In this document: piece after piece, positions 1 to 64,000 of the stretch
Layout of the letters: each line of letters starts with the position of its first letter
Position numbering within the stretch: the stretch's first letter is position 1
Source of the DNA: Acidobacteriota bacterium
GTDB lineage: Bacteria > Acidobacteriota > Polarisedimenticolia > J045
DNA: 64,000 nucleotides
Reading direction: 5' to 3'
Assembly (NCBI GenBank): GCA_030949985.1
Contig: JAUZRX010000025.1
Location: 1-64,000 of the forward strand
Position numbers and translations under genes: made by a program
Notes under the pieces: generated by a model
What the model was told of the DNA's origin: nothing
The model's database searches: none
Seen by the model: only the letters and a program-made list of their open reading frames with translations

Positions 1-1
1 C

Positions 2-163
2 TACGGCGTCAAGGAGTACGACTTCTACACCGTGCTCTTCGGCGTGGGCCGGGCCATCGGTGTACTGGCGAACATCGTCTGGGACCGGGCCCTGGGCTAT
101 CCCATCGAGCGTCCCAAGTCGGTCACCACCGACATGCTCGAACAGGCCGCGGGGATCCAGTAA
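2..163 (+). CDS. gltA: Citrate synthase, C-terminal fragment (5' end outside window)
   Basis: Only the last 53 codons are present, ending at TAA 161-163. The visible part carries the citrate synthase C-terminal signature, with [14 protein letters not shown] near the end and a short acidic tail. The enzyme condenses oxaloacetate and acetyl-CoA in the TCA cycle. It converges on the giant ligase gene; the 108 bp between them show no convincing U-tailed terminator. The family call is firm; the exact subtype cannot be judged from the fragment. Confidence 0.9.
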
Positions 164-271
164 CCGCGAAGGGCCCGGAAAGAACGCCGATTTCCGTCCG
201 CGTACGCATCCAGCAGTAGGCCCCCTGCAGGATCGTCCCCGGCAGCGGGCGGGACGCGCGGGCCGACGCCC

Positions 272-3200
272 CTACAGATTCTGCAGGGCGTCGGACTCGT
301 TGCGCTCGGCGAGGAGGTCCTTGACCAGGCCGGCGTAGCCCTTCTCGATACGGAAACCAAAGCGATAAAAGTAGCTCGGCCGGAAGAAACCCGTTGTCAC
401 GGTGCGGATACCCTGGGCACGCAGCCGGTTGAACAGTTCGTTCATCAGGCCATCGGAAATCCCGTGCTTGCGCAAGTGATCGATGACAACGATTTTCTCC
501 AGGTGGGCGCTGCGTTCGCCTTCGTCGATCTCGTAGAACAGCCCCCCCACAAGGTCGCTGCGATGATTGAGCGCGACGAGGAAGTGATGCTCGGGACGGA
601 AAGTCACCTCCAGCCGCGCGGCGAGGAAGAGCTTGTGCAGTTTGCCCACCTCTCGCGGATTGACCGGATGGCGGACCCGGAAGGGTCGCCCTTCCGTGTC
701 TTCCATCACCACCACCACGTCTGCATGGCGGCGGCCGGCGGCGTCGGAGAAGACCAGCTCGGCAGTGTCACCGGGACGCAGGTGAGGATAGCTCAGGCGC
801 GTGAGAAAGTACTCTTCTTCCGATCCTTGTTCCACCGTGTCGCGCAGGGCGCTGAGCCGATCGACCACCTCGTCTCCCTCGAGGGGGGCCCGAACCAGGT
901 CCGCGATCACCTCGTCGAGAGCATCGCGCAGGGCCGCGGGAGCATGGGAGAAAACCGTCTCGCGGAAAAAGCGGACCCTCGCCTCGGGGTAGCGATCGAG
1001 CAAGCTGGCGATGTTGTAGGTATCGAAGAGGTCCTGGATCATGCGCGCCCGAGCCTGGGGCGTGGCCCCCTGCGCCAGATCGGCCCACCGGTGATAGCGC
1101 GCAATGGCGAAGTAGAGCCGCTTGGGCAGGAAACCTCGCCGGGCGACATGCCCGGTGAAGGCCTCGACGACCTGCTTCCAGCGCTGGGGTAGATCCCGGG
1201 TCTCCTCGAGCAGCGCCAGACCGTCTCGCACGCCGGTCACCTCGAGCAGGGCGGAAAGCAGTAACTCCCGCCGGGCCACGGCTGCAAGGGCCGGGTAGCT
1301 CTTCTCGGTCGGCTCGACGATGCGGCGCCAGAGAATCTCCAGATAGTCCCCCAGTGACGTGAAGGCCACCCGGGAGGCCACCGAGACGATGCGCGGACCC
1401 ACCTGGAAGTCGTGGGTCGGCACGATCACGTTGTAGTCCGCCGGATCGGCCACCACGAAGCGCCGCCGGGTGCGATTCCAGAAATCGAAGTAGGCCTCGG
1501 CTCCGGACCAGACGAGAAAGGGCCAGATCGCCCGCAGACGCTCCTCGGCGTCTTCCGTGCGCTGGCGCCCGAGTCGGCCGATGAAGCGGTTCATCGTCTC
1601 GCCGGAGATGAACTCCTCGCTCCAGGAATCGTACTGCCTCCAGTAGCCGCCGAAGTCCTCCACCAAACGATGTCCCCCGGCCCGCTCTCCGGTCACCAGC
1701 AGCCAGAGAATCTCCTCGGCGATCTTGTCCGCCGGCAAGGTGCGATTGACATTGATCGCCACGTCGTAGGCACCCTGGACCCGGGTGTGGATCGTCAGCC
1801 GATAGACCGCCTTGCCGTATTTTTCTCCAAGTAAGCTGACCCACATGCCGCCGAGGGGGATATCGGAAAGGCGGATGATCTGGCCCGTGAAAAGGAAAAC
1901 CGCCTCGCGAACGAAGTTCGTCCCGCAAATCAGGCCCAGCAGTCGACTGCGGTCCGAGGCGTTCATTTCTTCCTCGAAGGTGATCACGTCCTCCCAGCGG
2001 TACTCACCGCCGGTTTCCGGATCGACAGCGATGCGGGTGGGCGGGCCGAGCCAGCGCCGAAACCCCTCCTGCATCCTTTCCTCCGCCAGGCGGGCCATCT
2101 CCCGGTCCTCGGCCCTGGGGCAAAAGGCGCGCATGCGAGCCAGGGCCGCGCGCAGGCGCTTGTAGGAACCGGGATGAGCCGCACCGTACTCGGCCAGGAG
2201 GTTGAGCATCGGCACCAGGCGGCGGGTGGATGTTCGGCGGTCGCCGCGGGGAGCTTCCATCAGCCGACGGCAGGCCTCGACCAGGGCCTCGAGCATCTCT
2301 TTCGAGGTCGTGCAGGCCGCCAGGCGGGCGATGGTGGCGTCGTCCAGCAGGCCCTCGTGCTCGAGAAAGGAGTCGATCGTCTCCACGGCCCGGGAAGGTT
2401 GTTCGGTGGCGAACAGCGCGAGGAAGGCCCGGCGGCGGATGATGGCCGAGCTGGAGCGAGCCGCCGTACGCAGAATCGTCAGGGCCTCGCCGAACAGGGC
2501 ACCTTCCCCCCGGGACAGGATTTTCTCCAGCAGGCGGATTCCCTGAATCGCATGGCGCTCGTCCTCCGACCCCAGCATCCGTGCGGCCAGGTCGACCATC
2601 GCCAGGGAAAGGTCGTCCTCTTCGAGAGCGTGGCGGATGCGCCGTTCTTCCTCCCGGGAAACATGGTAAGGCTCGGCCCGTGCAAAGACCTCGATCTGCC
2701 GAGGGGGCCGGCGACGTCGAATCTCGCCTGCGGCATCGACCCGCGCGAAGGCCACGAGCTGCTCGTTCCCAAGCCAGAGAGCCGGCGCGGAAACCATCGC
2801 TCCCAAGTCCAGATGGCGACCGCTGAAGCGGTAGATGCACGAACCGACCCGCAGCCGCCCCGGGGCTTCGGCAACGACCTGCACTGGCAGGCGCTGACCG
2901 GTGGGAATGCAAACCAGGGCACCGTCCTCCACCCGGATGTCGCTGGCTGTCAGCCCCAGCACCTGGTAGAGCCAGTTCGGAAAATCCACCACCGGCCCGT
3001 CGGCCTGGGTGCGAAAGGTGGCCCGGCGATAGAGCCCCTCGATCACCTCGGCGAAGTGGGCCGCGATCACCTTCCGGCAGAAGGTCCCCTTCGCGGTCAG
3101 TTCGCCCCGGTCGGCGCTGAAATCCCGGTCGAGGAGCGCAAAGTCCACGATGCGTTCGAAGGGAGCAAGAAAGCGGTTGACCGAAACCACCAGTGAGCGG

Positions 3201-5071
3201 AAGTAGGCCAGCCGCTCGGCTTCACTCATCGCCGGCAAATCGATGTCTTCGACCTTCTCGTTGGGCACGATGAGAACGGTGTTGAACTCCCGGTGATCAC
3301 CGACGAGGAAGACTCGGGAAACGGCGTCGAAATCACGGAAGAGGTTCTCAATCTTCTGGGGCGCGATGGTTTCGCCCTTGATGTTCTTGTAGATCTCCTT
3401 CTTGCGATCGATGATGCGATAGAAGCCGTCAGCGTCCCGCTCCATCAGGTCACCGGTGCGGACCCAGCCATCGGGGTCCACGCCACTGTCGGTCTCGTCG
3501 GTCTCCACGTAGCCCTGCATCACGTAGGGCCCACGCATCAACAGCTCGCCATCGTCATCCAGGCGCAACTCGATCCCCGGCAGGGGCAGGCCGAGACTCT
3601 CGTCCCGGTAGCCTCCCGGAGGAGTCATGGTGATGCCGCCTGTGGCCTCGGTCATGCCGAAGCCGCTCATCAGCTCGATCCCCTGGCGCTGGAAGAAGCG
3701 AAAGACTTCCGGAGGCAGGTAACCCGCTGCCGACAGCCCCCAGCGCAGACGCGATCCCACCACCGCGCGCGTGGCGGCGAGTATCTCGCCATCGGTGGCT
3801 TTCTCCAGATCGACGCGGCGGGAGATCTCCTCGTGCAACTGCAACCATTTCTTGGGAATGCTGATGAAGACCGAGGGATTCGTCGCACTGAACGCCTCGA
3901 GGAGGCTCTCCCGGGAAGGATCCCTGAGGAAGGTATAGCCGGCGCCCCAGAACAGGGTGCCGAGCAGTTCCAGAAAGCGGCCGAAGGTGTGAAAGAGAGG
4001 CAGGTAGCAAAGAAAGGAATCGTGGTCGCCGATCTCGGGCAAGGCCAGGGCCCGGGCGAAGCGCTTGCTCACCAGGTTGAGCTGGGAAAAGCGGATCCCC
4101 TTGGGCCGGCCCGTGGTCCCGGAGGTCACCATGATGGTCGCCAGCGCCGATAGCTCCATCGCCTCGCGGCACTGTTCGAGTCGTTCGCTGCCGACCTCGC
4201 CGGCGCGGGCCGACAACTCCGCCAGGGAGAGCACCGCGGACCGGGGCGTCGCATCCACGTCGAAGAAGGTGACGATCCGGCCCCCCTTCGGCAGGTTGGA
4301 GGCCGCACCACGCACACGCTGCAGTTGATCGGGAGTCGAGACGAAGACGGTCGTGATGGCGAAGGTTTCGAGGAGATAGGCCAGATCCTCGCCGGTGGTG
4401 TGAGACGGGATCATCACGTCCACCACGCCGGTGGTCAGACAGGCCAGGTCGACCAGCGCCATTTCCATACAGTTGTCGGCGAAGATCGCCACCGGACCGT
4501 CGGGCAGATCCCGGCGCAGAGCCAGCAGGCCGCGAGCGAGATGGTCGACACGGCCGGCCGCCTCGATCCAGGAAACTCTTCCCCGGGCACCCCGGGCGGG
4601 ATCCTGCAGCCAGGTCCGCGCCCCCAGGCAGGCCGCCCGCTGCTGCAACATCCGGGCGAGAGTGAACCCCGAGGCTTCGACGACCTCGAGGATGCTCCGC
4701 ATCCAGCGCTCGCGTTGCTCCGGTTCGATGCGGCGCAGCAGGGCCGGCCGGCGCAGCAGGTCGAGCCAATGCCACGCGCCCTGACGCAGGGCGGCGGCCG
4801 TAGGGTCGTCCCGCGTGCCGCGGGCAAGCCCACGCCCCAGCTCGAGCACCAGCTCGAGGTCCAGCCCGGCGGCCACCGCCGGAGCCTGCCTGGGATGCTG
4901 AAGCAGGTCGACGAGCAGCTCGAGGCCCGCCGCGGGATCGAGCCGGCCGGCCACCAGCAGGGCGAGCATCTCCTTCGTGGCCCGCCCGACGGCCTGCTCG
5001 TCGTCGGCGTCTCGAAATCGCCGACGCCAGTCGGCCAGGACGCTGCCGGTTCTGAAGCGGCGCGAGGTCAT
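272..5071 (-). CDS. Giant AMP-dependent acyl-CoA ligase / helical repeat / GNAT fusion
   Basis: The product is 1599 residues, against about 600 for a normal long-chain acyl-CoA synthetase. After a helical N-terminal ~130 residues comes an ANL ligase domain (about 150-690) with the AMP-binding loop TSGTTGRPKG near 315, LMSGFGMTEATGG, GWVRTGDL, and the hinge DRKKEIYKNIKGE near 557. About 700-1050 is alpha-helical and HEAT-like. About 1070-1260 contains VAINVN and EEFISGETMNRFI, which recall the lysine strand and hinge of small-molecule kinases; I infer only a kinase-like fold. The last ~150 residues look like a GNAT acetyltransferase (EKIVVIDHLRKHGISDGLMN, then TGFFRPSYFYRFGF). I chose ATG 5071 because a longer frame would run into the upstream peroxidase gene. 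It probably activates a fatty or carboxylic acid; the purpose of the fused domains is unknown. Confidence 0.8.
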   Translation of the reverse strand: MTSRRFRTGSVLADWRRRFRDADDEQAVGRATKEMLALLVAGRLDPAAGLELLVDLLQHPRQAPAVAAGLDLELVLELGRGLARGTRDDPTAAALRQGAWHWLDLLRRPALLRRIEPEQRERWMRSILEVVEASGFTLARMLQQRAACLGARTWLQDPARGARGRVSWIEAAGRVDHLARGLLALRRDLPDGPVAIFADNCMEMALVDLACLTTGVVDVMIPSHTTGEDLAYLLETFAITTVFVSTPDQLQRVRGAASNLPKGGRIVTFFDVDATPRSAVLSLAELSARAGEVGSERLEQCREAMELSALATIMVTSGTTGRPKGIRFSQLNLVSKRFARALALPEIGDHDSFLCYLPLFHTFGRFLELLGTLFWGAGYTFLRDPSRESLLEAFSATNPSVFISIPKKWLQLHEEISRRVDLEKATDGEILAATRAVVGSRLRWGLSAAGYLPPEVFRFFQRQGIELMSGFGMTEATGGITMTPPGGYRDESLGLPLPGIELRLDDDGELLMRGPYVMQGYVETDETDSGVDPDGWVRTGDLMERDADGFYRIIDRKKEIYKNIKGETIAPQKIENLFRDFDAVSRVFLVGDHREFNTVLIVPNEKVEDIDLPAMSEAERLAYFRSLVVSVNRFLAPFERIVDFALLDRDFSADRGELTAKGTFCRKVIAAHFAEVIEGLYRRATFRTQADGPVVDFPNWLYQVLGLTASDIRVEDGALVCIPTGQRLPVQVVAEAPGRLRVGSCIYRFSGRHLDLGAMVSAPALWLGNEQLVAFARVDAAGEIRRRRPPRQIEVFARAEPYHVSREEERRIRHALEEDDLSLAMVDLAARMLGSEDERHAIQGIRLLEKILSRGEGALFGEALTILRTAARSSSAIIRRRAFLALFATEQPSRAVETIDSFLEHEGLLDDATIARLAACTTSKEMLEALVEACRRLMEAPRGDRRTSTRRLVPMLNLLAEYGAAHPGSYKRLRAALARMRAFCPRAEDREMARLAEERMQEGFRRWLGPPTRIAVDPETGGEYRWEDVITFEEEMNASDRSRLLGLICGTNFVREAVFLFTGQIIRLSDIPLGGMWVSLLGEKYGKAVYRLTIHTRVQGAYDVAINVNRTLPADKIAEEILWLLVTGERAGGHRLVEDFGGYWRQYDSWSEEFISGETMNRFIGRLGRQRTEDAEERLRAIWPFLVWSGAEAYFDFWNRTRRRFVVADPADYNVIVPTHDFQVGPRIVSVASRVAFTSLGDYLEILWRRIVEPTEKSYPALAAVARRELLLSALLEVTGVRDGLALLEETRDLPQRWKQVVEAFTGHVARRGFLPKRLYFAIARYHRWADLAQGATPQARARMIQDLFDTYNIASLLDRYPEARVRFFRETVFSHAPAALRDALDEVIADLVRAPLEGDEVVDRLSALRDTVEQGSEEEYFLTRLSYPHLRPGDTAELVFSDAAGRRHADVVVVMEDTEGRPFRVRHPVNPREVGKLHKLFLAARLEVTFRPEHHFLVALNHRSDLVGGLFYEIDEGERSAHLEKIVVIDHLRKHGISDGLMNELFNRLRAQGIRTVTTGFFRPSYFYRFGFRIEKGYAGLVKDLLAERNESDALQNL

Positions 5072-5186
5072 GCCGGAAAGGGTAGCGCATCCCCGCCCAC
5101 CCGGAGCAAGCCGGCCGGGCAGGGAAAAACCGGCGGGCGACCCGCGAAGGCCGCCCGCCGGCGCCGGAAGACTCGAATCGTCCGGA

Positions 5187-6248
5187 TCAGCTGGGATCCG
5201 GCCCGGGGGTGTCGGGCCCTGAAGCCGGCAACTCCGGCTGCGCGATGTACTCCATCGGCAGATCACCGGTCAGGCTCTTGAGAAAGGCGACGATATCCAT
5301 CACCTCGTCGGGCTTGATCGTCTTGCCCAGCTGGTAACGGCCCATGATGGCCACGACTTCATCGAGAGACTCGAGGGATCCATCGTGCATGTAGGGCCCC
5401 GTCTTCTCCACGTTCCGCAGGCTGGGAACCTTGAAGAAGAACTTCTCCGCCTCGTTACCCGTCACCGCGAAGCGACCCTCGTCTTCGGTGGGGTAGGGCT
5501 CGACCAGTCCCATCTTCTGGAAGAGGTTGCCGCCCAGGTAGGGGCCCATGTGACAGGTCGTACAACCGACCTCGATGAACTTGTCCAGACCGCGGCGCTC
5601 GGTGGCCGTCAGGGCCCCGCCGTCTCCCTTGAGGTAGGCGTCGAAGCGACTGGGAGTCACCAGCTTGCGCTCGAAGGCGCCGATGGCCTTGGCCAGGTTG
5701 TCGTAGGTGACCGGGTCGTCCTCGCCCGGAAAGGCGGCGGCGAATTCCTCGACGTAGCCGGGGATGCTCTTGAGCACACGCACCACCGCCTCCTCCGAAG
5801 GCATGGCCATCTCTACCGGGTTGAGAATCGGCCCCTTGGCCTGGGCCTCCACGTCGGGCTCGCGGCCGTCCCAGAACTGGGCGATGTGCCCCGCGGCGTT
5901 GTACACCGTGGGACTGTTGCGAGGGCCGAGCTGGCCGCCATGCCCGGCGGAGGTGGGCTTGCCGTCCACACCCCACTGATCGAGCAAGTGGCAGGTGTTG
6001 CACGAAATGTCCTGGTTTTTCGAAAGCCTGGTGTCGTAGTAGAGCTTCCGGCCCAGGTTGATCTTCTCATCGGTGATCGGGTTCGTCGCCGACTCCATCA
6101 CTTCCGGCAGGGGTTGAAACATCGCAACGTGCTGTGGGCTCGGGGGCGGCGCGGGAGCCTGCTCGGTGCCGCCGCAACCCACCGCGCCAAGCACCAGCGC
6201 CAAGCCGGCGCTCAGCCCCAGGAACCTGTTTGACGAGGAAGAAAACAT
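5187..6248 (-). CDS. Di-heme cytochrome c peroxidase / MauG family lipoprotein
   Basis: This is a 353-residue protein. The N-terminus is a lipoprotein signal ending LGAVGC (Cys about 25), so it should be membrane-anchored in the periplasm. Two heme c sites are visible, CNTCH near residue 82 and CTTCH near 226, spaced as in bacterial di-heme peroxidases (CcpA/MauG). Those enzymes reduce H2O2 using electrons from small c-type cytochromes. Conserved-looking blocks include SGNTCH-type surroundings and [16 protein letters not shown] near the C-terminus. An AAGGAG ribosome site lies 4-9 bases before ATG 6248. It belongs to the minus-strand arm of the cytochrome locus and has a 14-bp inverted-repeat operator candidate immediately upstream. 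A MauG-like oxidase role cannot be excluded. Confidence 0.9.
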
Positions 6249-6262
6249 CGCCTTCTCCTTAT

Positions 6263-6276
6263 TTACCTGTCGGTAA
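6263..6276 (-). promoter_or_regulatory. Operator-like inverted repeat upstream of the peroxidase
   Basis: TTACC-TGTC-GGTAA is a perfect 5+5 inverted repeat with a 4-bp centre. It lies 15 bp upstream of the start codon, next to the ribosome site. Read on the coding strand it is TTACCGACAGGTAA, closely related to sites at 9315-9328 and 10870-10883. The symmetry and length suit a TetR-like dimeric repressor (inference). No such regulator gene lies in the window. Confidence 0.5.
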
Positions 6277-6395
6277 TACCATGCCTACCGCCGGAGCCTA
6301 GACCGGAGTCCGGCAAGGGTCAAGGTCCCGTCATTTCGCCCGCCCCGGATTTCCCTGCCGGGGCGTGCACCCCGCGCCGCCCACCGGCCGTTCGG

Positions 6396-9239
6396 CTAGC
6401 GGTAGCCGAAGAGCATGGTGTAGGCGATCAGCAGAATCAGGGTCAGGCCGATTGTCAGGGCCACGAAACCAAAAGCCCTGAAGCCCCGCTCGGCCGGCGC
6501 CGGGAAGGGATCGACAAGCATCGCTTCGATCTCCTCGGGGGTCTTCCCCCTGACCAGGGCCTCGTACTCTTCGGGCTTGTCGTGCTTGAGTTCTTCGAGG
6601 GTCACGCGCCCCGTGAAAATCACCATGTCCATCGGAAATTTATCCGGGCGGAAGTGGGTATTGAAAAAGTGAATCGTGAAGATGAACGCCACCGCCAGCA
6701 GGGCCTCGTCGCTGTGGATGATCGTCGCGACGTTGACCGACCAGCCCGGCAGAATCCAGGTGAAGACTTCAGGAAACCACAATATCAACCCCGTCGAACC
6801 GATGATGAACACGCCCCAGAAAACGGCGAAGTAGTCGAACTTCTCCCAGTAGGTCCAGCGACCGAAACGCGGCCGCGGCCCCAGCCCGAGGAACCACTTG
6901 ATGGAGCCCCAGAACTGCACGATGTCCTTGGGCATGATCATCATGCCATCGGGCGAGAAGATGAAACGCAGCCAGCTCTTGCCCGATTCCTTCTTCATCC
7001 TGCGCACGTGCAGCAAGTGCACCGCGAAGAGAATCAGCAGCGTAACGGCGGCGACCCGGTGCAAGGCCGACATGATCTCGAAGCCTCCCAGCACACGAGA
7101 GACGAACTGCGCCCATTCCATGTAGGAGAACTTCAGTGTCATGCCTGTCAGCGCGAGGGTGAAGAAAGTCAGCAACATGATCAGGTGCATCGTGCGCTGG
7201 GTCCGGGTAAAGCGCCGGTAAAGCTTCTGCTGCCCGGTCGCGCTCTTGTGAGGCCGCCAGACTTCCCGGGTTCGCCACAGGCGGTAGAGCCAGGCCAGGG
7301 TGTGCACCACGAAGAAGCTCAGTGTTCCCACCAGGAGCGTCGTCATGAACCAGAAGGAGTAGAACAAGTAGGGATACTTCTTCTTGTCATGGTGGGTCGC
7401 GTGGGTCAGGTAGCCGGCAAACTGCCGATGGGCGCCCGTGTGACATTGCCCGCAGGTCTCGACGATGTTCTTGTGGCTGAGAGTCGAGTCGGGATCGTCG
7501 ATCGGCAGGATGTTGTGGGTCCCGTGGCAGTCATAGCACTTGGCCGCGGCGACATCACCGAGGCGCGAGACCTTGCCGTGGATGGTTTCGAAGAAGGTCT
7601 CCGATTCGTCCTCGTGGCAACGGCCGCACTGCACGATCATCCGCGTGCGGAAGTCGTCCAGGTCGGTCCGCGAGATCGAGTGAGAGGTGTGGCAGTCCTC
7701 GCAGGTCGGCAGCTCTTCACTCGGCCGGTCGGAAACCAGCGGCGAATGGATACTCGCCAGGAAGATTTCCTCGATGCCGTTGTGGCAATGGCCGCAGGTG
7801 TCGGCAATGTTCTCGTGGTTGACAGTGGAATTCTCATCTTCCGGAGGCAGGGAATGGTGCGCCGTGTGACAGTCGGTGCAGGTCGCCGAAACCACCAACC
7901 CGCTTTCCACCAGCCCCTTGCCGTGAATGCTCATCACGTAGCTGCCGACGATATCGTCCACGTCGGCGTCGATCCGCCGAGCGGCCTTTTCTCCTTCCCG
8001 GTGACAGCCCGCGCAGAGCTGGGGAATGTTCCGCGGATAGGTCCGTGAAGAGGGGAGCTGGTGGCTCTGGGTGCTGTGCTTCTCGTGGCAGTCGAGGCAA
8101 CCGGGCGCGTCAGGGTCTCCCTTGGCCTGGAGCCGCCCGTGCGTGCTCGAAGCGTAGTCTCGAACGGTCTGGGCGTGGCAGATCGCGCAGTCGACCCTGG
8201 CATCGGGCTGCAGCGCCGAGCATGGACGGCGCAGGGATGTGCGAACCCCGGTGTGGCATTGGGCGCAGCCGACCCCAGAATGCGTCGAAGCATTGTAGGC
8301 CTGCTCGTCGACATAGAGAGAGACCGTTTTTCCATCCCGCTCCATCGTCAGGGAGGGGTCAGAGTGGCATTGCAGACAATCCACGTTGGCCGCACCCCCG
8401 GGGGTGTCTCGGACACGCCGGATCTTGTGGGGGCTGTGGCATTCCACGCACGATGGGATCACGTGGGGCTGCTCCTCCCACAACCGGCCCTCGATCACCT
8501 TGACATGCACCTCCTCGATCCGGCTGTGGCAACGGGTACAGGTCGCCGCCACGTTCTTGCGATTGATACTCGAACGGGGATCGGAATGCTCAAGGATCTT
8601 GTGGGAGGTATGGCAGGAAGTGCAGACAGCAGTAACGGTCAGCCCCTTCTTGAACAACCCCTCCCCATGAATCGAGAGCGAGTAGTTTTCGAGGATCCTT
8701 TCCTGGGGAATGTCGTGGGTCAGCGATACCGGTGACCCCTCGTGGTGGCAGCGACCGCAAAGCAGCGGGATGTTCATCGTCGCGGTGGGGGAGCCGGGGT
8801 CGGTATGCGGCAGAATGTCATGGTGCCCGTGGCAGGTGGTGCAGCCGGGAGCCAGGCGGTCTCCCCTGGTGATGGCGCGGCCATGGAGCGATATCGCGTG
8901 GTCGGAGGCCTGCTCGTCATGACAGATGGAGCAATCGACGGCTTCGACATCCTCGTCATGCTCCATGTCGATGCCTTCGAGGTCCCCGTGACAGTCAATG
9001 CATTGCAGGTCGCCATGGACCGAGGCGGCGAAGGCCTCCTGGTCGACCCAGACGCTGATCTCCCTGCCGTTGCGCTCACCGGTCAGGTCGGAATCCTCGT
9101 GGCAAATCAGGCACTCGTCGTTCTCCTGGGCCGTGACGGGAAGGCTTGCCGGCAGACAGGTGAACATCGCCAGGACGGCGACGGCCCACACCGGCAGCCC
9201 GGGAAGACGACGCGAAGGACGGACGCGGCTCGCAGGCAT
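6396..9239 (-). CDS. 19-heme c-type cytochrome fused to a b-type membrane domain (CbcL-like)
   Basis: The product is 947 residues. A Sec signal is followed by a periplasmic part (about 40-615) with 19 CxxCH motifs, beginning CLICH and ending CGQCH. The hemes fall into two similar eight-heme modules plus a three-heme tail. From about 626 on there are several membrane helices with paired histidines (TMHLIMLL, ALHRVAAV, LFAVHLLH, FTIHFFNTHF) typical of a di-heme cytochrome b561/formate-dehydrogenase-gamma-like quinol-binding subunit. The layout resembles Geobacter CbcL, an inner-membrane quinone-to-periplasm electron gate; orthology is inferred. ATG 9239 is preferred over 9272 because GAGG lies 10-13 bases upstream and it gives a cleaner signal peptide. 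Confidence 0.85.
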   Translation of the reverse strand: MPASRVRPSRRLPGLPVWAVAVLAMFTCLPASLPVTAQENDECLICHEDSDLTGERNGREISVWVDQEAFAASVHGDLQCIDCHGDLEGIDMEHDEDVEAVDCSICHDEQASDHAISLHGRAITRGDRLAPGCTTCHGHHDILPHTDPGSPTATMNIPLLCGRCHHEGSPVSLTHDIPQERILENYSLSIHGEGLFKKGLTVTAVCTSCHTSHKILEHSDPRSSINRKNVAATCTRCHSRIEEVHVKVIEGRLWEEQPHVIPSCVECHSPHKIRRVRDTPGGAANVDCLQCHSDPSLTMERDGKTVSLYVDEQAYNASTHSGVGCAQCHTGVRTSLRRPCSALQPDARVDCAICHAQTVRDYASSTHGRLQAKGDPDAPGCLDCHEKHSTQSHQLPSSRTYPRNIPQLCAGCHREGEKAARRIDADVDDIVGSYVMSIHGKGLVESGLVVSATCTDCHTAHHSLPPEDENSTVNHENIADTCGHCHNGIEEIFLASIHSPLVSDRPSEELPTCEDCHTSHSISRTDLDDFRTRMIVQCGRCHEDESETFFETIHGKVSRLGDVAAAKCYDCHGTHNILPIDDPDSTLSHKNIVETCGQCHTGAHRQFAGYLTHATHHDKKKYPYLFYSFWFMTTLLVGTLSFFVVHTLAWLYRLWRTREVWRPHKSATGQQKLYRRFTRTQRTMHLIMLLTFFTLALTGMTLKFSYMEWAQFVSRVLGGFEIMSALHRVAAVTLLILFAVHLLHVRRMKKESGKSWLRFIFSPDGMMIMPKDIVQFWGSIKWFLGLGPRPRFGRWTYWEKFDYFAVFWGVFIIGSTGLILWFPEVFTWILPGWSVNVATIIHSDEALLAVAFIFTIHFFNTHFRPDKFPMDMVIFTGRVTLEELKHDKPEEYEALVRGKTPEEIEAMLVDPFPAPAERGFRAFGFVALTIGLTLILLIAYTMLFGYR

Positions 9240-9314
9240 CGTAGCTTTCCTCTTCAAGCGCCGGATGCGCAAAACGGGTACGGGAGGGAGCAGTTCCCCG
9301 GAATGAAGAATAAG

Positions 9315-9328
9315 TAATTAGCCAGTAA
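9315..9328 (-). promoter_or_regulatory. Operator-like motif upstream of the 19-heme cytochrome
   Basis: On the coding strand the sequence is TTACTGGCTAATTA, about 76 bp before ATG 9239. It fits the pattern TTACYGRCNRRTWA shared with the sites at 6263-6276 and 10870-10883, though its right half is less symmetric. I interpret it as a common operator for the minus-strand cytochrome units; this is unproven. Confidence 0.4.
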
Positions 9329-9375
9329 GCATCCCAGCGACACGTCGCCTCCCCTCCTCCTGGTTGGCTCTCCGG

Positions 9376-10830
9376 CTATTCGGCGTTCTGGAGCAGGCCG
9401 AGAATCTCCGGATCCGGCTCGTCCTCTGCCAGGATGACATGACAAAGATCACAATCGCCCGAAATCGTTCGTCCATCTTCGGCGCTGTGTTCGTCGTCGT
9501 GACAGCGGAAGCACCCCCCCATGAAATCGGGGTGGCCCAGGTGGCTCTTGTAGGTCCCCCAGGTGATACCCATCTCGGGAAAGACATTCTCGGCAAAAGC
9601 TTCCTGCACCCCGGCGATCGCCTTGTCCAGCAGATCGGGCCTTTCCTCCACCAAGCCGGCGTAGTTCTCGCTGTACCACTCCCGCAGGGTCTTTTCGATC
9701 CCGGCGAGAGCCTCCTCGGTAGAGCCGAAGTCGCCGGCCAGGGCCTCGAGGCCCTGGCGCTTGATGAAGGGCAGCTCTTTGGGGATGTGCCCGGAGAAGA
9801 GCTTCTGATCGAGAGCTTCCTCGGCGCTGAGGTAGATGTGCGTCGGCCGGTTGTGACAGTCGACGCAATCCATGGTCCGGCTCCAGGGCGCCCCGTCCTC
9901 GGTGATCTCGGGATCCTCCCCGGAGCGGAAGACAGTCGTCTGACCCTGTTCGTCGGTCATCGTGACTTCAAAGATCTGCTCCCGTTTCCAGTCGGCATGC
10001 CGGTAGTCGATCTTGGCTTCCTCCGAGACATGCCAGTGGATACCGTGGGGGTGGTGTCCTTCACCGCCTCCCGACCCGATCTTCATCAGGAGCACAGTCT
10101 TGACGGCGGTGTTCTCTTGATCGGGCAGGAACTTGTGCTTGACGTAGAGTTTCTCACCAAAGAAAAACTCGGGCCGGTGACATTCCTCGCAGGTGTCCCG
10201 CGCCGGCCGCAGCCCTCGGATCGGCGTTTCGATCGGGCGCGAATAGGTATTCAGGGCCACGGCCAGGAACTGGCGCGCACCGGAAAGCTTGGACTTGGCG
10301 AACCACTTGGCGCCTTCACCGATGTGACACTCGACGCACTTGACCCGGGAATGGGGCGAACGGCTGTAGGCACTGTACTCCGGCTGCATCACACTGTGGC
10401 AAAACTCGCCGCAAAAGGCGACGGACTCGGTGTAGTGGAAGCCCGTGTAGGAGAAGAGAGCCACCACCACCACGTTGATCACCGTCAACGCCCCGATGAT
10501 CATCACCACCCACTGCATCCTCCGGAAGCTCTGGGGGGATTCGAGTTGCTTGCGGAAGAAGAAGTAAGTGTCGGTGGGCCCCGTGTCCTTGCGCCGGAAG
10601 AAAAGCAGCCCGACGGCGATCGCCAGCAGGCCCAGAATGAAGAGCGGCCCCATGACCAGGTAGACCATGAAGCCGAAGTAGGGATTGCCCAGAACACCGG
10701 ACAGATCGAGCAGGCACCCGAGCAGCAGGGCAGGAAAGAGCACCGTCACCAGGATGGCGCCGCCCTGGGAGACCCTGCTCTTGGAGAGCAGACGAATGAA
10801 GGCCTTGATCGCCTCGACCAACCAGCTCAC
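9376..10830 (-). CDS. NapC/NirT-type membrane-anchored hexaheme cytochrome (ImcH/NrfH-like quinol oxidase)
   Basis: The product is 484 residues. The N-terminus has three hydrophobic segments (about 20-115) and the rest is periplasmic. The first heme site is CGEFCH, a C-x3-C-H variant followed by SVMQPEY, as in many NapC/NrfH relatives. Five ordinary sites follow: CVECH, CEECH, CVDCH, CFRCH and CDLCH. Proteins of this family oxidise menaquinol and pass electrons to periplasmic cytochromes. GTG 10830 is chosen over the longer GTG 10869 because GAGG precedes it and because the operator-like motif at 10870-10883 would otherwise abut the start. It lies directly upstream of the 19-heme gene with about 140 bp between, so the locus may hold two alternative quinol-oxidising gates. 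Confidence 0.85.
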   Translation of the reverse strand: MSWLVEAIKAFIRLLSKSRVSQGGAILVTVLFPALLLGCLLDLSGVLGNPYFGFMVYLVMGPLFILGLLAIAVGLLFFRRKDTGPTDTYFFFRKQLESPQSFRRMQWVVMIIGALTVINVVVVALFSYTGFHYTESVAFCGEFCHSVMQPEYSAYSRSPHSRVKCVECHIGEGAKWFAKSKLSGARQFLAVALNTYSRPIETPIRGLRPARDTCEECHRPEFFFGEKLYVKHKFLPDQENTAVKTVLLMKIGSGGGEGHHPHGIHWHVSEEAKIDYRHADWKREQIFEVTMTDEQGQTTVFRSGEDPEITEDGAPWSRTMDCVDCHNRPTHIYLSAEEALDQKLFSGHIPKELPFIKRQGLEALAGDFGSTEEALAGIEKTLREWYSENYAGLVEERPDLLDKAIAGVQEAFAENVFPEMGITWGTYKSHLGHPDFMGGCFRCHDDEHSAEDGRTISGDCDLCHVILAEDEPDPEILGLLQNAE

Positions 10831-10869
10831 CTTGACCTCGCTCTCAGGCAGCTTTGCCCGCACGAACAC

Positions 10870-10883
10870 TAACCCGTCAGTAA
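10870..10883 (-). promoter_or_regulatory. Operator-like motif upstream of the NapC-like cytochrome
   Basis: The coding-strand sequence TTACTGACGGGTTA lies 40 bp before the chosen start at 10830. It matches TTACCGACAGGTAA (6263-6276) at 11 of 14 positions and shares the TTACTG start with the site at 9315-9328. Confidence 0.45.
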
Positions 10884-10979
10884 GGGGGTCATATTAGGCC
10901 CCCCCGCGTAAGGCGTCAAACGAACAAAACAGGCCGATGAAGTTGAGTTATACCGCAAAACGGGACGCAGGCATCAAGA

Positions 10980-11001
10980 GGGGACGCCCACGGGCGTCCC
11001 C
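10980..11001 (-). terminator. Hairpin terminator after the tetraheme cytochrome
   Basis: GGGGACGCCC and GGGCGTCCCC form a 10-bp perfect stem around AC (in practice a 9-bp stem with a 4-nt loop). It lies 30 bp beyond the stop of the 11031-11405 gene. The following T content in the minus direction is weak (TCTTG), so termination efficiency is uncertain. The stem core GGGACGCC recurs in the terminator at 15167-15193. Confidence 0.65.
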
Positions 11002-11030
11002 AAAGCCTCTGGCAACGGTTGTCTCAGCGG

Positions 11031-11405
11031 CTACCTGACATGGCACTTTTTACACTGCTTGGCCTTCATCGCCGTCAACGGGCCGGCCTTCTCACCCGCC
11101 TCCTGGCGGCTGGCGTGGCAGTCGCCACAAGTCTTGTGCAAGGCGTTCTTCAGCTTGGGAGCCTCGTCCTTGACGACCTTCCTGTCGTGGCACTCGCTGC
11201 AGGCCCTGGGGGTAGCCCCTTCCTCGAGCTTGTGATGGCAGACCTTGCAGTTGCCGGCCCTCGCCGCATGCTCCTTGTGCTTGAAGGTGACGGTTCCCAT
11301 CTTGGCCTGCAACTTGAGAACTTCCTTGCCCGCCGGAACATCCGCGGCCAACGCCCAGAACCCGGCCAGACCGGCCAGCAGCAGCAGAACAACGATCTTC
11401 TTCAC
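11031..11405 (-). CDS. Periplasmic tetraheme cytochrome c (class III / c7-like)
   Basis: The product is 124 residues. The N-terminus is a short signal peptide (KKIVVLLLLAGLAGFWALAA). Four heme sites follow: CKVCH, CSECH, CGDCH and CKKCH. Extra histidines such as FKHKEH could serve as second axial ligands, as in the c3/c7 family. It probably shuttles electrons between the inner-membrane gates and the outer-membrane conduit. GTG 11405 is the start because AAGGAGGAG lies just upstream and the signal peptide begins there; a longer frame to 11507 has no such support. It has its own terminator, so it is probably monocistronic, divergent from the decaheme/porin pair. Confidence 0.88.
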   Translation of the reverse strand: MKKIVVLLLLAGLAGFWALAADVPAGKEVLKLQAKMGTVTFKHKEHAARAGNCKVCHHKLEEGATPRACSECHDRKVVKDEAPKLKNALHKTCGDCHASRQEAGEKAGPLTAMKAKQCKKCHVR

Positions 11406-11833
11406 GGCGTCACTCCTCCTTGAACTGTCGTCCCCACGGCGCGGGGGAGGGAATGCTAGCACTTGCCACGGCCCGATCCCAGCCTTGGCAGCCACTTTAG
11501 TGAGCATAAACTCAACAAACTTTCTGTCAAGTTAGCCATTGACCAGACCGCCGCGGTCCGTTATGTTCCCTCCGCCCCATTTGACTTACTGGTCAGCCAT
11601 GGAGGACGGCGATGCTTCCAGCCTCTTGCTTCCGGGTCTCCCCCGGCTGAGCCGAGAGCGCGGCGGGCTCCCGGCGGGATCCCCCCCTTCCCCGTGACTC
11701 TCGGCTTCCGGTGACCGCCTGCCGGTCTCGCGAATCGGGAAAGTCTCGCGCCGTCCTGTCCCCATCATTCGGCAAAAGTCCCCCCCCGCGGGGGCCTTGG
11801 CGCACGGCGAACGTGCGCAGGGAGGAGGAGTCC
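11406..11833. other. 428-bp divergent intergenic region between tetraheme and decaheme cytochrome genes
   Basis: No convincing gene. It is unusually A+T-rich around 11490-11600 compared with its surroundings, which suits promoters for both flanking cytochrome units. It contains TTAGTGAGCATAAA near 11498, GTTAGCCATTGACC near 11531 and the better operator-like match at 11586-11599. Long frames through here lack a ribosome site and plausible protein composition. Confidence 0.6.
11586..11599 (+). promoter_or_regulatory. Weaker copy of the cytochrome-locus operator motif
   Basis: TTACTGGTCAGCCA matches the pattern TTACYGRCNRRTWA at 11 of 14 positions, in the orientation of the decaheme gene. It also lies inside an inverted repeat TGAC-TTACTG-GTCA (11582-11595). 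It is about 235 bp from the decaheme start and about 180 bp from the tetraheme start, so which gene it serves is unclear. Confidence 0.3.
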
Positions 11834-12841
11834 ATGAAACGCCACCTGTCCACCACCGCGAGCCTGGCGCTGTGCCTGGCCTTGTGGTCGTTGGCGCCCC
11901 CGAGCCGTGCCGGTGATCCAGCCGCAACTCCGTGCACAGCCTGCCACGACCAGATCGTCGCCTCGTTTGAAAGCTCCCCCCATGGGAAACTGGCGACCGA
12001 GCCGGGTCTCGACCCGGCCGGCGCCTGCTCGGCCTGCCATGGCCCCGCCGAGCAGCACATGGAGGAGGCCGACCCGACGCGGATCCGATCCTTCCCGGGC
12101 AAGGAGCGTGAGGCGGACGCCGAACTCTGTCTCGGCTGCCACGCCTCCCGCAACGGCATGGGCGCCTGGCAGGCGGGCGAACACGCCATCGCCGGGGTGA
12201 GCTGCCTCGACTGCCACAGCATCCATGACCTCGGCGACGAGCCCTCTCCGGGGCTGGGCCGGCGCCACGGAGGCGATCCTTACGCGAGCTGTGCCCACTG
12301 CCACGGCGAGGTACTGGTCAGGACGCGGATGCCCTCCCATCACCCTCTCGGCGAAGGTCGCCTGACCTGCGGGTCCTGCCATGATCCCCACGGCATGACC
12401 GAGGGATTGCTCAGGACACGCTTCCGCAAGAACGACCTCTGCCTGGACTGCCATGCCGCCATGCAGGGGCCCCATGTCTTCCAGCACGAACCGGTCGAGG
12501 AAGACTGCATGATCTGCCACGACCCTCATGGCGGACCGGCGGACAACCTGCTCGTCCAGACCGAACCCTTCCTCTGCCTCCAATGCCACGAAGCCCATTT
12601 CCACGCCGGACTCGGTGGAACGGAAGGCTCCGCGGACACCGAACCGGTGGCCGGGATGACCTTCGGGACGGTCAGCGACCCGACCTCGGGGCTGCGCCAG
12701 ATCACCGTCTCCAACATCTACGGTGCCTACGGCATGCAACGCTCGTTCCTGACCAAGTGCACCCAGTGCCATTCCGCCGTTCATGGCTCCGATACTCCCT
12801 CCGCCGGTATCTCCGGTGGCGGCCGAGCCATGACCCGGTAG
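11834..12841 (+). CDS. DmsE/MtrA-family periplasmic decaheme cytochrome c
   Basis: The product is 335 residues with a Sec signal peptide and ten CxxCH motifs (CTACH, CSACH, CLGCH, CLDCH, CAHCH, CGSCH, CLDCH, CMICH, CLQCH, CTQCH). Segments such as SSPHGKL, PSHHPLGEG and DPHGG match the DmsE/MtrA/PioA family. Those proteins sit inside an outer-membrane porin and conduct electrons across it. ATG 11834 follows GGAGGAGGAG closely and begins the signal peptide; the longer frame has neither. The stop overlaps the ribosome site of the porin gene ten bases later, so the two are co-translated, as mtrA-mtrB or dmsE-dmsF are. No extracellular terminal cytochrome or DMSO reductase subunit lies next to it here. 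Confidence 0.9.
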   Translation: MKRHLSTTASLALCLALWSLAPPSRAGDPAATPCTACHDQIVASFESSPHGKLATEPGLDPAGACSACHGPAEQHMEEADPTRIRSFPGKEREADAELCLGCHASRNGMGAWQAGEHAIAGVSCLDCHSIHDLGDEPSPGLGRRHGGDPYASCAHCHGEVLVRTRMPSHHPLGEGRLTCGSCHDPHGMTEGLLRTRFRKNDLCLDCHAAMQGPHVFQHEPVEEDCMICHDPHGGPADNLLVQTEPFLCLQCHEAHFHAGLGGTEGSADTEPVAGMTFGTVSDPTSGLRQITVSNIYGAYGMQRSFLTKCTQCHSAVHGSDTPSAGISGGGRAMTR

Positions 12842-12851
12842 AGGAGGACCG

Positions 12852-14696
12852 ATGATGTCGAAGAGAATCTCCCTGATCCTCCTCGCGACGCTCGCTGGAA
12901 TCGGCGTGCTGCCTTGCGCGGCCGGCGAGAGCGGCGTCGGCGAGGTCGCCGTCGGTGTCCGGTCCGTGAACACCGACGACTCGCTCAACCGGGCCGCCGA
13001 GTTCGAGAGCACCTCCAGCAGCGCCGTGGTCGCCGGTTGGTGGAGCACCGCCTTCGGAGAGACGTCGAACATGGCCCTCGACCTGCTCTACCTCGACTCC
13101 GGGGAACAGGACTACGGGTTGGTCCTCGACTTCTCCCCTTCGCTGCGCCTCGAGGCCGACCACACCGTCTTCGAGCACCATCTGCCTCACGATCCGCTGG
13201 CCAACCTGGAAGGCTGGGATGGTGAAGGCAAGATCGTTCAGCACACCGATCTCGATGCGGGCAACCTCTATCGCGAAGAATTCAACCAGGCTCACGCCGC
13301 CCTGATCTGGCGGCCCAAAAACTCTCCCGCCTGGGAACTCGCCCTCAAAACCCGCAGCGTCTGGCGCGAAGGGACCCGCCAGCACCGTTCCACGGATCAC
13401 TGTTACAGCTGCCATATCGTCGGCCAGGGGGTCGGCATCGACGAGCAACTCGACGACCTGACCCTGGAAGCCGGGTACCTGCGGAGCAACTGGGGAGTGA
13501 AATACTCGTACACCCAGAGGGAATACAGCGATGACTCCGCCGACGACACCCGCTGGTTCGACCCGGCTCACCATCCTTCGAAAGTCACCCCGTCCGGCGC
13601 GCCGCTTCCGGTCTTCGGCAACCGGGTGCAGTTCGGCGTCCTGCCCGACGGAACGCCGGCCTGGTACGAGGGCGCGGTGGCGGTGAGCACCGAGTTCGAG
13701 CGGGACTCCCACGTGCTCACCGCTTTCTGGAACGGCAACCGGGATCACCTGGACGGAGCCGTTGCGAAGTACACGGTCAGCAGCAAGGCGAACCTGAACC
13801 GCGGAGGCGTAGGCACGGGCTACGACCTGGACTACACCTCCGCCATGGCGCGCTGGGTCCACCGGTCCGGGGAACGAACGAAGGTCCGGATCCGGGGCCG
13901 CTACGAAAAGATCGACTCCGACGATGCCGCCATAACCCTGACCGAGAACGTCGCCCTGGCCGGCCCCCAGGCCGGGGACACCTACGCCGACGTCTACGGT
14001 GCCGACAACGTGGACGGCAACCTGGGCCCCGACGAGTTGCGCTGGAATCCGGACGACTACCGCATCCGCCGCAGCGCGGTGGACCGCAAAGTCCTCACCG
14101 CGGGTGCCGACCTGATCTACCGCCTCGGCAAGGACCGCCGGCATCGGCTCCAGGTCAGCCTCAAGAGCCGCACCACCGATCGTGAGAACTATGCGGTCAA
14201 CGACGGGGGCTCCACCAGGACCACTGAAAACACCCTCGCCCTACGCCTGCGCGGCACCCTGGGCGAGAAGAAAAACCGCTACCAGGCCGCCGTGGAGTGG
14301 TACAGCGCCGACGACCCCTTCACCAACGTCGACGGCGGTTGCCGGACGGCGGGAACGGACCCCGCCGATCCCTTCGTGTTCCCCTGGAATTCCTACCAGT
14401 ACTACCAGCTCTATGCGCTGCGCTTCGCCAACCTGACCAATCAGCCCACCGATCGCCTCACCCTGCGGGCCAGCGTGACGCTCTCACCCCTGGAGAACAG
14501 CTCGCTGACCTTGCAGGCCAAACGGCAGAAACGGACCAACGACCAGACGCAGGTCAGCGACTGGGAGTCCTCGTCGACCGACCTCGGCGCGCTGCTGTGG
14601 TGGGCTCCAAGCCCGCGGATCTACACTGTCGCCTCGGCCCAATACCTCAAGGAGGATCAGGAGACGCATATCTGCATTCCCCTGATGGGCGGGTGA
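12852..14696 (+). CDS. MtrB/PioB-family outer-membrane porin, frame up to in-frame TGA
   Basis: The 614 residues before the TGA begin with a signal peptide (MMSKRISLILLATLAGIGVL, cleaved after the ALA-like PCAAG region). They continue as alternating-residue beta-strand sequence typical of the 26-28-strand MtrB/PioB barrels that sheath a decaheme cytochrome. A CYSCH heme-type motif sits at residues 184-188, within an extracellular or periplasmic loop. GAGGAGG 5 bases upstream supports the start at 12852 (12855 is also possible). The frame is interrupted by TGA at 14694-14696 but continues without any shift for another 150 codons (see 14697-15149). The full length would be about 765 residues, near the usual MtrB size. 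The product is therefore either truncated or made by recoding. Confidence 0.85.
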   Translation: MMSKRISLILLATLAGIGVLPCAAGESGVGEVAVGVRSVNTDDSLNRAAEFESTSSSAVVAGWWSTAFGETSNMALDLLYLDSGEQDYGLVLDFSPSLRLEADHTVFEHHLPHDPLANLEGWDGEGKIVQHTDLDAGNLYREEFNQAHAALIWRPKNSPAWELALKTRSVWREGTRQHRSTDHCYSCHIVGQGVGIDEQLDDLTLEAGYLRSNWGVKYSYTQREYSDDSADDTRWFDPAHHPSKVTPSGAPLPVFGNRVQFGVLPDGTPAWYEGAVAVSTEFERDSHVLTAFWNGNRDHLDGAVAKYTVSSKANLNRGGVGTGYDLDYTSAMARWVHRSGERTKVRIRGRYEKIDSDDAAITLTENVALAGPQAGDTYADVYGADNVDGNLGPDELRWNPDDYRIRRSAVDRKVLTAGADLIYRLGKDRRHRLQVSLKSRTTDRENYAVNDGGSTRTTENTLALRLRGTLGEKKNRYQAAVEWYSADDPFTNVDGGCRTAGTDPADPFVFPWNSYQYYQLYALRFANLTNQPTDRLTLRASVTLSPLENSSLTLQAKRQKRTNDQTQVSDWESSSTDLGALLWWAPSPRIYTVASAQYLKEDQETHICIPLMGG

Positions 14697-15149
14697 GCCG
14701 CCGGCCTTTCTTCCCGCCAGTTTGGCAGGGATCAAAACAGCACGACGTTTGAAACGACCACCACGAACCTCTCCCTCGAGATCGGAACACCCCTCGGCGA
14801 GCGCACCGAGTTCTTCGCCGGAGCGACCTACATCGACCTCCAGGCCGAAATGGAGACATGGTCGATGCAGGGCGTGATTCCCGATCCGCTGACCGATGGC
14901 TCCGGAGCGGTGATCTTCGACCTCGCCGACTACGAAGCCCTTCTCCGAGACTGGACACCGGTGGCCGGCTACTCCAACGTGGATGTCAATCGCCTCGATC
15001 TGACGCTCGGAACCCGTTACCGCGGGGCCGGCGGCTGGGGCGTCGAACTCTCGCTGCTGTGGACCGACTACCAGGACGACGATCCGATCCTCGAGGACGA
15101 GACCGGTCGGTACTCGCGCTTCATGGCCCTGGTCGGCAAACGCTTCTAG
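14697..15149 (+). pseudogene. In-frame continuation of the MtrB-like porin past the TGA
   Basis: This stretch reads in the same frame as 12852-14696 for 150 codons to TAG 15147-15149. It has no ribosome site of its own. It continues the barrel (TTTTNLSLEIG, ATYIDLQAEMETWSMQG, NRLDLTLGTRYRG, WGVELSLLWTDYQDDD) and ends in KRF. A terminal aromatic residue is what outer-membrane barrels need for assembly. The intact strand pattern and third-position bias suggest that the disruption is very recent, is an assembly error, or is read through or recoded. An internal ATG at 14850 could start a 99-residue fragment, but such a fragment would have no obvious role. Confidence 0.7.
14712..14731 (+). promoter_or_regulatory. 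Hairpin shortly after the porin's in-frame TGA (SECIS-like position)
   Basis: TCCC-GCCA, loop GTT, TGGC, bulged A, GGGA forms an 8-bp stem with a G-starting apical loop. The stem begins 15 nt after the TGA and the loop 23 nt after it. Those distances fall in the range described for bacterial selenocysteine insertion elements. The loop is small and lacks the GGU of E. coli fdhF, so this is suggestive only; it could also be chance in G+C-rich DNA. Confidence 0.3.
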
Positions 15150-15166
15150 AACGGCAAACGCGAACA

Positions 15167-15193
15167 GGGACGCCGGGTTTCCGGCGTCCCTTT
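15167..15193. terminator. Intrinsic terminator between the porin and ccsBA (convergent genes)
   Basis: GGGACGCCGG - GTTT - CCGGCGTCCC is a perfect 10-bp stem followed by TTT. It lies 18 bp after the porin stop and 16 bp before the ccsBA stop, so it can serve both directions. Its closeness to the stop of the continued porin frame (15149), not the TGA at 14696, is further evidence that the longer frame is the original gene. Confidence 0.85.
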
Positions 15194-15208
15194 CACGTGC
15201 AGCGAAGT

Positions 15209-18200
15209 TCAAGCGTAGCTGTGCAAACCGACGATCACGAAGTTCACCGCGACCCAGTTGAAAATCATCACCGCGCAACCGACCACGGCCAGGATCGCCG
15301 TCCACAGGGCCTTGTCCTGCACCTTGATCCGCACGTGCAGCAAAACCAGGAAGACCAGCCAGGTATTGAGGGCGAAGACCTCCTTCGGATCCCAGCCCCA
15401 GGGCCGGCCCCAGGAAACGTCGGCCCAGACGGCACCCAGCACGGTGCCGACCCACAAGGCGATGAAGGCCACCTCGAGGAAGACCATCGTCGCCCCGTCG
15501 AGGGTGCGCGCCAGACCGGCGTTTTCCTCCAGGCGCTGGCGCCCGAGAATCACCGAAGAAGCACCGCCGCGGGCGAAGATGGTGGGACCCCATTGACTGC
15601 CGAGCAAACCCGGCGCGAAACGATGGAGTCCACGGAAAACCAGGTAGAGCACCGCGGTGACCGAGGCGAAGAAGATCAGCGCGTAGGAGGCGATGACCAC
15701 GTTGGTATGGATGTAGAGCCAGATCGTGCGATCGAGGACCGGCATCACGGTGGTGATATCACTGCTCAAGGTCACCGTCATGAAGTTGCCGAACATCATC
15801 GCCACCATGGCATAGGCCGACGCGCACAATGCGGGCAGCAGGCGCAGCCGCTGCCGCCTGAGCACCCATTCGAGGACCAGCGCCACCACCCCGCCGAACC
15901 ATGCCGACGCGATCACCGCCTCGAACATGTTGGCGTTGGGGATTCTCCCCGCCAGCCACCATCGGAGAAAGATCGAGAAGGTGTGCACGGCAAAGCCGAG
16001 GAGAAACAAGCCCATCCCCGCCAGGCGCGCCCAGCGGAAGCCGTAGAGAAAGGCCATCAGCAACAGGGGAATCGCGAAGAAGTAGATCAGCCAGCCGGCG
16101 GTGAGCTTGTTGTGCTTGTAGTACCACAGCTCCCAGCCCAGGCGCGCATCGTCGGGATAGAGAGTGGGATTGACGGCCCGGAACGTGGCGGCCAGATCGC
16201 TCAGGGCCTCGTTGGCCTGCTCCGCGTCCTGAAAGCGCCAGCTTTTCTCCAGCCGGGTCCAGGCGTCGCGCAGTTTCCTGGCGAGTTCCGGATCGAGGCC
16301 CGGAACTCCGCCGACGCCCATACCGGCGTGAATCGAGTCCGCGGGGGCTCCTCCGCTGATGGCACTGTCGAGGGTGAACCAGGGATCGAGTTCGCCACCC
16401 CCGGGCGGTGGCACGACCCGCAGCAGGGAACGCAACACCCGTGAGTCGGCCAGCGCCCGCGCATTGCGCACCTGGGAGACGGCCTTGCCGGTCTGGCGCA
16501 GGTCGGCCTCGAGCTGCTCCATCACCGAACGCACCGCCTGGTGGTCGAGGAAGCGTGGCGAGACCAGACCGTCGTCGATCAACTTGGAAAGGGCCTCGTC
16601 GGCGATCAGACCCTCGCGACGCGACGCGGGCACCACCGAGCGAATCCCCTGCGCCAGGCGCTGGCGCAAGGCCTTGTTCTTGATCCGGATCACCGTGGCG
16701 TCGACATAGTGTTCGGGCACCAGCACCAGGTCCAGGTACCAGATCAGCGGATCGACCCGAGCCGTCAGGCGCGGGTTGACGTACTTCAGCTTTTCCCGGG
16801 CCAGCGAGTCGATGGTCTTGACCCGTCCCCCCTCCTGGGCCGCGGCGGCCCGGAAGGCCTCGAGATCGAGAGCCTCCTGGAAATCACGACTGACGGAAAG
16901 CTCCCCCGCCCTGGCCGTCGAAAGCCCACCGAGCAACGCCACCAGGGCCAGCGCCGCAGCCACGCCGGACATCCCCTTGCGCACGGCGCGGCTTTCTTCC
17001 CGCCGCCGCAGCAACAGCACGGGCTTGAAATAGAAGGCCCAGAGGACACCGAAGACCGTCATCAGGCTGCCGAAAAGCATCACGCCCACCCCGTGGCGAT
17101 TCCCAACCCCCAGACCCGTGTAATTCATGCCCGCGTAATTCCTCTCGGGAGCCGGCGGATCCCACGTGGCCTGGAAGAGCCACCAGCCGTCGTGCTCGGT
17201 GGGTTGATTGGATCGCACTTCATGGATCTCGGACCACTTTCCGTCTTCGAGAAAACGGATACGGGAGATGTAATCGCGCTCCCGTGTGCCGCCCGGATAC
17301 ACCTCCAGCCGAAAATCTTCGAGCGCGATCGGCGTACCCAGGTGGAGACTCTCCCGGGAGAAGAGAAACTCCATCCGACGGCCATCCCCCAGTTGCACCA
17401 GGCGCGGATAGTAGCCGGCCCGACTCGGGTGAGGATAGTGGCTGTAGTCGAGCCAGACGCGGCGCGTGCTCTGCCCTTCACCGATTTCGAGCTGGACCAT
17501 GGAGTAGTAGGAGCCGGCCTTGAGATCCCGCGCGTCTCGAGGAATCACCACCGGCACGCGCACCGGGCGGGAATGAGCGCTCAACTCGTGCACGACGAGC
17601 TGCATCTGGCCACCGGCGAGATCCACGGCCTGACCGACAGCGGCCTCGTGATGCTCCACCCGGCCGTCTTCACCGACAACCACCACGTGCAGGCCCAGGG
17701 GGCCGCCGACGATCACGATTCCCGTCTCGATCAAATCGAGCAATTCGATGTGGATCCGGTCATCGACCAGCCCGCCCCGCATGTGACCGTTGTCGGTCAG
17801 ATCCTGGGACAGCTCGACCTTGGGAGCGACCACCGCCCGGAGAAAGCGCTGTTCTCCGCGCTCGACTTGCACCACCGCCATCTGGGCCGGCTCGCGGGAG
17901 TTGGCCAGGCTCCAATTGCTGTAGAGCTGGGCCAGTTGCACCCGGTACGGGGTGCCGGCGATTTCCACGGGGCCCGCCGCGGCCTCGTCGAGGGGCACGT
18001 CCTGGGAGACTCCCCGCCCCTTGACGGTGACCCGCAGTCGAGGCACGCCGGTGGGGTCGATCAGCGCCGCCAGGGCGTCCGGGTCGCTGATCCACTTGAA
18101 ACTCACCGCCAGCAGTCCCTCGTCGATGGAGAGCCGGCTCCGCTGGGGATCGTTGGCCAGCATGAAGTCGGACATCTCGGCGCTCCCGGCGCGGAGCGTG

Positions 18201-19258
18201 AAGCGCAGGTAGGGGTCGAAACGGTCTCCGCCGGCCGTCCAGCGCTGCTGCATGTGGGCGAAGGGCAGGAAACCGAGGACCCTCAGGCTCACTCCCGGGG
18301 CGCTATCGTTCTCGGCCCGCAGGTCGATGGCGAGGCGGCCGGTTCGCGGCAGGGGCTCCCCGTCCGCAACCACCGCGTCGCCGGGGGCGGCCATGAACTC
18401 GTGGTAGCGAGGCAAGCCCTTGACCGGGTACTGGATCCACTCCTGCCCACCGGCCAGGCGGGCGTAAATCGCGGGTCGATCGTGCAGGGTGAGCAAATCG
18501 GTGGGGGCATATTCGAGTCGTGCCTGGACGGACTCGTCCACCAGTTTCCTGCCCAGTGTCTTGATCGCCCGCCCCCGGCCCGGAACCACGTCCTCGGTGT
18601 ACTGGGGATAGCCCACCAGAAGCTGGCGAATGAAGCGCTCACCGTCCCCCCCCAGGGGCGCGAAATCGAGCTGGGCGGCGTAAGTCTTCTTGCCCTTGTC
18701 ATCGCCGGTGAGCAGTTCGTAGGCGGGATTGAGGGTCGCCACCCGCACCCGGTAAGCCCGGCTCGATCCCCGGACCACCACCTGCTCGCCGGGCCGCAGC
18801 ACCAGGCTCGCCGGTTCGCCGTCCTCCACCTGCACGATGGCCTGGCGCCGGTAGACAGCGATGTCTCCCTCCAGCTTCTGGGAGTAGTAGATGCCGCAGC
18901 CCAGGACCAGCACCAGGATACCGAGGTGGGCGGACCAGGTGCCGAGGTTGGGCAGGTTGAAGGGAATCTTGCGCAGGGTCGCGCAGCTCAACGACAGGCA
19001 GAGCAGGCCCACCAGGGTGAGAAAAGGCCACCAGGTGAACCACTCCATCTCGGTCTTCTCGAAAGTCTGCCGCGGGAACCATTCGAAGGGATAGGTGCCG
19101 GCGGAACCGACCCAGCAGTAAACCAGGATCAGCGTCATCACTGTCACGCCGAACCACATGTTGCCGACGAAATCGATGCCTTGGAGCAGGAGACGGACGC
19201 CGCCCTGGCTGGTGTCCGCCGAACTCGGCCGCGGGATATTCGTCATGTATTCGCTCAT
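15209..19258 (-). CDS. ccsBA: System II cytochrome c maturation protein, CcsB(ResB)-CcsA fusion
   Basis: The product is 1349 residues. The N-terminal ~750 residues are ResB/CcsB-like, with helices around 30-130, a large extracytoplasmic domain, and a return helix near 715. The C-terminal ~320 residues are CcsA-like, with about seven to eight helices and the tryptophan-rich heme-handling motif WGRPWGWDPKE followed by ALNTW. It exports heme and ligates it to CxxCH cysteines on the periplasmic side. The middle part (about 760-1030, including GGRVKTIDSLAREK) is an extra soluble domain, like the long CcsA proteins of Planctomycetes and Bacteroidetes. The position next to at least five multiheme cytochromes fits its role. 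The start is 19258 or the in-frame ATG 12 bases later; AAGG is near both. Confidence 0.9.
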   Translation of the reverse strand: MSEYMTNIPRPSSADTSQGGVRLLLQGIDFVGNMWFGVTVMTLILVYCWVGSAGTYPFEWFPRQTFEKTEMEWFTWWPFLTLVGLLCLSLSCATLRKIPFNLPNLGTWSAHLGILVLVLGCGIYYSQKLEGDIAVYRRQAIVQVEDGEPASLVLRPGEQVVVRGSSRAYRVRVATLNPAYELLTGDDKGKKTYAAQLDFAPLGGDGERFIRQLLVGYPQYTEDVVPGRGRAIKTLGRKLVDESVQARLEYAPTDLLTLHDRPAIYARLAGGQEWIQYPVKGLPRYHEFMAAPGDAVVADGEPLPRTGRLAIDLRAENDSAPGVSLRVLGFLPFAHMQQRWTAGGDRFDPYLRFTLRAGSAEMSDFMLANDPQRSRLSIDEGLLAVSFKWISDPDALAALIDPTGVPRLRVTVKGRGVSQDVPLDEAAAGPVEIAGTPYRVQLAQLYSNWSLANSREPAQMAVVQVERGEQRFLRAVVAPKVELSQDLTDNGHMRGGLVDDRIHIELLDLIETGIVIVGGPLGLHVVVVGEDGRVEHHEAAVGQAVDLAGGQMQLVVHELSAHSRPVRVPVVIPRDARDLKAGSYYSMVQLEIGEGQSTRRVWLDYSHYPHPSRAGYYPRLVQLGDGRRMEFLFSRESLHLGTPIALEDFRLEVYPGGTRERDYISRIRFLEDGKWSEIHEVRSNQPTEHDGWWLFQATWDPPAPERNYAGMNYTGLGVGNRHGVGVMLFGSLMTVFGVLWAFYFKPVLLLRRREESRAVRKGMSGVAAALALVALLGGLSTARAGELSVSRDFQEALDLEAFRAAAAQEGGRVKTIDSLAREKLKYVNPRLTARVDPLIWYLDLVLVPEHYVDATVIRIKNKALRQRLAQGIRSVVPASRREGLIADEALSKLIDDGLVSPRFLDHQAVRSVMEQLEADLRQTGKAVSQVRNARALADSRVLRSLLRVVPPPGGGELDPWFTLDSAISGGAPADSIHAGMGVGGVPGLDPELARKLRDAWTRLEKSWRFQDAEQANEALSDLAATFRAVNPTLYPDDARLGWELWYYKHNKLTAGWLIYFFAIPLLLMAFLYGFRWARLAGMGLFLLGFAVHTFSIFLRWWLAGRIPNANMFEAVIASAWFGGVVALVLEWVLRRQRLRLLPALCASAYAMVAMMFGNFMTVTLSSDITTVMPVLDRTIWLYIHTNVVIASYALIFFASVTAVLYLVFRGLHRFAPGLLGSQWGPTIFARGGASSVILGRQRLEENAGLARTLDGATMVFLEVAFIALWVGTVLGAVWADVSWGRPWGWDPKEVFALNTWLVFLVLLHVRIKVQDKALWTAILAVVGCAVMIFNWVAVNFVIVGLHSYA

Positions 19259-19424
19259 CCTTGGTTTCGAGCCGGGTGGCGGGCCCACCCGCAGGCTCGC
19301 GGGATGTAAAACTCCTGGATCCTCGTGGACAACTCCGGGCCACCCCCGTACTTCCTGGCGGGGGACGGTAATAATGGACCGCCAAGGTAGTGTAATTTAG
19401 CCTGTCTTTTCCCGGAGCGCCCAA

Positions 19425-21068
19425 ATGCACCGACCCCGCCTGTCCGCCCTGCCCCTTCTCGCAGGCCTGCTGCTGGCCTTCGACGCTCCCAGGACCGAGG
19501 CCCAGGGTGCCTGTGACGGCGTCGCCCCGGTCCAGCACAGCGGCCTGAAAACCGTCGCCCTGGTGGACGACACCACCCGGCTCAGCCGCCTGCTTCTCGT
19601 GACCGCGCCCGCGGCGGACACCGACCGGCTCTTCATCGTCGGCCAGGATGGACGGATCTGGATCCACCACCGGGGTGACGGGCCCCAGCAGGTGGCGACG
19701 TTTCTCGACATCCGCGACCGGGTCTTCAGCCTGGGCAACGAGCAGGGTCTGCTGGGCCTGGCTTTTGACCCCGACTTCGCCGCCACGGGCTTTTTCTGGG
19801 TCAACTACACCGAGAGCGAATCGCCGTTCTTCGGCCCGTTCTACACCGTGGTCGCCCGTTTCAGCGTCTCGGATCTCGACCCGGACGTGGCGGACCCCGC
19901 AAGCGAGCAGCGGGTGCTGCGCTTCCGGCAGCCCGAGTCGAACCACAACGGCGGGCAGCTCCTGTTCGGCGCCGACGGCATGCTCTACATCGCCACCGGT
20001 GACGGCGGCGGCGGCGGCGACAACCACGGCCTGTGCGGCAACGGGCAGGACACCACGAACCTGCTGGGCAAGATCCTGCGCATCGATGTGAAGAACGTGG
20101 ATCCCGCGCCACTGGCGCCGGACTGCCCCCTGGATGCGGCCGACTATGGCGTGCCCTCCGACAACCCCCTGGCCGACGGGGGCGGCGGCGCCTGCGACGA
20201 AATCTTCGCCTGGGGGTTGCGCAACCCGTGGCGCAACGATCTGGATCCCCTGACCGGCGACTTCTACATCGCGGACGTGGGCCAGAGCTGCTGGGAAGAG
20301 GTCAATGTGACACCCGCCGCCCAGGCGGCAGGCGGCAACTACGGCTGGCGGTCGATGGAAGGCAGCCACTGTTTCGTCGACGGCTCGGGCGACTGCGATC
20401 CGGCCGGGATCTCCTGCGGCGGCTCTCCCGATTGCGGCGACCCGTCGCTGGTCTTGCCGGCACTGGAGTACCCCCACTCCGAGGGGTGCTCGGTCACCGG
20501 GGGAGTGGTCTACCGGGGTTGCCGCCTGCCGGGCCTCGAGGGGCGCTACTTCTACGGCGACTACTGCAGCGGGTGGGTGCGCTCGTTCCTCTACGCCGAT
20601 GGGACCGCCACCGATCCCCAGGATCATTCCGCCGCTCTCGACCCCGGCTCCCAGTTGCCGGGCAACCTCTCCAGCTTCGGCCGGGACGGTCGAGGCGAGG
20701 TGTACCTGGTGCACCAGGCGGGAAAAGTGCTCAAGATCCTCCCCCTTTTCACGGACCTGGTGGTCTCCGCTCCCGGGGCGGGGACCCCCTTCCTGCTGGG
20801 CGACGACTGGACCTGGGAGGATCTGGCCTTCGAGACCGGCCACCCCGTGACCCGCTACCGGATCTACCGGGCGCTGCGCCCCGGGACCGGCGATTTCACC
20901 TGCGTCCACCGTACCGCGAATGACACGCCGGTGTGGACCGGCGGCGACCCCGAGACTCCCCCGGTGAGCCAGGCCTTCGCCTACCTGGTCACGGCCCTGA
21001 GTCCCGAGGGGGAGGAAAGCGACGATGGACACCCCGGCGTAGGCCGGATCGCGGGCGGTTGTCCCTGA
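19425..21068 (+). CDS. Secreted PQQ-type sugar dehydrogenase (glucose/sorbosone dehydrogenase fold)
   Basis: The product is 547 residues with a Sec signal peptide cut near TEAQG. The beta-propeller signature blocks of the GSDH family are clear: EQGLLGLAFDPDF, NHNGGQLLFGADGMLYIATGDGG, LLGKILRID, and EIFAWGLRNPWR. Several cysteines suggest disulfides. A C-terminal ~100 residues look like a fibronectin-type appendage (FETGHPVTRYRIYRAL). Family members oxidise aldose sugars with PQQ, though many homologues have no proven substrate. It is transcribed away from ccsBA; TGTAAT near 19391 is a possible -10. Whether it donates electrons to the nearby cytochromes is open. Confidence 0.85.
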   Translation: MHRPRLSALPLLAGLLLAFDAPRTEAQGACDGVAPVQHSGLKTVALVDDTTRLSRLLLVTAPAADTDRLFIVGQDGRIWIHHRGDGPQQVATFLDIRDRVFSLGNEQGLLGLAFDPDFAATGFFWVNYTESESPFFGPFYTVVARFSVSDLDPDVADPASEQRVLRFRQPESNHNGGQLLFGADGMLYIATGDGGGGGDNHGLCGNGQDTTNLLGKILRIDVKNVDPAPLAPDCPLDAADYGVPSDNPLADGGGGACDEIFAWGLRNPWRNDLDPLTGDFYIADVGQSCWEEVNVTPAAQAAGGNYGWRSMEGSHCFVDGSGDCDPAGISCGGSPDCGDPSLVLPALEYPHSEGCSVTGGVVYRGCRLPGLEGRYFYGDYCSGWVRSFLYADGTATDPQDHSAALDPGSQLPGNLSSFGRDGRGEVYLVHQAGKVLKILPLFTDLVVSAPGAGTPFLLGDDWTWEDLAFETGHPVTRYRIYRALRPGTGDFTCVHRTANDTPVWTGGDPETPPVSQAFAYLVTALSPEGEESDDGHPGVGRIAGGCP

Positions 21069-21203
21069 CCGCAAGCTGCCGATCCGGGCCGGAATCAATC
21101 TGGAGCATGGTTTCCTGTTTTCGGGAAAGCCTGGTGCGCAGTAGATTAGTTTCGGCCCGGGGGATCTTCGCCCCCGGGAACGATCCGCGAGGACCTTTCA
21201 GCG

Positions 21204-22469
21204 ATGGAAACCGACCTGCGCAAGAACCCCGGCCTGCTCAAGCTCGACCTCTACTGCAAGGGAGCCCACATCGACGACTCCCTGCAGGTGACCGACGAGG
21301 GCGGACGCCCCATTCTCCGCACCCGCGCCGGCCTGGGGTCCGGCCTCGAGGCGATCCTGCCGGACAACCTGTGGACCAACATTCCGGTCACCGAGCGCTT
21401 CGTGCGCCACTCACCCTACGTGGTGCGCCGCCGGGAGAACGGCGAGATCTGGATCGACAAGGGGCAAGAGCCCATCTGCCGGATCACTCTCGCCCCCCGG
21501 CCCTCCTGGTACGACCGCAAGACCAGCACCGGCAAGCCCATGCCCCAGGTGGGCACCCTCCAGGGCACCTACCTGGGGGTCTATCCCTCCAAGGTCTGCG
21601 AGTACTGGACGGAGGACTCGCCGAGCAACTGCAAGTTCTGTTCGGTGGGCCTGAACCTCGGTTCGGACGACGCGGAAGAAAAGCGGGTGCAGGAGGTGCT
21701 GGAGGTCGTGGCCGCCGCGCGGGACGAGTCGGACATCACCTACATCGACTTCAACACCGGCCACTACACGGGGGAGACCTACCTGGACATCCTCGAGCCC
21801 TACATCGAGGCCGTGAAGAAGGCCACCGGCTGCCTGATCGGCGTACAGACTCCGCCCCACTCGGACCTCAGCCGCTACGACCGGCTCAAGCAGTTGGGAG
21901 TCAACCGGGTCTCCTTCTGCTTCGAACTCTTCCACCCCGAGCACTTCTCGAAGGTCTGCCCGGGAAAGGCCGAAAAGTACGGCCTCGAGCGCTATCTCCA
22001 GGCCGTGGAATACAACGCCCGCCTCGGTCGAGGCGGCAAGCTGGATTTCGACCCGTGGGTCAGCAACGGAGAGATCATCGCCGGGCTCGAGCCGCCGGAG
22101 TGGTCGATCAAGGCCATCGACTGGATCACCTCGGTGGGGGCGATCCCCACGGTTTGCGTCTTCAGGCCTCTCAAGGGCACCGACTACGAACATCTGCCGC
22201 CACCGAAACTCGAAGAGATGGTGCCGGTCTTCCGCCGCCAATACGAAGCCTGCATGGAGCAGGGCCTGCCCATCGCTGTGGCTCCCAACGTCAATGTCTC
22301 CCTGGTCATGCTACCGTGGGAGTCGCGCTGGCTGGCGCCCCGTTCGGTACGCCGGCGTTTTGCGCTGAAGGAAGCCAAGATGGCCGCCATGCGCAAGATC
22401 TTCGCCCATCGTTTCTACGCCACGCTGCGCCGGCACGATGCCCGGCGCCGGGCGGCCGCGGCGAGCTGA
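21204..22469 (+). CDS. Radical SAM protein of unknown specificity
   Basis: The product is 421 residues. The cluster motif is C-x10-C-x2-C (VCEYWTEDSPSNCKFCSVG, about residues 132-150) in place of the classic Cx3Cx2C, so one ligand assignment is uncertain. Downstream blocks such as YIDFNTGHYTGETYLDILEPY and GVQTPPHSDLSRYDRLKQLGVNRVSFCFE fit the SAM-binding TIM barrel. A phenylalanine- and tryptophan-rich N-terminal ~120 residues precede the barrel. It is the first gene of a run of five closely spaced plus-strand genes ending at 25431. I do not recognise the substrate. Confidence 0.75.
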   Translation: METDLRKNPGLLKLDLYCKGAHIDDSLQVTDEGGRPILRTRAGLGSGLEAILPDNLWTNIPVTERFVRHSPYVVRRRENGEIWIDKGQEPICRITLAPRPSWYDRKTSTGKPMPQVGTLQGTYLGVYPSKVCEYWTEDSPSNCKFCSVGLNLGSDDAEEKRVQEVLEVVAAARDESDITYIDFNTGHYTGETYLDILEPYIEAVKKATGCLIGVQTPPHSDLSRYDRLKQLGVNRVSFCFELFHPEHFSKVCPGKAEKYGLERYLQAVEYNARLGRGGKLDFDPWVSNGEIIAGLEPPEWSIKAIDWITSVGAIPTVCVFRPLKGTDYEHLPPPKLEEMVPVFRRQYEACMEQGLPIAVAPNVNVSLVMLPWESRWLAPRSVRRRFALKEAKMAAMRKIFAHRFYATLRRHDARRRAAAAS

Positions 22470-22501
22470 GCCGCCGTCGCAAGCCGGAGGACGACCCGAC
22501 C

Positions 22502-22846
22502 ATGAGCGACAAGTCCCAGTCCGACAACGCCTTTCCCCCGTCCCAAGCCGTGGCCCTGGCGAGCCTGGTGGATTACGGAGAAGGCGCGATCGTCAGCCGC
22601 ACCCTGCGCAAGACCAAGGCCGGCACAATGACCGTCTTCGCCTTCGACAAGGGGCAGGCGCTCAGCGAACACTCCGCTCCCTTCGACGCCTACGTGCAGG
22701 TGCTCGAAGGCAGTGTCGAGGTGGTCATCGGCGGCCGACCCATCGAGGTTTCCACCGGCGAGATGGTGCTCATGCCGGCGGATATTCCCCACGCGGTCCA
22801 TGCCAAGCAGCGTTTCAAGATGCTGCTGATGATGTTCAAGGCCTGA
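22502..22846 (+). CDS. Small cupin-domain protein
   Basis: The product is 114 residues, a single cupin barrel. Typical features are LSEHSAPFDAYVQVLEGSVEVVIGG and the second motif LMPADIPHAVHAKQRF, with His residues placed for a metal site. Small cupins of this type bind a metal and may act as enzymes or sensors. It begins 32 bp after the radical SAM gene and is followed 16 bp later by the nitroreductase, so it is probably in the same operon. Function unassigned. Confidence 0.85.
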   Translation: MSDKSQSDNAFPPSQAVALASLVDYGEGAIVSRTLRKTKAGTMTVFAFDKGQALSEHSAPFDAYVQVLEGSVEVVIGGRPIEVSTGEMVLMPADIPHAVHAKQRFKMLLMMFKA

Positions 22847-22862
22847 TTTCCGCGATCGGCTG

Positions 22863-23540
22863 ATGAACGACGGCCCTCCGATGGTGGACTACCGCCCACC
22901 GCACTTTCCCCCCGACGAAATGGAGCGGCGGGCCCGCGAGTACTATGAGCACTGCCGGCGGCGCCGCAGCGTACGCGCCTTCGCGCCTGATCCGGTGCCC
23001 CGGCGGCTGATCGAACTGGCCATCGCCACCGCCGGTACGGCCCCGTCGGGGGCTCACATGCAGCCCTGGACCTTTGTCGCGGTCAGTGACCCGGCGCTCA
23101 AGCGCCGGATTCGCCTGGCCGCCGAGGAAGAAGAGCGGCGCAGCTACGAAGGCGGTCGCATGCCTCCCGCATGGAAGGAGGCCCTGCGCCCCCTGGGAAC
23201 CGATGCCCACAAGCCCTACCTCGAAACCGTCCCTTGGCTGGTGGTGGCCTTCGAGCAGGTCTGGCGGGAAGGCGAGGACGGCCGCCGTCTGAAGAACTAC
23301 TACGTTCGGGAGAGCGTGGGGCTGGCCTGCGGCCTGTTCATCGCGGCGATTCACCGCATGGGCCTGGCCACTTTGACTCACACCCCATCCCCCATGGGCT
23401 TTCTGCGAACGATTCTGGGCCGACCGGAAAACGAGCGGGCGATCATCCTCTTTCCGGTGGGCTACCCGGCTCCGGATTGCCGGGTGCCGGACATTCAACG
23501 CAAGAGCCTGGACGAGATTGCCGTCTGGCTGGAGGGCTGA
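22863..23540 (+). CDS. Nitroreductase-family flavoprotein (iodotyrosine-deiodinase-like)
   Basis: The product is 225 residues. RRRRSVRAFAPDPVP and TAPSGAHMQPWTFVAV are the FMN-binding start of the nitroreductase fold. The stretch YYVRESVGLACGLFIAAIHRMGLATLTHTPSPMGFL resembles the IYD/BluB subgroup more than NfsB. Such enzymes carry out FMN-dependent reductive dehalogenation or other reductions. No strong ribosome site precedes ATG 22863; the in-frame ATG at 22881 is an alternative. It lies in the radical SAM-cupin-KamA cluster. Confidence 0.82.
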   Translation: MNDGPPMVDYRPPHFPPDEMERRAREYYEHCRRRRSVRAFAPDPVPRRLIELAIATAGTAPSGAHMQPWTFVAVSDPALKRRIRLAAEEEERRSYEGGRMPPAWKEALRPLGTDAHKPYLETVPWLVVAFEQVWREGEDGRRLKNYYVRESVGLACGLFIAAIHRMGLATLTHTPSPMGFLRTILGRPENERAIILFPVGYPAPDCRVPDIQRKSLDEIAVWLEG

Positions 23541-23616
23541 GAGTCCCGGCAGTGGCGGATTCCGGTCGCCCGCGTCTATATTTTTCCCCGCAGCCGACCG
23601 GCAAGGGAGCCCTTTC

Positions 23617-23997
23617 GTGCACGACTACCTCAACGAGTATGACCGCCTGATCCCGATCTGGATTCTCGGTCGCCGGGCCGAAGTGCCCGCGAACAACACT
23701 TTGCTGCGCTGCCTGCAGTATCTCTGTCCCGACACCGTGCCCTACGGCAAGTTCTGCTGGAACAACGAGTGCGGCAACAGCAAGTTCTACTACCGTCGCC
23801 CTGGTGAGACCCACGATCGCAAGGGCCGGGCCTGCTGTTTCAAGAAAATCACCGAAGGCCTCGAAATCACCGTGCTCTCGCCGGAACTCAAGTTTGTGCT
23901 GCGCTCGTTTCTCGAGCAGACTCCGGTGGAAAGACCCGTGGCGGAGGTTCGCGACGAACCCGCGGAAATTCCGGAAATTCGTTTCCGCAACGACTGA
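23617..23997 (+). CDS. Conserved-looking small Cys-rich protein
   Basis: The product is 126 residues, unrecognised. Cysteines fall at 32, 37, 47, 52, 73 and 74, with CWNNEC (47-52) and a vicinal CC pair, suggesting a metal or Fe-S site. The C-terminal third is charged and may be helical. GTG 23617 is chosen because AAGGGAG lies 8-14 bases upstream; the frame extends to 23518 without a better start. It lies between the nitroreductase (76 bp) and the KamA-like gene (33 bp). It could be a dedicated electron carrier for one of the radical SAM enzymes (inference). Confidence 0.65.
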   Translation: MHDYLNEYDRLIPIWILGRRAEVPANNTLLRCLQYLCPDTVPYGKFCWNNECGNSKFYYRRPGETHDRKGRACCFKKITEGLEITVLSPELKFVLRSFLEQTPVERPVAEVRDEPAEIPEIRFRND

Positions 23998-24030
23998 CCG
24001 GCGCACCGACAAGGAAAGTAACGGCAGACC

Positions 24031-25431
24031 ATGAGCCATCCCCCCAAGGTTTCCGCCCGCCGATACAAACCCGTCACCCGCAAGGACCTCGACCGCCTGC
24101 CCCAGCTACGCCGCCTGGGGCCCGGCGAATTGACAGCCATCAAGGCCCTGAGCTGGGTCTTTCCTTTCCGCACCAACAACTACGTCATCGAAGAGCTGAT
24201 CGACTGGGAGCACCTGCGAGAGGATCCGATCTTCCATCTCACCTTTCCCCAGCCCGGCATGCTGAGCGATGCCGACCGGGAGTTGATGACCGGTCTGATC
24301 GAGGCCGGGGCCGACGATGCCGACCTGCTCGCGGCGGCCCGAACGATCCAGGCGCGGCTCAATCCCCACCCGGCGGGGCAGATGGAACTCAATGTACCCA
24401 CCCTGCGCGGCCGCGCCGTACCGGGACTCCAGCACAAGTACCGGGAGACCGTGCTCTTCTTCCCCAGCCAGGGACAGACCTGCCACGCCTACTGCACTTA
24501 CTGTTTTCGCTGGGCCCAGTTCATCGGGATCGACGAGCTGAAGTTCGCCAACCGGGAAGCCGCCACCCTGGCCCGCTACGTGCGGGAGCACGAAGAGGTG
24601 CATGACGTGCTGATCACCGGCGGCGATCCCATGGTGATGCGCACCACGGTACTCGAACGCTACATCGAGCCCCTGCTCGCCATCGAACACCTGGCCTGCA
24701 TCCGCATCGGCACCAAGGCTCCCTCGTTCTGGCCGCACCGCTTTCTCACCGACAGTGATGCCGACGACCTGATGCGCCTGTTCGATCGCGTGCGCCGGGC
24801 GGGCAAGCACCTGGCCCTGATGGCCCACTACTGCCATCCCCGGGAACTGTCCACGCCCGCCGCCCAGGCGGCCCTGCGCCGCGTGATCAGCACCGGCGCC
24901 GTGGTGCGCTGCCAGGCGCCGCTGGTGCGACACGTCAACGACAGCGCCGGCGTGTGGGAAGAACTCTGGCGCCTGGAAGTACGCCTCGGGGCGGTGCCCT
25001 ACTACATGTTCGTCGAGCGGGACACCGGTCCCAAGCACCACTTCGAAGTGCCCCTGGCCCGGGCCTGGGAAATCTTCCAGCAGGCCTATCCGCGGGTTTC
25101 GGGCCTGGCCCGCACCGTACGCGGCCCCTCCATGTCGACCACCCCGGGCAAGGTGGTGATCGACGGCGTGGCCGAGTACGCCGGCGAGAAGGTCTTCGTG
25201 CTGCGCTTCATCCAGGCCCGGGAGCCGGCCTGGGTAGGCCGTCCTTTTTTCGCCCGTTTCAACGAGCAGGCCGTCTGGCTCGACGATCTCGAGCCCGCCT
25301 TCGGAGAAAGGGAATTCTTCTTCGAGCCGACGATGCGTCGTATTCGGAAAAGCACCGTACTCCCGGCCTGGGGTAGCCGCGCAGACCGCCGCAAGACCCC
25401 GGAACTCTTCGGCCACGTGGAGTGGGAATGA
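24031..25431 (+). CDS. KamA-family radical SAM aminomutase-like protein
   Basis: The product is 466 residues. The Fe-S motif is CHAYCTYCFRW (Cx3Cx2C), as in lysine 2,3-aminomutase. DVLITGGDPMVM, the MAHYCHPRELS block and a late TTPGKVVIDG (where the PLP-lysine lies in KamA) are all visible. The known reaction moves an amino group from C2 to C3 of lysine or glutamate using SAM and PLP. The substrate here is uncertain, because the family also includes EpmB and glutamate mutases; the length is closer to KamA. It is the last gene of the five-gene cluster, ending 104 bp before the convergent apaG. Confidence 0.8.
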   Translation: MSHPPKVSARRYKPVTRKDLDRLPQLRRLGPGELTAIKALSWVFPFRTNNYVIEELIDWEHLREDPIFHLTFPQPGMLSDADRELMTGLIEAGADDADLLAAARTIQARLNPHPAGQMELNVPTLRGRAVPGLQHKYRETVLFFPSQGQTCHAYCTYCFRWAQFIGIDELKFANREAATLARYVREHEEVHDVLITGGDPMVMRTTVLERYIEPLLAIEHLACIRIGTKAPSFWPHRFLTDSDADDLMRLFDRVRRAGKHLALMAHYCHPRELSTPAAQAALRRVISTGAVVRCQAPLVRHVNDSAGVWEELWRLEVRLGAVPYYMFVERDTGPKHHFEVPLARAWEIFQQAYPRVSGLARTVRGPSMSTTPGKVVIDGVAEYAGEKVFVLRFIQAREPAWVGRPFFARFNEQAVWLDDLEPAFGEREFFFEPTMRRIRKSTVLPAWGSRADRRKTPELFGHVEWE

Positions 25432-25535
25432 CACTCCCCGCCCGAGCGGCCCTCGGCCACCGCATCGGGAACCCGCCAATCGCGCGGGCTACGCCTCGGG
25501 GAGCCGAGACTCCCTGAGACCGCCCCTCCGATCCT

Positions 25536-25925
25536 TCAGTTCAGGGCCAGGGGCATTTCCAGCGTGAAGGGAGCAATCTCCACTTCGAAGGGGCGCCCCT
25601 CTTCATCGTGCATCTGGTAGCTGCCCCGCATCGATCCCCGGGGCGTGGTCAGCGGGCAAAAGCTGGAATACTCGAAGCTCTCTCCCGGTTCGAGGCGGGG
25701 CTTCTTGCCCACAACCCCGGGCCCGCGGACGTGCTCGACCCGACCCTCCCCGTCAGTGATGATCCAGTGCCGCGAGATGAGCTGGACGCTGCCGGCACTC
25801 TCGTTGCCGATGGTGATGCGGTAGGTGAAGAAGTAAAAGTTCTGGGTGGGCTGGGACCGTTCCGCCAGGTAGCGGCTGCCCACTTCGACCCGAATGCCCC
25901 GGGTGACGCACACCGAATGGCCCAA
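25536..25925 (-). CDS. apaG: ApaG-family protein
   Basis: The product is 129 residues with the usual length and blocks of ApaG (YFFTYRITIGNESAGSVQLISRHWIITD, then GVVGKKPRLEPGESFEYSSFCPL and GSMRGSYQM). The fold is an immunoglobulin-like beta sandwich, linked in Salmonella to Co/Mg resistance; the molecular function is unclear. TTG 25925 is chosen because AAGGAG lies 6 bases upstream; the longer frame to 26165 lies opposite mobBA. It is divergent from mobBA, with 70 bp between. Confidence 0.85.
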   Translation of the reverse strand: MGHSVCVTRGIRVEVGSRYLAERSQPTQNFYFFTYRITIGNESAGSVQLISRHWIITDGEGRVEHVRGPGVVGKKPRLEPGESFEYSSFCPLTTPRGSMRGSYQMHDEEGRPFEVEIAPFTLEMPLALN

Positions 25926-25995
25926 GACGTTCTCCTTTTTCGACAGGAATCCATTCCATGATAGCGTGCCCGGAGATCCGAGGAGAATCTCTACC

Positions 25996-27069
25996 GTGAC
26001 TTCCGGCTCCAGTCCCCAACCTCCCTGGAACGCGCCCCCTGCCGGCCCCGTACTGGCCATCTGCGGCTGGAGCGGCTCGGGCAAGACCACCCTGCTCGAA
26101 GCGACGATTCCCCGCCTCCGCCGACGGGGCCTGGCCGTGGCGCTGGTCAAGCACGACAGCCACAAGTTCCGGGTCGATCACCCGGGCAAGGACTCCGACC
26201 GCCTGTTCAGGGCCGGCGCCGACGTGCTGCTGGGCTCGCCGGAAGAGCTCTTCGCCCGCACCCACGGCGAGCGACGACGACCGCTGCCGGTACTGCTGGC
26301 GGACCTGCTGCTGGACCACGACCTGGTCCTGGTGGAGGGGCACAAGTCCACGCCTCTTCCCAAGGTCTGGCTCGAAGGAAGCGGCGCGCCCCGACCCGGG
26401 GGCCTCGAGCAGGTGTTGGCCACACTGGCCTGGGACAGCGACCGGCCCGCGCAGCTGATCGAGCTGCTCGACGACTTCTTGCCCCGGGCCTGGAACCGCC
26501 CGCCCCTCTACGGCGGCATTCTCGTGGGCGGGCGAAGTCGCCGCATGGGGCAGGACAAGGCAGGGCTCGAGTATCGGGGCGAACGCTTCGTCGACCGGGT
26601 GGCCGCGGCCCTGGCCCCGCATGTGGAACAGACCTTCCTGCTGGGAGCCGGCCGCAGCGGTGCGGGGCATTTCCCCTCCCTGCCCGACCCCCCCGGCATC
26701 GAGGGGCCTCTCGCCGGCCTGCTCGCCGCCGTCCGCTGGGCCCCTGGAGCGGCCTGGCTGATCGCCGCCTGCGACCTGCCCCTGGTCCACTCCGAGGCCG
26801 CCGGCTGGCTGCTCCACCAGCGCCGCCCGGGAACCTGGGGCGTGCTGCCGCGCCTGGACCCCGCGGTGCCGGAGAAGGTCGAACCCCTTTTCGCCCTCTA
26901 CGAGCCCCAGACCGCCGGCCTGCTCGCCGCACTGGCCGCCACCGGCCCCCTGGCCCCCCGCCGGCTGGCGACCCACCCCAAGATCGCCGCCCCCACGCCG
27001 CCCGAACCCCTGCGCGACGCCTGGCGCAACGTCAACACCCCCGGCGACCTCGACGCCCTGCCCCGCTGA
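25996..27069 (+). CDS. mobBA: MobB-MobA fusion, molybdopterin-guanine dinucleotide biosynthesis
   Basis: The product is 357 residues. Residues ~15-165 are MobB-like, with Walker A CGWSGSGKTTLLE and LVEGHKSTPLPKV. Residues ~170-357 are MobA, beginning GGILVGGRSRRMGQDKAGLE, with AACDLPLV for the nucleotide-metal site. MobA adds GMP to Mo-molybdopterin to make the MGD cofactor of DMSO-reductase-family enzymes. GTG 25996 follows AGGAG by ten bases. The gene complements the moeA-moaC-mog-mod operon 5 kb away. It implies that the host has bis-MGD enzymes. Confidence 0.88.
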   Translation: MTSGSSPQPPWNAPPAGPVLAICGWSGSGKTTLLEATIPRLRRRGLAVALVKHDSHKFRVDHPGKDSDRLFRAGADVLLGSPEELFARTHGERRRPLPVLLADLLLDHDLVLVEGHKSTPLPKVWLEGSGAPRPGGLEQVLATLAWDSDRPAQLIELLDDFLPRAWNRPPLYGGILVGGRSRRMGQDKAGLEYRGERFVDRVAAALAPHVEQTFLLGAGRSGAGHFPSLPDPPGIEGPLAGLLAAVRWAPGAAWLIAACDLPLVHSEAAGWLLHQRRPGTWGVLPRLDPAVPEKVEPLFALYEPQTAGLLAALAATGPLAPRRLATHPKIAAPTPPEPLRDAWRNVNTPGDLDALPR

Positions 27070-27213
27070 ACCGGGCTGCTCACGAGAGTTCCACCGTGGA
27101 GCGTTGCGTCGGCGGCTCGGCGCGGCAGACGACCGGCGGAAAAACGCTCCCGCAAGCGCCCGGCGCACCCTTCCGCAACCGGAACCGGAACCGGACACCG
27201 CCCGGCCCCTCTC

Positions 27214-28500
27214 CTACGACGTCGACTTTTCCGACGCCGCCTCGGCGTGATTGATGGTCTTGATACTGATCGCCATCAGCACCACCGCCACCAGGCTGGC
27301 GGCGACGGTGACGAGGAAGTAGGTGGCGTGGGGCAGCGAGTCCCACCAGTGTCCCAGAAACCCGGAGAGGTAACCGCCCACGCCGGAGGCGACGAACCAC
27401 AGGCCCATCATCGTCGAGCGCATGCGAGGCGGGGAGACACGGGTGACGTAGGACAGGCCCATGGGGCTGAGGAAGAGTTCGGAGAGGGTGATCACGGCGT
27501 AGAAGGAGATCAGCCAGGACGCGCCGACCGGCTCGCCGGTGGCAGCGTTGAGCCTGGCGGCCTGGACCATGACCAGGAAGGCGACGGCGGTGAGAATCAT
27601 CCCGTAGAGCATCTTGGCGCCCGTGGAGGGCTCTCTTCCGCGACGGTTGAGCGCGCCCCACATCCAGACCACCAGGGGCGTGAAGAGAATGATGAAGACC
27701 GGGTTGACCGCCTGGTACCACTCCGCGGGCACTTCCCAGCGCCCGAGGAAAGGCGCGGTGTAGTCCCGGGCCCAGAACATCAGCACGTCGCCGTACTGCA
27801 TGTAGGCGGTCCAGAAGATGATCACGATGCCGAAAACCACCAGCAGAGCCCAGATTCGCCGCTTCTCCTCGGCGGGCTCGAGTTCCACCTCCTGCTCACC
27901 CTCCTCTGTCGCCCGGGTGCCGTCGGCATGGGAGACGTAGCGGTTGAAGGCCACCAGGATGATCGTGGAGAGGACCATGCCCACCGCCGCCGAGAAGAAC
28001 GCCCAGCGGAAGCCCACGTGGTGATGCAGCCAACCGGCGGAGAGCGGGGCGATGAAGGCGCCCACGTTGATGCCCATGTAGAAGATGTTGAACGCCGAGT
28101 CGCGGAGAGGACTGTTTTGCGAATAGAGGTTGCCCACCATGGTGGAGATATTGGGCTTGAAGAAGCCGTTGCCCAGCACCAAGAGCACCAGGGCCGGGTA
28201 GAACAGGGCGTAGGCACCGAGAAAGAGACCGAAGTGGCCGAGCGCCATCAGTCCAGCGCCGATCAGCACGGCCTTGCGGCAGCCCAGCCAGCGGTCGGCC
28301 AGAAAGCCGCCGAGCAGGGGCGTGAAGTAGACGAAACCGCTGTAGAAGGCGTAAGTATTGTGCAGCTGACCGGAAGGCAGACCCATCGCCTCGTCCATGT
28401 AGAGCACGAAGACGGCGAACATGGTGTAGAAGCTGAAACGCTCCCACATCTCGGTGAAGAAGAGAACGTAAAGACCTCGCGGATGCTTCCCCTGGGCCAT
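27214..28500 (-). CDS. Proton-dependent oligopeptide transporter (POT/PTR2 family)
   Basis: The product is 428 residues with about 12 membrane helices. The POT signatures are present: FFTEMWERFSFYTMFAVFVLY with its ExxER-like start, GGFLADRWLGCRKAVLIG, and FYMGINVGAFIAPL. It imports di- and tripeptides with protons. GGAG lies 8 bases before ATG 28500. A charged cytoplasmic loop (EEGEQEVELEPAEEKRR) separates the two halves. It is transcribed alone. Confidence 0.88.
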   Translation of the reverse strand: MAQGKHPRGLYVLFFTEMWERFSFYTMFAVFVLYMDEAMGLPSGQLHNTYAFYSGFVYFTPLLGGFLADRWLGCRKAVLIGAGLMALGHFGLFLGAYALFYPALVLLVLGNGFFKPNISTMVGNLYSQNSPLRDSAFNIFYMGINVGAFIAPLSAGWLHHHVGFRWAFFSAAVGMVLSTIILVAFNRYVSHADGTRATEEGEQEVELEPAEEKRRIWALLVVFGIVIIFWTAYMQYGDVLMFWARDYTAPFLGRWEVPAEWYQAVNPVFIILFTPLVVWMWGALNRRGREPSTGAKMLYGMILTAVAFLVMVQAARLNAATGEPVGASWLISFYAVITLSELFLSPMGLSYVTRVSPPRMRSTMMGLWFVASGVGGYLSGFLGHWWDSLPHATYFLVTVAASLVAVVLMAISIKTINHAEAASEKSTS

Positions 28501-28709
28501 GCCGGGTTCTCCATGGGTGGGCTCGGCGCCGATCCCGAGCCGGAAAGAAGCTCATCATGGTATCCCGAACCGGCCCGGGCTTGCGAGCCAGGCGGGAACT
28601 CGAGCTGCGGGACGGATTGCCCCGCTCTTCCCGTGAAAAGGGTCGCCGGGTTCCTACGGACGGTGAGTCCATTCGATCCGTCGTTACGCTGCAGCCCCGA
28701 GGAGGACCC

Positions 28710-29120
28710 ATGAAAAACGGACGGCGGCGGGAAGAAGTCGTGATGACCCTCTGCGAGCGTGACGGGCCGTTGACCCTGAGCTTCTCCCGCCGCCGTATCG
28801 GCAACCCGGAGGTGGCCGCCGAAAGCAGCGAAGCGATGGCGGGAACTCTCCAGGCCGGCAGCGAAGACCGACCCGACGCCGGTGTCGTTCGGCAGGAGCG
28901 CCTGGCCGCGCTGACCCGCCGCCCGGGTCGCCTGCCGGAAATCGGGCGCGCGATGATCGCCGGACAGGCCTTCGACGAAACCACCCTGGCGGAACCGGCC
29001 GATCACTTGGACCGGAGAACCGCGAACAGGGCCGACCCCTCGCGCTACTCCTCCGGTGCCGCGCCCCCGTTGCGTTCATCGAGCAACTGCTCGATGGCGC
29101 CAATCACCGCTTCGACCTGA
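28710..29120 (+). CDS. Hypothetical small protein, 3' end overlaps the hybrid kinase antisense
   Basis: The product is 136 residues with no recognised domain. It begins ATGAAAAACGG after a strong GAGGAGG ribosome site. The first ~105 codons show the third-position G/C bias of real genes. The last 25 codons overlap the 3' end of the convergent kinase gene and look less natural. The sequence is rich in Arg, Glu and Ala, with no signal peptide or membrane segment. It could be an authentic orphan gene or a chance frame behind a purine-rich stretch. Confidence 0.45.
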
Positions 29121-30817
29121 ATCGGCTTGGCGAGAAAGGCATCCATGCCGGCCTGTACGCACCGCCGCCTGTCCCGTTCGGTCACGTTGGCGGTCATGGC
29201 GATGATCGGCAGACTCCGGTATGGCGCCCCCAGGCTGCGAATCCGGCGCGTCGCCTCGAGGCCATCCATCACCGGCATCTGGCAGTCCATCAGCACGGCG
29301 CCGTACGCCTTGCGCTGCACGGCTTCGATGGCCTGCCGGCCGTTCGTCGCCAGGTCCACGTGAAAGCCGTGCCTGGCGAGCAGCCGCTGAGCTACGACCT
29401 GATTGACGGGGTTGTCTTCGACCAGCAGCAGGGGCAGGCGACGTAAGCGTTGCGACGGGCGGGGGATGACGGGGGCCTCCTGCGGCGACCCGCCGTGCCG
29501 GCCGGTCTGCGAGCAGGCCCATTCCAGGGCATAGGCCAGCGACGCCCTTCCCGCCGGTTTGAACACCACCAGGTGGGGCCTTGGGGCCAGGATCCGTTCG
29601 ATCCACTCCTTGGCTCCCGCGGCGGCCACCACGATCACCGGCCCCGGTTCCTCCTCGATCGATTCCAGTCGATCGATGGCCGCCTCTTGCGCGAGGGGCA
29701 GATCGACCACAAGCGCCTGCGGCCTGCCGGAACCACTCGTCAACACGACACCCAACTGCTCGAGTTTGCGCCGCAGCATCCTGCCCGCCGGGGTCGGTCC
29801 GGAGTCGAGAGTCACCGCCAGGTCACGCCATGGCGCAGGCGCCGTATCGCCTCCCTCGACTTCCGCCTCGTCGAGGGGGAGCAGCGCGTGGAATGTGGTC
29901 CCTTTCCCCGGCTTGCTCTCGAAGTCCAGGCTACCGCCCATGGCTTCGACCAGCCGCCTGGAAATCGCCAGGCCCAGGCCGGTGCCTCCGTACTTGCGCG
30001 TGGTGGACGCATCAACCTGGGAAAACGCGGCGAAGATCCGATCGTGGCGCTCGGGCGGAATGCCGATCCCGGTATCTTCTACGCTCAGGCGTAACGTCGA
30101 GCGCCCTTCCCCGCGGCGGCACACTTCCACCCGAACACCCACGCCGCCTTGCCCGGTGAACTTGATGGCGTTGCCCACCAGGTTGACCAGCATCTGTCGG
30201 AGGCGGCCGGGATCGCCGAGGAAATGCGGAGAAAGTCCATCGGGCCATTGAGACCATAGTTCGAGACCCTTGGCGTGGGCCACGGAGGACACGGTCTCCA
30301 GCACACTCTGCACCAGTCCTTCGAGATCGAAAGGCACCTTCTCGAGTTCGAGTTGTCCGGCCTCGATGCGGGAAAAATCCAGGATGTCCCCGATCAACGA
30401 GAGCAGGTGGAGGCAGGAACTGTTGAGCATTCTCACCAGTTCCCGCTGCTCGGCATCGAGCCGCGTTCCCTCCAGAACCTGCCCGATGCCGATGATTCCA
30501 TTGAGGGGCGTCCGCAGTTCGTGGCTCATCGAGGCGAGGAACTCCGACTTGGCCCGGCTGGCGGCTTCCGCCGCTTCCTTGGCCCGCACCAACTCCCGAT
30601 TCAACTCCTCGAGCTGCCGGGTACGCTCCTCAACCTGCTTGCGGAGCAGAATGTTGCGTTCGAAGACCGAGTACGCGCCGGCGGCGGAGTCCACGCTCCG
30701 TTCGACCCGGGCCATCAACGCCTGCTTGACCTTCTCCAGGGCCGCGACGCGGCGCTCGAGTTCCTCGATCTTCCGCTCGTTGGCCCCCGGGAGGGGGTCG
30801 CCCGGCCGCCCGCTCAT
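29045..30817 (-). CDS. Hybrid sensor histidine kinase with degenerate and active receiver domains
   Basis: The product is 590 residues, soluble. An N-terminal coiled coil (about 10-110) leads to HisKA with H in [16 protein letters not shown], then HATPase_c ([45 protein letters not shown]). Next comes a receiver-like stretch without the usual phosphoacceptor pattern, then a true receiver with [10 protein letters not shown] and [10 protein letters not shown]. The start ATG 30817 overlaps the stop of the FIST gene by four bases (ATGA), so the two are translationally coupled. In the known FIST-kinase pairs the FIST protein is the sensory input. There is no output domain, so phosphotransfer to a separate regulator is expected. 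Confidence 0.9.
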
Positions 30818-31944
30818 CGCCCAATCGCCACTCCGGTCAGAGTCTGGTTGACGTGCAGCGAACCGTACTGCTCGCCATAGGTGCTGAAACCCACCAGGGG
30901 ACGCGAGCCGACGAGACTCCGGATCTTCTCGCCGAGTTCCCGCCGCTGAGCCTCGAGGCGACGCAGAATGCAATCGTAGGCGAGTACGAGGGCCAGGTTC
31001 GGCACGCTCTGCTCCAGATCATCCAAGACCGCGGCCATGCTGGACAGCAAGTCCTCTCCCCGAGCCACGGTCAACACGAGGCCGTCGTCGATGGCGCAGT
31101 AGAAAGTCAGACTGCCATCCTCGTTGACCTTCTGGATCGAGCGCACGTAGTACTCTCCACCGACCCGCAGCATGACCGGGTGAGTCGAGAACACCTCCGG
31201 GGTCAGTTCCTCCGCGCTCAGGCCGATGGCCGCCGCGAAGGCCTCGGCGGCGGGCAGTCCGTCGATTTCGCGGACCGTACGCTTATCCGGGTCCGAGGCG
31301 GTGATGACGATCCGCTGCCCGGTGGGCGACAGGTGCTGGCTCTTGAAGACCTTGAAGGGCAAAGTGGTTTCCACCAGAGCGAAGACCGCGCTGCTGGAAT
31401 GAAAGCCCCCGGCGTGATAGACGAAGGTCCTCTCGAAGGCCAGATCGTCCCCCGCCGAACCGCCGACGATGGGGAGCCCGCCGAAACCGGCATCGAGCGC
31501 GGCGACCAGGCGCTCTTCGACCATCGCCAGGCCATCGACCAGCAACAGGCCGAAAGCGCCCCTGGACGAAGGGCCCTTCCATCCGAAACGGTCGGCCAGC
31601 GCCTCTCGCGTCCGATCACGGACCGGATCTCCGCAAAAGTCCTCCAGGTCATCGATGAAAAGGGTCTGGACTTCGAGTTCCCCGGAAGCCAGGGTCGCCG
31701 CGACGATGCCGCCGTCGGTATAGCCGGCGGAGGAGAACTCGCCCGCCGTGGTGCAGGCCAGCACCGGGCAGTCGAAAAGCTCGTCGATGGCCGCGCCCAA
31801 CGCGTCGAGGTCGTACCGCGGGGAACAGAAGAGAAACGCCAGGCTCAACCCGTCCTGTGCCGTCTGCTCCCGGATCTCGGCAGCCGCCCCCCTGGCCCGG
31901 GGATCCCGGCTCCGGCCGATACGAACTCGCAGACGCCTCGCCAC
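30814..31944 (-). CDS. FIST N/C-domain sensory protein
   Basis: The product is 376 residues. FIST_N is about 25-220 ([58 protein letters not shown]). FIST_C is about 220-365, ending [26 protein letters not shown] domains are predicted small-ligand sensors, possibly for amino acids. GTG 31944 is chosen because GGGAGG lies seven bases upstream; the open frame to 32121 has no such site. It is coupled by a 4-bp overlap to the hybrid kinase. Confidence 0.85.
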
Positions 31945-32012
31945 GAGCAGCCCTCCCACTCCAACGGCGGCTTTCGAAGAGGCGACGGGAAAGCCGCTAA
32001 CACTCCCAACGG

Positions 32013-32165
32013 TCAACTTAGTCTTCGTCGTCCGGGACGCAAGTCGTCGTCGCGGGCCTCTTCCACCAAGATCTCGAGACGCCGCAGGGCGGCCGCCAGG
32101 GCCTCCTCTACCTGCGCCCACGGCCCCGGAAGGATCGACTCACCGGGATGAACACCGGAAAGCAC
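32013..32165 (-). CDS. Possible 50-residue leader protein of the FIST-kinase operon
   Basis: This short frame starts GTG 32165 and stops TGA 32013-32015. Its centre reads WAQVEEALAAALRRLEILVE followed by EARDD, an amphipathic helix with good third-position bias. There is no clear ribosome site. It would be the first gene of the minus-strand operon, 68 bp before the FIST start. The rest of the 357-bp gap (31945-32301) shows nothing beyond promoter-like spacing for moeA. Confidence 0.3.
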   Translation of the reverse strand: MLSGVHPGESILPGPWAQVEEALAAALRRLEILVEEARDDDLRPGRRRLS

Positions 32166-32301
32166 GCGTTTGACGCCTGGCCGGCGTCAGCCCTGAACTT
32201 ACCTCGACATGAACTCCCGTCAGCCGCTTTTCCCGGCATGAAACGATGCAAACCACGGCCTTTCGCAGTGCAAAGGGCAGGCCGCGGAGTATGATGCGGT
32301 C

Positions 32302-33495
32302 ATGCTGGATCTCGACGCGGCCGTGCAGGCTCTCGACGTCGCGGTCTCCCCCCTCGAGCCGGAATGGCGGTCCCTCGAACAGGCCCGGGACCGTACCCTG
32401 GCTGCGGACGTGCGGGCCGACGGCGACCTTCCCGCGGCGGACATCTCCGCGATGGATGGCTACGCCCTGCGCCACCAGGACCTGGCAGCGGGCACTCCCC
32501 TGCCGGTGGTCCAGGAGGTGCCGGCGGGGGCCGCTCCCGCTCCCCTGCCGGAGGGCAGCGCCGCGCGCATCTTCACCGGCGCGGCGCTGCCCGCGGGAGC
32601 CGACACGGTCGTGCCCCAGGAAATGGCCGCATGTCTCGAAGACGGACGGGTCCGGCTCGAGCCCCTCGAGCCGGGTGCTCACGTGCGGCGGCTCGGCGAA
32701 CTCTTTTCCGCCGGAAGCGTGCTGGCCGCGAAGGGCGAGCGGATCACCCCCCAGCTCACCGCCCTGCTGGCCGCCGGGGGAGCGGCCCGGGTACAGGTCT
32801 TCTCCTCCCCCACCGTGGCGCTGCTGAGCACCGGCCGGGAAGTGGTGGATCCCTCCGTACGACCGGGGCCGGGTCAGATCCGCAATACCAACGGCCCCAT
32901 GTTCGCCGCCCTGGCCGCCGCGGCGGGCTGCTCCGTGGTCACCCAGGCGACCGTCGGTGACGAGTCGGACGCCCTGCGCGCCGCCCTCGAGCGCTGCCTG
33001 GCCGCCGCCGACCTGGTGCTCACCTCGGGAGGCGTTTCGGTGGGCGATTACGACCTGGTGCCCCAGGTGCTGGCGGAACTGGGAGGTGAGATCCTCTTCC
33101 ACGGTGTGGCGCTCAAGCCCGGCAAACCGGTGCTCGCCGCTCGAGTCGGCGCGAGCTGGGTGCTCGGCCTGCCCGGCAATCCCCTGGCCAGCCTGGTGGG
33201 GTGGCGCCTTTTCGGTCTGCCCCTGGCCCGCCGACTGGGCGGCGTGGAAGCTCCCTTCGGTCCACCTCTGCACCTGCCTCTGGCCGCCGACACCCCCCGG
33301 GCCCGCCGACGTACGGAACTGCGCACCGGACGCCTGGTGCGCGGAGCACGGGGCCCGGAAGTGGAAGTCCTGCCCTGGAAGGGCTCCCACGACCTGACCG
33401 CTTCCGCACGGGCCGAGACCCTGGTGCGCATCGAGCCGGATGGCGAGACGTCCGCCGGTACCATGGTTCCCTGCTACCCCCTGGAGTGCTGGTGA
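32302..33495 (+). CDS. moeA: Molybdopterin molybdotransferase MoeA
   Basis: The product is 397 residues, the normal MoeA length. ADISAMDGYALR, RIFTGAALPAGADTVVPQE, TSGGVSVGDYDLV and GLPGNPLASLV are the conserved motifs. It inserts molybdate into adenylylated molybdopterin, working with the Mog protein encoded two genes downstream. It is the first gene of a six-gene run in which every junction overlaps by 1-4 bases, so the whole set is probably one translationally coupled transcript. Confidence 0.95.
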   Translation: MLDLDAAVQALDVAVSPLEPEWRSLEQARDRTLAADVRADGDLPAADISAMDGYALRHQDLAAGTPLPVVQEVPAGAAPAPLPEGSAARIFTGAALPAGADTVVPQEMAACLEDGRVRLEPLEPGAHVRRLGELFSAGSVLAAKGERITPQLTALLAAGGAARVQVFSSPTVALLSTGREVVDPSVRPGPGQIRNTNGPMFAALAAAAGCSVVTQATVGDESDALRAALERCLAAADLVLTSGGVSVGDYDLVPQVLAELGGEILFHGVALKPGKPVLAARVGASWVLGLPGNPLASLVGWRLFGLPLARRLGGVEAPFGPPLHLPLAADTPRARRRTELRTGRLVRGARGPEVEVLPWKGSHDLTASARAETLVRIEPDGETSAGTMVPCYPLECW

Positions 33496-33974
33496 TGAAC
33501 GACCTTTCTCACATCGACGGCTCCGGCGCCGCCCGCATGGTGGACGTGGGAGACAAGCCCCCTTCCCCGCGCCGGGCCGAAGCCGAGGCCTGGCTCGAAG
33601 TCGGCGAAAAAGTCATGGCGGCCCTGGCCGATGGCGCCACACCGAAAGGCAACGTCTTCGAAACCGCCCGCCTGGCAGGCATCATGGCGGCCAAGAAAAC
33701 CGCCGACCTGATCCCCCTCTGCCATGACCTGCCCCTCGATCACGTGGCCGTGGACTTCGAGCGCGTGGGCACGCGAATCCGCGTGCGGGCCAGCGCCGCC
33801 ACCCGCTGGTCCACCGGCGTCGAGATGGAAGCCCTGACCGCGGCGGCGGTGGCGGGACTGACCCTCTACGACATGCTCAAGGCTCTTTCGAAAACCATGA
33901 CCCTCGACGGCCTGCGGCTGCTTTCCAAGTCCGGAGGACGTAGCGGAGAGTACCGCGCCGAGGAGGCACCATGA
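33495..33974 (+). CDS. moaC: Cyclic pyranopterin monophosphate synthase MoaC
   Basis: The product is 159 residues. Motifs PLCHDLPLDHV and GVEMEALTAAAVAGLTLYDM, with ATPKGNVFETARLAGI upstream, identify MoaC. It converts the MoaA product into cPMP, the first stable intermediate of molybdopterin. The ATG shares a base with the moeA stop (TGATG); GTG 33492 is an alternative start. moaA is not in the window. Confidence 0.95.
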   Translation: MNDLSHIDGSGAARMVDVGDKPPSPRRAEAEAWLEVGEKVMAALADGATPKGNVFETARLAGIMAAKKTADLIPLCHDLPLDHVAVDFERVGTRIRVRASAATRWSTGVEMEALTAAAVAGLTLYDMLKALSKTMTLDGLRLLSKSGGRSGEYRAEEAP

Positions 33975-34507
33975 GCGCAGGGCACAAGATTCGGGCGGCG
34001 GTACTGACCATCTCGGACCGCTGTCACCGGGGGGACGCCCAGGACACGGCGGGGCCTGCCGTTTCCGCCCTGCTCGAGCTCGGTCTCGACGCGGAGGTGA
34101 TCCGGGCGGGCATCGTTCCCGATGAGCGGGAGCAGGTCGCCGAAGCCCTGGTCCAGGCCGTGGACGCCGGCTGCGAGCTGGTGCTCACGGTGGGCGGCAC
34201 CGGCTGTGCGGCGCGGGACATCACCCCCGAAGCGACCCTCACCGTGATCGAGCGAGAGGTGCCGGGACTGGCGGAAGCCATGCGCGCGGCATCCCGCGAG
34301 GTCACGCCCCATGCCCTGCTCTCCCGTGCCGTCTGCGGGATCCGCGGCAACAGCCTGATCGTCAACCTGCCTGGCAGCCTCAAGGCCGCCACCGAGAACC
34401 TGGAAGCGATCCGCTCCGCCCTGCCCCACGCCGTGCGCCTGTTGCGGGGCGAGACCGCCCACCCGGAAGCCGACCGCCACCGCGGCGGTTCCACCGCCGC
34501 GGGATGA
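33971..34507 (+). CDS. mog: Molybdopterin adenylyltransferase (MogA/MoaB family)
   Basis: The product is 178 residues. VLTISDRCHRG at the start, TVGGTGCAARDITPEAT and IVNLPGSLKAATENLEAI are characteristic. It adenylylates molybdopterin for MoeA. It starts in an ATGA overlap with moaC and ends in another with modA. MogA and MoaB cannot be told apart with certainty from sequence, but the pairing with MoeA favours the adenylyltransferase role. Confidence 0.92.
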   Translation: MSAGHKIRAAVLTISDRCHRGDAQDTAGPAVSALLELGLDAEVIRAGIVPDEREQVAEALVQAVDAGCELVLTVGGTGCAARDITPEATLTVIEREVPGLAEAMRAASREVTPHALLSRAVCGIRGNSLIVNLPGSLKAATENLEAIRSALPHAVRLLRGETAHPEADRHRGGSTAAG

Positions 34508-35337
34508 GAGGTGACCTCTTGGACCGTTCCACCCGGTGGATCGCGGCCACCCTGCTGCTGGCGGCGAGCCTCACCGCCGGCAGCGCGGAACAGGCGCCCC
34601 GCCTGCTGATCCTGGCCGGATCGGCTTCCAAACCGGTCCTCACCGATGCCCTGCCGGCACTGCGCACGGCTCTCGGGGTGGAAATCGACCTGGACCTGGG
34701 CGGCTCGGGGAGCCTGCTCTCTCGCCTGGAACTGACCCACCGGGGTGACATCTACCTCCCGGGCAGCCACGACTTTCTCGAGCGAGCCATCGCGCGGGAC
34801 CTGGTGGACCCCGCAACCCGCACAGAGCTGGCCTGGCTCGCCCCGGCACTGCTCGTCCGGCGGGGCAATCCCCGCGGGATCACGTCCATCGCGGACCTCG
34901 CCCGCCCGGAGATCCGCGCCGCCATCGGCGAGCCTCGCACCGTCTGCGTGGGTCTCTACGCCCGGGAACTGGTGCAGCGCGCGGGGCTCGAGCGGAGCCT
35001 GCTGCCGCGCCTGGGCCGGGCCCGCTCCTGCGCCGCGCTGGCCAACCTCCTGGCCATGGGCTCGGTGGACGGCATCATCGGCTGGCGGGTCTTCGAAGCC
35101 TGGTTTCCCGATCGGGTCGAGGCCCACCCCCTGCCCCCCGGACTCCGGCCGCGACTGGCCACGGTGCCGGGCGCGGTGACCCGCTTCAGTGCCCGGCCCG
35201 CCCTGGCCCGCCGTGTTCTGGCCTGGCTGGCCGGTGACGCCGGACGGGAGATCTGGCGCCGCCACGGCTACCTGACCAGCCGGGAACAGGCGCAGGCCTG
35301 GCTCGAGCAGTCACGCCAGGAGCCCCGGACCCGGTGA
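34504..35337 (+). CDS. modA: Molybdate-type ABC transporter substrate-binding protein
   Basis: The product is 277 residues with a signal peptide ending near AGSAEQ. It has the type II periplasmic-binding fold (LILAGSASKPVLTDALPAL, GGSGSLLSRLE, DIYLPGSHDFLERA, LLVRRGNP). The ligand is presumably molybdate, given the operon; tungstate (WtpA-like) cannot be excluded. It is coupled to mog (ATGA) and to the permease (GTGA). Confidence 0.85.
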   Translation: MRGDLLDRSTRWIAATLLLAASLTAGSAEQAPRLLILAGSASKPVLTDALPALRTALGVEIDLDLGGSGSLLSRLELTHRGDIYLPGSHDFLERAIARDLVDPATRTELAWLAPALLVRRGNPRGITSIADLARPEIRAAIGEPRTVCVGLYARELVQRAGLERSLLPRLGRARSCAALANLLAMGSVDGIIGWRVFEAWFPDRVEAHPLPPGLRPRLATVPGAVTRFSARPALARRVLAWLAGDAGREIWRRHGYLTSREQAQAWLEQSRQEPRTR

Positions 35338-36143
35338 GCGGGGCACGATCCAGCCCCCGCGCCCCCCACGCCGCGCCCGAAGGCATGGCCGGAAAGCTGG
35401 CGCTGACGACCCTGGTCGTTCTGTCGCTCTTCCTGCTCTCGCTGATCGTCGCCCTGGTGCGCCTGGCAGCCGCCGACGCGGGCCGGCCGGCGACCTTTTC
35501 CCTTGCGTCCCTGCTGCTGACATCCCTGGCCGCGGCCCTGGCGGCCACCGGGCTGGCCCTGGCCCTGGGCGTTCCCGCAGCGCTCTGGCTGGCGCGGCAC
35601 CGTTTTCCGGGGCGTACCCTGCTGACCACCCTTCTCGACCTGCCCACCATGCTCTCACCGGTGGCGGTGGGCACCGCCCTGGTGCTCTTCCTGCGCGATC
35701 CCCCCGGGGCCTGGCTCGAAGGAGCGGGAGGCTTCCTCTTCGGCTTCCCGGGGGTGGTGCTGGCCCAGTTCACGGTGATCGTGGCCCTGGTGGTCCGCTC
35801 CGCGGAAGCCGCGTTCACCGACGTCGATACCCGTCTCGAGCGCCTGGCCGAACTCCATGGCGCCAGCCGCCGCCAGGTGCTGACCCGGGTGACCCTCCCC
35901 CTGGCCCGCCCGGGGCTGCTGGCCGCCGCCGTGCTGGCCTTCGCGCGGGCCCTCGGTGAGTTCGGCGCCACGGTGACGGTGGCGGGGACCATTCCCGGCC
36001 GGACGGAAACCCTCTCCACGGGGATCTTTCTCGCCCTGGAGTCGGGAGAGCTGGCGGGAGCCGCGCGACTGTCGCTGATCCTGGTGGCGGTGGCCGGCGT
36101 GATGCTGCTGGTGCTGCGCAAGGTGGTGGGGTGGCGCCGGTGA
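35334..36143 (+). CDS. modB: Molybdate-type ABC transporter permease
   Basis: The product is 269 residues with about six membrane helices. The EAA-like loop is ERLAELHGASRRQVLTRVTLPLARPGL, followed by GEFGATVTVAG, as in ModB/CysT permeases. The N-terminal ~20 residues before the first helix are long and proline-rich. GTG 35334 overlaps the modA stop by four bases. Confidence 0.88.
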   Translation: MSGARSSPRAPHAAPEGMAGKLALTTLVVLSLFLLSLIVALVRLAAADAGRPATFSLASLLLTSLAAALAATGLALALGVPAALWLARHRFPGRTLLTTLLDLPTMLSPVAVGTALVLFLRDPPGAWLEGAGGFLFGFPGVVLAQFTVIVALVVRSAEAAFTDVDTRLERLAELHGASRRQVLTRVTLPLARPGLLAAAVLAFARALGEFGATVTVAGTIPGRTETLSTGIFLALESGELAGAARLSLILVAVAGVMLLVLRKVVGWRR

Positions 36144-37231
36144 GCACGGTGCTGCGACTCGAAGCCCTCGAGGTGCGCCTCGGCGGGTTCACTCTCGGCC
36201 CCATCGACCTCTCCGTCGCCCAGGGGGAGTACCTGGTGATCGTCGGCCCCTCCGGAGCGGGCAAGAGCGTGCTGCTCGAGACGATGATCGGCTGGCACCA
36301 GCCCACCCGGGGCCGTGCGCTGCTGGGCCGGACCGAGGTGCGGAGCATCCGCGCCGGCAAACGGGGCTTTTCCTACGTGCCGCAGGACATCGGCCTGCTG
36401 CCCCACCTCAGCGTGCGGGAGAACCTGCTCTTTCCCCTCGACTGCCGGGGTGTCGAACCGGACCCGGCGCTGCTCGAAACCCTGACGGCGACCCTGAACC
36501 TCGGGCCCCTGCTCGATCGCCGCGATCCGCGCTCGCTCTCCCAGGGTGAGCGCCAGCGGGTGGCCCTCGGACGAGCGCTGCTGACCCGACCGAAAAAGCT
36601 CTTCCTCGACGAACCCTGTGCGGCCCTGGATCCACACCTGCGGCGAGAATTCCAGCTCCTGCTGCGGGACCTGCACCGGCGACTGGGCCAGAGTGTGGTG
36701 CACGTGACCCACGACCGGGAGGAAGCCTTTCTCCTCGGCGAGAGAATCGCGGTGATCCTCGGCGGCCGGCTCTGCCAGGTGGCCCCCCCCGATCAGCTCT
36801 ACGCCCGCCCGGCGGACCTGGCCGTGGCCCGCTTCCTGGCACCGGAAAACCTCTGGCCCGCCCGGGTCGTCGAGGCCGGTGCTGCAAGCACGCTCCTGCG
36901 AGTCGAGGCCTTCGGTTACCGGCTGCGGGTCGACCACCGGCCTCCCGCCCCGGTGGGCGAGCCCTGCCTGGTGGGCATCCGCCCCGAGGAGGTGATGATC
37001 CTGCACCCGGACCGCCCCCTGCGGCCCCAGGTGCAAGAGAACGTCTTCGGAGGCGTGATCGAGGAGATCCTGCGCCTCGACGGCCGGGTGCAGGTACACG
37101 TGCACACCGGTGAGGGACTGCGGGCGGTCTCGCGGCTACCGATCTGCGCGGCCCAGGACATGGGCCTCAGCCCCGGGCAGCAGGTGAGGGTTTGCCTGAA
37201 AACACGATCCCTCTACACCCTCGCCCCCTGA
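36140..37231 (+). CDS. modC: Molybdate-type ABC transporter ATP-binding protein with TOBE domain
   Basis: The product is 363 residues. Walker A is GPSGAGKSVLLE, the signature LSQGERQRVALGRAL, Walker B LFLDEP, and the switch histidine VTHDREEA. A C-terminal regulatory segment (about 240-363) looks like a TOBE/MOP oxyanion-binding domain, which may let bound molybdate limit transport. GTG 36140 gives the GTGA overlap used throughout the operon; 36131 is a longer alternative. The operon ends here, 33 bp before the convergent octaheme gene. Confidence 0.88.
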   Translation: MSTVLRLEALEVRLGGFTLGPIDLSVAQGEYLVIVGPSGAGKSVLLETMIGWHQPTRGRALLGRTEVRSIRAGKRGFSYVPQDIGLLPHLSVRENLLFPLDCRGVEPDPALLETLTATLNLGPLLDRRDPRSLSQGERQRVALGRALLTRPKKLFLDEPCAALDPHLRREFQLLLRDLHRRLGQSVVHVTHDREEAFLLGERIAVILGGRLCQVAPPDQLYARPADLAVARFLAPENLWPARVVEAGAASTLLRVEAFGYRLRVDHRPPAPVGEPCLVGIRPEEVMILHPDRPLRPQVQENVFGGVIEEILRLDGRVQVHVHTGEGLRAVSRLPICAAQDMGLSPGQQVRVCLKTRSLYTLAP

Positions 37232-37264
37232 ATCGGGCGCTTCGTTGCCAGAGCCTTCCCTCCG

Positions 37265-38512
37265 CTAGGACCCGCTGCGGAGGTCGGCGGCCATCTCCTT
37301 GATGGCCTGTAAATCGCGGACCATCTCGCTCCAGCCGTACCAGTTGGTGTAGTCCGGATTCATGTGGAAGGCCCCCTGGAAGGTGCGCATGCGGTGCTTG
37401 AGGTGCATCTCGAACAGCCGGTGCTCGATGGTGCTCGGAGCGTCATGAAAGGCCAGCAGGTCGGGGAAGGGATAAGCGTAGCTCTCCGGCTTGGCCAGCA
37501 CCCCGTCCTTGTAGAGATCGGCGACGATGCGAATCGCCTGGGCCAGCAGGTGATCGGCCTCGCGAATCATCTCGTCGCCCGCGGCGAGTTGCTCCCGGGC
37601 AAAGTTCTCCGAGTGGCAGTCGCTGCAGACGGCGATCATCTTGTTGCGCTCCTTGTCGAAGGAGGCCTGGTCGAGACGGGCCACATCGGCCGCCTTGACC
37701 ACGTCGAGGCGGGCGGTGGGCTTGCCCTCCGGGTCGAGCACGCCCAGGGCCTTCAGGATCGTCACCTGATCGGCCTTCCACTGCGGGTCCTCGGGCAACG
37801 GGAGCCGGACGGCGAGAAAGCCCCAGGCGGTGCGCACTTCGTGGTTGCCGTCGGGCATGTGGCAGGTCTGGCAGGTCGGCGCCGCGGTCTGCTCGTCCAG
37901 CACGCCATTCTGCTTGAGCAGGAATCGAACGCCGTGCTTGGAGCTGGAGTACATCTCCCACTGGGGATGGTCGAAACCCATGTGGCAGGTCTGGCAGGCC
38001 TGGGGTTGCCGGGCCTCCTTGACCGAGAAGGTATGGCGGGTATGGCAGGCATCACAGGAAGCGACACCGAAGCCGGCTCCCTGCTTCTTGAGTTCGAGGA
38101 TCTCCGCCTCGCTCTTCGAGCCGATCTTGTGGCAACCCGCGCAGCCCTTGAGCCCCTTCTCCCGCATGGCAAGGGGAAGCTGGTGGGTGGTCGGCATGGC
38201 CTTGGCCGCGGCCCAGGCGAAGTTGTGCTTGCCCGCCCGGAACTGGTCGACCTGGACGCTGTGGCAGCCGGCGCAGGTGTCAGGGGTGGGCAGATCGACC
38301 TCGGCCACATCCTCGGCGCTGGTGTGGTCGGCACCGTGGCAGATCGAGCACGAGATGGACATCTCCGCGTGGGCCGAGAGCTTCCAGTCCTGCACGATCC
38401 GGGGCGTCACCTGGGTATGGCACTCGATGCACTCCTCGGCGAGCGCGGGACCGACCGCCGGCAGCAGGGCCAGGGCCACGACGAGAGCGGTGCGAGACGA
38501 CACGGCGCGCAT
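37265..38512 (-). CDS. Octaheme cytochrome c, hydroxylamine-oxidoreductase-like (HAO family)
   Basis: The product is 415 residues with a signal peptide (ALVVALALLPAVGPALA) and eight heme sites (CIECH, CSICH, CAGCH, CAGCH, CDACH, CQTCH, CQTCH, CSDCH). The C-terminal HMNPDYTNWYGWSEM and the preceding helical region match the HAO fold. The length and the missing C-terminal membrane anchor resemble the reductive epsilon-type HAOs more than the nitrifier enzyme; I infer reduction of nitrite or hydroxylamine, not oxidation. ATG 38512 has GGAGG upstream; the frame to 38755 does not. It is transcribed singly and divergent from a lipoprotein gene. Confidence 0.8.
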   Translation of the reverse strand: MRAVSSRTALVVALALLPAVGPALAEECIECHTQVTPRIVQDWKLSAHAEMSISCSICHGADHTSAEDVAEVDLPTPDTCAGCHSVQVDQFRAGKHNFAWAAAKAMPTTHQLPLAMREKGLKGCAGCHKIGSKSEAEILELKKQGAGFGVASCDACHTRHTFSVKEARQPQACQTCHMGFDHPQWEMYSSSKHGVRFLLKQNGVLDEQTAAPTCQTCHMPDGNHEVRTAWGFLAVRLPLPEDPQWKADQVTILKALGVLDPEGKPTARLDVVKAADVARLDQASFDKERNKMIAVCSDCHSENFAREQLAAGDEMIREADHLLAQAIRIVADLYKDGVLAKPESYAYPFPDLLAFHDAPSTIEHRLFEMHLKHRMRTFQGAFHMNPDYTNWYGWSEMVRDLQAIKEMAADLRSGS

Positions 38513-38651
38513 GATCGATTCCTCCACTGACATTCCGGCCCGATCCGTCACGGGTCGGGGGCAGTATCGAACACCCGCCGGAGCGATACAAGAGCCCGCG
38601 GATCTCTTTCCCGGATGCCCCGACCGCCTTTCCCCCGTATCTTCCCCCGCC

Positions 38652-40178
38652 GTGCGCCCCTGGCTTCCCATCGTCGGTCTTCTCGCCGCCGCCGCGCTGG
38701 CGGCGGCCTGCACGTCCAGGTTGTCGGCCGCATCCCGACCGGCCGCGGCGGACACGCCGCCCGCCGCCGAGACCTGGCCGATCGAGGCCCGGGTCTCCTA
38801 CCTGGTCAACCTCTTCCACTGGGTCGACAACCTGGCGGGTACCTCGATCGGCAAGACCCGGGCGGTCTACCAGCGGCAATGGGAAAAGACCTTTGGCCCG
38901 CCCTCCCCGGCGGATGCCGCGCAGCTCGAAGCCTACCGGCAGGTGCGCACCCGGCCCGAGCCCGTCGTCCGCCCCGACCGGCTGCCAGACGCGCAGAGCT
39001 GCCTTCCGACGAGCTTTCCCCGCCTCTCCGCGCGGCAGCGCTTCAACACCGCCGTACTGCGCAGTGACACCTTGCCGCAGCTCGAGCGCGCCCTGGCCCC
39101 CGTCGTGGGCCCCGCCGACGCAGCGACCGTGCGCCGGGTCCTGGCCCACTTCGAACCGCGATTTCGGAGGCTCTGGCCACGGATGGCCTTTCTCGGCCCC
39201 TTCCACGAGCGATTCGAGCGCTGGCTGCGGGCGCGGCCGGTACAGGACCTGATGCTGCGCTTCGCGCACTTCCTCGAGGTGCAAGCCGACCCGTCGCGAC
39301 CGACGGTGGTTCATCTCGTCGGCCTGCTCGAACAGGGCTCGACCCACGCCGAGGCCAGCGGACGCTTCCTGCTGGTGGAGATCCGCCCGGCCGACGGCCC
39401 CGCGGATCAGACCCAGGTGATCTTTCACGAGCTGGCCCACGATCTGCTCCGACGCCAACCGGCCAGGGTCCGCGATGCCTTCGCCCGCCGCCTGATGGCC
39501 CGCGGCGCGGTCGGCGCCCTGGCCCAGACGCTGCTGCACGAAGGACTGCCCACGGCGCTCGGCCAGGGTGTCGCCCGCGCCACCCTGACTCCGAACCACT
39601 TCGCCTTCCGCGATCGCTGGTATCACGTCGACGCGATCGACCGTTTTGCCCACCGCATCTACACCGCGGTGCGCCAGGAAATCCACAGTCCGCGCAGCTA
39701 CTCCAGCCGGCTCCCCGACCTGGTCGGAGATGCCGTCGCCGGGTCGCCGACCACCGGGTCGACACCCATCGCCTTTTTCGTGTCTCACGCTGCGTTCCTC
39801 GCGCGCGGAAACCGCCTCGACGTGCTGCGCCCGTTGATGCGCTCGGCAGCCGGTCGGGCCCAGTTCGGGGTGGCCACCGATCATCCCGACGGCAGGACGT
39901 TCCTCGCGCGTCACCCGTGCCAACCCCTGATCTGGCTGCTCACCGCGGAGGAAATGACCACTGCTCGACTGCCTGACGGCGACCTGATCCCCGCGGCGCA
40001 CTTCGCGGTCCCCCCAAGCGCGCGGAGCGCGGGCTGGATCGTCCCCGCCACCCGAAAGAGCGGGGCCGCCGTGCTCCTGCTCATCGGTCGCGACGCCAGC
40101 GCTCTGCCCCTGCTCGTGGAGCGGACGGCACGCCTGCGAGGCTGGCCCCAGCGGACGATCGCCGTGTCTCCGCGCTGA
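38652..40178 (+). CDS. Lipoprotein with HExxH metallopeptidase-like motif
   Basis: The product is 508 residues. The signal peptide ends LAAACTS, a lipobox. Residues about 255-275 read QVIFHELAHDLLRR, a zinc HExxH motif, and about 38 residues later LLHEGLPTAL could supply the third Glu ligand, as in gluzincins. The rest is unrecognised: a helical N-terminal ~220 residues and a mixed C-terminus. GTG 38652 is chosen because the signal peptide begins there. It probably acts in the periplasm; no substrate can be named. Confidence 0.6.
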   Translation: MRPWLPIVGLLAAAALAAACTSRLSAASRPAAADTPPAAETWPIEARVSYLVNLFHWVDNLAGTSIGKTRAVYQRQWEKTFGPPSPADAAQLEAYRQVRTRPEPVVRPDRLPDAQSCLPTSFPRLSARQRFNTAVLRSDTLPQLERALAPVVGPADAATVRRVLAHFEPRFRRLWPRMAFLGPFHERFERWLRARPVQDLMLRFAHFLEVQADPSRPTVVHLVGLLEQGSTHAEASGRFLLVEIRPADGPADQTQVIFHELAHDLLRRQPARVRDAFARRLMARGAVGALAQTLLHEGLPTALGQGVARATLTPNHFAFRDRWYHVDAIDRFAHRIYTAVRQEIHSPRSYSSRLPDLVGDAVAGSPTTGSTPIAFFVSHAAFLARGNRLDVLRPLMRSAAGRAQFGVATDHPDGRTFLARHPCQPLIWLLTAEEMTTARLPDGDLIPAAHFAVPPSARSAGWIVPATRKSGAAVLLLIGRDASALPLLVERTARLRGWPQRTIAVSPR

Positions 40179-40204
40179 AGCGTCGACCCTCTCGCCGGTT
40201 TGCT

Positions 40205-42379
40205 ATGATGGAGCCCAAGGGCAAGCCGGGAGGGTTTGTGCAATCCCATCACCCCACAACCCATCACCCCACAACGGGGAGCCGTGAGCCGTTCACCTTT
40301 TCCCGGTGGGAAGAAGAGTTGTTCGCGCGGGGTCCGGTCGTTCTTTTCGAATGGGAAAACCTTCCTTCCTGGCCGGTCCGTTTCGTCTCGCCCAACGTGG
40401 ACCAAGTGCTCGGATACTCGGCGGAGGCGTTTCTCCACGGAAACCCGGCCTACGCCGACCTGATCCACCCCGGCGACCTCGAGCGTGTCACCCGCGAAGT
40501 CGACGAGCATGGGCGATCGGGGGCCGGGCACTTCGTCCACCGTCCCTACCGCCTGCTTCACCGCGACGGCCGGACACTCACGGTTCTGGACTACACCACC
40601 ATTCGCCGCGACGCGACCGGGGAACCCACCCGGTTCCTCGGTTATATCGTCGACATCACCGAGCAGCGCCGTGTCGCCCATCAGCTCGAACAGCAGCTAC
40701 GCTTCTCGCGAGCCCTGAACCGAATCACCGACGCCATCCTGGCGGAGGAGAAAACCGACGCCCTGCTCGATACCATCGCCCGCCTCCTCGGCACCATTCT
40801 CGAAACCGACCGCACGCTGATCTACGACATCCGTCTGAACGACGACGTGGCCGAGGGGCTTTGCGAGTGGATTCCCCGCGGCGGCGACCAGGTCCCCGCG
40901 ACCCGGGCCGCCTACCCCCTGCGTCTCTTCCGCCGCAGCGTCGCGTACCTGCAGAAAACCAGGAACTGGATTGAAAGTCACGACGACAACCCTCACAGCA
41001 GCCTGGTGAAAGAGGGATCGGTGGCTCTGCTCCACGGCGAGATGCATATCCGCAGCTTGCTGTGGTATCCCTTCTTCTTCCGGGACGACGGGTACTACCT
41101 GCTGGCCCTCAACCAGGTCCATCGGCGGCGGGAGTGGAAGCCGGAAGAATTCGTCTTCCTCGACGCCGTCACCCGACAGGTCAATCTGGCGCTCCAGAAA
41201 CTCGCCCTGCTCGACGAACTCCAGCAGGCTCAGAGCCGGCTGGTACGACGAGAACGTCTCGCTGCGGTGGGGCAGCTCTCGGCAGGCATCGCCCACGATT
41301 TCAACAACATTCTCACCGCGATTCTGGGCGTCACCGAACTGCTCGAGCAGCGCGAAGACCTCCCTCGAGACGTCGGTGAGCATCTCCGCCTGGTCAGCAC
41401 GTCAGGAAGGCGTGCCGCCCGACTCGTTCGCCAGCTCCTCGACTTCTCCCGCCGAACCGTGCGCCGGACCCGCGCCCTCGATCTCCGGGAACTCTGCGGT
41501 GAAACCGTGACGTTCCTCGAGCGCACCCTGCCCGAAACCATCGACGTGGAGTTCCGCCCCTCCAACGACGAGGTGCTCGTGGAGGGCGACCGGGTCCAGA
41601 TCCAGGAAGTGCTGACCAACCTGGCAGTCAATGCCCGGGACGCGATGCCCATGGGCGGCAAGATCGAACTGGGCGTCGAACTGGAGCCATCCGTAGAAGG
41701 TGTGACCTGCACCATCTGCGGCAGCCCGGTACGCGGAGAGTGGGTCCGCCTGCTCTGCCGCGACAGCGGCACAGGCATTCCCCGCCACAACATCGGACGC
41801 ATCTTCGAGCCGTTTTTCTCGACCAAGCAAGCCGGGGAAGGCGCAGGGCTGGGCCTGGCCCAGGTGGCCGGCATCGTGGGACAGCATGGAGGACACCTCG
41901 CGGTTTCGAGTGAACCGGGACGCGGAACGACCTTTTCCATCTACTTCCCGCCCCTGCGCAACGACGCCCCGGAATCGCGACCGGAACCCGGCGCTCCCAT
42001 CACGACGGAAGGCCGGGGAGAAAGCCTCCTCGTGGTGGAAGACGACCCGATCGTGCGGAAGGTCACCGGAACCATGCTCGAAAGCCAGGGCTATGCGGTC
42101 CAGACGGCGGCGAGCGGGCGCGAGGCTCTCGACCGTGTCGCACGGGAAGAATTCGCCCTGGTGCTGACGGACATGGTGATGCCCGACATGGACGGCCTCG
42201 CCCTTCTCGGCCGACTCCGGAGCAGGCAGCCGCTCCTGCGCCTGGTTCTGATGAGCGGCTATCCCCTCGGCGAAGAAAGCCGCCGGCTGGTCGAGGAGGG
42301 GGAGGTGCGCTTCATCCAGAAGCCCGTGGGCATGCCCGACCTTTGCCGCGTCATTCGCAGCGCGCTCGACGACCGATGA
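40205..42379 (+). CDS. PAS-GAF hybrid histidine kinase with C-terminal receiver
   Basis: The product is 724 residues, soluble. PAS is about 35-160 (VRFVSPNVDQVLGYSAEAFL, GYIVDITEQ). GAF-like is about 165-340. HisKA has SAGIAHDFNNILTAILGV, and HATPase_c has NLAVNARDAMP, DSGTGIP and GEGAGLGLAQVAGIVGQHGG. A receiver at about 610-724 has VVEDDPIVRK and DMVMPDMDG. The ATPase domain carries an inserted CTICGSPVRGEWVRLLC, a possible zinc loop. The start is uncertain: ATG 40205 or GTG 40238 after GGGAGGG. A 15-bp tandem duplication encodes HHPTTHHPTT near the N-terminus. Confidence 0.88.
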   Translation: MMEPKGKPGGFVQSHHPTTHHPTTGSREPFTFSRWEEELFARGPVVLFEWENLPSWPVRFVSPNVDQVLGYSAEAFLHGNPAYADLIHPGDLERVTREVDEHGRSGAGHFVHRPYRLLHRDGRTLTVLDYTTIRRDATGEPTRFLGYIVDITEQRRVAHQLEQQLRFSRALNRITDAILAEEKTDALLDTIARLLGTILETDRTLIYDIRLNDDVAEGLCEWIPRGGDQVPATRAAYPLRLFRRSVAYLQKTRNWIESHDDNPHSSLVKEGSVALLHGEMHIRSLLWYPFFFRDDGYYLLALNQVHRRREWKPEEFVFLDAVTRQVNLALQKLALLDELQQAQSRLVRRERLAAVGQLSAGIAHDFNNILTAILGVTELLEQREDLPRDVGEHLRLVSTSGRRAARLVRQLLDFSRRTVRRTRALDLRELCGETVTFLERTLPETIDVEFRPSNDEVLVEGDRVQIQEVLTNLAVNARDAMPMGGKIELGVELEPSVEGVTCTICGSPVRGEWVRLLCRDSGTGIPRHNIGRIFEPFFSTKQAGEGAGLGLAQVAGIVGQHGGHLAVSSEPGRGTTFSIYFPPLRNDAPESRPEPGAPITTEGRGESLLVVEDDPIVRKVTGTMLESQGYAVQTAASGREALDRVAREEFALVLTDMVMPDMDGLALLGRLRSRQPLLRLVLMSGYPLGEESRRLVEEGEVRFIQKPVGMPDLCRVIRSALDDR
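40245..40274 (+). repeat. Perfect 15-bp tandem duplication in the kinase 5' end
   Basis: The unit CCCATCACCCCACAA occurs twice in direct succession, keeping frame and adding one HHPTT unit to the N-terminus. Such slippage-prone repeats can vary between strains. If translation starts at GTG 40238, the repeat lies immediately after the start. Confidence 0.85.
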
Positions 42380-42418
42380 GCCTCCCGCCTCCGCGACGTG
42401 CCACCAAGACGACGCGGG

Positions 42419-42634
42419 TCACTGCGGCGGTTCGGAACGCCAGGCGGAAAACGCGACGTAGTAAAGCGCGATGACATTGAGCAGGGGCACCAGGATCGCC
42501 AGACCGAACCATCCGGGAAAACCCAACCGCGTGCAGAGTTTCCAGGCGGGCCAGACCAGGAGCAGACTCCAGCCAAGAAGGGCGAGGAGAACGACCATCA
42601 TCTCACTGATTCCCAGGGGACCGATCAGAGCCAT
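42419..42634 (-). CDS. Small two-helix membrane protein
   Basis: The product is 71 residues. Two hydrophobic helices (MMVVLLALLGWSLLLVWPAW and GLAILVPLLNVIALYYVAF) flank KLCTRLGFPG. GGGAGG lies seven bases before ATG 42634. The short form resembles uncharacterised inner-membrane proteins with a WxxF-like loop; no function can be given. TTAATA at about 42735-42740 on the minus strand is a possible -10. Confidence 0.7.
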   Translation of the reverse strand: MALIGPLGISEMMVVLLALLGWSLLLVWPAWKLCTRLGFPGWFGLAILVPLLNVIALYYVAFSAWRSEPPQ

Positions 42635-43409
42635 GAGCACCTCCCTTTGCTTTCGAGGCTCCGGTGACACCCGCCCGGGCACTCCGACCTGCGTCCGACC
42701 TGCGGAATTGTGCCCCATGGAGCCGACTTGCCGGCATATTAACACAGCGGTCTCGGCAGGAAGAAACACAAAAAATACTGTGTTGCGCCCGCGGGAAACG
42801 GCTGACGCCGGCACCCGTCCCGCGACGGGGTGACGTATCCCCGAACGCGAGTGGTTGCCCTCTGCAGCCACCCGGCGCCGCGGCCGTGGAAGGGGCTTTT
42901 CGGAGACGACGCATCAACCTGTCGCGGTGTCGGCTCCCCTGCTGCAACGACCCGGAAGATCCGGCCATCATTCGCCCGTGCGTCCCCGACCAGGCTCGAA
43001 CCCGCGCCCGTTGGCCCTTCCACTCGTGCCGGGTCGACGTAGGACTCCGGGCAACCTCCCGCCCTCACGAAATCCTTCCACAAGCCGCGCCGGGCCTCGG
43101 TCTCCCGCATCCGGGGACATGCCCGGCGGAACAGGACACGCTTTCGACGATCGACGAGGACCTTGGCCGGTGCCGGATGCCCTCCCAACCCGGGCACCGA
43201 CACGCCATGCGCATCAACCCGCGCCCGGCGTTTCACCCCGACCGCCTCCCAGGACCTCCCGCGCTTCGACATCGAGCCGCACCCAACCGCCCAAGGGCGC
43301 GGGGCAGAGGCCACGACAGCAGCTTGCCCGGCTCGAGTCGTCTCCGTCCGACAAGCGGGACCGGGCAGCCCCCGGGCTGAACCGGGCGGCATGGCCCCCC
43401 GGGCACGCC
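42635..43409. other. 775-bp region without a convincing gene
   Basis: Long frames exist on both strands, but all are Arg/Pro/Gly-rich, lack ribosome sites and conflict with one another. The first ~150 bp contain an A+T-rich tract (about 42738-42780) suited to a promoter for the small membrane protein. A minus-strand GGGTTCGAGCC at about 42988-42998 recalls a tRNA T-loop, but no cloverleaf can be built. The rest may be decayed coding sequence or an untyped RNA. Confidence 0.5.
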
Positions 43410-44357
43410 CTACACGGCGTCGAAGTCGAGAACCCGGCAGACTGCGCCGTCCGCCGCCGACCAGCGCAGTTCGCCACGCCCCAGAGCCTCGCGGCCGACC
43501 ACGGCCATGGCCCGCAAGTGGCCGTCGGCGTCGGGCCAGCCTTCGAGAAGGGTCCCGGCGACCCGCCCCTCGGCGAAGACCTCGGTACCCGGCTCCACCG
43601 TACTGCCCCGGGGGCCGAGCAACAGGCAGGCGATACGGGGGGAAGAACCCAGGTGATGCAGGCGGGAGACGACCTCCTGCCCGGGAAAGCAACCCTTGCT
43701 GAAACTCACGGCACCCACTTCGTCGAGCCGCAGGGCCTGGGGCACGAAGCGCTCGGAGGTGCTCTCGTGAATCGGAGCCAACCCCAGGTGCAGGTCGAGA
43801 GCCTGCCAGATCTCCGGCCCCGTCTGTAAACTGCCGGCGCCCAGGGCCTCCCACAGGGATTCGCGGCGGGAGGGACAGCAGTAGAGTTCGAAGCGGGGGA
43901 ACAGACCCGGCACCCGCAACACCACCAGGTCGTCCACCTCGACGCGACCATCCACGTCCCCGGGAACAGGCAGGCCCAGCTCTTTCAGCCGGGCTGGGGC
44001 CTGCCCGCCGCCGACCCCGATCACCGCCACCAGGGGCCGCGCGTCTTCGATCTCCACCCGGGCCCGCAGGCGGTAGAGTTCGAGCCGCTGACGGGTCCGG
44101 CCCGCCACGTCCCCGGGCAGGCGCAGGATCCAGGCGTCACCTTTACGGAAGAGCCGAAAGACCGAGACCACCCGCCCCTTGGGGTTGCAGTAGGCACCCA
44201 GGGTCGAGCGAGCGGCGCCGAGTTCTTTCACCTGGCAGGTGAGCTGGTTGTGGAGAAAGGTGGTGGCGTCGGCACCGCTGACGGCGAGCAACCCCCAGTG
44301 GGAGAGGTCGGCACTCAGCAGGCCGCCGTCGCGGGCCGTCTCCCAGGCCGAGGTCAC
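43410..44357 (-). CDS. ygfZ: YgfZ/GcvT-family folate-binding iron-sulfur repair protein
   Basis: The product is 315 residues. The N-terminal LLAVSGADATTFLHNQLTCQV and the signature SFSKGCFPGQEVVSRLHHLG (with the invariant Cys) identify YgfZ. It helps maintain Fe-S enzymes such as MiaB-type radical SAM proteins in a folate-dependent way. It starts GTG 44357, three bases after the nadA stop, without a ribosome site, so it is probably translated by coupling. The pairing with NadA, a 4Fe-4S enzyme, is functionally sensible. Confidence 0.9.
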   Translation of the reverse strand: MTSAWETARDGGLLSADLSHWGLLAVSGADATTFLHNQLTCQVKELGAARSTLGAYCNPKGRVVSVFRLFRKGDAWILRLPGDVAGRTRQRLELYRLRARVEIEDARPLVAVIGVGGGQAPARLKELGLPVPGDVDGRVEVDDLVVLRVPGLFPRFELYCCPSRRESLWEALGAGSLQTGPEIWQALDLHLGLAPIHESTSERFVPQALRLDEVGAVSFSKGCFPGQEVVSRLHHLGSSPRIACLLLGPRGSTVEPGTEVFAEGRVAGTLLEGWPDADGHLRAMAVVGREALGRGELRWSAADGAVCRVLDFDAV

Positions 44358-44360
44358 GGT

Positions 44361-45443
44361 TCAGGAGGCCGGGCGCATGGCCGCCCGGGGCGGCCGGCCG
44401 ATTTCGAGCATCCGATCGAGAGAGCGCTTGGCCCGCAAGCGCACCGCCTCGTCCACCTCGATGGCGTACTGGCCGTGCAGCAGGGCGTCGCGGGTCTCCT
44501 CGAGGGTGATCTCGTTCATGTGGGGACAGCGAATCGAGCACAGGCGAACCATTTCCTTGCCCGGGTTTTCGGCGGCGATGTTGTCGCCCATGGCGCACTC
44601 GGTGAGCAGCAGGTAACGGCCGCCCCGACTGGTGCGGACGAAGTCCACCATTTGAGAGGTGCTGCCCGAGTAGTCGGAAGCTTGCACCACCTCGGGACTG
44701 CATTCGGGGTGGGCCAGGACGACCACGTCCGGGAACTGTTGCCGCACCCGCCGCACGTCATCGACGGTGAAGGCCTCGTGAACCTCGCAGCGACCACGCC
44801 AGCCGATCACTTCCACTTGCAGGTCGGGATCCTGCACGCTGGTGGGATCATCGGTCGGGAAGATGATCCGCTTGCCGGTCTCCCGGGCCACGTTTCCAGC
44901 CAGGTATTCGTCGGGGATCATGATGACCTGGTCGGTACCCATCGATTCCACCACCCAGGCGGCGTTGGACGAGGTGCAGCAAACATCGCACTCGGCCTTC
45001 ACATCGGCGTAGGTGTTGATGTAGGTCACCACGGGCACACCGGGAAAGCGACGACGCAACTCGCGCACGTCTTCGGCGGTGATGCTCTCGGCCAGCGAAC
45101 AACCGGCCTTGGCCGAAGGGAGCAGCACGGTCCGACCGGGGTTGAGGATCTTCGCCGTCTCGGCCATGAAGCGCACGCCGCAGAAAACGATCACCTCGGC
45201 GTCGGTCTCGGCGGCGCGCCGAGCCAGTTCGAGGGAGTCGCCCACCACGTCGGGAACGGTGTGGTAGAGGGCCGGCTCCATGTAGTTGTGACCGAGGATG
45301 ATCGCGCCCCGCTCCCGCTTGAGCCGGTTGATCTCGAACACCAGCTCGGCCTTCACCTTCAGCTCGAAGTCGGGAACGATCCCGTCCAGCAAACGGGCCA
45401 TGCGGTCGTAGGTCTTCTCGACGGTGGATTCGTCAATCGGCAT
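44361..45443 (-). CDS. nadA: Quinolinate synthase NadA
   Basis: The product is 360 residues. LGHNYMEPALYHTVPDVVGDSLELAR, PSAKAGCSLAE, HPECSPEVV and TECAMGDNIAAE are present; the three cysteines bind the 4Fe-4S cluster. It condenses iminoaspartate with dihydroxyacetone phosphate for NAD synthesis. ATG 45443 has GGAG seven bases upstream; the open frame to 46097 runs through dps in another frame and is not coding. nadB and nadC are not in the window. Confidence 0.95.
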   Translation of the reverse strand: MPIDESTVEKTYDRMARLLDGIVPDFELKVKAELVFEINRLKRERGAIILGHNYMEPALYHTVPDVVGDSLELARRAAETDAEVIVFCGVRFMAETAKILNPGRTVLLPSAKAGCSLAESITAEDVRELRRRFPGVPVVTYINTYADVKAECDVCCTSSNAAWVVESMGTDQVIMIPDEYLAGNVARETGKRIIFPTDDPTSVQDPDLQVEVIGWRGRCEVHEAFTVDDVRRVRQQFPDVVVLAHPECSPEVVQASDYSGSTSQMVDFVRTSRGGRYLLLTECAMGDNIAAENPGKEMVRLCSIRCPHMNEITLEETRDALLHGQYAIEVDEAVRLRAKRSLDRMLEIGRPPRAAMRPAS

Positions 45444-45607
45444 CGCCCTGCTCCACGTTTCCGCGCCCTGGAACGCGGCCTTGCGCGGGAGGTTGTCCCT
45501 GCCATGACACCCGCCGGCGGCGGCTTTGTCAAACCCGGGCGGCCACGGCCACACGACCCCGGGGCCGGCGGTAAGCCACGCGAACGCGGGCCGTGGCCGG
45601 CGGCCTG

Positions 45608-46078
45608 CTAGTCGCCCGAGAGAAAGGCTCCAAGCATCCAGAGGGTCTTTTCCGCGTTGTCGCGCAGACCGTCGAGCAGATTGACCGTGGCCCGGTCCCC
45701 TTCCGCCTCCGCGGCGGTGATCGTCGCAGCCAGGGCGTCGCGCAGATGCCGCAGATCGTCCCGGTACTGCCGGATCATCTCCCCGGCCGCGGCGCGAGGG
45801 CTGCGCTCGCCGAGGCTCGCGGTGGCGAGGATCTCCCGCAGGGTCAGGGGCGGCCGGCCGCCGAGAGCCAGCATCCGTTCGGCCAGATCGTCGGTGGCCT
45901 GGGCCCAGAAGTCGTACTGCTCTTCGAAGAAGGCGTGCAGCTGGAAGAAGGCGTTGCCCCGGATCATCCAGTGGAAGGCCCGCAGGCGCTGGTAGAGCAC
46001 CGCGGCGTCGGCCACGTGGCGGGAGAGAGCGGGGACGACGGTGGAATCTTCGAGGGGCTCGTTCATGGCGTGGGTCAT
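45608..46078 (-). CDS. dps: Dps/ferritin-like DNA-protection protein
   Basis: The product is 156 residues. LRAFHWMIRGNAFFQLHAFFEEQYDFWAQATDDLAERML holds the ferroxidase His, Asp and Glu ligands of Dps. It stores iron with H2O2 and shields DNA. GGAG lies ten bases before ATG 46078. A near-consensus sigma-54 promoter (46139-46154) faces this gene, and a NorR-like activator gene is divergent to it. Sigma-54 control of dps would be unusual. Confidence 0.9.
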   Translation of the reverse strand: MTHAMNEPLEDSTVVPALSRHVADAAVLYQRLRAFHWMIRGNAFFQLHAFFEEQYDFWAQATDDLAERMLALGGRPPLTLREILATASLGERSPRAAAGEMIRQYRDDLRHLRDALAATITAAEAEGDRATVNLLDGLRDNAEKTLWMLGAFLSGD

Positions 46079-46138
46079 GGTCGGCGTTCTCCGTCACTTC
46101 CGGAACCGGGGGGATCCCGATCCCGCTGCCCGGGGATA

Positions 46139-46154
46139 TGCACGAGGCGTGCCA
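46139..46154 (-). promoter_or_regulatory. Sigma-54 (-24/-12) promoter for dps
   Basis: The minus-strand sequence TGGCACG-CCTC-GTGCA matches the consensus TGGCACG-N4-TTGCW at all but one position. The essential GG (46152-46153) and GC (46140-46141) are ten bases apart. Transcription would start near 46128, about 50 bases before the dps start codon. Confidence 0.65.
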
Positions 46155-46244
46155 GCGTCTCCAGGAACGCCTGAATCACATCGAAGTATTTGAATTAAAG
46201 CGCTTTACGGTCACAGCCGAAACTTCTCCGGAAAAGTCGGTGTC

Positions 46245-46256
46245 GCGATATATCGC
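46245..46256. promoter_or_regulatory. Palindrome 1, candidate activator site upstream of dps
   Basis: GCGATATATCGC is a perfect 12-bp palindrome. It lies about 120 bp upstream of the predicted dps start point, a normal distance for a sigma-54 enhancer. A second near-copy lies 39 bp further on. Another palindrome, AAAGCGCTTT, is at 46198-46207. Confidence 0.5.
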
Positions 46257-46283
46257 CCTGTTGTGTACTCTATTTCGCTACTC

Positions 46284-46295
46284 GCGAGATATCGC
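46284..46295. promoter_or_regulatory. Palindrome 2, candidate activator site beside the activator start codon
   Basis: GCGAGATATCGC differs from palindrome 1 at one position. It ends two bases before ATG 46297. Binding here could also repress the activator's own translation start region or promoter (autoregulation, inferred). Confidence 0.45.
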
Positions 46296-46296
46296 C

Positions 46297-47811
46297 ATGA
46301 CCTTTCTCCCGGAAGAAACCCTGGCCGCGGTGCTCGAAGCGGTGGACCAGATCGCCCGGGCGGACCTGGTGACGGCCCTGGCCCTGGTGGGCGACAGCCG
46401 CCTGCGGGTCGCCGCGGCCCGGGGTCCGCTGGCCACCGAGAGGATCGCGCGGCTCGAGATCGACCTCGTCCGACGCCCGCGCCTGGCCGCCGCCCTGGCC
46501 CGGGACACGCCCACCCTGTTCGGCGAGACCCACCACCACGACGAGCCCGACACCTTCTCCGAAGCCCTGGACCTGCCGGGGGATCACTCCTGCCTGGTCG
46601 CGCCCCTGCGAACCGGGGGCCGTACCGTGGGGGCCATGACCCTCGATGCCGCCGCCTGCGATGCCTTCTCTCCCGGGCAGGTGCGGGCCATCGGGGCCCT
46701 GGCCGTGGTCGCCGCCCGGGCCATCGCCGCCGAGACCCGCAGCCGGGAGTTGGCCCGCCAGAAAGCCAGCCTCGCGGCGACCCACGCCAGCCTCGACCCC
46801 CGGGGGCCTGTCGGCGCCAGCCTGGTGGGCCAATCGCCGGCCTTCCGCCAGGCAGTGGAGAAGATCCGCCTGGTGGCCCCGACTCCCGCCACCGTGCTGC
46901 TCACCGGCGAGACGGGCACCGGCAAGGAGCAGGCCGCCCGGGCCCTGCACCAGTGGTCGGCCCGGGCCGCCGGCCCGTTCATCGCCCTCAACTGCTCGGC
47001 GCTCCAGCCGGAGCTGGCCCTGAGCGAACTCTTCGGCCACGAGAAGGGAGCGTTCACCGGGGCCGACCGCCAGCGCCCCGGACGCTTCGAGCTGGCCCAC
47101 TCCGGCACCCTTTTCCTCGACGAGGTGGCCGAGCTGCCCCCCGGCGCCCAGGCCCAACTCCTGCGGGTCCTCCAGGAGCGCTGCTTCGAGCGGGTGGGCG
47201 GAAGCCGGACCCTGGAGGCCGACGTGCGCGTGGTGGCGGCGACCCACCGGGACCTGGAGCGAGAGGCCCGGGAGGGACGCTTCCGGGAAGACCTCTACTA
47301 CCGCCTGGCCACCTTCCCCATCGCCCTCCCCCCGCTGCGGAACCGGCCCGGGGACGTGCCCCTGCTGGCCCACCACCTGCTGCGTTCCATCGCCGAGCGC
47401 AACGCCATGCCCCGGCTCGAGCTCAGCGGCGCCGCCCTGCGGGCCCTCGAAGCCCACCACTGGCCCGGCAACGTGCGGGAGTTGGGCAACCGGCTCGAAC
47501 GGGCCGCGATCCTGGCCGGCGGCCGACGCATCGGGCGCCGTCACCTGGAACTGGAAGAAGGATCGGGCGCGACGGCCGGCCCGCCCCCGGACGGAAGAGG
47601 CGTCGTCCCCACCGTCCCCGGCTACCGCCTCCCGCCCCACCTCCCCCGCTGGCAGCGGGCATTGGCAGTGGAAATCCTCCGCGCCCTCCACGAGAGCAGC
47701 GCCCGCATCTCCGGACCCGGCGGCGCCGCCCGGCTCCTGGGCCTGCCCGTCTCCACCCTGCGCAGCAAGATCCAGCGCCTTGGGCTGCGCGCAGGGCGCC
47801 CCATGGGCTGA
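46297..47811 (+). CDS. NorR-like sigma-54 transcription activator (GAF-AAA+-HTH)
   Basis: The product is 504 residues. A GAF domain (about 5-160) resembles NorR, including RPRLAAALARDTPTLF and RTVGAMTLDAAACDAF. The AAA+ core has Walker A GETGTGKEQ, the sigma-54 contact loop GAFTGAD and LDEVAELPPGAQAQLLRVLQ. The C-terminal HTH is GGAARLLGLPVSTLRSKIQRLGL. NorR senses nitric oxide through GAF-bound iron; whether the iron ligands are all kept here I cannot tell. ATG 46297 is the first sensible start, since the open frame upstream crosses the palindromes. It is divergent from dps. Confidence 0.88.
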   Translation: MTFLPEETLAAVLEAVDQIARADLVTALALVGDSRLRVAAARGPLATERIARLEIDLVRRPRLAAALARDTPTLFGETHHHDEPDTFSEALDLPGDHSCLVAPLRTGGRTVGAMTLDAAACDAFSPGQVRAIGALAVVAARAIAAETRSRELARQKASLAATHASLDPRGPVGASLVGQSPAFRQAVEKIRLVAPTPATVLLTGETGTGKEQAARALHQWSARAAGPFIALNCSALQPELALSELFGHEKGAFTGADRQRPGRFELAHSGTLFLDEVAELPPGAQAQLLRVLQERCFERVGGSRTLEADVRVVAATHRDLEREAREGRFREDLYYRLATFPIALPPLRNRPGDVPLLAHHLLRSIAERNAMPRLELSGAALRALEAHHWPGNVRELGNRLERAAILAGGRRIGRRHLELEEGSGATAGPPPDGRGVVPTVPGYRLPPHLPRWQRALAVEILRALHESSARISGPGGAARLLGLPVSTLRSKIQRLGLRAGRPMG

Positions 47812-47939
47812 CCCGCCGCTCCGACGCGCGGCGGCGGCCGGGCGCGCGGCGACGAGCCACTCGACAGTTTTCCGGGGAGTGCCGGCCGGGAGGGGCAGGT
47901 CGATCATCACCCGTATACTCCCCCAAGGAGGCCCGGCCC

Positions 47940-48260
47940 ATGGCCAAGTGCGACACCGGCTACTTCTGCCGCGTCTGCGGCGAGTACGTCGAAGACATCA
48001 CCACCAGCGAGCTGTACCTGCGCTTCGTCCTCGGGGAGGTAGCCCTCGAGGAGTTGTTCTACGAGGCCGACGCCCACATCACCTGCGTGCCCGAGCTGGC
48101 CGGCCTGATCGACGAGCAGCGCTTCGAACCGTTCCGCCAGTGGGCGGCGGCGACCCGGGCCCGCCCCCCCGAACGGGTCACCCGGGCCTGGCGGCGCCTG
48201 CAGGAGATCCCGACCCTGGGCCTCGACATCCCCGACTATCCCTTGCCCCCGGATTCATGA
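47940..48260 (+). CDS. Small protein with N-terminal Cys cluster
   Basis: The product is 106 residues, unrecognised. Cysteines at 4, 10 and 13 (CDTGYFCRVC) plus HITC near 46-49 could form one zinc site. AAGGAGG lies eight to fourteen bases before ATG 47940, a strong signal. The remainder is helical and acidic. The next gene starts 37 bp downstream of its stop, so a shared transcript is likely. Confidence 0.65.
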   Translation: MAKCDTGYFCRVCGEYVEDITTSELYLRFVLGEVALEELFYEADAHITCVPELAGLIDEQRFEPFRQWAAATRARPPERVTRAWRRLQEIPTLGLDIPDYPLPPDS

Positions 48261-48297
48261 TTTCCGGCACCGCCTCCGCTCTGCCACGGGCCGCTCC

Positions 48298-49170
48298 ATG
48301 CTCTCCTGCCTGATCGCCGCCGCCCTGTGGGCCGTGGCCTTGAGCCTGTTCCGTGATCCGATCCGCCGCATCGGCACCGATACGGTCAACCTCTTCAAGT
48401 GCACGGTGGGCGGCGCCGCGTTTCTCATGGCCGCTTGGCGGCTTCCGGGCACCGGCCTGCCCGCCTCCCACGACAGCACCTGGCTGGCGCTCTCCGGAGT
48501 GGTGGGCATGGCCATCGGGGATGTGCTGCTCTTCGTCGCGGTGCGGGAAATCGGCGTCCAGCGGGCGCTGATCCTCTTCAACGCCGCACCGGTGATCACG
48601 GGCCTGGCGGCCACCTGGCTCTACGGCGAACACCTGACAGCGCTGAAGTGGACGGGCATCGGGGTCATTCTGGCCGGCATCACCCTGGTCGAAACCGACC
48701 CCCACCGGCAGGCGGTGGTCTTCGAGGGGCAGTCCGGCCTGGCCTTCCGGGGTGTTCTGGCCGGCCTGGGAGCGGCGGCGGGCCAGTCCGCGGGCATCCT
48801 CCTGGCCCATGGCCCCCTCCGGCGGGTGGACCTGCTGCCCGCCAGCGGCCTGCGCCTGGCGGCGGCGGCCGTGGCCCTGGCGGTCTTCATGCTGCTGCAC
48901 CGGCGGGGCCGGGAGCGCCTGGCCCGGCTGCGGCCCTCGAGCTGGCCGCGCCTGGCCCTGCCCACCCTGCTCGGCACGGTGATCGCGATCTACTTCATGA
49001 TGCGGGGCATCCGTGACGTGCCCGCGGGCATCGCCGCGGCCCTGCTGGCCACCACGCCGATCTTCGCCCTGCCCATCACCCGTTTCTTCCTCGCCGAGGG
49101 CATCGGCCCCCGCTCGGTGGCGGGCACCCTGCTCTCGGTGGCGGGAGTGGTTCTGCTCGGCGCCTTCTGA
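48298..49170 (+). CDS. EamA-family (DMT) transporter
   Basis: The product is 290 residues with ten predicted helices in two EamA repeats (LSGVVGMAIGDVLLFVAVREIGVQRALIL, then GTVIAIYFMMRGIRDVPAGIAAALLATTPIFALPI). Members export amino acids or other metabolites; the substrate is unknown. No good ribosome site precedes ATG 48298, and no earlier in-frame start is available. Confidence 0.85.
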   Translation: MLSCLIAAALWAVALSLFRDPIRRIGTDTVNLFKCTVGGAAFLMAAWRLPGTGLPASHDSTWLALSGVVGMAIGDVLLFVAVREIGVQRALILFNAAPVITGLAATWLYGEHLTALKWTGIGVILAGITLVETDPHRQAVVFEGQSGLAFRGVLAGLGAAAGQSAGILLAHGPLRRVDLLPASGLRLAAAAVALAVFMLLHRRGRERLARLRPSSWPRLALPTLLGTVIAIYFMMRGIRDVPAGIAAALLATTPIFALPITRFFLAEGIGPRSVAGTLLSVAGVVLLGAF

Positions 49171-49292
49171 GCGCGGAGAACAGGCTCCCGCAAACCCCGC
49201 CCCCGCGGGCTGCCGAAGCGAACGGAGCGGGAAGCGGGCCGGGATCCACGATCCGGACCATGCCATCATGACCTCTTCCATGAGGGCCGAAG

Positions 49293-50468
49293 ATGACCGA
49301 CTTCCAGGACAGGCCGACCGACGACCCGGGCCCGCGGCTCAACGCCGAGGCTCTCCGCCGCTACCAGCGCCACCTGCTGCTTCCCGAGGTGGGCGAGGCG
49401 GGCCAGCTCGCCCTGGCCCGGAGCAGCGTGCTGATCGTGGGGATGGGAGGCCTGGGCTCCCCCGCGGCCCTCTACCTGGCGGCGGCCGGGGTGGGCCGCC
49501 TGGGCCTCGTCGACGACGACACGGTGGATGCCAGCAACCTCCAGCGGCAGGTGCTCTACACCGACGCCGACGTGGGCCTGCCGAAAACCACCCGGGCCGC
49601 CCGGCGGCTGGCCCGGCTCAATGCCCTGATCACCATCGAGGCACACAACGAGCGCCTGACTTCCGCCAACGGAGCCCGGCTGGTAGGGGCCTACGACATC
49701 GTCCTCGACGGCAGCGACAACTTCACCACCCGCTACTTGCTCAACGACCTCTGCGTACAACTCGATCGCCCCCTGGTTTCGGGCAGCCTGCACCGCTTCG
49801 ACGGCCAGGTGGCGGTCTACTGGGCCTCGAAGGGCCCCTGCTACCGCTGCCTGTTTCCCGAGCCCCCGGCTCCCGGTCGCGCCCCCAGTTGCGCCGAGGC
49901 GGGGGTACTGGGCATTCTCCCGGGCCTGGTGGGGGTGATGCAGGCCACCGAGGCGATCAAGCTGATCCTCGGCCTCGGCCGTCCCCTGATCGGCCGCCTG
50001 CTGACCGTCGAGGCCCTGGGCATGAACTTCTCCGAGTTCAACCTGCCGAAGGACCCGGCCTGCCGGAGCTGCGGCAGTGGACGACGCTTCCACAGCGCCG
50101 AGGAGGTCGTCGAGGCCTTCCCACCGACCTGCTCCACCGACGACGCTGCGCCAGACGACGAGATCGACCCTCGCGGGCTGATGGAACGACTGGCACAGTC
50201 TCCCCCTCCCCTGCTGGTCGATGTGCGGGAAGAATGGGAGTGGCGGACGGCCCACATCGAGGGGGCCCGACTGGTCCCCCTCTCGGAGTTGCCCCGTCGA
50301 CTCGACGAGGTGGACGCCACGCGCCCGGTCGTGGCGATCTGCCACGTGGGCGAGCGCAGCGCCGTGGCGGTGCGCCTGCTCCAGCGCGCGGGCTACCGGG
50401 CCCTGAACCTGGCCGGCGGCATGGTGGCCTGGACCGCGGCCGGTGGCCCCACGGTGCGGGAGGATTGA
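49293..50468 (+). CDS. moeB: MoeB/ThiF-type adenylyltransferase with C-terminal rhodanese domain
   Basis: The product is 391 residues. The E1-like domain (about 15-265) has VGMGGLGSPAALYLAAAGVGRLGLVDDDTVD and NLQRQVLY, with a CRSC zinc pair near 251-254. The rhodanese domain (about 290-385) has VDVREEWEWRTAHIEGA and the active-site loop ICHVGERS, with Cys 350 as the sulfur carrier. It adenylylates the C-terminus of a MoaD- or ThiS-like protein and may pass sulfur to it. It is not near the mo operon, so thiamine or thiolation roles are possible. Confidence 0.88.
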   Translation: MTDFQDRPTDDPGPRLNAEALRRYQRHLLLPEVGEAGQLALARSSVLIVGMGGLGSPAALYLAAAGVGRLGLVDDDTVDASNLQRQVLYTDADVGLPKTTRAARRLARLNALITIEAHNERLTSANGARLVGAYDIVLDGSDNFTTRYLLNDLCVQLDRPLVSGSLHRFDGQVAVYWASKGPCYRCLFPEPPAPGRAPSCAEAGVLGILPGLVGVMQATEAIKLILGLGRPLIGRLLTVEALGMNFSEFNLPKDPACRSCGSGRRFHSAEEVVEAFPPTCSTDDAAPDDEIDPRGLMERLAQSPPPLLVDVREEWEWRTAHIEGARLVPLSELPRRLDEVDATRPVVAICHVGERSAVAVRLLQRAGYRALNLAGGMVAWTAAGGPTVRED

Positions 50469-50495
50469 CGGCAGGCGAACCCCACGGGGTATAGA
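50465..50495 (+). promoter_or_regulatory. Possible sigma-70 promoter for the LKR gene
   Basis: TTGACG (50465-50470) and TATAGA (50490-50495) are 19 bp apart. The -35 overlaps the moeB stop codon. The wide spacing makes this moderate evidence only. Confidence 0.35.
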
Positions 50496-50506
50496 ATCGG
50501 CCCGCT

Positions 50507-50529
50507 CGCGAGGGGTCCCCCCCCTCGCG
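50507..50529 (+). terminator. Strong 9-bp hairpin between moeB and the LKR gene
   Basis: CGCGAGGGG - TCCCC - CCCCTCGCG is a perfect stem followed by CTTTGCTT. It may terminate the moeB transcript. If the promoter at 50465 is real, it lies in the leader of the LKR mRNA and could attenuate it. Confidence 0.5.
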
Positions 50530-50573
50530 CTTTGCTTCCCGGCCCCGGGGAGGGCATGGAGGGAGAAGTCAGC

Positions 50574-51881
50574 ATGGTCGCCATCGCCATTCGCAGGGAA
50601 AACAAGAGCCGCTGGGAGCGCCGGACACCCCTGACGCCGGCCCACGTGCGGCAGATCGTCGCCCAGGGCATCGACGTGGTGGTTCAGCCCTCACCGGTCC
50701 GGATCTTCACCGACGCCGAGTACCAGCACGCCGGGGCCCAGGTCCACGAGGCGATCGACGCCTGCCCGATCGTCTTCGGCGTCAAGGAAATGCCCGCGGA
50801 CAGCTTCCAGCCCGACCGGACCTATGTCTTCTTCTCCCACACCCACAAGGCGCAGCCCTACAACATGCCCATGCTGCGCCGGGTCATCGACCAGGGCGCG
50901 ACCCTCATCGACTACGAACTGATCACCGACCACAAGGGACAGCGGCTGATTTTCTTCGGCCGCTATGCGGGGCTGGCGGGGATGCTCGACACCCTCTGGG
51001 CCCTGGGCCGACGACTCGAGGCGGAAGGGCTGCGCTCACCCTTCGCCGCGGTGCGGCGGGCGTGGGAGTACAGCGACCTGAACGAGGCCCGCCAGGCGAT
51101 CTACCAGGTGGGCGCCACCATCAGCAAGGACGGCCTGCCGGAGGAGATCACACCCCTGGTCTGCGGCTTCGCCGGCTACGGCCGGGTCTCCCTCGGCGCC
51201 CAGGAGATCTACGACCTGCTGCCGGTCCGATCCATCGACCCGGAAGATCTTGCCGCTTTCCGTGCCGGGGGCGAGGCCTCGCCCCACTTCCTCTACAAGT
51301 CGGTATTCCGCGAGGAGCACATGTACCGGCGGCGGGATGGGGGAGCTTTCGACTTCGGTGAATTCGTCGCCTCGCCGGAACGCTACGAAGCCCGCTTCGA
51401 AGAACTCCTGCCCCACATCGACGTGCTGCTCCACGGCATCTACTGGGAAGAGCGCTACCCCGAGTTGATGAGCCGGGACTTTCTGCGCCGATGCTGGTCG
51501 GCACCGACCCGCCCTCGACTGCGGGTGATCGGTGATGTGACCTGCGACATCCGGGGCTCGCTCGCCTGCACGATCCGGCCCGCCGACACCGATCACCCGG
51601 TCTATGTCTACCGCCCGGAAGACGACACGGCGGTGGAGGCCTTCGACGGCCCCGGCCCCCTGGTGCTGGCGGTGGACAACCTGCCCTGCGAGTTGCCCCG
51701 AGACGCCTCGGAAGAGTTCGGTTCGGCCCTGCTGCCTTTCATCGCCCGCCTCGCCCGGGCCCACGAGAATGGAGCCGCCGCCCTCGAGGATCTGCCCGAC
51801 GAGATCCGCCGGGCGGTCATCGTCCACCGGGGCCGGCTGACCGAGGCCCACGCCCACCTGGCCGAACACCTGCCCGGCTAG
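50574..51881 (+). CDS. Stand-alone lysine-ketoglutarate reductase (LKR) domain protein
   Basis: The product is 435 residues. It aligns by eye with the N-terminal LKR half of the bifunctional animal/plant enzyme AASS: IAIRRENKSRWERRTPLTP, TYVFFSHTHKAQPYNMPML, RLIFFGRYAGLAGMLDTL, LVCGFAGYGRVSLGAQEI and LHGIYWEERYPELMSRDF. LKR joins lysine and 2-oxoglutarate to saccharopine using NADPH. No saccharopine dehydrogenase half follows. ATG 50574 has GGAG eight bases upstream and matches the family start; 50532 and 50556 do not. Confidence 0.85.
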   Translation: MVAIAIRRENKSRWERRTPLTPAHVRQIVAQGIDVVVQPSPVRIFTDAEYQHAGAQVHEAIDACPIVFGVKEMPADSFQPDRTYVFFSHTHKAQPYNMPMLRRVIDQGATLIDYELITDHKGQRLIFFGRYAGLAGMLDTLWALGRRLEAEGLRSPFAAVRRAWEYSDLNEARQAIYQVGATISKDGLPEEITPLVCGFAGYGRVSLGAQEIYDLLPVRSIDPEDLAAFRAGGEASPHFLYKSVFREEHMYRRRDGGAFDFGEFVASPERYEARFEELLPHIDVLLHGIYWEERYPELMSRDFLRRCWSAPTRPRLRVIGDVTCDIRGSLACTIRPADTDHPVYVYRPEDDTAVEAFDGPGPLVLAVDNLPCELPRDASEEFGSALLPFIARLARAHENGAAALEDLPDEIRRAVIVHRGRLTEAHAHLAEHLPG

Positions 51882-51886
51882 CCGGA

Positions 51887-51916
51887 GCGCCGGGCGGGAT
51901 CCGCCACGCCCGGCGC
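51887..51916. terminator. Inverted repeat between convergent LKR and desaturase genes
   Basis: GCGCCGGGCG and CGCCCGGCGC form a perfect 10-bp stem with a 10-nt loop. It lies five bases after the LKR stop and six before the desaturase stop, so it can act in both directions. There is no T run. Confidence 0.55.
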
Positions 51917-51922
51917 CGGCCC

Positions 51923-52903
51923 TTACGAGCCGTCGGCCGACGCGTCGCCGCGCCAGTCGGTGTGGGGTCGGCGGTTACGCACGAACCACTGCCACAAGAG
52001 CTGGCGATAGGTCACCGCCGGGTGGCCGATGTCTTCGTAGAAGGGCTCCAGCGCCACGTTCAGCCGCCGCAGGTTGTAGAAGGGGACACGGGGGAAGTAG
52101 TGGTGCTCGAGGTGGTAGCTCGACCAGAGAAAGGCGATGTCCCACAACCGCGATCGGGCCATGCGGGTACCCCACTTGGCGGGGTCCCGGGGGTCGATAT
52201 CGTAGTGCTGGCCCAGGCGATTGAGGGTGAAGGCCACGGGAAAGACCAGCAGGTAGGGAACCAGGTAGACCTTGAAGGCGATCCACGGCCCGGCGAACGC
52301 GAGGATCGCGCCGAGGATCGCGAGCTGGCCGACCACGGTGACCAGCCGCTCGAAAGCGATGCGACGGCGCAGATCCTCGGGATAGGTGGCCGCCTCCCGA
52401 GCCGCCGCGCGAAAGTAGATCGGGATCAGCGCCGGAGTCATGTAGAGCAACTTGAACCAGCGCGCGTTCCGCCGGGGCGAGAGATGGTGCCGCTTGGGGT
52501 CGGCCTCCACCGATCCCAGCCCGGCATGGTGATCGAGATGCCAGCGGGTGAACTGGCTGCGGGAGATCCCGCTGGGAAACGCGTAGAGCCAGCCCAGCAC
52601 GACCAGCCCCTTCGAGCGCCGACGACGGAAGACGGCATCGTGCACCACCTCGTGCAGCATCACCGTGAAGTTGAAGATCGTCCAGCCGATGACCACCGAA
52701 AAAGGCAGCCACGAGTACCAGCGGTCGAAGCTCAACGCGCCGGTCACACCCACCACCAGCAGCAGCACCTGCCAGGCGAGCACCAGGAAGTGCCGCCAGG
52801 GACGGGGCTCGTGCAAAGCGCGAAGCAGGTCCGTCGGCACCGCCCGGGACAGTCGGCGACGTAGCTCGACGGTGGACTCCGCCCAGTGGGATGAAGTGCT
52901 CAT
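51923..52903 (-). CDS. Membrane fatty acid desaturase-family protein
   Basis: The product is 326 residues. Three histidine boxes are present: HEVVHD, HLDHH and HLEHHYFP, which bind the di-iron site of membrane desaturases and hydroxylases. Four or more hydrophobic segments separate them. It probably inserts a double bond or hydroxyl into a lipid chain; carotenoid ketolase relatives share the pattern. ATG 52903 has GGGAGG rather far upstream (about 13 bases), so the start is not certain. It is divergent from the ZraS-like kinase. Confidence 0.85.
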   Translation of the reverse strand: MSTSSHWAESTVELRRRLSRAVPTDLLRALHEPRPWRHFLVLAWQVLLLVVGVTGALSFDRWYSWLPFSVVIGWTIFNFTVMLHEVVHDAVFRRRRSKGLVVLGWLYAFPSGISRSQFTRWHLDHHAGLGSVEADPKRHHLSPRRNARWFKLLYMTPALIPIYFRAAAREAATYPEDLRRRIAFERLVTVVGQLAILGAILAFAGPWIAFKVYLVPYLLVFPVAFTLNRLGQHYDIDPRDPAKWGTRMARSRLWDIAFLWSSYHLEHHYFPRVPFYNLRRLNVALEPFYEDIGHPAVTYRQLLWQWFVRNRRPHTDWRGDASADGS

Positions 52904-53022
52904 GGGAACAGCGTCGCCTCCCGCCGCTGACGAACATCGGCGTCCAGGTAAAGGTACCCGCGAGCGCTGTTGACGCCAACCCGGCCGTTTCGCCCCGCTC
53001 CGGGGGGCGCTATGGTGAGGCG

Positions 53023-54342
53023 ATGGAGACTCGACCTTCTCGAGCCGACGCCGCCACGACCTTCCGATCCTCCCCCTGGGCGCGGTGGGGCCTGCTGGTG
53101 GTGGCGCTGGCCATGGCAGCCGCCCTGGTGGCCTCCGCCGTCGCGGGCCACCGGGAAGCGGTGCGCTCGGCCCGAGAGCTTTCGGTGGTGTCCGGCATGT
53201 CCCTCGTGCGCAGCGTGATGCGGGACCTGACCCGGGCCGACGAGGACCCCGCCCAGGCCCTGGAGTGGATCGTCGAAAGCCTCCGGGACGAAGGCCTGCT
53301 CTACGCGGGTCTCTACGACGAAGACCAGCGGCCGGTCGCCGCGGCCGGCGAGCCGGCGGCGGATCCCGTCGCATTCCCCGCACCGCGGCGGATCCGGACC
53401 CCCGTCGCCGTGTCGGGCGGTCGCCTGCGCCTGGTCTCTCCCCCCTTGCCCTCCGGCCGGCGCCGACATCACCGCGGGCCGAGCCCTCGTTTTTCGGCCC
53501 CCGCCATGGCTCCCCCCTGGCACCATGCGTTTCTCGTGGTGGAGTACCTGCCCCTGCGCTCGATCGCCCTGCGCCGGCGGGCGGGACGCACCCTGGCCCT
53601 GAACCTGGCGGCGGCCCTGGTCCTGGCCGCCGCGGCGGCCTTCTTCTGGAGGCTCTCGAGGCTCGCAGACAGGGCCCGCGAGCAACTCGTTCGGGATCGG
53701 CGGCTGAAGGACCTGGGGCAGATGTCCGCGGTGCTCGGTCACGAGGTGCGCAACCCCCTGGCCTCGCTCAAGGGCAACGCTCAACTCCTGCTCGAAAAGA
53801 CGCCCCGGGACGACCCCTCGAGACCCCAGGTGGAGCGGATCGTCAGCGAGGCCCGGCGGCTCGAGACCCTCACCCGCCAGGTGCTCGACTTCGCCCGCAG
53901 CGGCCGGCTGGAGCGGGCCCCCGTCCCGGTGGCCCAGGTGGTGGAGAACGCCGTCCGCCGCTCCGCGGCCGATCCGGTCCAGGTCGACATCCCCGCGAAC
54001 CTGCCCACCTGGTACATGGACCGCGACCGCGTCGAACAGCTCCTCGAGAACCTGCTGACCAACGCCCGTGCCGCCTCCCCCCCGGGAGGCGTCGTGGAGG
54101 TCCACGTCCGGCTCGATCGGGGCGCGCTGTCGATCGAGGTCCGTGATCACGGACCGGGTATCGAGGACGGGGAAGTCGAACGCGTCTTCGAGCCCTTCTA
54201 TACCCGGCGCGTCCAGGGCACCGGCCTCGGACTGGCTCTCGCCCGCCGCATCGCCGAGGAGCACGGCGGCACCCTCACCGCGCGCAACCACCCGCGGGGA
54301 GGAGCGGTGCTGACCTTGCGCCTGCCACCGGGAGAAAGCTGA
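53023..54342 (+). CDS. Membrane sensor histidine kinase, ZraS/AtoS-like
   Basis: The product is 439 residues. TM1 is about 17-40 and TM2 about 195-212, enclosing a periplasmic sensor of ~150 residues. That sensor contains a His-rich patch (RRRHHRG, later PPWHH), which could bind metal. HisKA has [21 protein letters not shown]. HATPase_c has [23 protein letters not shown] and [18 protein letters not shown]. It should phosphorylate the sigma-54 regulator whose ATG follows its stop by one base. No TetR-type or other regulator lies between it and the divergent desaturase. Confidence 0.87.
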
Positions 54343-54343
54343 G

Positions 54344-55675
54344 ATGCCCGCGATCCTGGTGGTGGACGACGAGCCGGGCATCCGCGCCTTCCTCCGCGGC
54401 GCCCTCGAAAATTTCCGCGCCGGCTGGCAGGTCAGCGAGGCGTCCGACGGCGGCGAGGCCCTCGAACGACTCGAGCAGCAGGATTTCCACCTGATGATCA
54501 CCGACCTGAAGATGCCCGGGGTCGGCGGCATGGATGTGTTGACCTACGCCCGCCGGCAAATGCCCGAGATGGAGGTGATCGTTCTCACCGCCCACGGCAG
54601 CGTGGAATCCGCCGTGCAGGCGATGAAGCTCGGCGCCTTCGACTACCTGACCAAACCCCTCAGCGGACCCGAGGAACTGCGGCTTCTGGTCGGACGCGCC
54701 CTCGAGCGCCGGCGACTGCGCAGCCTGGCCCAGAGCGGCGCGGCGGTCCACGAGGCGACGTCGGCGATGATCGCCGTCGACCCCCGTTCCCGGAGCGTGA
54801 TGGAGCTGATCCGCAAGGTGGCCCCGGAGCCGACCACGGTGTTGCTGCTCGGCGAAAGCGGCACGGGCAAGGAAGTCGCCGCGCGGGAGATCCACCGTCT
54901 CAGCCCGCGCTCCGGCCATCCCTTCGTGGCGGTCAACTGCGCGGCGGTCTCCGCGGGTCTGGTGGAAAGCGAACTCTTCGGCCACGAAAAGGGCGCCTTC
55001 ACCGGGGCGGACCAGCGACGGCGCGGCCGCTTCGAGCTGGCCGACGGGGGCACCCTCTTCCTCGACGAGGTGGCCGAGATGCCCGTCGCCCTGCAGGCCA
55101 AGTTGCTGCGGGTGCTCGACGAACGGGTCTTCGAACGGGTGGGCGGCAACCGCCGCATCCAGGTGGACGTGCGGATTCTCGCCGCCACCAACCGAGACCT
55201 GGACGTCGAGCGGGCCGCGGGCCGGATGCGCGAGGACCTCTACCACCGCCTGGCGGCGTTTCCCATCACGCTGCCGCCCTTGCGGGAGCGGAGCGAAGAT
55301 CTAGAGCCCCTGGCCCGGCACCTGTTGGCCCGTCTTTCCCGCCAGCTCGGGCGGCCCCGGCTGAACCTGGGCCCGGGAGTGCTCGCGCGGCTGCGCGCGC
55401 ACGACTGGCCGGGTAACGTGCGGGAACTGGGCAACGTGCTCGAGCGAGCGGCGATCCTTGCGCCGGGAGACACGATCGAGGTCGGCCACCTGGCCCTGGA
55501 GCCGGCGGGAGGCGCCACCGCGCCGGCCCTGGAAGGCACCCTGCGCGACATCGAGAAGGAGGCGATTCGCCGGGCCCTGGCAGCCTGCCAGGGGCATCGC
55601 AGGAAGGCCGCCCAACGCCTGGGAATCGGCCTGCGCACCCTCTACGAAAAGATCAAGACCTACGGTCTGTCCTGA
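54344..55675 (+). CDS. Sigma-54-dependent response regulator, ZraR-like
   Basis: The product is 443 residues: receiver (about 1-120; [36 protein letters not shown]), AAA+ (about 140-375; [44 protein letters not shown]), and Fis-type HTH ([29 protein letters not shown]). It starts one base after the kinase stop, with GGGAGAAAGC as ribosome site. The likely target is the Spy/ZraP-like gene at 59214, which has a perfect sigma-54 promoter. Confidence 0.92.
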
Positions 55676-56100
55676 TCCCGCCCGACCCTGCCACCGGGGA
55701 GGATCCGGGAGAACAGGCGTCGAGACCAGGGACCGTGGCGGGCTTTCCATGCCTTTCGATCTTGCTCGACGGCGATTTTCCGCACCCGGCCGCCGCCCGC
55801 GCTCGCGTGGCGACCTCAGTATGTCCGGCCACCGCCGCGCGGGCCGGGGTCGTTGCGCCCGACCTTCGCCACATGCCGTTGAACCGGCTTGGGAGTAAAA
55901 CCCGGCCGGGCGACCCCGGGGCCCTTTCCCGCCTTTTCCTGCCCCGTCGGCGTTCTTCCGCAAGGGGCCGCCCATGCTTGCCGAACGCGGGAAGAAAGGG
56001 GCGGCGGCTTGACAGCCCCCCCGGCTTGACCGTACTTAGGGGGCGATTTCCCCCCAGCGCGGCGACCGACGCCCGGGTCGGGGGAAGCGGGGAGCGTGGG
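55676..56100. other. 425-bp gap between the response regulator and the aldolase gene
   Basis: An open frame runs through it, but its composition (Arg/Pro-rich, no ribosome site) does not look like protein. It ends with a good promoter (56009-56038). Nothing else was recognised. Confidence 0.5.
56009..56038 (+). promoter_or_regulatory. Sigma-70 promoter of the aldolase/FAAL operon
   Basis: TTGACA (56009-56014), 18-bp spacer, TACTTA (56033-56038). The -35 is perfect and the -10 keeps TA...TA. The first gene starts at 56101, giving a leader of about 55 bases. Confidence 0.6.
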
Positions 56101-57201
56101 ATGAAGGTCGCAGTACTGCGCGAAGAGGGCGCTTCCAACCTGGCGGCGCTGGGAGAGGAGGTCGCCGCCCTCCTGGCGCAACGCGGCCACGAGATCGTCC
56201 CCGAGCCTGTCGAGGACCTGCGGCTCGTCCTCAACCTGACTACCGTGGAGCAGGCCCGGGTGAACTACATCCGGCCCAATCCGTCGGTTTTCGTCGCCTC
56301 GCTGGTGCACTCCGAAAACGGCACGCGGTGGGAAAGCCTCGAGGCACTCAAGCGGGCCACCTACACGGCCCTGGTCAAGACCATGTCCAACGTGGTGGTC
56401 CACCGGGTCGAAAACGGCCCCCTGGGCGGGTCGGTGTACTTCATGACCCCCGAGTTGGGCTTCCGCCGCCGAGACGACGACGACGAGGTGGCCCGCTCCA
56501 TCGTCGACTACGTCACCCCGCTGTGCGAGGCGCGGGTGGTGGTCGACAACCGCCTGGACGAGGATCTGCCCGAAGAGCTCTGGGAAGGCGACGACAAGAC
56601 CGACGCCCTGCGCGCCTACGGGCGCACGATGGACGAGTTGAACCTGCTGCCGAGCCCCTTCGACATCAAGAGCCTGCTCTCCGAGCGCGATCTGCGCCTG
56701 GCGATGAAGCTCTTCGGCCTCAAGCAACTCTCCTACGGCAACCTTTCCGTGCGTCGCGACGCGCACAGCTTCTGGATGACGGGCCGCGGTGTGAACAAGG
56801 GCGCGCTCGAAAAAATCGGCCGCGACATCTTCCTGGTCAAGGGCTACGATCCGGCCAGCCAGGAGATCCTGCTTTCGGTGCCTCCGGGGACGGACCCCAC
56901 CTCTCGCGTCTCGGTGGATGCGATCGAGCACTTCAAGATCTACGACGCGCTGCCCCAGGTCGGCGCCATCGTGCACGTCCACGCGTGGATGGACGGAGTC
57001 GCCGCCACGCTGCAGAGCTGGCCCTGCGGCACCGAGCAACTGGCCGACGACGTGCTCGAACTGGTCCGCGCCGAAGCCGATCCGGGCCGTGCGGTGGTGG
57101 GCCTGAAAAACCACGGGCTGACCATCACGGGTCCCAGCCTGGAAGAGATCTTCTCTCGGGTCGAGGGTCGCCTGACCCAGGATATCCCCCCCCTGGAATA
57201 G
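56101..57201 (+). CDS. Class II aldolase/adducin-family protein with a novel N-terminal domain
   Basis: The product is 366 residues. The C-terminal ~190 residues are class II aldolase-like: YGNLSVRRDAHSFWMTGRG, GAIVHVHAW (metal His-x-His) and VVGLKNHGLTITG. The N-terminal ~170 residues (MKVAVLREEGASNLAALGEE..., then NPSVFVASLVHSENG) match no family I recognise. Known relatives cleave or epimerise phosphosugars with Zn. GGGAG lies six bases before ATG 56101. It is followed 36 bp later by the acyl-AMP ligase. Confidence 0.75.
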   Translation: MKVAVLREEGASNLAALGEEVAALLAQRGHEIVPEPVEDLRLVLNLTTVEQARVNYIRPNPSVFVASLVHSENGTRWESLEALKRATYTALVKTMSNVVVHRVENGPLGGSVYFMTPELGFRRRDDDDEVARSIVDYVTPLCEARVVVDNRLDEDLPEELWEGDDKTDALRAYGRTMDELNLLPSPFDIKSLLSERDLRLAMKLFGLKQLSYGNLSVRRDAHSFWMTGRGVNKGALEKIGRDIFLVKGYDPASQEILLSVPPGTDPTSRVSVDAIEHFKIYDALPQVGAIVHVHAWMDGVAATLQSWPCGTEQLADDVLELVRAEADPGRAVVGLKNHGLTITGPSLEEIFSRVEGRLTQDIPPLE

Positions 57202-57237
57202 GACCGGGGCCGGGAGCTTGACGGGAGGACAGGCCAC

Positions 57238-58968
57238 ATGCGTCGCACGATGGTCGACCTGGTCGACCGCATGCAGCTGGCGTCGCCGGAACACCGCCTG
57301 ACCCTGGTCGACGCGCGGGGCCGGTCGACGGTCTTCACCTGGCGGGATCTGCACCGCAAGATCCTGGCCCACGCCTCGTGGCTGGCGGCCGCCGGCATCC
57401 AGCGCGGCGACCGGGTGATCGTCTGCCCGACCAACGACCCCGACGTGCTCGCCAGCTTCCTGGCCCTGTTCTACCTCGGTGCGATTCCCTTCTGCGTCAG
57501 CGGAGCCCAGCTCGGCCAGTCCCCGGGCAGCCAGCTTCCCTTCGTCGCCTCGCTCGTCAACCACGCCGGGGCCCGGGCGATCTTCGCCCAGGCCGAGCTG
57601 GTGGCCCGCAACGACGAGGAGGGACTGATCGACCCGGAGTACATCATCGACCACGTCCCCTCGAGCCTGGACGCCGAATCCATCACTCCGCCGCCCCGGG
57701 CCCGGGTCACCGAGGACGAACTGGCCTTCGTGCAGTTTTCCTCGGGCAGCACCTCCCAACCCAAGGGCGTGCGCATCTCTCACCGCAACGTGATCGACAA
57801 CGTGCGGCTCCTGGTGGAAGTCGGTCGCCGCCACCCCGACGAGGCCGGCGTGGCCTGGCTCCCGCTCTACCACGACATGGGGCTGATCGCGACCCTCTTC
57901 GCCACCCTCTGGCACTATCCGCGGGATGCCACGCTGCTCAACCCGATTCGCTTCCTGCTGCGCCCGATCTCGTGGATCGAGGCGATCTCCCGCAGCCGGG
58001 CACGCGCGTCGATCTGTCCCAACTTCGCCCTCGATCTGTGCACCGACAGGATTCGACGCCAGCAACTGCGCGAGCTCGAGATCGACCTGTCCTGCCTCGA
58101 ATATCTCTACGTGGGTGCCGAGCCGGTGCGACCGTCCACCCTCCAGCGCTTCCGCGAAAAGTTCGAGGAGTTCGGCCTGGGCCCCCGCGTTCTACGCCCG
58201 GTCTACGGCCTGGCCGAAGCGACCCTCGTGGTCACCTGCCCCGACCTGGGGGAAGAGATCATCACCCGGACCATCGACGGCATCGAGGTCCCCTCGGTGG
58301 GCCGACCGCTGGGTGACTTCCGGCTCCGCATCGTCGACGAGTCCGGCGCGGACGTGCCGACGGGCGAGATCGGCGAAGTCTGGCTGAAGGGAACGTCCGT
58401 CACCGCCGGCTACCTCGACGAGAGCGCCAACAAGCGACTCTTCTCTGACGGCTGGCTGCGCACCGGCGACCTGGGCACCCTCGACGAGGCCGGCCGGCTC
58501 TACATCACAGGCCGCCTCAAGGACCTGATCATCATCAACGGGAAGAACTTCTACGCCCACGACATCGTCGCCGAACTCGAGCAGCTTCCCTTCTTCGAGC
58601 GCGGCAAGGTCCATGTCTTCTCCATCGTCTGCGACGACACGGAGCGGGTCGTGCTGCTGAGCGTTCCACTGGGCAAGATGACCCCCGCGGTCAAGGCCAA
58701 GATCAAGATCTTCCAGCACCTGGTCAAACGGGGCGGTCCCCACGGCTGGATCAAGAATATTCCCGAGCAGGAAGCCGCCGAATGGGTGGAAAAGCTGGTC
58801 TCTTCCGACGCCCGGGAGCTGATCAACGAGGTCAAGCGCTACGTGCTGGCCAAGTTCGGCGTTCCGCTGCACGACATCGTCTTCGTCAACAAGATTCCGC
58901 GCACCACCTCGGGCAAGGTGCGACGGGAAGATTGCGAGCGGCTCTACCTCGAACAGCGCCGTTCCTGA
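57238..58968 (+). CDS. Fatty acyl-AMP ligase (FAAL)-like enzyme
   Basis: The product is 576 residues. FSSGSTSQPKGVRISHRNV is the AMP loop. WLPLYHDMGLIATLFA, FLLRPISWIEAISRSRAR and ASICPNFALDLC are FAAL-typical, unlike acyl-CoA synthetases. The end reads NKIPRTTSGKVRREDC. FAALs load acyl-AMP onto carrier proteins of polyketide or lipid pathways, yet no carrier protein is next to it. GGGAGG lies nine bases before ATG 57238. It is probably co-transcribed with the aldolase gene. Confidence 0.85.
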   Translation: MRRTMVDLVDRMQLASPEHRLTLVDARGRSTVFTWRDLHRKILAHASWLAAAGIQRGDRVIVCPTNDPDVLASFLALFYLGAIPFCVSGAQLGQSPGSQLPFVASLVNHAGARAIFAQAELVARNDEEGLIDPEYIIDHVPSSLDAESITPPPRARVTEDELAFVQFSSGSTSQPKGVRISHRNVIDNVRLLVEVGRRHPDEAGVAWLPLYHDMGLIATLFATLWHYPRDATLLNPIRFLLRPISWIEAISRSRARASICPNFALDLCTDRIRRQQLRELEIDLSCLEYLYVGAEPVRPSTLQRFREKFEEFGLGPRVLRPVYGLAEATLVVTCPDLGEEIITRTIDGIEVPSVGRPLGDFRLRIVDESGADVPTGEIGEVWLKGTSVTAGYLDESANKRLFSDGWLRTGDLGTLDEAGRLYITGRLKDLIIINGKNFYAHDIVAELEQLPFFERGKVHVFSIVCDDTERVVLLSVPLGKMTPAVKAKIKIFQHLVKRGGPHGWIKNIPEQEAAEWVEKLVSSDARELINEVKRYVLAKFGVPLHDIVFVNKIPRTTSGKVRREDCERLYLEQRRS

Positions 58969-58987
58969 ACCGCCCCCCCCGGGCGCG

Positions 58988-59025
58988 GAATCCGCACTCC
59001 CCGCCATGCAGAATCCGCACTCCCC
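58988..59025 (+). promoter_or_regulatory. Two 15-bp direct repeats, candidate enhancer for the sigma-54 promoter
   Basis: GAATCCGCACTCCCC occurs at 58988-59002 and 59011-59025, 23 bp apart, about two helical turns. Each includes an inverted repeat of the form GGAAT-CCGC-ACTCC (perfect but for one base in copy 1). The pair lies about 118-155 bp upstream of the predicted start point. Confidence 0.6.
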
Positions 59026-59115
59026 GGCTCCCGCCGGCGCCGGGTGCGCCGGCGGCCTCGCCCCAACTCCCGGACAGGCCGCCGGATAGCCCCCGCACCA
59101 GCCTCCCGGCCCAGC

Positions 59116-59131
59116 TGGCACGTGACTTGCT
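59116..59131 (+). promoter_or_regulatory. Perfect sigma-54 promoter of the Spy/ZraP-like gene
   Basis: TGGCACG-TGAC-TTGCT matches the -24/-12 consensus at every conserved position, with GG (59117-59118) and GC (59129-59130) ten bases apart. Transcription should start near 59142, about 72 bases before the start codon. Confidence 0.85.
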
Positions 59132-59178
59132 TTACAGGCCCGTGGGACGACCCGCCCCCGGCCCGCAGGCCCAGCCGA

Positions 59179-59199
59179 GGCCCGCCGCGCCGGCGGGCC
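59179..59199 (+). promoter_or_regulatory. Leader hairpin next to the ribosome site
   Basis: GGCCCGCCG, loop CGC, CGGCGGGCC is a perfect 9-bp stem ending one base before AGGAG (59201). It lies in the predicted leader. It may stabilise the mRNA or limit ribosome access. Confidence 0.5.
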
Positions 59200-59213
59200 C
59201 AGGAGAAAGCGCT

Positions 59214-59807
59214 ATGAGATTCCCCCGCTACGTGTCACATGCCCCCCTGCTTCCCATTCTGGCGGCCCTGGCCGTCGCACTCCCTGCCGGCGCCGCTCCC
59301 GCCCCGGCCGGGGCGGGCGGCCCCCACGGCGGCCCGCCCCCGGCAGACTGCCCGCACGACCCGGGCACCCCGCCTTTCGGACCCGCGGCCCTGGGTTTCG
59401 GTCCCGGTCCCCTGGGCCCCGGGGTCTTCGCCCGCCTCGGCCTGAGCGCCGACCAGCGCGCCCGGATCCGGGCCGTGCGCCAGTCCCGGATCGCCGAAAA
59501 CGCCGACCTTCTCGAGCAGCTCACCGCCCACCGGCAGGCCATGCAAGAACTCTGGAAGGCGGAACGGCCGGACAAGGAAAAGATCCTGGCCCGCTGGAAG
59601 GAAGGCGCGCAGCTTCGGCGGCAGTGGTACGAGAAGATGGTGGACATGCGCCTGGCCGTGCTGGAAGTGCTCACCCCCGAACAGCGCGGGAAGCTGCGCG
59701 AACTGGCCGATACACCCCCGAACCGCCGCCACGGGCCGACACACGGGCACGGCCACCACGGCAAGCGCCGCGGACATCCCGGCTGCGGCGGCGGTCCCCC
59801 TGCCTGA
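59214..59807 (+). CDS. Spy/CpxP/ZraP-like periplasmic metal-binding protein
   Basis: The product is 197 residues with a signal peptide to about residue 28. A Gly/Pro-rich linker leads to a helical domain of the LTxxQ type (LGLSADQRARIRAVRQSR, then LEVLTPEQRGKLREL). The C-terminus is His-rich (HGPTHGHGHHGKRRGHPGC), as expected for zinc or copper binding. AGGAG lies eight bases before ATG 59214. A ZraP-like partner of the ZraSR-like pair is the natural reading: it may buffer metal, chaperone proteins, and damp signalling. Confidence 0.82.
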   Translation: MRFPRYVSHAPLLPILAALAVALPAGAAPAPAGAGGPHGGPPPADCPHDPGTPPFGPAALGFGPGPLGPGVFARLGLSADQRARIRAVRQSRIAENADLLEQLTAHRQAMQELWKAERPDKEKILARWKEGAQLRRQWYEKMVDMRLAVLEVLTPEQRGKLRELADTPPNRRHGPTHGHGHHGKRRGHPGCGGGPPA

Positions 59808-59992
59808 TGCATCCCGCGCAGGCCGACCCTCCCCCGGCGCCCCGCCCCCGCGGGGCGCCGATCTCTTCGGCCCGGACCGGCGTCCCCGCCGCCTCTTGAC
59901 CCCGACCTCCCCTTGGCAATACTTGAAAGTGTCCCCCGTCCCAGCATCGGGGACGGCAGCGCAGGTCTGCCCGCTCTCAGCCCGGAGGTCTC

Positions 59993-60952
59993 ATGATCCG
60001 CGAATCCCGTCTTGCCGCCCTCGCCGTGCCGGTCCTCGTTCTGGCCGCGGCGCTGTTCTCGTCCGTCTCGACCGCTGTGGCCAAGGACGATGCCCGCCTG
60101 CGCGTCGCCGTGATCGACTTCGACACCGAGGCGCTTCACGGAAGCTGGCGCTACTCCTGGCACTGGTCGAACCTGTCCAAGACCGCCGCGGCCAACCTGG
60201 CGGAGGAACTGTTCAAGACAGGCCGCTTCCGGGTCATCGAGCGCCAGCGGCTCGACGCCGTGCTGAGTGAGCAAAACCTGGGAGACAGCGGCCGGATCGA
60301 CGCCACCACGGCCGCCCGCATCGGCAAGATCCTCGGTGTGCAGCTCGTGGTGATCGGTTCCGTCACGGAATTCGGCATCAAGGAGCAGGGCGGCAGGCTG
60401 CCCCAGATCGGCAAGTGGAAATGGGGGCGCGGCCTCGGCGGCAAGCTGGTCACCAGCAGTTGCGCCCTGACGGCAAGACTGGTCGACACCACCACCGCCG
60501 AAATCCTGGCCGTCGGCGAGGCCGCGAGCACCCATAAATTCGCCAAGGGGGAGTTCGCCGGCGCCAACCTGGGCACCAACTGGGACAGCGGCATGGCTTC
60601 CAAGGTACTGGCCGAAGCCGTCGAGAAACTGGCCGCGGATATCGCCGCCGGCGCCGCCAACGTGGATCCCTCGACCCTGCGCGGCGGCCTGGTGGGCAAG
60701 ATCGCCAAGGTCGCGGGGGACAAGATCTACGTCAACCTGGGATCCGCCTCCGGCGTCAAGGCCGGGGACCGCTTCGCGGTAACCGCCCTGGGCGAAGCGA
60801 TCATCGATCCGGATACCGGCGAGAACCTGGGCGGTATCGAGAGTGAAATCGGCGAAATCGAGATCGTTCAGGTCGCCGGCGCCAAGCTCTCCGTGGCACG
60901 TCCGGTCTCCGGCTCGGGCTTTGCGGCCGGCAACAAGATCTCGATGAAGTGA
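59993..60952 (+). CDS. CsgG/HfaB-family secreted protein
   Basis: The product is 319 residues with a signal peptide cut near STAVAK. The CsgG core has RVAVIDFDTEALHGSWRY, LAEELFKTGRFRVIERQRLDAVLSEQNLG, ATTAARIGKILGVQLVVIGSVTEFG and CALTARLVDTTTAEILAVG. A C-terminal ~90 residues form a small beta domain (KIAKVAGDKIYVNLGSASGVKAGD) seen in FlgT-like and other CsgG relatives. No lipobox is visible, so it is probably soluble in the periplasm, not a curli pore. GGAGG precedes the ATG. Confidence 0.82.
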   Translation: MIRESRLAALAVPVLVLAAALFSSVSTAVAKDDARLRVAVIDFDTEALHGSWRYSWHWSNLSKTAAANLAEELFKTGRFRVIERQRLDAVLSEQNLGDSGRIDATTAARIGKILGVQLVVIGSVTEFGIKEQGGRLPQIGKWKWGRGLGGKLVTSSCALTARLVDTTTAEILAVGEAASTHKFAKGEFAGANLGTNWDSGMASKVLAEAVEKLAADIAAGAANVDPSTLRGGLVGKIAKVAGDKIYVNLGSASGVKAGDRFAVTALGEAIIDPDTGENLGGIESEIGEIEIVQVAGAKLSVARPVSGSGFAAGNKISMK

Positions 60953-61428
60953 TGGCAGACGCCCTCGCCGGCCGTTACGCGCGGATTCGCACGCAGCTCG
61001 CCGAACTCTTCGCCGGCTACGACCAGGGCCTCGACGCCACGGCGCGCATGGCCAGCATCGTGGCCCTGCTGCATCACAAGATGCCCCACTTCTCCTGGAC
61101 CGGGTTCTATCGCTGGACGGGAGCAGACCTGGTGGTCGGCCCCTATCAGGGTCCGCTGGCCTGCGCGGTGCTCAAGCGGGGCAGGGGCGTCTGCCTGCGC
61201 TGTGTCGAAACCGGCCAGGCTGTACGGGTCGACGACGTCCACGCCTTCGAGGGCCACATCGCCTGCGACTCCCGCTCCCGCAGCGAAGTCGTGGTGCCGG
61301 TGCGCCGCGATGACCGACTCGTCGCCGTCCTCGACGTGGATTCCGTGCGCCCCGCCGCCTTCACGTCCACCGACATCGCGGGGCTCGAAGCGATCACCGC
61401 GCTGGTCTATCCCGAACAGTCCGCCTAG
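60952..61428 (+). CDS. msrC: Free methionine-(R)-sulfoxide reductase (GAF, fRMsr)
   Basis: The product is 158 residues, a single GAF domain of the fRMsr type: SWTGFYRW, LVVGPYQGPLACAVLKRGRGVC and VHAFEGHIACDSRSRSEVVVPV. The three catalytic cysteines are present (about 72, 82 and 105 by rough count). It reduces free Met-R-sulfoxide. Its ATG shares a base with the CsgG-like stop (TGATG). Confidence 0.88.
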   Translation: MADALAGRYARIRTQLAELFAGYDQGLDATARMASIVALLHHKMPHFSWTGFYRWTGADLVVGPYQGPLACAVLKRGRGVCLRCVETGQAVRVDDVHAFEGHIACDSRSRSEVVVPVRRDDRLVAVLDVDSVRPAAFTSTDIAGLEAITALVYPEQSA

Positions 61429-61569
61429 CCATCCGGCGAGCGAGCCTCTTTCCCCACCGGACGCCTTTCCAACGAGCCGCGGAACGCGCCGGGTTCGGAC
61501 GACACGCCCGCGCGGGGCGCGGGAGCTGCTGTATATTCTGGTGGGCCCTGGTGACCCGAGGAGACACAG

Positions 61570-62388
61570 ATGCGCACCGGAATCATCGAACTTGAAGCGG
61601 ACCACCCCGGGTTCAACGATCCGGAGTACCGGCGGCGGCGGGACGAGATCGCCCGCCGGGCCCTCGAGCATCAACCCGGACAGGCGCCGCCGCATATCGA
61701 GTACACCGAATCCGAAAACCGCACCTGGAAGCAGGTCTACGAGGGGCTTACCAGATTGTATCCCACCCACGCCTGCCGGGAGTACAACGAGGCCTTCGGA
61801 GACATCGGCTTCTCTCCCGACCGCATTCCCCAGCTGGCCGAAATCGACGACTACCTGAAAAGTAAGACAGGCTTTCGGATCCAACCGGTGGCCGGACTGG
61901 TGGAGAGCCGCGATTTCCTCGCCTCCCTCGCCCAGCGCATCTTTCCCTCCACCGCCTACATCCGCCACCACAGCACGCCTCACTACACGCCCGAACCGGA
62001 TGTCTGTCACGAGTTGCTCGGTCATGTGCCGATGCTGGCGATCCCCGAATACGCCGACCTGATGCAGAAGATCGGCGAGGGCTCGGTGGGGGGCAGCGAC
62101 GAGCAGATCCTCCAGTTCGGCAGGCTCTACTGGTACACCATCGAGTTCGGCGTGGTCCGGCAAGCCGGTCAGCTGAAGGCCTACGGCGCGGGCCTGCTCT
62201 CGAGCCCCGGCGAGCTGGCCCACGCGGTGGAGGAAAAACCCGAGATTCGCCGCTTCGATCCGGACGAGGCGCGACAGATCGAGAACCCGATCACCACCTA
62301 CCAGCCGATCCTCTACGAGGTCTGCAGCATCCGCGAAGCTTTCTACCTGGTCGCCGCCTTCATCGAGCGCATCAAGCACGGCCTGTGA
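61570..62388 (+). CDS. phhA: Phenylalanine-4-hydroxylase
   Basis: The product is 272 residues, the monomeric bacterial size. DVCHELLGHVP (iron His pair) and YWYTIEFGVV (iron Glu) are intact, as is KAYGAGLLSSPGEL. It makes tyrosine from phenylalanine with a pterin cofactor. GAGGAG lies before the ATG; TATATT at 61532-61537 is a possible -10. It heads the phhA-hmgA-ligase run. Confidence 0.95.
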   Translation: MRTGIIELEADHPGFNDPEYRRRRDEIARRALEHQPGQAPPHIEYTESENRTWKQVYEGLTRLYPTHACREYNEAFGDIGFSPDRIPQLAEIDDYLKSKTGFRIQPVAGLVESRDFLASLAQRIFPSTAYIRHHSTPHYTPEPDVCHELLGHVPMLAIPEYADLMQKIGEGSVGGSDEQILQFGRLYWYTIEFGVVRQAGQLKAYGAGLLSSPGELAHAVEEKPEIRRFDPDEARQIENPITTYQPILYEVCSIREAFYLVAAFIERIKHGL

Positions 62389-62431
62389 AAGCGCCGCGGG
62401 CCTTCTCCAGCGACGCAAGGGAGAGGAGACG

Positions 62432-63592
62432 ATGATCCACCGACTCCAGCGGGGCACCGTTCCCCCCAAGCCCCACACCGTCTTCGAGGTCGATGGGGCC
62501 CTGACCTACGAACACTGCTTTACGCGCCAGGGCTTCGATGGCTCCTACTCGATCCTCTATCACCGGCGACCGCCCCATTGGGTCGCGGCCGCTGAAGACC
62601 TGGGCGAGCATCCCGGCGCCGGAGGCCCGGCCGCTCCGGGCAATCTCGAGCGGCGCCATTACCTCAGTGGCAAGATCCCCCGGGGCGGATCCCCTTTCCT
62701 CTGTCGCCGCCGTATTCTCGTCAACCCGGATATCGCGATCTGGATCGCCCACCCCGACCAGGACGACGAGACCCTGGTGGCCAACGGGGACGGCGATGAG
62801 CTGGTTTTCGTGCACCGCGGAAGCGGTCGACTCGACTCCCCATACGGTGAGCTGGCATTCGACGAGCAGGATTATGTCTACGTGCCCCGGGGTGTGCCCC
62901 ATCGCTGGCGCATCGATGGCCCCGCCGAGCTACTGATCATGGAAGGGCTGAGCTACATCGATCTGCCGGCCCAGTTCCGCAACGCCGCCGGTCAACTCAA
63001 GATGGACGCTCCCTATTCCCACCGGGACTTCCGGCCGCCGCGCTGGCCCGAGGGCGGTCCCACGACCCTGGCCCCGCCGCGGCGCCTGGTCACCAAACGC
63101 CGAGGCCGCCTGAGCGCCCTGGAAATGAGCCATGACCCCTTCGACGTGGTGGGCTGGGACGGCATGGTCTGGCCCTTCGCCTTCCCCATCCGCGCCTACC
63201 AGCCCCGTACGGGCCTGGTGCACCTGCCGCCGACGATTCACATCACCTTCGCCGGCGCAGGTTTCGTGATCTGCTCCTTCGTGCCGCGGGTGGTGGATTT
63301 CCACGAAAAGGCGATTCCCTGCCCCTACCCCCACTCGTCGGTGGACTGCGACGAGGTGCTGTTCTACGTGGAGGGCAACTTCACCTCGCGCAAGGGAATC
63401 GGGCCGGGCTCGATCTCCTATCACCCGATGGGCCTGCCTCACGGACCCCACCCGGGCACGTACGAAGCGTCCATCGGCACCCGCACCACCTCGGAGATGG
63501 CCGTGATGATCGACACCTTCAAGCCTCTCGATCCCACCTCCCACGCCCGGTCCATCGAGGACCCCGGCTACAACACGAGCTGGGTCCGCTGA
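62432..63592 (+). CDS. hmgA: Homogentisate 1,2-dioxygenase
   Basis: The product is 386 residues, the short bacterial form. RGVPHRWRIDGPAELLIMEGL, DVVGWDGMVWPFAFPI and CDEVLFYVEGNFTSRKGIGPGSISYHPMGLPHGPHPG hold the iron ligands. It opens homogentisate to maleylacetoacetate in tyrosine breakdown. The gap after phhA is 43 bp. 4-HPP dioxygenase and fumarylacetoacetase are not seen in the window. Confidence 0.93.
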   Translation: MIHRLQRGTVPPKPHTVFEVDGALTYEHCFTRQGFDGSYSILYHRRPPHWVAAAEDLGEHPGAGGPAAPGNLERRHYLSGKIPRGGSPFLCRRRILVNPDIAIWIAHPDQDDETLVANGDGDELVFVHRGSGRLDSPYGELAFDEQDYVYVPRGVPHRWRIDGPAELLIMEGLSYIDLPAQFRNAAGQLKMDAPYSHRDFRPPRWPEGGPTTLAPPRRLVTKRRGRLSALEMSHDPFDVVGWDGMVWPFAFPIRAYQPRTGLVHLPPTIHITFAGAGFVICSFVPRVVDFHEKAIPCPYPHSSVDCDEVLFYVEGNFTSRKGIGPGSISYHPMGLPHGPHPGTYEASIGTRTTSEMAVMIDTFKPLDPTSHARSIEDPGYNTSWVR

Positions 63593-64000
63593 TGGAGACC
63601 GGTCCGATCATCTGGCGTCCCCGGGAAGACGACCTCGAAAACTCCAACGTGGCCCGCCTGATGCGGCGTCACGGCATCGCCGACACCGCGGAGTTGCGGC
63701 GCCGGGCGGCCCGGGATCCGGGCTGGTTCTATCCGGCGATCATCGAAGACCTGGGCATCGAGTGGCTCGAACCCTACGAGTCGCTGCTCGACGACAGCCG
63801 GGGCCTGCCCTGGACCCGCTGGTTTCTCGGCGGCAAGCTGAACCTGGTCCACAACGTCCTCGACCGGCACCTCGCGCGCCACGCCGAGCGCACGGCGGTG
63901 ATCGCCGAAGACGACGACGGCGCGGTGACCCGGCTGAGCTACGGCCGGCTCGCCGAACGAGTCTGCCGCCTGGCCGCGGCCCTTTCAGGCAAGGGCGTGG
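63592..64000 (+). CDS. Acetoacetyl-CoA synthetase-like AMP-binding enzyme, N-terminal part (cut by window end)
   Basis: The first 136 residues are visible. The ACAS_N-type start (PIIWRPREDDLENSNVARLMRR, then PWTRWFLGGKLNLVHNVLDRH) matches acetoacetyl-CoA/acetyl-CoA synthetases. Acetoacetate is an end product of homogentisate breakdown, so an acetoacetyl-CoA synthetase would fit. It starts in a TGATG overlap with hmgA. Confidence 0.8.
   Translation, partial: METGPIIWRPREDDLENSNVARLMRRHGIADTAELRRRAARDPGWFYPAIIEDLGIEWLEPYESLLDDSRGLPWTRWFLGGKLNLVHNVLDRHLARHAERTAVIAEDDDGAVTRLSYGRLAERVCRLAAALSGKGV

Follow-up and report, generated by a model that had tools for sequence, protein, structure and literature searches.

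Gene organization of the porin locus

The window analysed here, a stretch of 64,000 nucleotides from an Acidobacteriota genome, contains the gene for an MtrB/PioB-like porin whose frame is interrupted by an in-frame TGA (Table 1). From the ATG at 12852 the frame runs for 614 codons to the TGA at 14694–14696 and continues with 150 open codons to a TAG at 15147–15149, so that the predicted C-terminus past the TGA reads GKRF. A strong terminator, read directly from the sequence, follows at once, with a stem at about 15167–15176/15181–15190 and then TTT. This re-reading confirmed the frame, the terminal Phe and the adjacent terminator as described in the initial annotation. Other well-supported genes in the window end normally at TGA, hence a general reassignment of TGA to a sense codon in this organism is ruled out.

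Table 1. Features of the porin locus (positions refer to the 64,000-nucleotide window).
Feature	Position	Strand	Evidence
MauG-type peroxidase	5190-6248	-	
Multihaem plus cytochrome b	6399-9272	-	
NapC/NirT	9379-10869	-	
Class III cytochrome	11034-11507	-	
Decahaem c-type cytochrome, partner gene (GSU2203/DmsE-like)	11711..12841	+	NF041028, TIGR03508, ten CxxCH
GSU2204-family selenoprotein porin, MtrB/PioB-like 26-strand barrel	12852..15149	+	765 aa with Sec615; NF041027 391 bits; AF2 pLDDT 79.8; 6r2q_B Z 25.7, 557 residues
CYSCH haem-c binding motif, residues 184-188	13401..13415	+	CXXCH invariant in 30/30 aligned members
TGA codon, almost certainly read as selenocysteine, residue 615	14694..14696	+	TGA in 29 orthologues, TGC in 2
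Bacterial SECIS hairpin, loop GUU 14720-14722	14712..14731	+	Covariation score 0.375 vs 0.128 shuffled; fold
Intrinsic terminator 3' of full-length frame	15167..15193	+	Sequence GGGACGCCGG-GTTT-CCGGCGTCCC-TTT
CcsA/ResB-type assembly protein	15212-19288	-	

The porin gene starts 10 bases after the end of a decahaem cytochrome gene. The product of the latter scores 317 bits against NF041028 (GSU2203 family), just under the cut-off of 325, and 206 bits against TIGR03508 (DmsE family), over the cut-off of 192.2. A gene with ten CxxCH motifs lies directly upstream of the porin in all 26 loci with enough upstream sequence, a count that leaves out locus L005. We also observed that the porin is surrounded by a dense block of cytochrome genes (5190–12841 and 15212–19288).

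The porin itself is recognized by NF041027, described as 'GSU2204 family CXXCH-containing (seleno)protein', with a score of 391.2 bits (curated cut-off 350 bits) over profile positions 3–580 of 580, and the last profile position falls exactly at the TGA. The protein shows the traits of this family, a CXXCH motif and an in-frame TGA directly after the profile end. NF041027 is matched by all 30 aligned members, and 32 of the 396 genomes of the phylum score over its cut-off. In searches at E 0.01 the porin gave no match to PF11854 or TIGR03509, which are matched by 18 and 10 of the 30 aligned members, respectively.

The TGA is conserved across families of Acidobacteriota

In order to establish what related porins carry at the TGA column, a check proposed in the initial annotation, we compared family members from the phylum. 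Among the genomes with a readable NF041027 profile end, 29, representing 14 families, carry TGA at this column, with 137–150 open codons behind it, and the conservation persists down to about 20% protein identity. TGC, encoding Cys, is found in members L030 and L032, from two sister genomes that belong to a single genus of another family. These were the only Cys-for-Sec members found, and in both selA is absent and the hairpin described below is broken. Homologues with Cys at the Sec column, one of the signs by which a bacterial selenoprotein is recognized, are therefore represented by these two genomes alone.

Comparison with the genus mate gave a dN/dS of 0.15 upstream of the TGA and 0.12 downstream. 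The similarity of the two values indicates that purifying selection acts on the part beyond the TGA as it does on the part preceding it, as had been proposed from its codon bias and strand pattern. A recent nonsense mutation or an assembly error, in which case the gene would be either a young pseudogene or really intact, might have been suspected from a TGA that breaks an otherwise normal frame in a MAG-type assembly, but it is refuted by the occurrence of the same TGA in 29 separate genomes and by the low dN/dS after it, and we give it practically no weight.

Two further members are of unusual form. L056 is a second, Sec-less paralogue with Lys at the Sec column, from a genome that also has a Sec member, and L060 is broken upstream by a stop or frameshift, with the TGA still at the expected place. 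A search of viral contigs for relatives of the porin found none.

A covarying hairpin follows the TGA

The hairpin that had been noticed downstream of the TGA re-folded at exactly the positions first given, with arms at 14712–14719/14723–14731, one bulged A and a GUU loop that begins with G, 24 nt after the UGA. Folding of the single sequence was no more favourable than that of shuffled sequences (z −0.29), hence the case for the hairpin rests on comparison. In 21 aligned sequences, the eight-pair stem has 89% standard pairs compared with 74% in shuffles, and 26 double-changed cells compared with 9.9, a number that none of 500 shuffles reached. The covariation score of the stem is likewise raised (Table 1), and sliding the partner strand by 1–3 columns lowered both the percentage paired and this score. 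One distant family has a hairpin of other sequence, CTCCGAC-GGT-GTCGGAG, at nearly the same distance from the TGA. The element thus combines a position shortly after the UGA, a G in the apical loop and conservation by covariation, as expected of a bacterial SECIS. Neither the window nor the hairpin alone matched any Rfam family.

Synonymous change between the genus mates is depressed near the hairpin, with a ps of 0.09 over 15 codons in comparison with 0.53 for the part after the TGA. Only 8 of 751 windows of the gene show a value as low, and there is one other dip near codons 102–106. Furthermore, when 84,980 genomes were scanned with a 36-nt DNA pattern comprising the TGA plus hairpin, 21 contigs matched and all 21 carry a porin family gene. 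The hosts are Acidobacteriota, Desulfobacterales and other Deltaproteobacteria, and bins labelled Arcobacter and Armatimonadota, although such labels may be wrong, since the Armatimonadota copy equals L092 in all residues compared. On the evidence of the aligned sequences, the hairpin is selected as RNA.

Selenocysteine machinery in the host genome

The initial annotation had tied a selenocysteine at this position to the presence of sel genes. We found selB (304 bits; 328 bits with a C-terminal piece), selD (367 bits) and a tRNA-Sec gene (selC) with the anticodon TCA, whereas selA was not found in this genome assembly. The gene is present in the genus mate, and in genus and family mates it adjoins a GTPase gene or sits within some kilobases of it. 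This GTPase gene, whose copies in the genus mate and in the family mates share 71–73% identity, is likewise missing from the assembly, which is in 133 contigs, and an assembly gap is therefore the simplest account; the absence of selA probably reflects such a gap rather than loss. The assembly from which both genes are absent is nevertheless rated 100% complete. Co-occurrence with selA was uninformative as a test of the Sec porin: it is present in 25 of 28 Sec-porin genomes, and it is also common in the phylum (40 of 45 control genomes).

The conserved stop and the conserved downstream frame would also fit with programmed read-through by a near-cognate tRNA, which would yield a minor full-length form that contains no selenocysteine. 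However, the residue that replaces the TGA in the selA-less relatives is Cys, the hairpin covaries, is spaced as a SECIS would be and begins its loop with G, the genome contains selB and tRNA-Sec, and the 614-residue form would lack 5 of the 26 strands of the barrel (see below). We therefore regard plain read-through as very unlikely. Of the three explanations first put forward, only selenocysteine is clearly supported, by the conservation of the TGA across families, the Cys of the selA-less relatives, the covarying hairpin and the Sec machinery; mutation or assembly error is excluded. The in-frame TGA almost certainly encodes selenocysteine, and we put the probability that the gene specifies a functional MtrB-like porin containing this residue at about 0.94.

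Predicted structure and topology of the porin

To gain insight into the fold of the read-through protein, we modelled it with AF2, with Cys replacing Sec. The model (pLDDT 79.8, pTM 0.77) has 26 transmembrane strands by our count, the number also reported for MtrB (PMC7198977). The best fold match is MtrB itself (6r2q chain B, Foldseek E 3.4e-22), with a Z-score of 25.7 and an rmsd of 3.1 over 557 aligned residues; the next best match has a Z-score of 16.3. When the family profile was searched against PDB sequences, no match was obtained, so that the link to MtrB comes from the fold search alone. The two proteins share the 26-stranded barrel and a decahaem partner of the DmsE/MtrA type, but are only about 12% identical, and the CXXCH motif and Sec are found in the porin. 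Judged by the model, a product ending at the TGA would have 21 strands and lack the C-terminal Phe. An annotation that ends at the TGA loses the last five of the 26 strands and so hides the porin in acidobacterial genomes.

Counted from the periplasmic C-terminus, turns of 2–7 residues all lie on one face of the modelled barrel and the long loops all on the other. In MtrB, the tight turns are periplasmic and the surface loops extracellular (PMC7198977). By this strand count, the Sec loop (607–629) and the CXXCH tip (183–188), which joins a strand of 22 residues and one of 24, would both be extracellular. The Sec loop has a pLDDT below 50 at residues 611–627, and its geometry in the model is not reliable.

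Discussion

We propose that SelB with Sec-tRNA(UCA) would bind the hairpin after the UGA, so that selenocysteine would be inserted at residue 615, and that translation past the UGA would complete the last 5 of the 26 barrel strands and add the C-terminal Phe. The barrel would then sheathe the product of the adjacent upstream decahaem gene, in the way that MtrB encloses MtrA, and the pair would carry electrons across the outer membrane. Judging from the fold and the gene order, it is most likely that the decahaem protein is inserted in the barrel and that electrons cross the outer membrane through the pair.

The porin belongs to an already known selenoprotein family, that of GSU2204, with which it shares the CXXCH motif, the Sec at the profile end and the decahaem neighbour of the GSU2203 type. 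Nothing essential differs, and it may be regarded as an acidobacterial member. An 'MtrB/PioB family outer membrane beta-barrel protein' (WP_005997773.1) already figures as a selenoprotein in a 2022 review (PMC9312934), and a 2026 review includes the GSU2204 family, NF041027, as a selenoprotein family (PMC13188914). Hence the selenocysteine reading of the initial annotation is right, but its expectation that such a residue in an electron-conduit porin would be new does not hold. In Geobacter sulfurreducens, up-regulation of both GSU2203 (OmcK) and GSU2204 has been reported in the presence of hematite and magnetite (PMC4070692). The OmcKL pair has been proposed as a porin–cytochrome conduit in syntrophic sulfate reducers, with selenocysteine unmentioned (PMC10553843). 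Our literature search yielded no experimental study of the Sec in the GSU2204 family, nor a paper placing Sec on the barrel. A further likeness is to ExtKL of Geobacter (GSU2937–2936, NF040886), which is predicted to contain Sec and belongs to a gene cluster for extracellular electron transfer (PMC1914089, PMC5877670), although ExtKL is a multihaem selenocytochrome whereas the protein described here is a barrel; a search of its own genome found no NF040886 member over the cut-off.

What the selenocysteine does is much less certain. One speculative idea is that a redox site at the outer tip of the wire is made up of the c-haem of the porin (CYSCH 184–188) and Sec615. In a further-reaching version, the selenolate together with this haem, at the cell surface, might serve as the terminal reductase of an MtrAB-type wire, in place of an MtrC-type outer cytochrome, which we consider rather unlikely. 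Alternatively, the Sec could be real and act structurally or as a ligand of the haem iron or another metal, and not as a catalytic electron exit. The Sec has no conserved Cys partner outside the CXXCH and the same protein carries an invariant CXXCH, both of which fit a ligand or structural residue. In known selenoproteins Sec is most often catalytic, which counts against this alternative. On balance it has a real chance of being correct, somewhat short of even. A surface site composed of Sec and the porin haem, with the selenium as a catalytic selenolate or as a haem or metal ligand, is speculative, and in either form ranges from rather unlikely to possible. Should such a site exist, it would represent a new type of exit in extracellular electron transfer, and one could then test whether selenium has a role in the metal respiration of Acidobacteriota.

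Besides the Sec or Cys at 615, the members all share only the two CXXCH cysteines, so that the chain itself offers the Sec no conserved thiol partner. A subgroup that includes the porin of the window has an additional Cys seven residues before the Sec. Nine of the 11 members with this Cys, and none of the 27 that lack it, have another Cys about 111–119 residues before the Sec; a strict rule that Cys at −7 and Cys near −116 co-occur thus failed in two of the 11. Both residues, here Cys497 (14340–14342) and Cys608 (14673–14675), are assigned by the strand count to extracellular loops, and perhaps form a disulfide tying the Sec loop to the loop 488–533. Within the family, the pair is mostly gained and lost together.

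Follow-up and report, generated by a model that had tools for sequence, protein, structure and literature searches.

The window is the whole 64,000-nt stretch of a contig from an Acidobacteriota genome, and the locus studied here consists of two adjacent genes on the same strand, with 36 nt between them, preceded by a short conserved element. The features are as follows.

56007–56042, + strand: 36-nt upstream element with TTGACA (56009–56014), identical in a sister species (G001), with a weak or no −10 box
56101–57201, + strand: class II aldolase (ALD), 366 aa, PF00596 at residues 201–296
56101–56574, + strand: N-terminal alpha/beta domain of ALD, residues 1–158, no Pfam family, possibly CoaB-like fold
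56575–57201, + strand: class II (zinc) aldolase domain of ALD, residues 159–366 and stop
57238–58968, + strand: FAAL-like AMP-binding ligase, 576 aa, PF00501
58276–58281, + strand: site of the missing part of the FAAL-specific insertion, ligase codons 347/348, 18 residues absent

The first-pass annotation had described an aldolase paired with a lone FAAL, and both genes are confirmed by their Pfam domains: PF00596 matches ALD with 61.8 bits (cut-off 22.2, E = 1e-16) and PF00501 matches the ligase with 197.7 bits (E = 3.4e-58). ALD is present as a single copy in the window's genome. A clear sigma-70 promoter had also been proposed for the pair; however, a promoter scan of 55000–62000 gives no standard sigma-70 promoter upstream of 56101, the sole site lying at 59896, and the TTGACA at 56009–56014 has no good −10 box. 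The 36-nt element that contains it is the longest stretch identical to G001 in the 250 nt compared.

We compared the predicted structure of ALD with those of known class II aldolases. The AlphaFold model has a pLDDT of 90.7 and a pTM of 0.88, and its aldolase half superposes with DrdA (6btd/6btg; Z 17.6, rmsd 2.3 for 155 residues) and FucA (Z 17.1); the sequence match of ALD to PDB chains is marginal, with a best profile E of 1.2e-4. ALD shares with DrdA, FucA and AraD the fold of this half and the residues H292, H294, H338, N214 and S271, and we take D273 to be the Asp at the AraD-like position. Read from FucA and AraD, these six residues presumably provide the zinc ligands, the phosphate pocket and the acid/base. 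N214, S271, D273, H292 and H294 occur in 33 of 33 sequences, and H338 in 32, the remaining row being cut before this position. Alignment A1 leaves out the fragment L018 and the duplicate loci L031 and L033–L035, and holds the L030 sequence trimmed to its tblastn match. ALD differs from the three aldolases in its extra conserved N-terminal domain, its length of 366 residues and its lipid-gene surroundings. In NCBIfam it stays under the cut-off for each of the 12 families listed (MtnB, 34 bits against 137) and reaches none of the FucA, AraD and MtnB equivalog cut-offs. The nearest PDB folds and NCBIfam matches are small-sugar enzymes, which favors reading ALD as a small-molecule sugar-phosphate salvage enzyme of the 5-deoxyribulose-1-P or methylthioribulose-1-P type, placed with lipid genes by operon convenience; the gene arrangements described below argue against it.

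The first-pass annotation left about 170 N-terminal residues unrecognized, in agreement with our search, which finds no Pfam family in residues 1–158. Structure prediction, proposed there as a check, gives a confident alpha/beta fold (pLDDT 89.1 for the domain alone); any likeness to CoaB would be one of fold, without sequence support. In the VIA comparison, the 13 top rows are CoaB/Cab2 (Z 9.6–11.7), and all others, flavodoxins and receivers among them, stay at or below 9.1; the domain superposes with the phosphopantothenoylcysteine synthetase 5int with Z 11.7 and an rmsd of 2.6 for 130 aligned residues. Foldseek places CoaB (2gk4) sixth (E = 2e-3, TM 0.58). Its sole match under E 0.001 is the accessory subunit PolG2 (E = 7e-4, TM 0.30), which we judge to be chance. 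Homology to CoaB was rejected, since comparing profiles with 19 CoaB sequences from relatives lends it no support (hhalign probability 0.3%) and fold likeness alone is a weak argument; by eye, the GPTxExxDxVRxxxNxSSG with which the relatives' CoaB start has no counterpart in the domain. Weak Pfam matches in aligned members (VasX_N in 3 of 33, best E 1.2e-4) are likewise judged to be chance, and none falls in the window's own domain. Searches of a viral structure library (below E 0.001) and a defence-system library (at E 1e-5) give no match. Within the family, R58, Y88, N97, T116, E118, G120 and N150 are invariant in the 33 aligned sequences, the window's own included. To judge from this alignment, the domain is conserved throughout the ALD family and is not a private fusion of the window's genome.

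The distribution of the pair was examined in the window's family (f1; 12 genomes including its own), in a second Acidobacteriota family (f38), in one Planctomycetota MAG (locus L006) and in wider genome sets. ALD is found in 9 of 100 genomes searched and in 14 of 396 Acidobacteriota genomes, both counts including the window's own; the 14 comprise 7 from f1, 4 from f38 and 3 from other families. Seven of the 12 f1 genomes carry ALD, exactly those seven carry a close FAAL (at least 59% identity), and in all of them the FAAL lies directly 3′ of ALD. The two genes are also adjacent in L006 and in 4/4 ALD-bearing f38 genomes. Conservation of the pair, on which the first-pass reading depended, is thus borne out in 7 f1 genomes, 1 Planctomycetota MAG and 4 f38 genomes. 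Among 294 Planctomycetota genomes ALD occurs in two, with the ALD–FAAL pair in L006 and a DUF3419 context in L116, and the ALD homologues of other phyla come without a FAAL. The pair is kept within its own lineage, not across the whole aldolase family.

The aldolase had been named as the only partner of the ligase. Instead, the set also includes an acyl carrier protein (ACP) and a lipid kinase, both encoded on another contig, C119, in the window's genome.

C119 3000–5348: transketolase-like gene (TK), locus L088
C119 5370–6572: aminotransferase (AT), locus L088
C119 6575–7537: lipid kinase, locus L088, PF00781 71.1 bits and PF19279 72.0 bits, above cut-off
C119 7576–7788: ACP, locus L088, PF00550 26.0 bits against a cut-off of 20.8
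C119, after the ACP: LGT, opposite strand

In the window's genome the ALD–FAAL pair thus has neither the kinase nor the ACP next to it, which counts against the lipid module proposed below. The set is split in the window's genus, with the kinase and ACP on C119 here and, in G001, the same TK–AT–kinase–ACP block on contig C658 and ALD–FAAL on C374. In five other f1 genomes (G002, G003, G004, G005 and G008) and in L006, the order is lipid kinase (YegS/DAGK)–ACP–ALD–FAAL; the contig end cuts the kinase of G002 into two pieces of 32 bits each, and a transporter is inserted between kinase and ACP in G004. The order in f38 is kinase–ALD–FAAL–ACP in 4/4 ALD-bearing genomes (G081, G093, G114 and G123). 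Wherever the ACP lies beside ALD (6/6 loci), its stop overlaps the ALD start by 4 nt (ATGA or GTGA). Partner genes were located by codon-usage gene calling and by tblastn with the partner proteins; in G008 the gene caller had picked a later ALD start than the overlapping one.

By its PF00550 matches, in the window's own copy and in that of G004 (22.7 bits against 20.8), the small gene ahead of ALD is identified as an acyl carrier protein; the four copies scanned fall below the NCBIfam ACP cut-offs. Its candidate phosphopantetheine Ser lies in DSH, DSA or DSQ in f1 and L006, and in TSV or ASV in two f38 copies. PF00550 matches six places in the window's genome, the C119 ACP among them. The search for a free-standing carrier that the first-pass annotation had proposed therefore ends on C119, and its hunch of an acyl product is judged right, as an ACP exists. 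The kinase resembles the YegS/Rv2252/BmrU lipid kinases in carrying PF00781 and PF19279, and differs from them in scoring 104 bits with TIGR00147, below the cut-off of 118.65. Kinase matches of at least 50 bits occur in 7/7 ALD-bearing f1 genomes, where the 50-bit match of G002 is a further copy and not the kinase of the set; of the two ALD-lacking f1 genomes covered by this search, G006 gives 24 bits and G007 none. The neighborhood survey thus upholds the pair within its lineage but not as a two-gene set, since four genes, kinase, ACP, ALD and FAAL, make it up.

In locus L004 (genome G005) six genes are consecutive, TK–AT–kinase–ACP–ALD–FAAL, and TK–AT directly precede kinase–ACP in the window's genome and in G001. 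This arrangement would suit a single six-gene pathway to an amino-polyol (sphingoid-like) lipid; however, the TK and AT orthologues do not track ALD, and such a pathway seems very unlikely. G008, which carries ALD, has no TK orthologue (at least 62%), whereas G006 and G010, which lack ALD, do have one; the AT orthologue (at least 66%) is missing from G004 but occurs in G006 and G009, both without ALD. Neither gene is found in the f38 or L006 loci. TK and AT were rejected as core members on this distribution. In G006, TK–AT are followed by TauE-like and response-regulator-like genes (names assigned by eye), as on C119, with none of the four genes of the set. Because TK and AT occur without ALD and are missing from some ALD-bearing genomes, and G006 has them without the four, kinase, ACP, ALD and FAAL behave as a unit, and TK and AT look like resident neighbors.

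The ligase is an AMP-binding enzyme which, in sequence, is closest to FAALs: it matches the solved FAAL 7r7f with E = 8.4e-67, and its best NCBIfam family is NF006624, fatty acyl-AMP ligase (311 bits, below the cut-off of 600). That score and an incomplete FAAL-specific insertion speak against the textbook FAAL of the first-pass annotation. About 18 residues of the insertion are missing in comparison with 7r7f, 3kxw, 3pbk and two f38 FAALs, the two aligned from f38 having the insertion. It is short in 7/7 of the f1 and L006 sequences that cover the site, which the G002 protein does not reach. Compared with FAALs (3kxw, 3pbk, 7r7f; FadD32/FadD28), the ligase is alike in AMP binding, in its best sequence matches and in having a partner ACP in the set, whereas its incomplete insertion, the lack of PKS/NRPS genes in the conserved set and the coupling to an aldolase and a lipid kinase set it apart. 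In the ligase tree, f1 and L006 form one clade and f38 another (both 100/100), and the tree is compatible with independent FAAL recruitment in f38 (AU p 0.489); for this tree the G003 protein was trimmed ahead of an unknown stretch, while those of G002, G005 and G008 are fragments at contig ends.

The short insertion makes CoA use by the ligase possible, which counts against a carrier-based module. It could thus be an acyl-CoA ligase rather than a FAAL, with the ACP serving another step. The overall likeness to FAALs and the dedicated, syntenic ACP argue otherwise, as does PMC8460268, according to which FAALs with the insertion deleted show weak CoA use only and other elements matter more; the FAAL features named there are an alternative pantetheine pocket and a blocked CoA pocket. 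On balance, an acyl-CoA ligase is unlikely here. Such a ligase, paired with an ACP but lacking part of the insertion, offers a natural way to probe what bars FAALs from CoA.

The 4-nt overlap of ACP and ALD, the conserved order and the co-occurrence suggest that the four genes form a module. We consider it an even call that ALD and the FAAL are half of such a lipid module, the other half being the YegS/DAGK-type kinase and the ACP; two apparently orphan genes would then become part of a defined four-gene set. The FAAL would adenylate a free fatty acid and load it onto the module ACP. The zinc aldolase would act on a phosphorylated ketose or a unit of the DHAP type, making or breaking a C—C bond beside its carbonyl; this unit may be part of the lipid head or backbone. 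The kinase would phosphorylate a lipid hydroxyl. The net outcome would be assembly of a phosphorylated polyhydroxy acyl-lipid, slightly likelier than breakdown; it is the coupling to an ACP that tips us towards assembly. A sugar-lipid product of the pair is compatible with these steps. If the aldolase acts on lipids, membrane lipid metabolism would here employ sugar-aldolase chemistry in an unusual way. The enzyme families are known, and we could not find their combination described among open-access papers.

Further points weigh against the module. No acyl-ACP reductase or acyltransferase is seen in the conserved core; with a fatty aldehyde as acceptor a reductase would be required, and this missing aldehyde-forming step is the main gap if the aldolase joins the acyl chain itself. 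In addition, the kinase and ALD could act in different steps of general lipid turnover.

The same gene set also fits breakdown and recycling, in which the kinase would phosphorylate a long-chain polyol or ketose lipid, ALD would split the product into DHAP and a fatty aldehyde, and the oxidized acid would be re-activated by the FAAL onto the ACP. DrdA and FucA, the nearest class II aldolase folds, are catabolic, in line with such a role. By analogy, the scheme follows the logic of eukaryotic sphingolipid turnover by sphingosine kinase, S1P lyase and acyl-CoA synthetase, with kinase, lyase and acyl activation alike, and ALD differs in not being PLP-dependent. However, no aldehyde dehydrogenase is seen in the core, and tight coupling to an ACP is more usual for synthesis, so breakdown appears rather doubtful to us.

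We compared 29 ALD loci from several phyla, 24 of them outside f1 and L006. A lipid kinase is present in 22/29, and in 18/24 outside f1 and L006; the ALD family, with the same N-terminal domain in several phyla, lies mostly beside lipid kinases. Simple arithmetic from two kinase genes in the 3.7-Mb genome of the window gives an expected rate of about 1% per 13-kb locus, to which no p-value is attached, many rows being related. Of the seven loci without a kinase, four (L002, L008, L017 and L026) sit on contigs 4.2 to 8.7 kb long. This persistence of the kinase near ALD in three gene contexts and several phyla, together with the 4-nt overlap of ACP and ALD, argues against small-molecule salvage, which we regard as improbable. 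Conversely, ALD occurs without FAAL and ACP in other phyla, which counts against the module in that ALD chemistry as such does not depend on acyl loading.

Seven loci (Caldifarciminota, Nitrospirota, Acidobacteriota, Gemmatimonadota and Bacteroidota) combine ALD with DUF3419 bearing a methyltransferase part, a GNAT gene and a lysA-like decarboxylase, with a kinase in 6/7 and an FtsX-type permease with ABC ATPase in 6/7. We take DUF3419 to be of the betaine-lipid type (BtaA), and these loci resemble that pathway in having a lipid kinase and head-group enzymes. DUF3419 is not found in the f1, L006 or f38 loci. The other 17 loci (Bacillota, Thermomicrobiota and Chloroflexota) contain a zinc dehydrogenase in 14 cases, in two pieces in L010 and just 29% alike in L018, and PlsC in four; the rest-group context B takes in three loci, L008 (on a 4.2-kb contig), L012 and L022, in which none of the searched partners is found, a point against the module. 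A scan of one dehydrogenase, that of L007, places it closest to the threonine-3-, galactitol-1-P-5- and inosose dehydrogenases, below their cut-offs. In Bacilli and Thermomicrobiota, a dehydrogenase of this polyol type near ALD could supply the ketone needed for cleavage, which speaks in favor of breakdown.

In f38, a CDP-alcohol phosphatidyltransferase gene (PF01066) lies divergently upstream in L109, with a similar-looking gene in L110. With DUF3419, PlsC, this transferase and the dehydrogenase, the other contexts of ALD are also lipid- or polyol-like. As a far-reaching speculation that we hold to be very improbable, a zinc class II aldolase might make or cut the backbone of a bacterial lipid class: a fatty aldehyde from the ACP-bound acyl chain would be linked with a unit of the DHAP type to yield a long-chain 3,4-dihydroxy-2-keto-1-phosphate, whose reduction or amination might lead to a phytosphingosine-like phosphate with no need for serine palmitoyltransferase; the related aldolases of Bacilli, Thermomicrobiota and other phyla might then catalyze the same step with other finishing enzymes. 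In the ALD tree, the DUF3419 group (100/99) and the rest group (99/99) are each a clade, and f38 is on a very long branch. Counting against the module, the kinase in Bacilli is often on the opposite strand from ALD.

Among the loci bearing the class II aldolase in other genomes, L009 holds, at 618-8903, a cluster comprising a lipid kinase, a methyltransferase with DUF3419, a GNAT protein, a lysA-like decarboxylase, the aldolase, an FtsX-type permease and an ABC ATPase. Resembling clusters are found in several phyla (L017, L019, L020, L021, L027, L030, L111, L113 and L116), with one end absent from some loci. No publication combining DUF3419 with the aldolase was found in the open-access literature. 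These clusters may make a betaine-like lipid whose head has been decarboxylated.

Locus L088, in the window's own genome, contains:
L088:3000-5348, divergent transketolase-like protein, 783 aa
Its top NCBIfam transketolase score is 101.6 against a cut-off of 488, and GEG occupies the position at which transketolases have GDG. A close copy is present in 8 of the 12 genomes of the window's family.

The neighbours of the aldolase and FAAL-like ligase genes are:
51923-53011, minus strand, fatty acid desaturase (PF00487)
52891-55675, paired genes for a sensor kinase and a response regulator of the sigma-54 type, directly upstream of the aldolase gene
59215-59807, small protein rich in proline and histidine, downstream of the ligase
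within 61570-63999, phenylalanine-hydroxylase-like gene (PF00351)
within 61570-63999, homogentisate-dioxygenase-like cupin gene (PF20510 and PF04209)
within 61570-63999, AMP ligase-like gene, start only, judged by eye

The desaturase shares the window with the aldolase-ligase lipid pair. The small protein is probably secreted and, from its sequence viewed by eye, looks similar to Spy/CpxP. At the 3′ end, the genes in 61570-63999 perhaps form an aromatic amino acid breakdown cluster.
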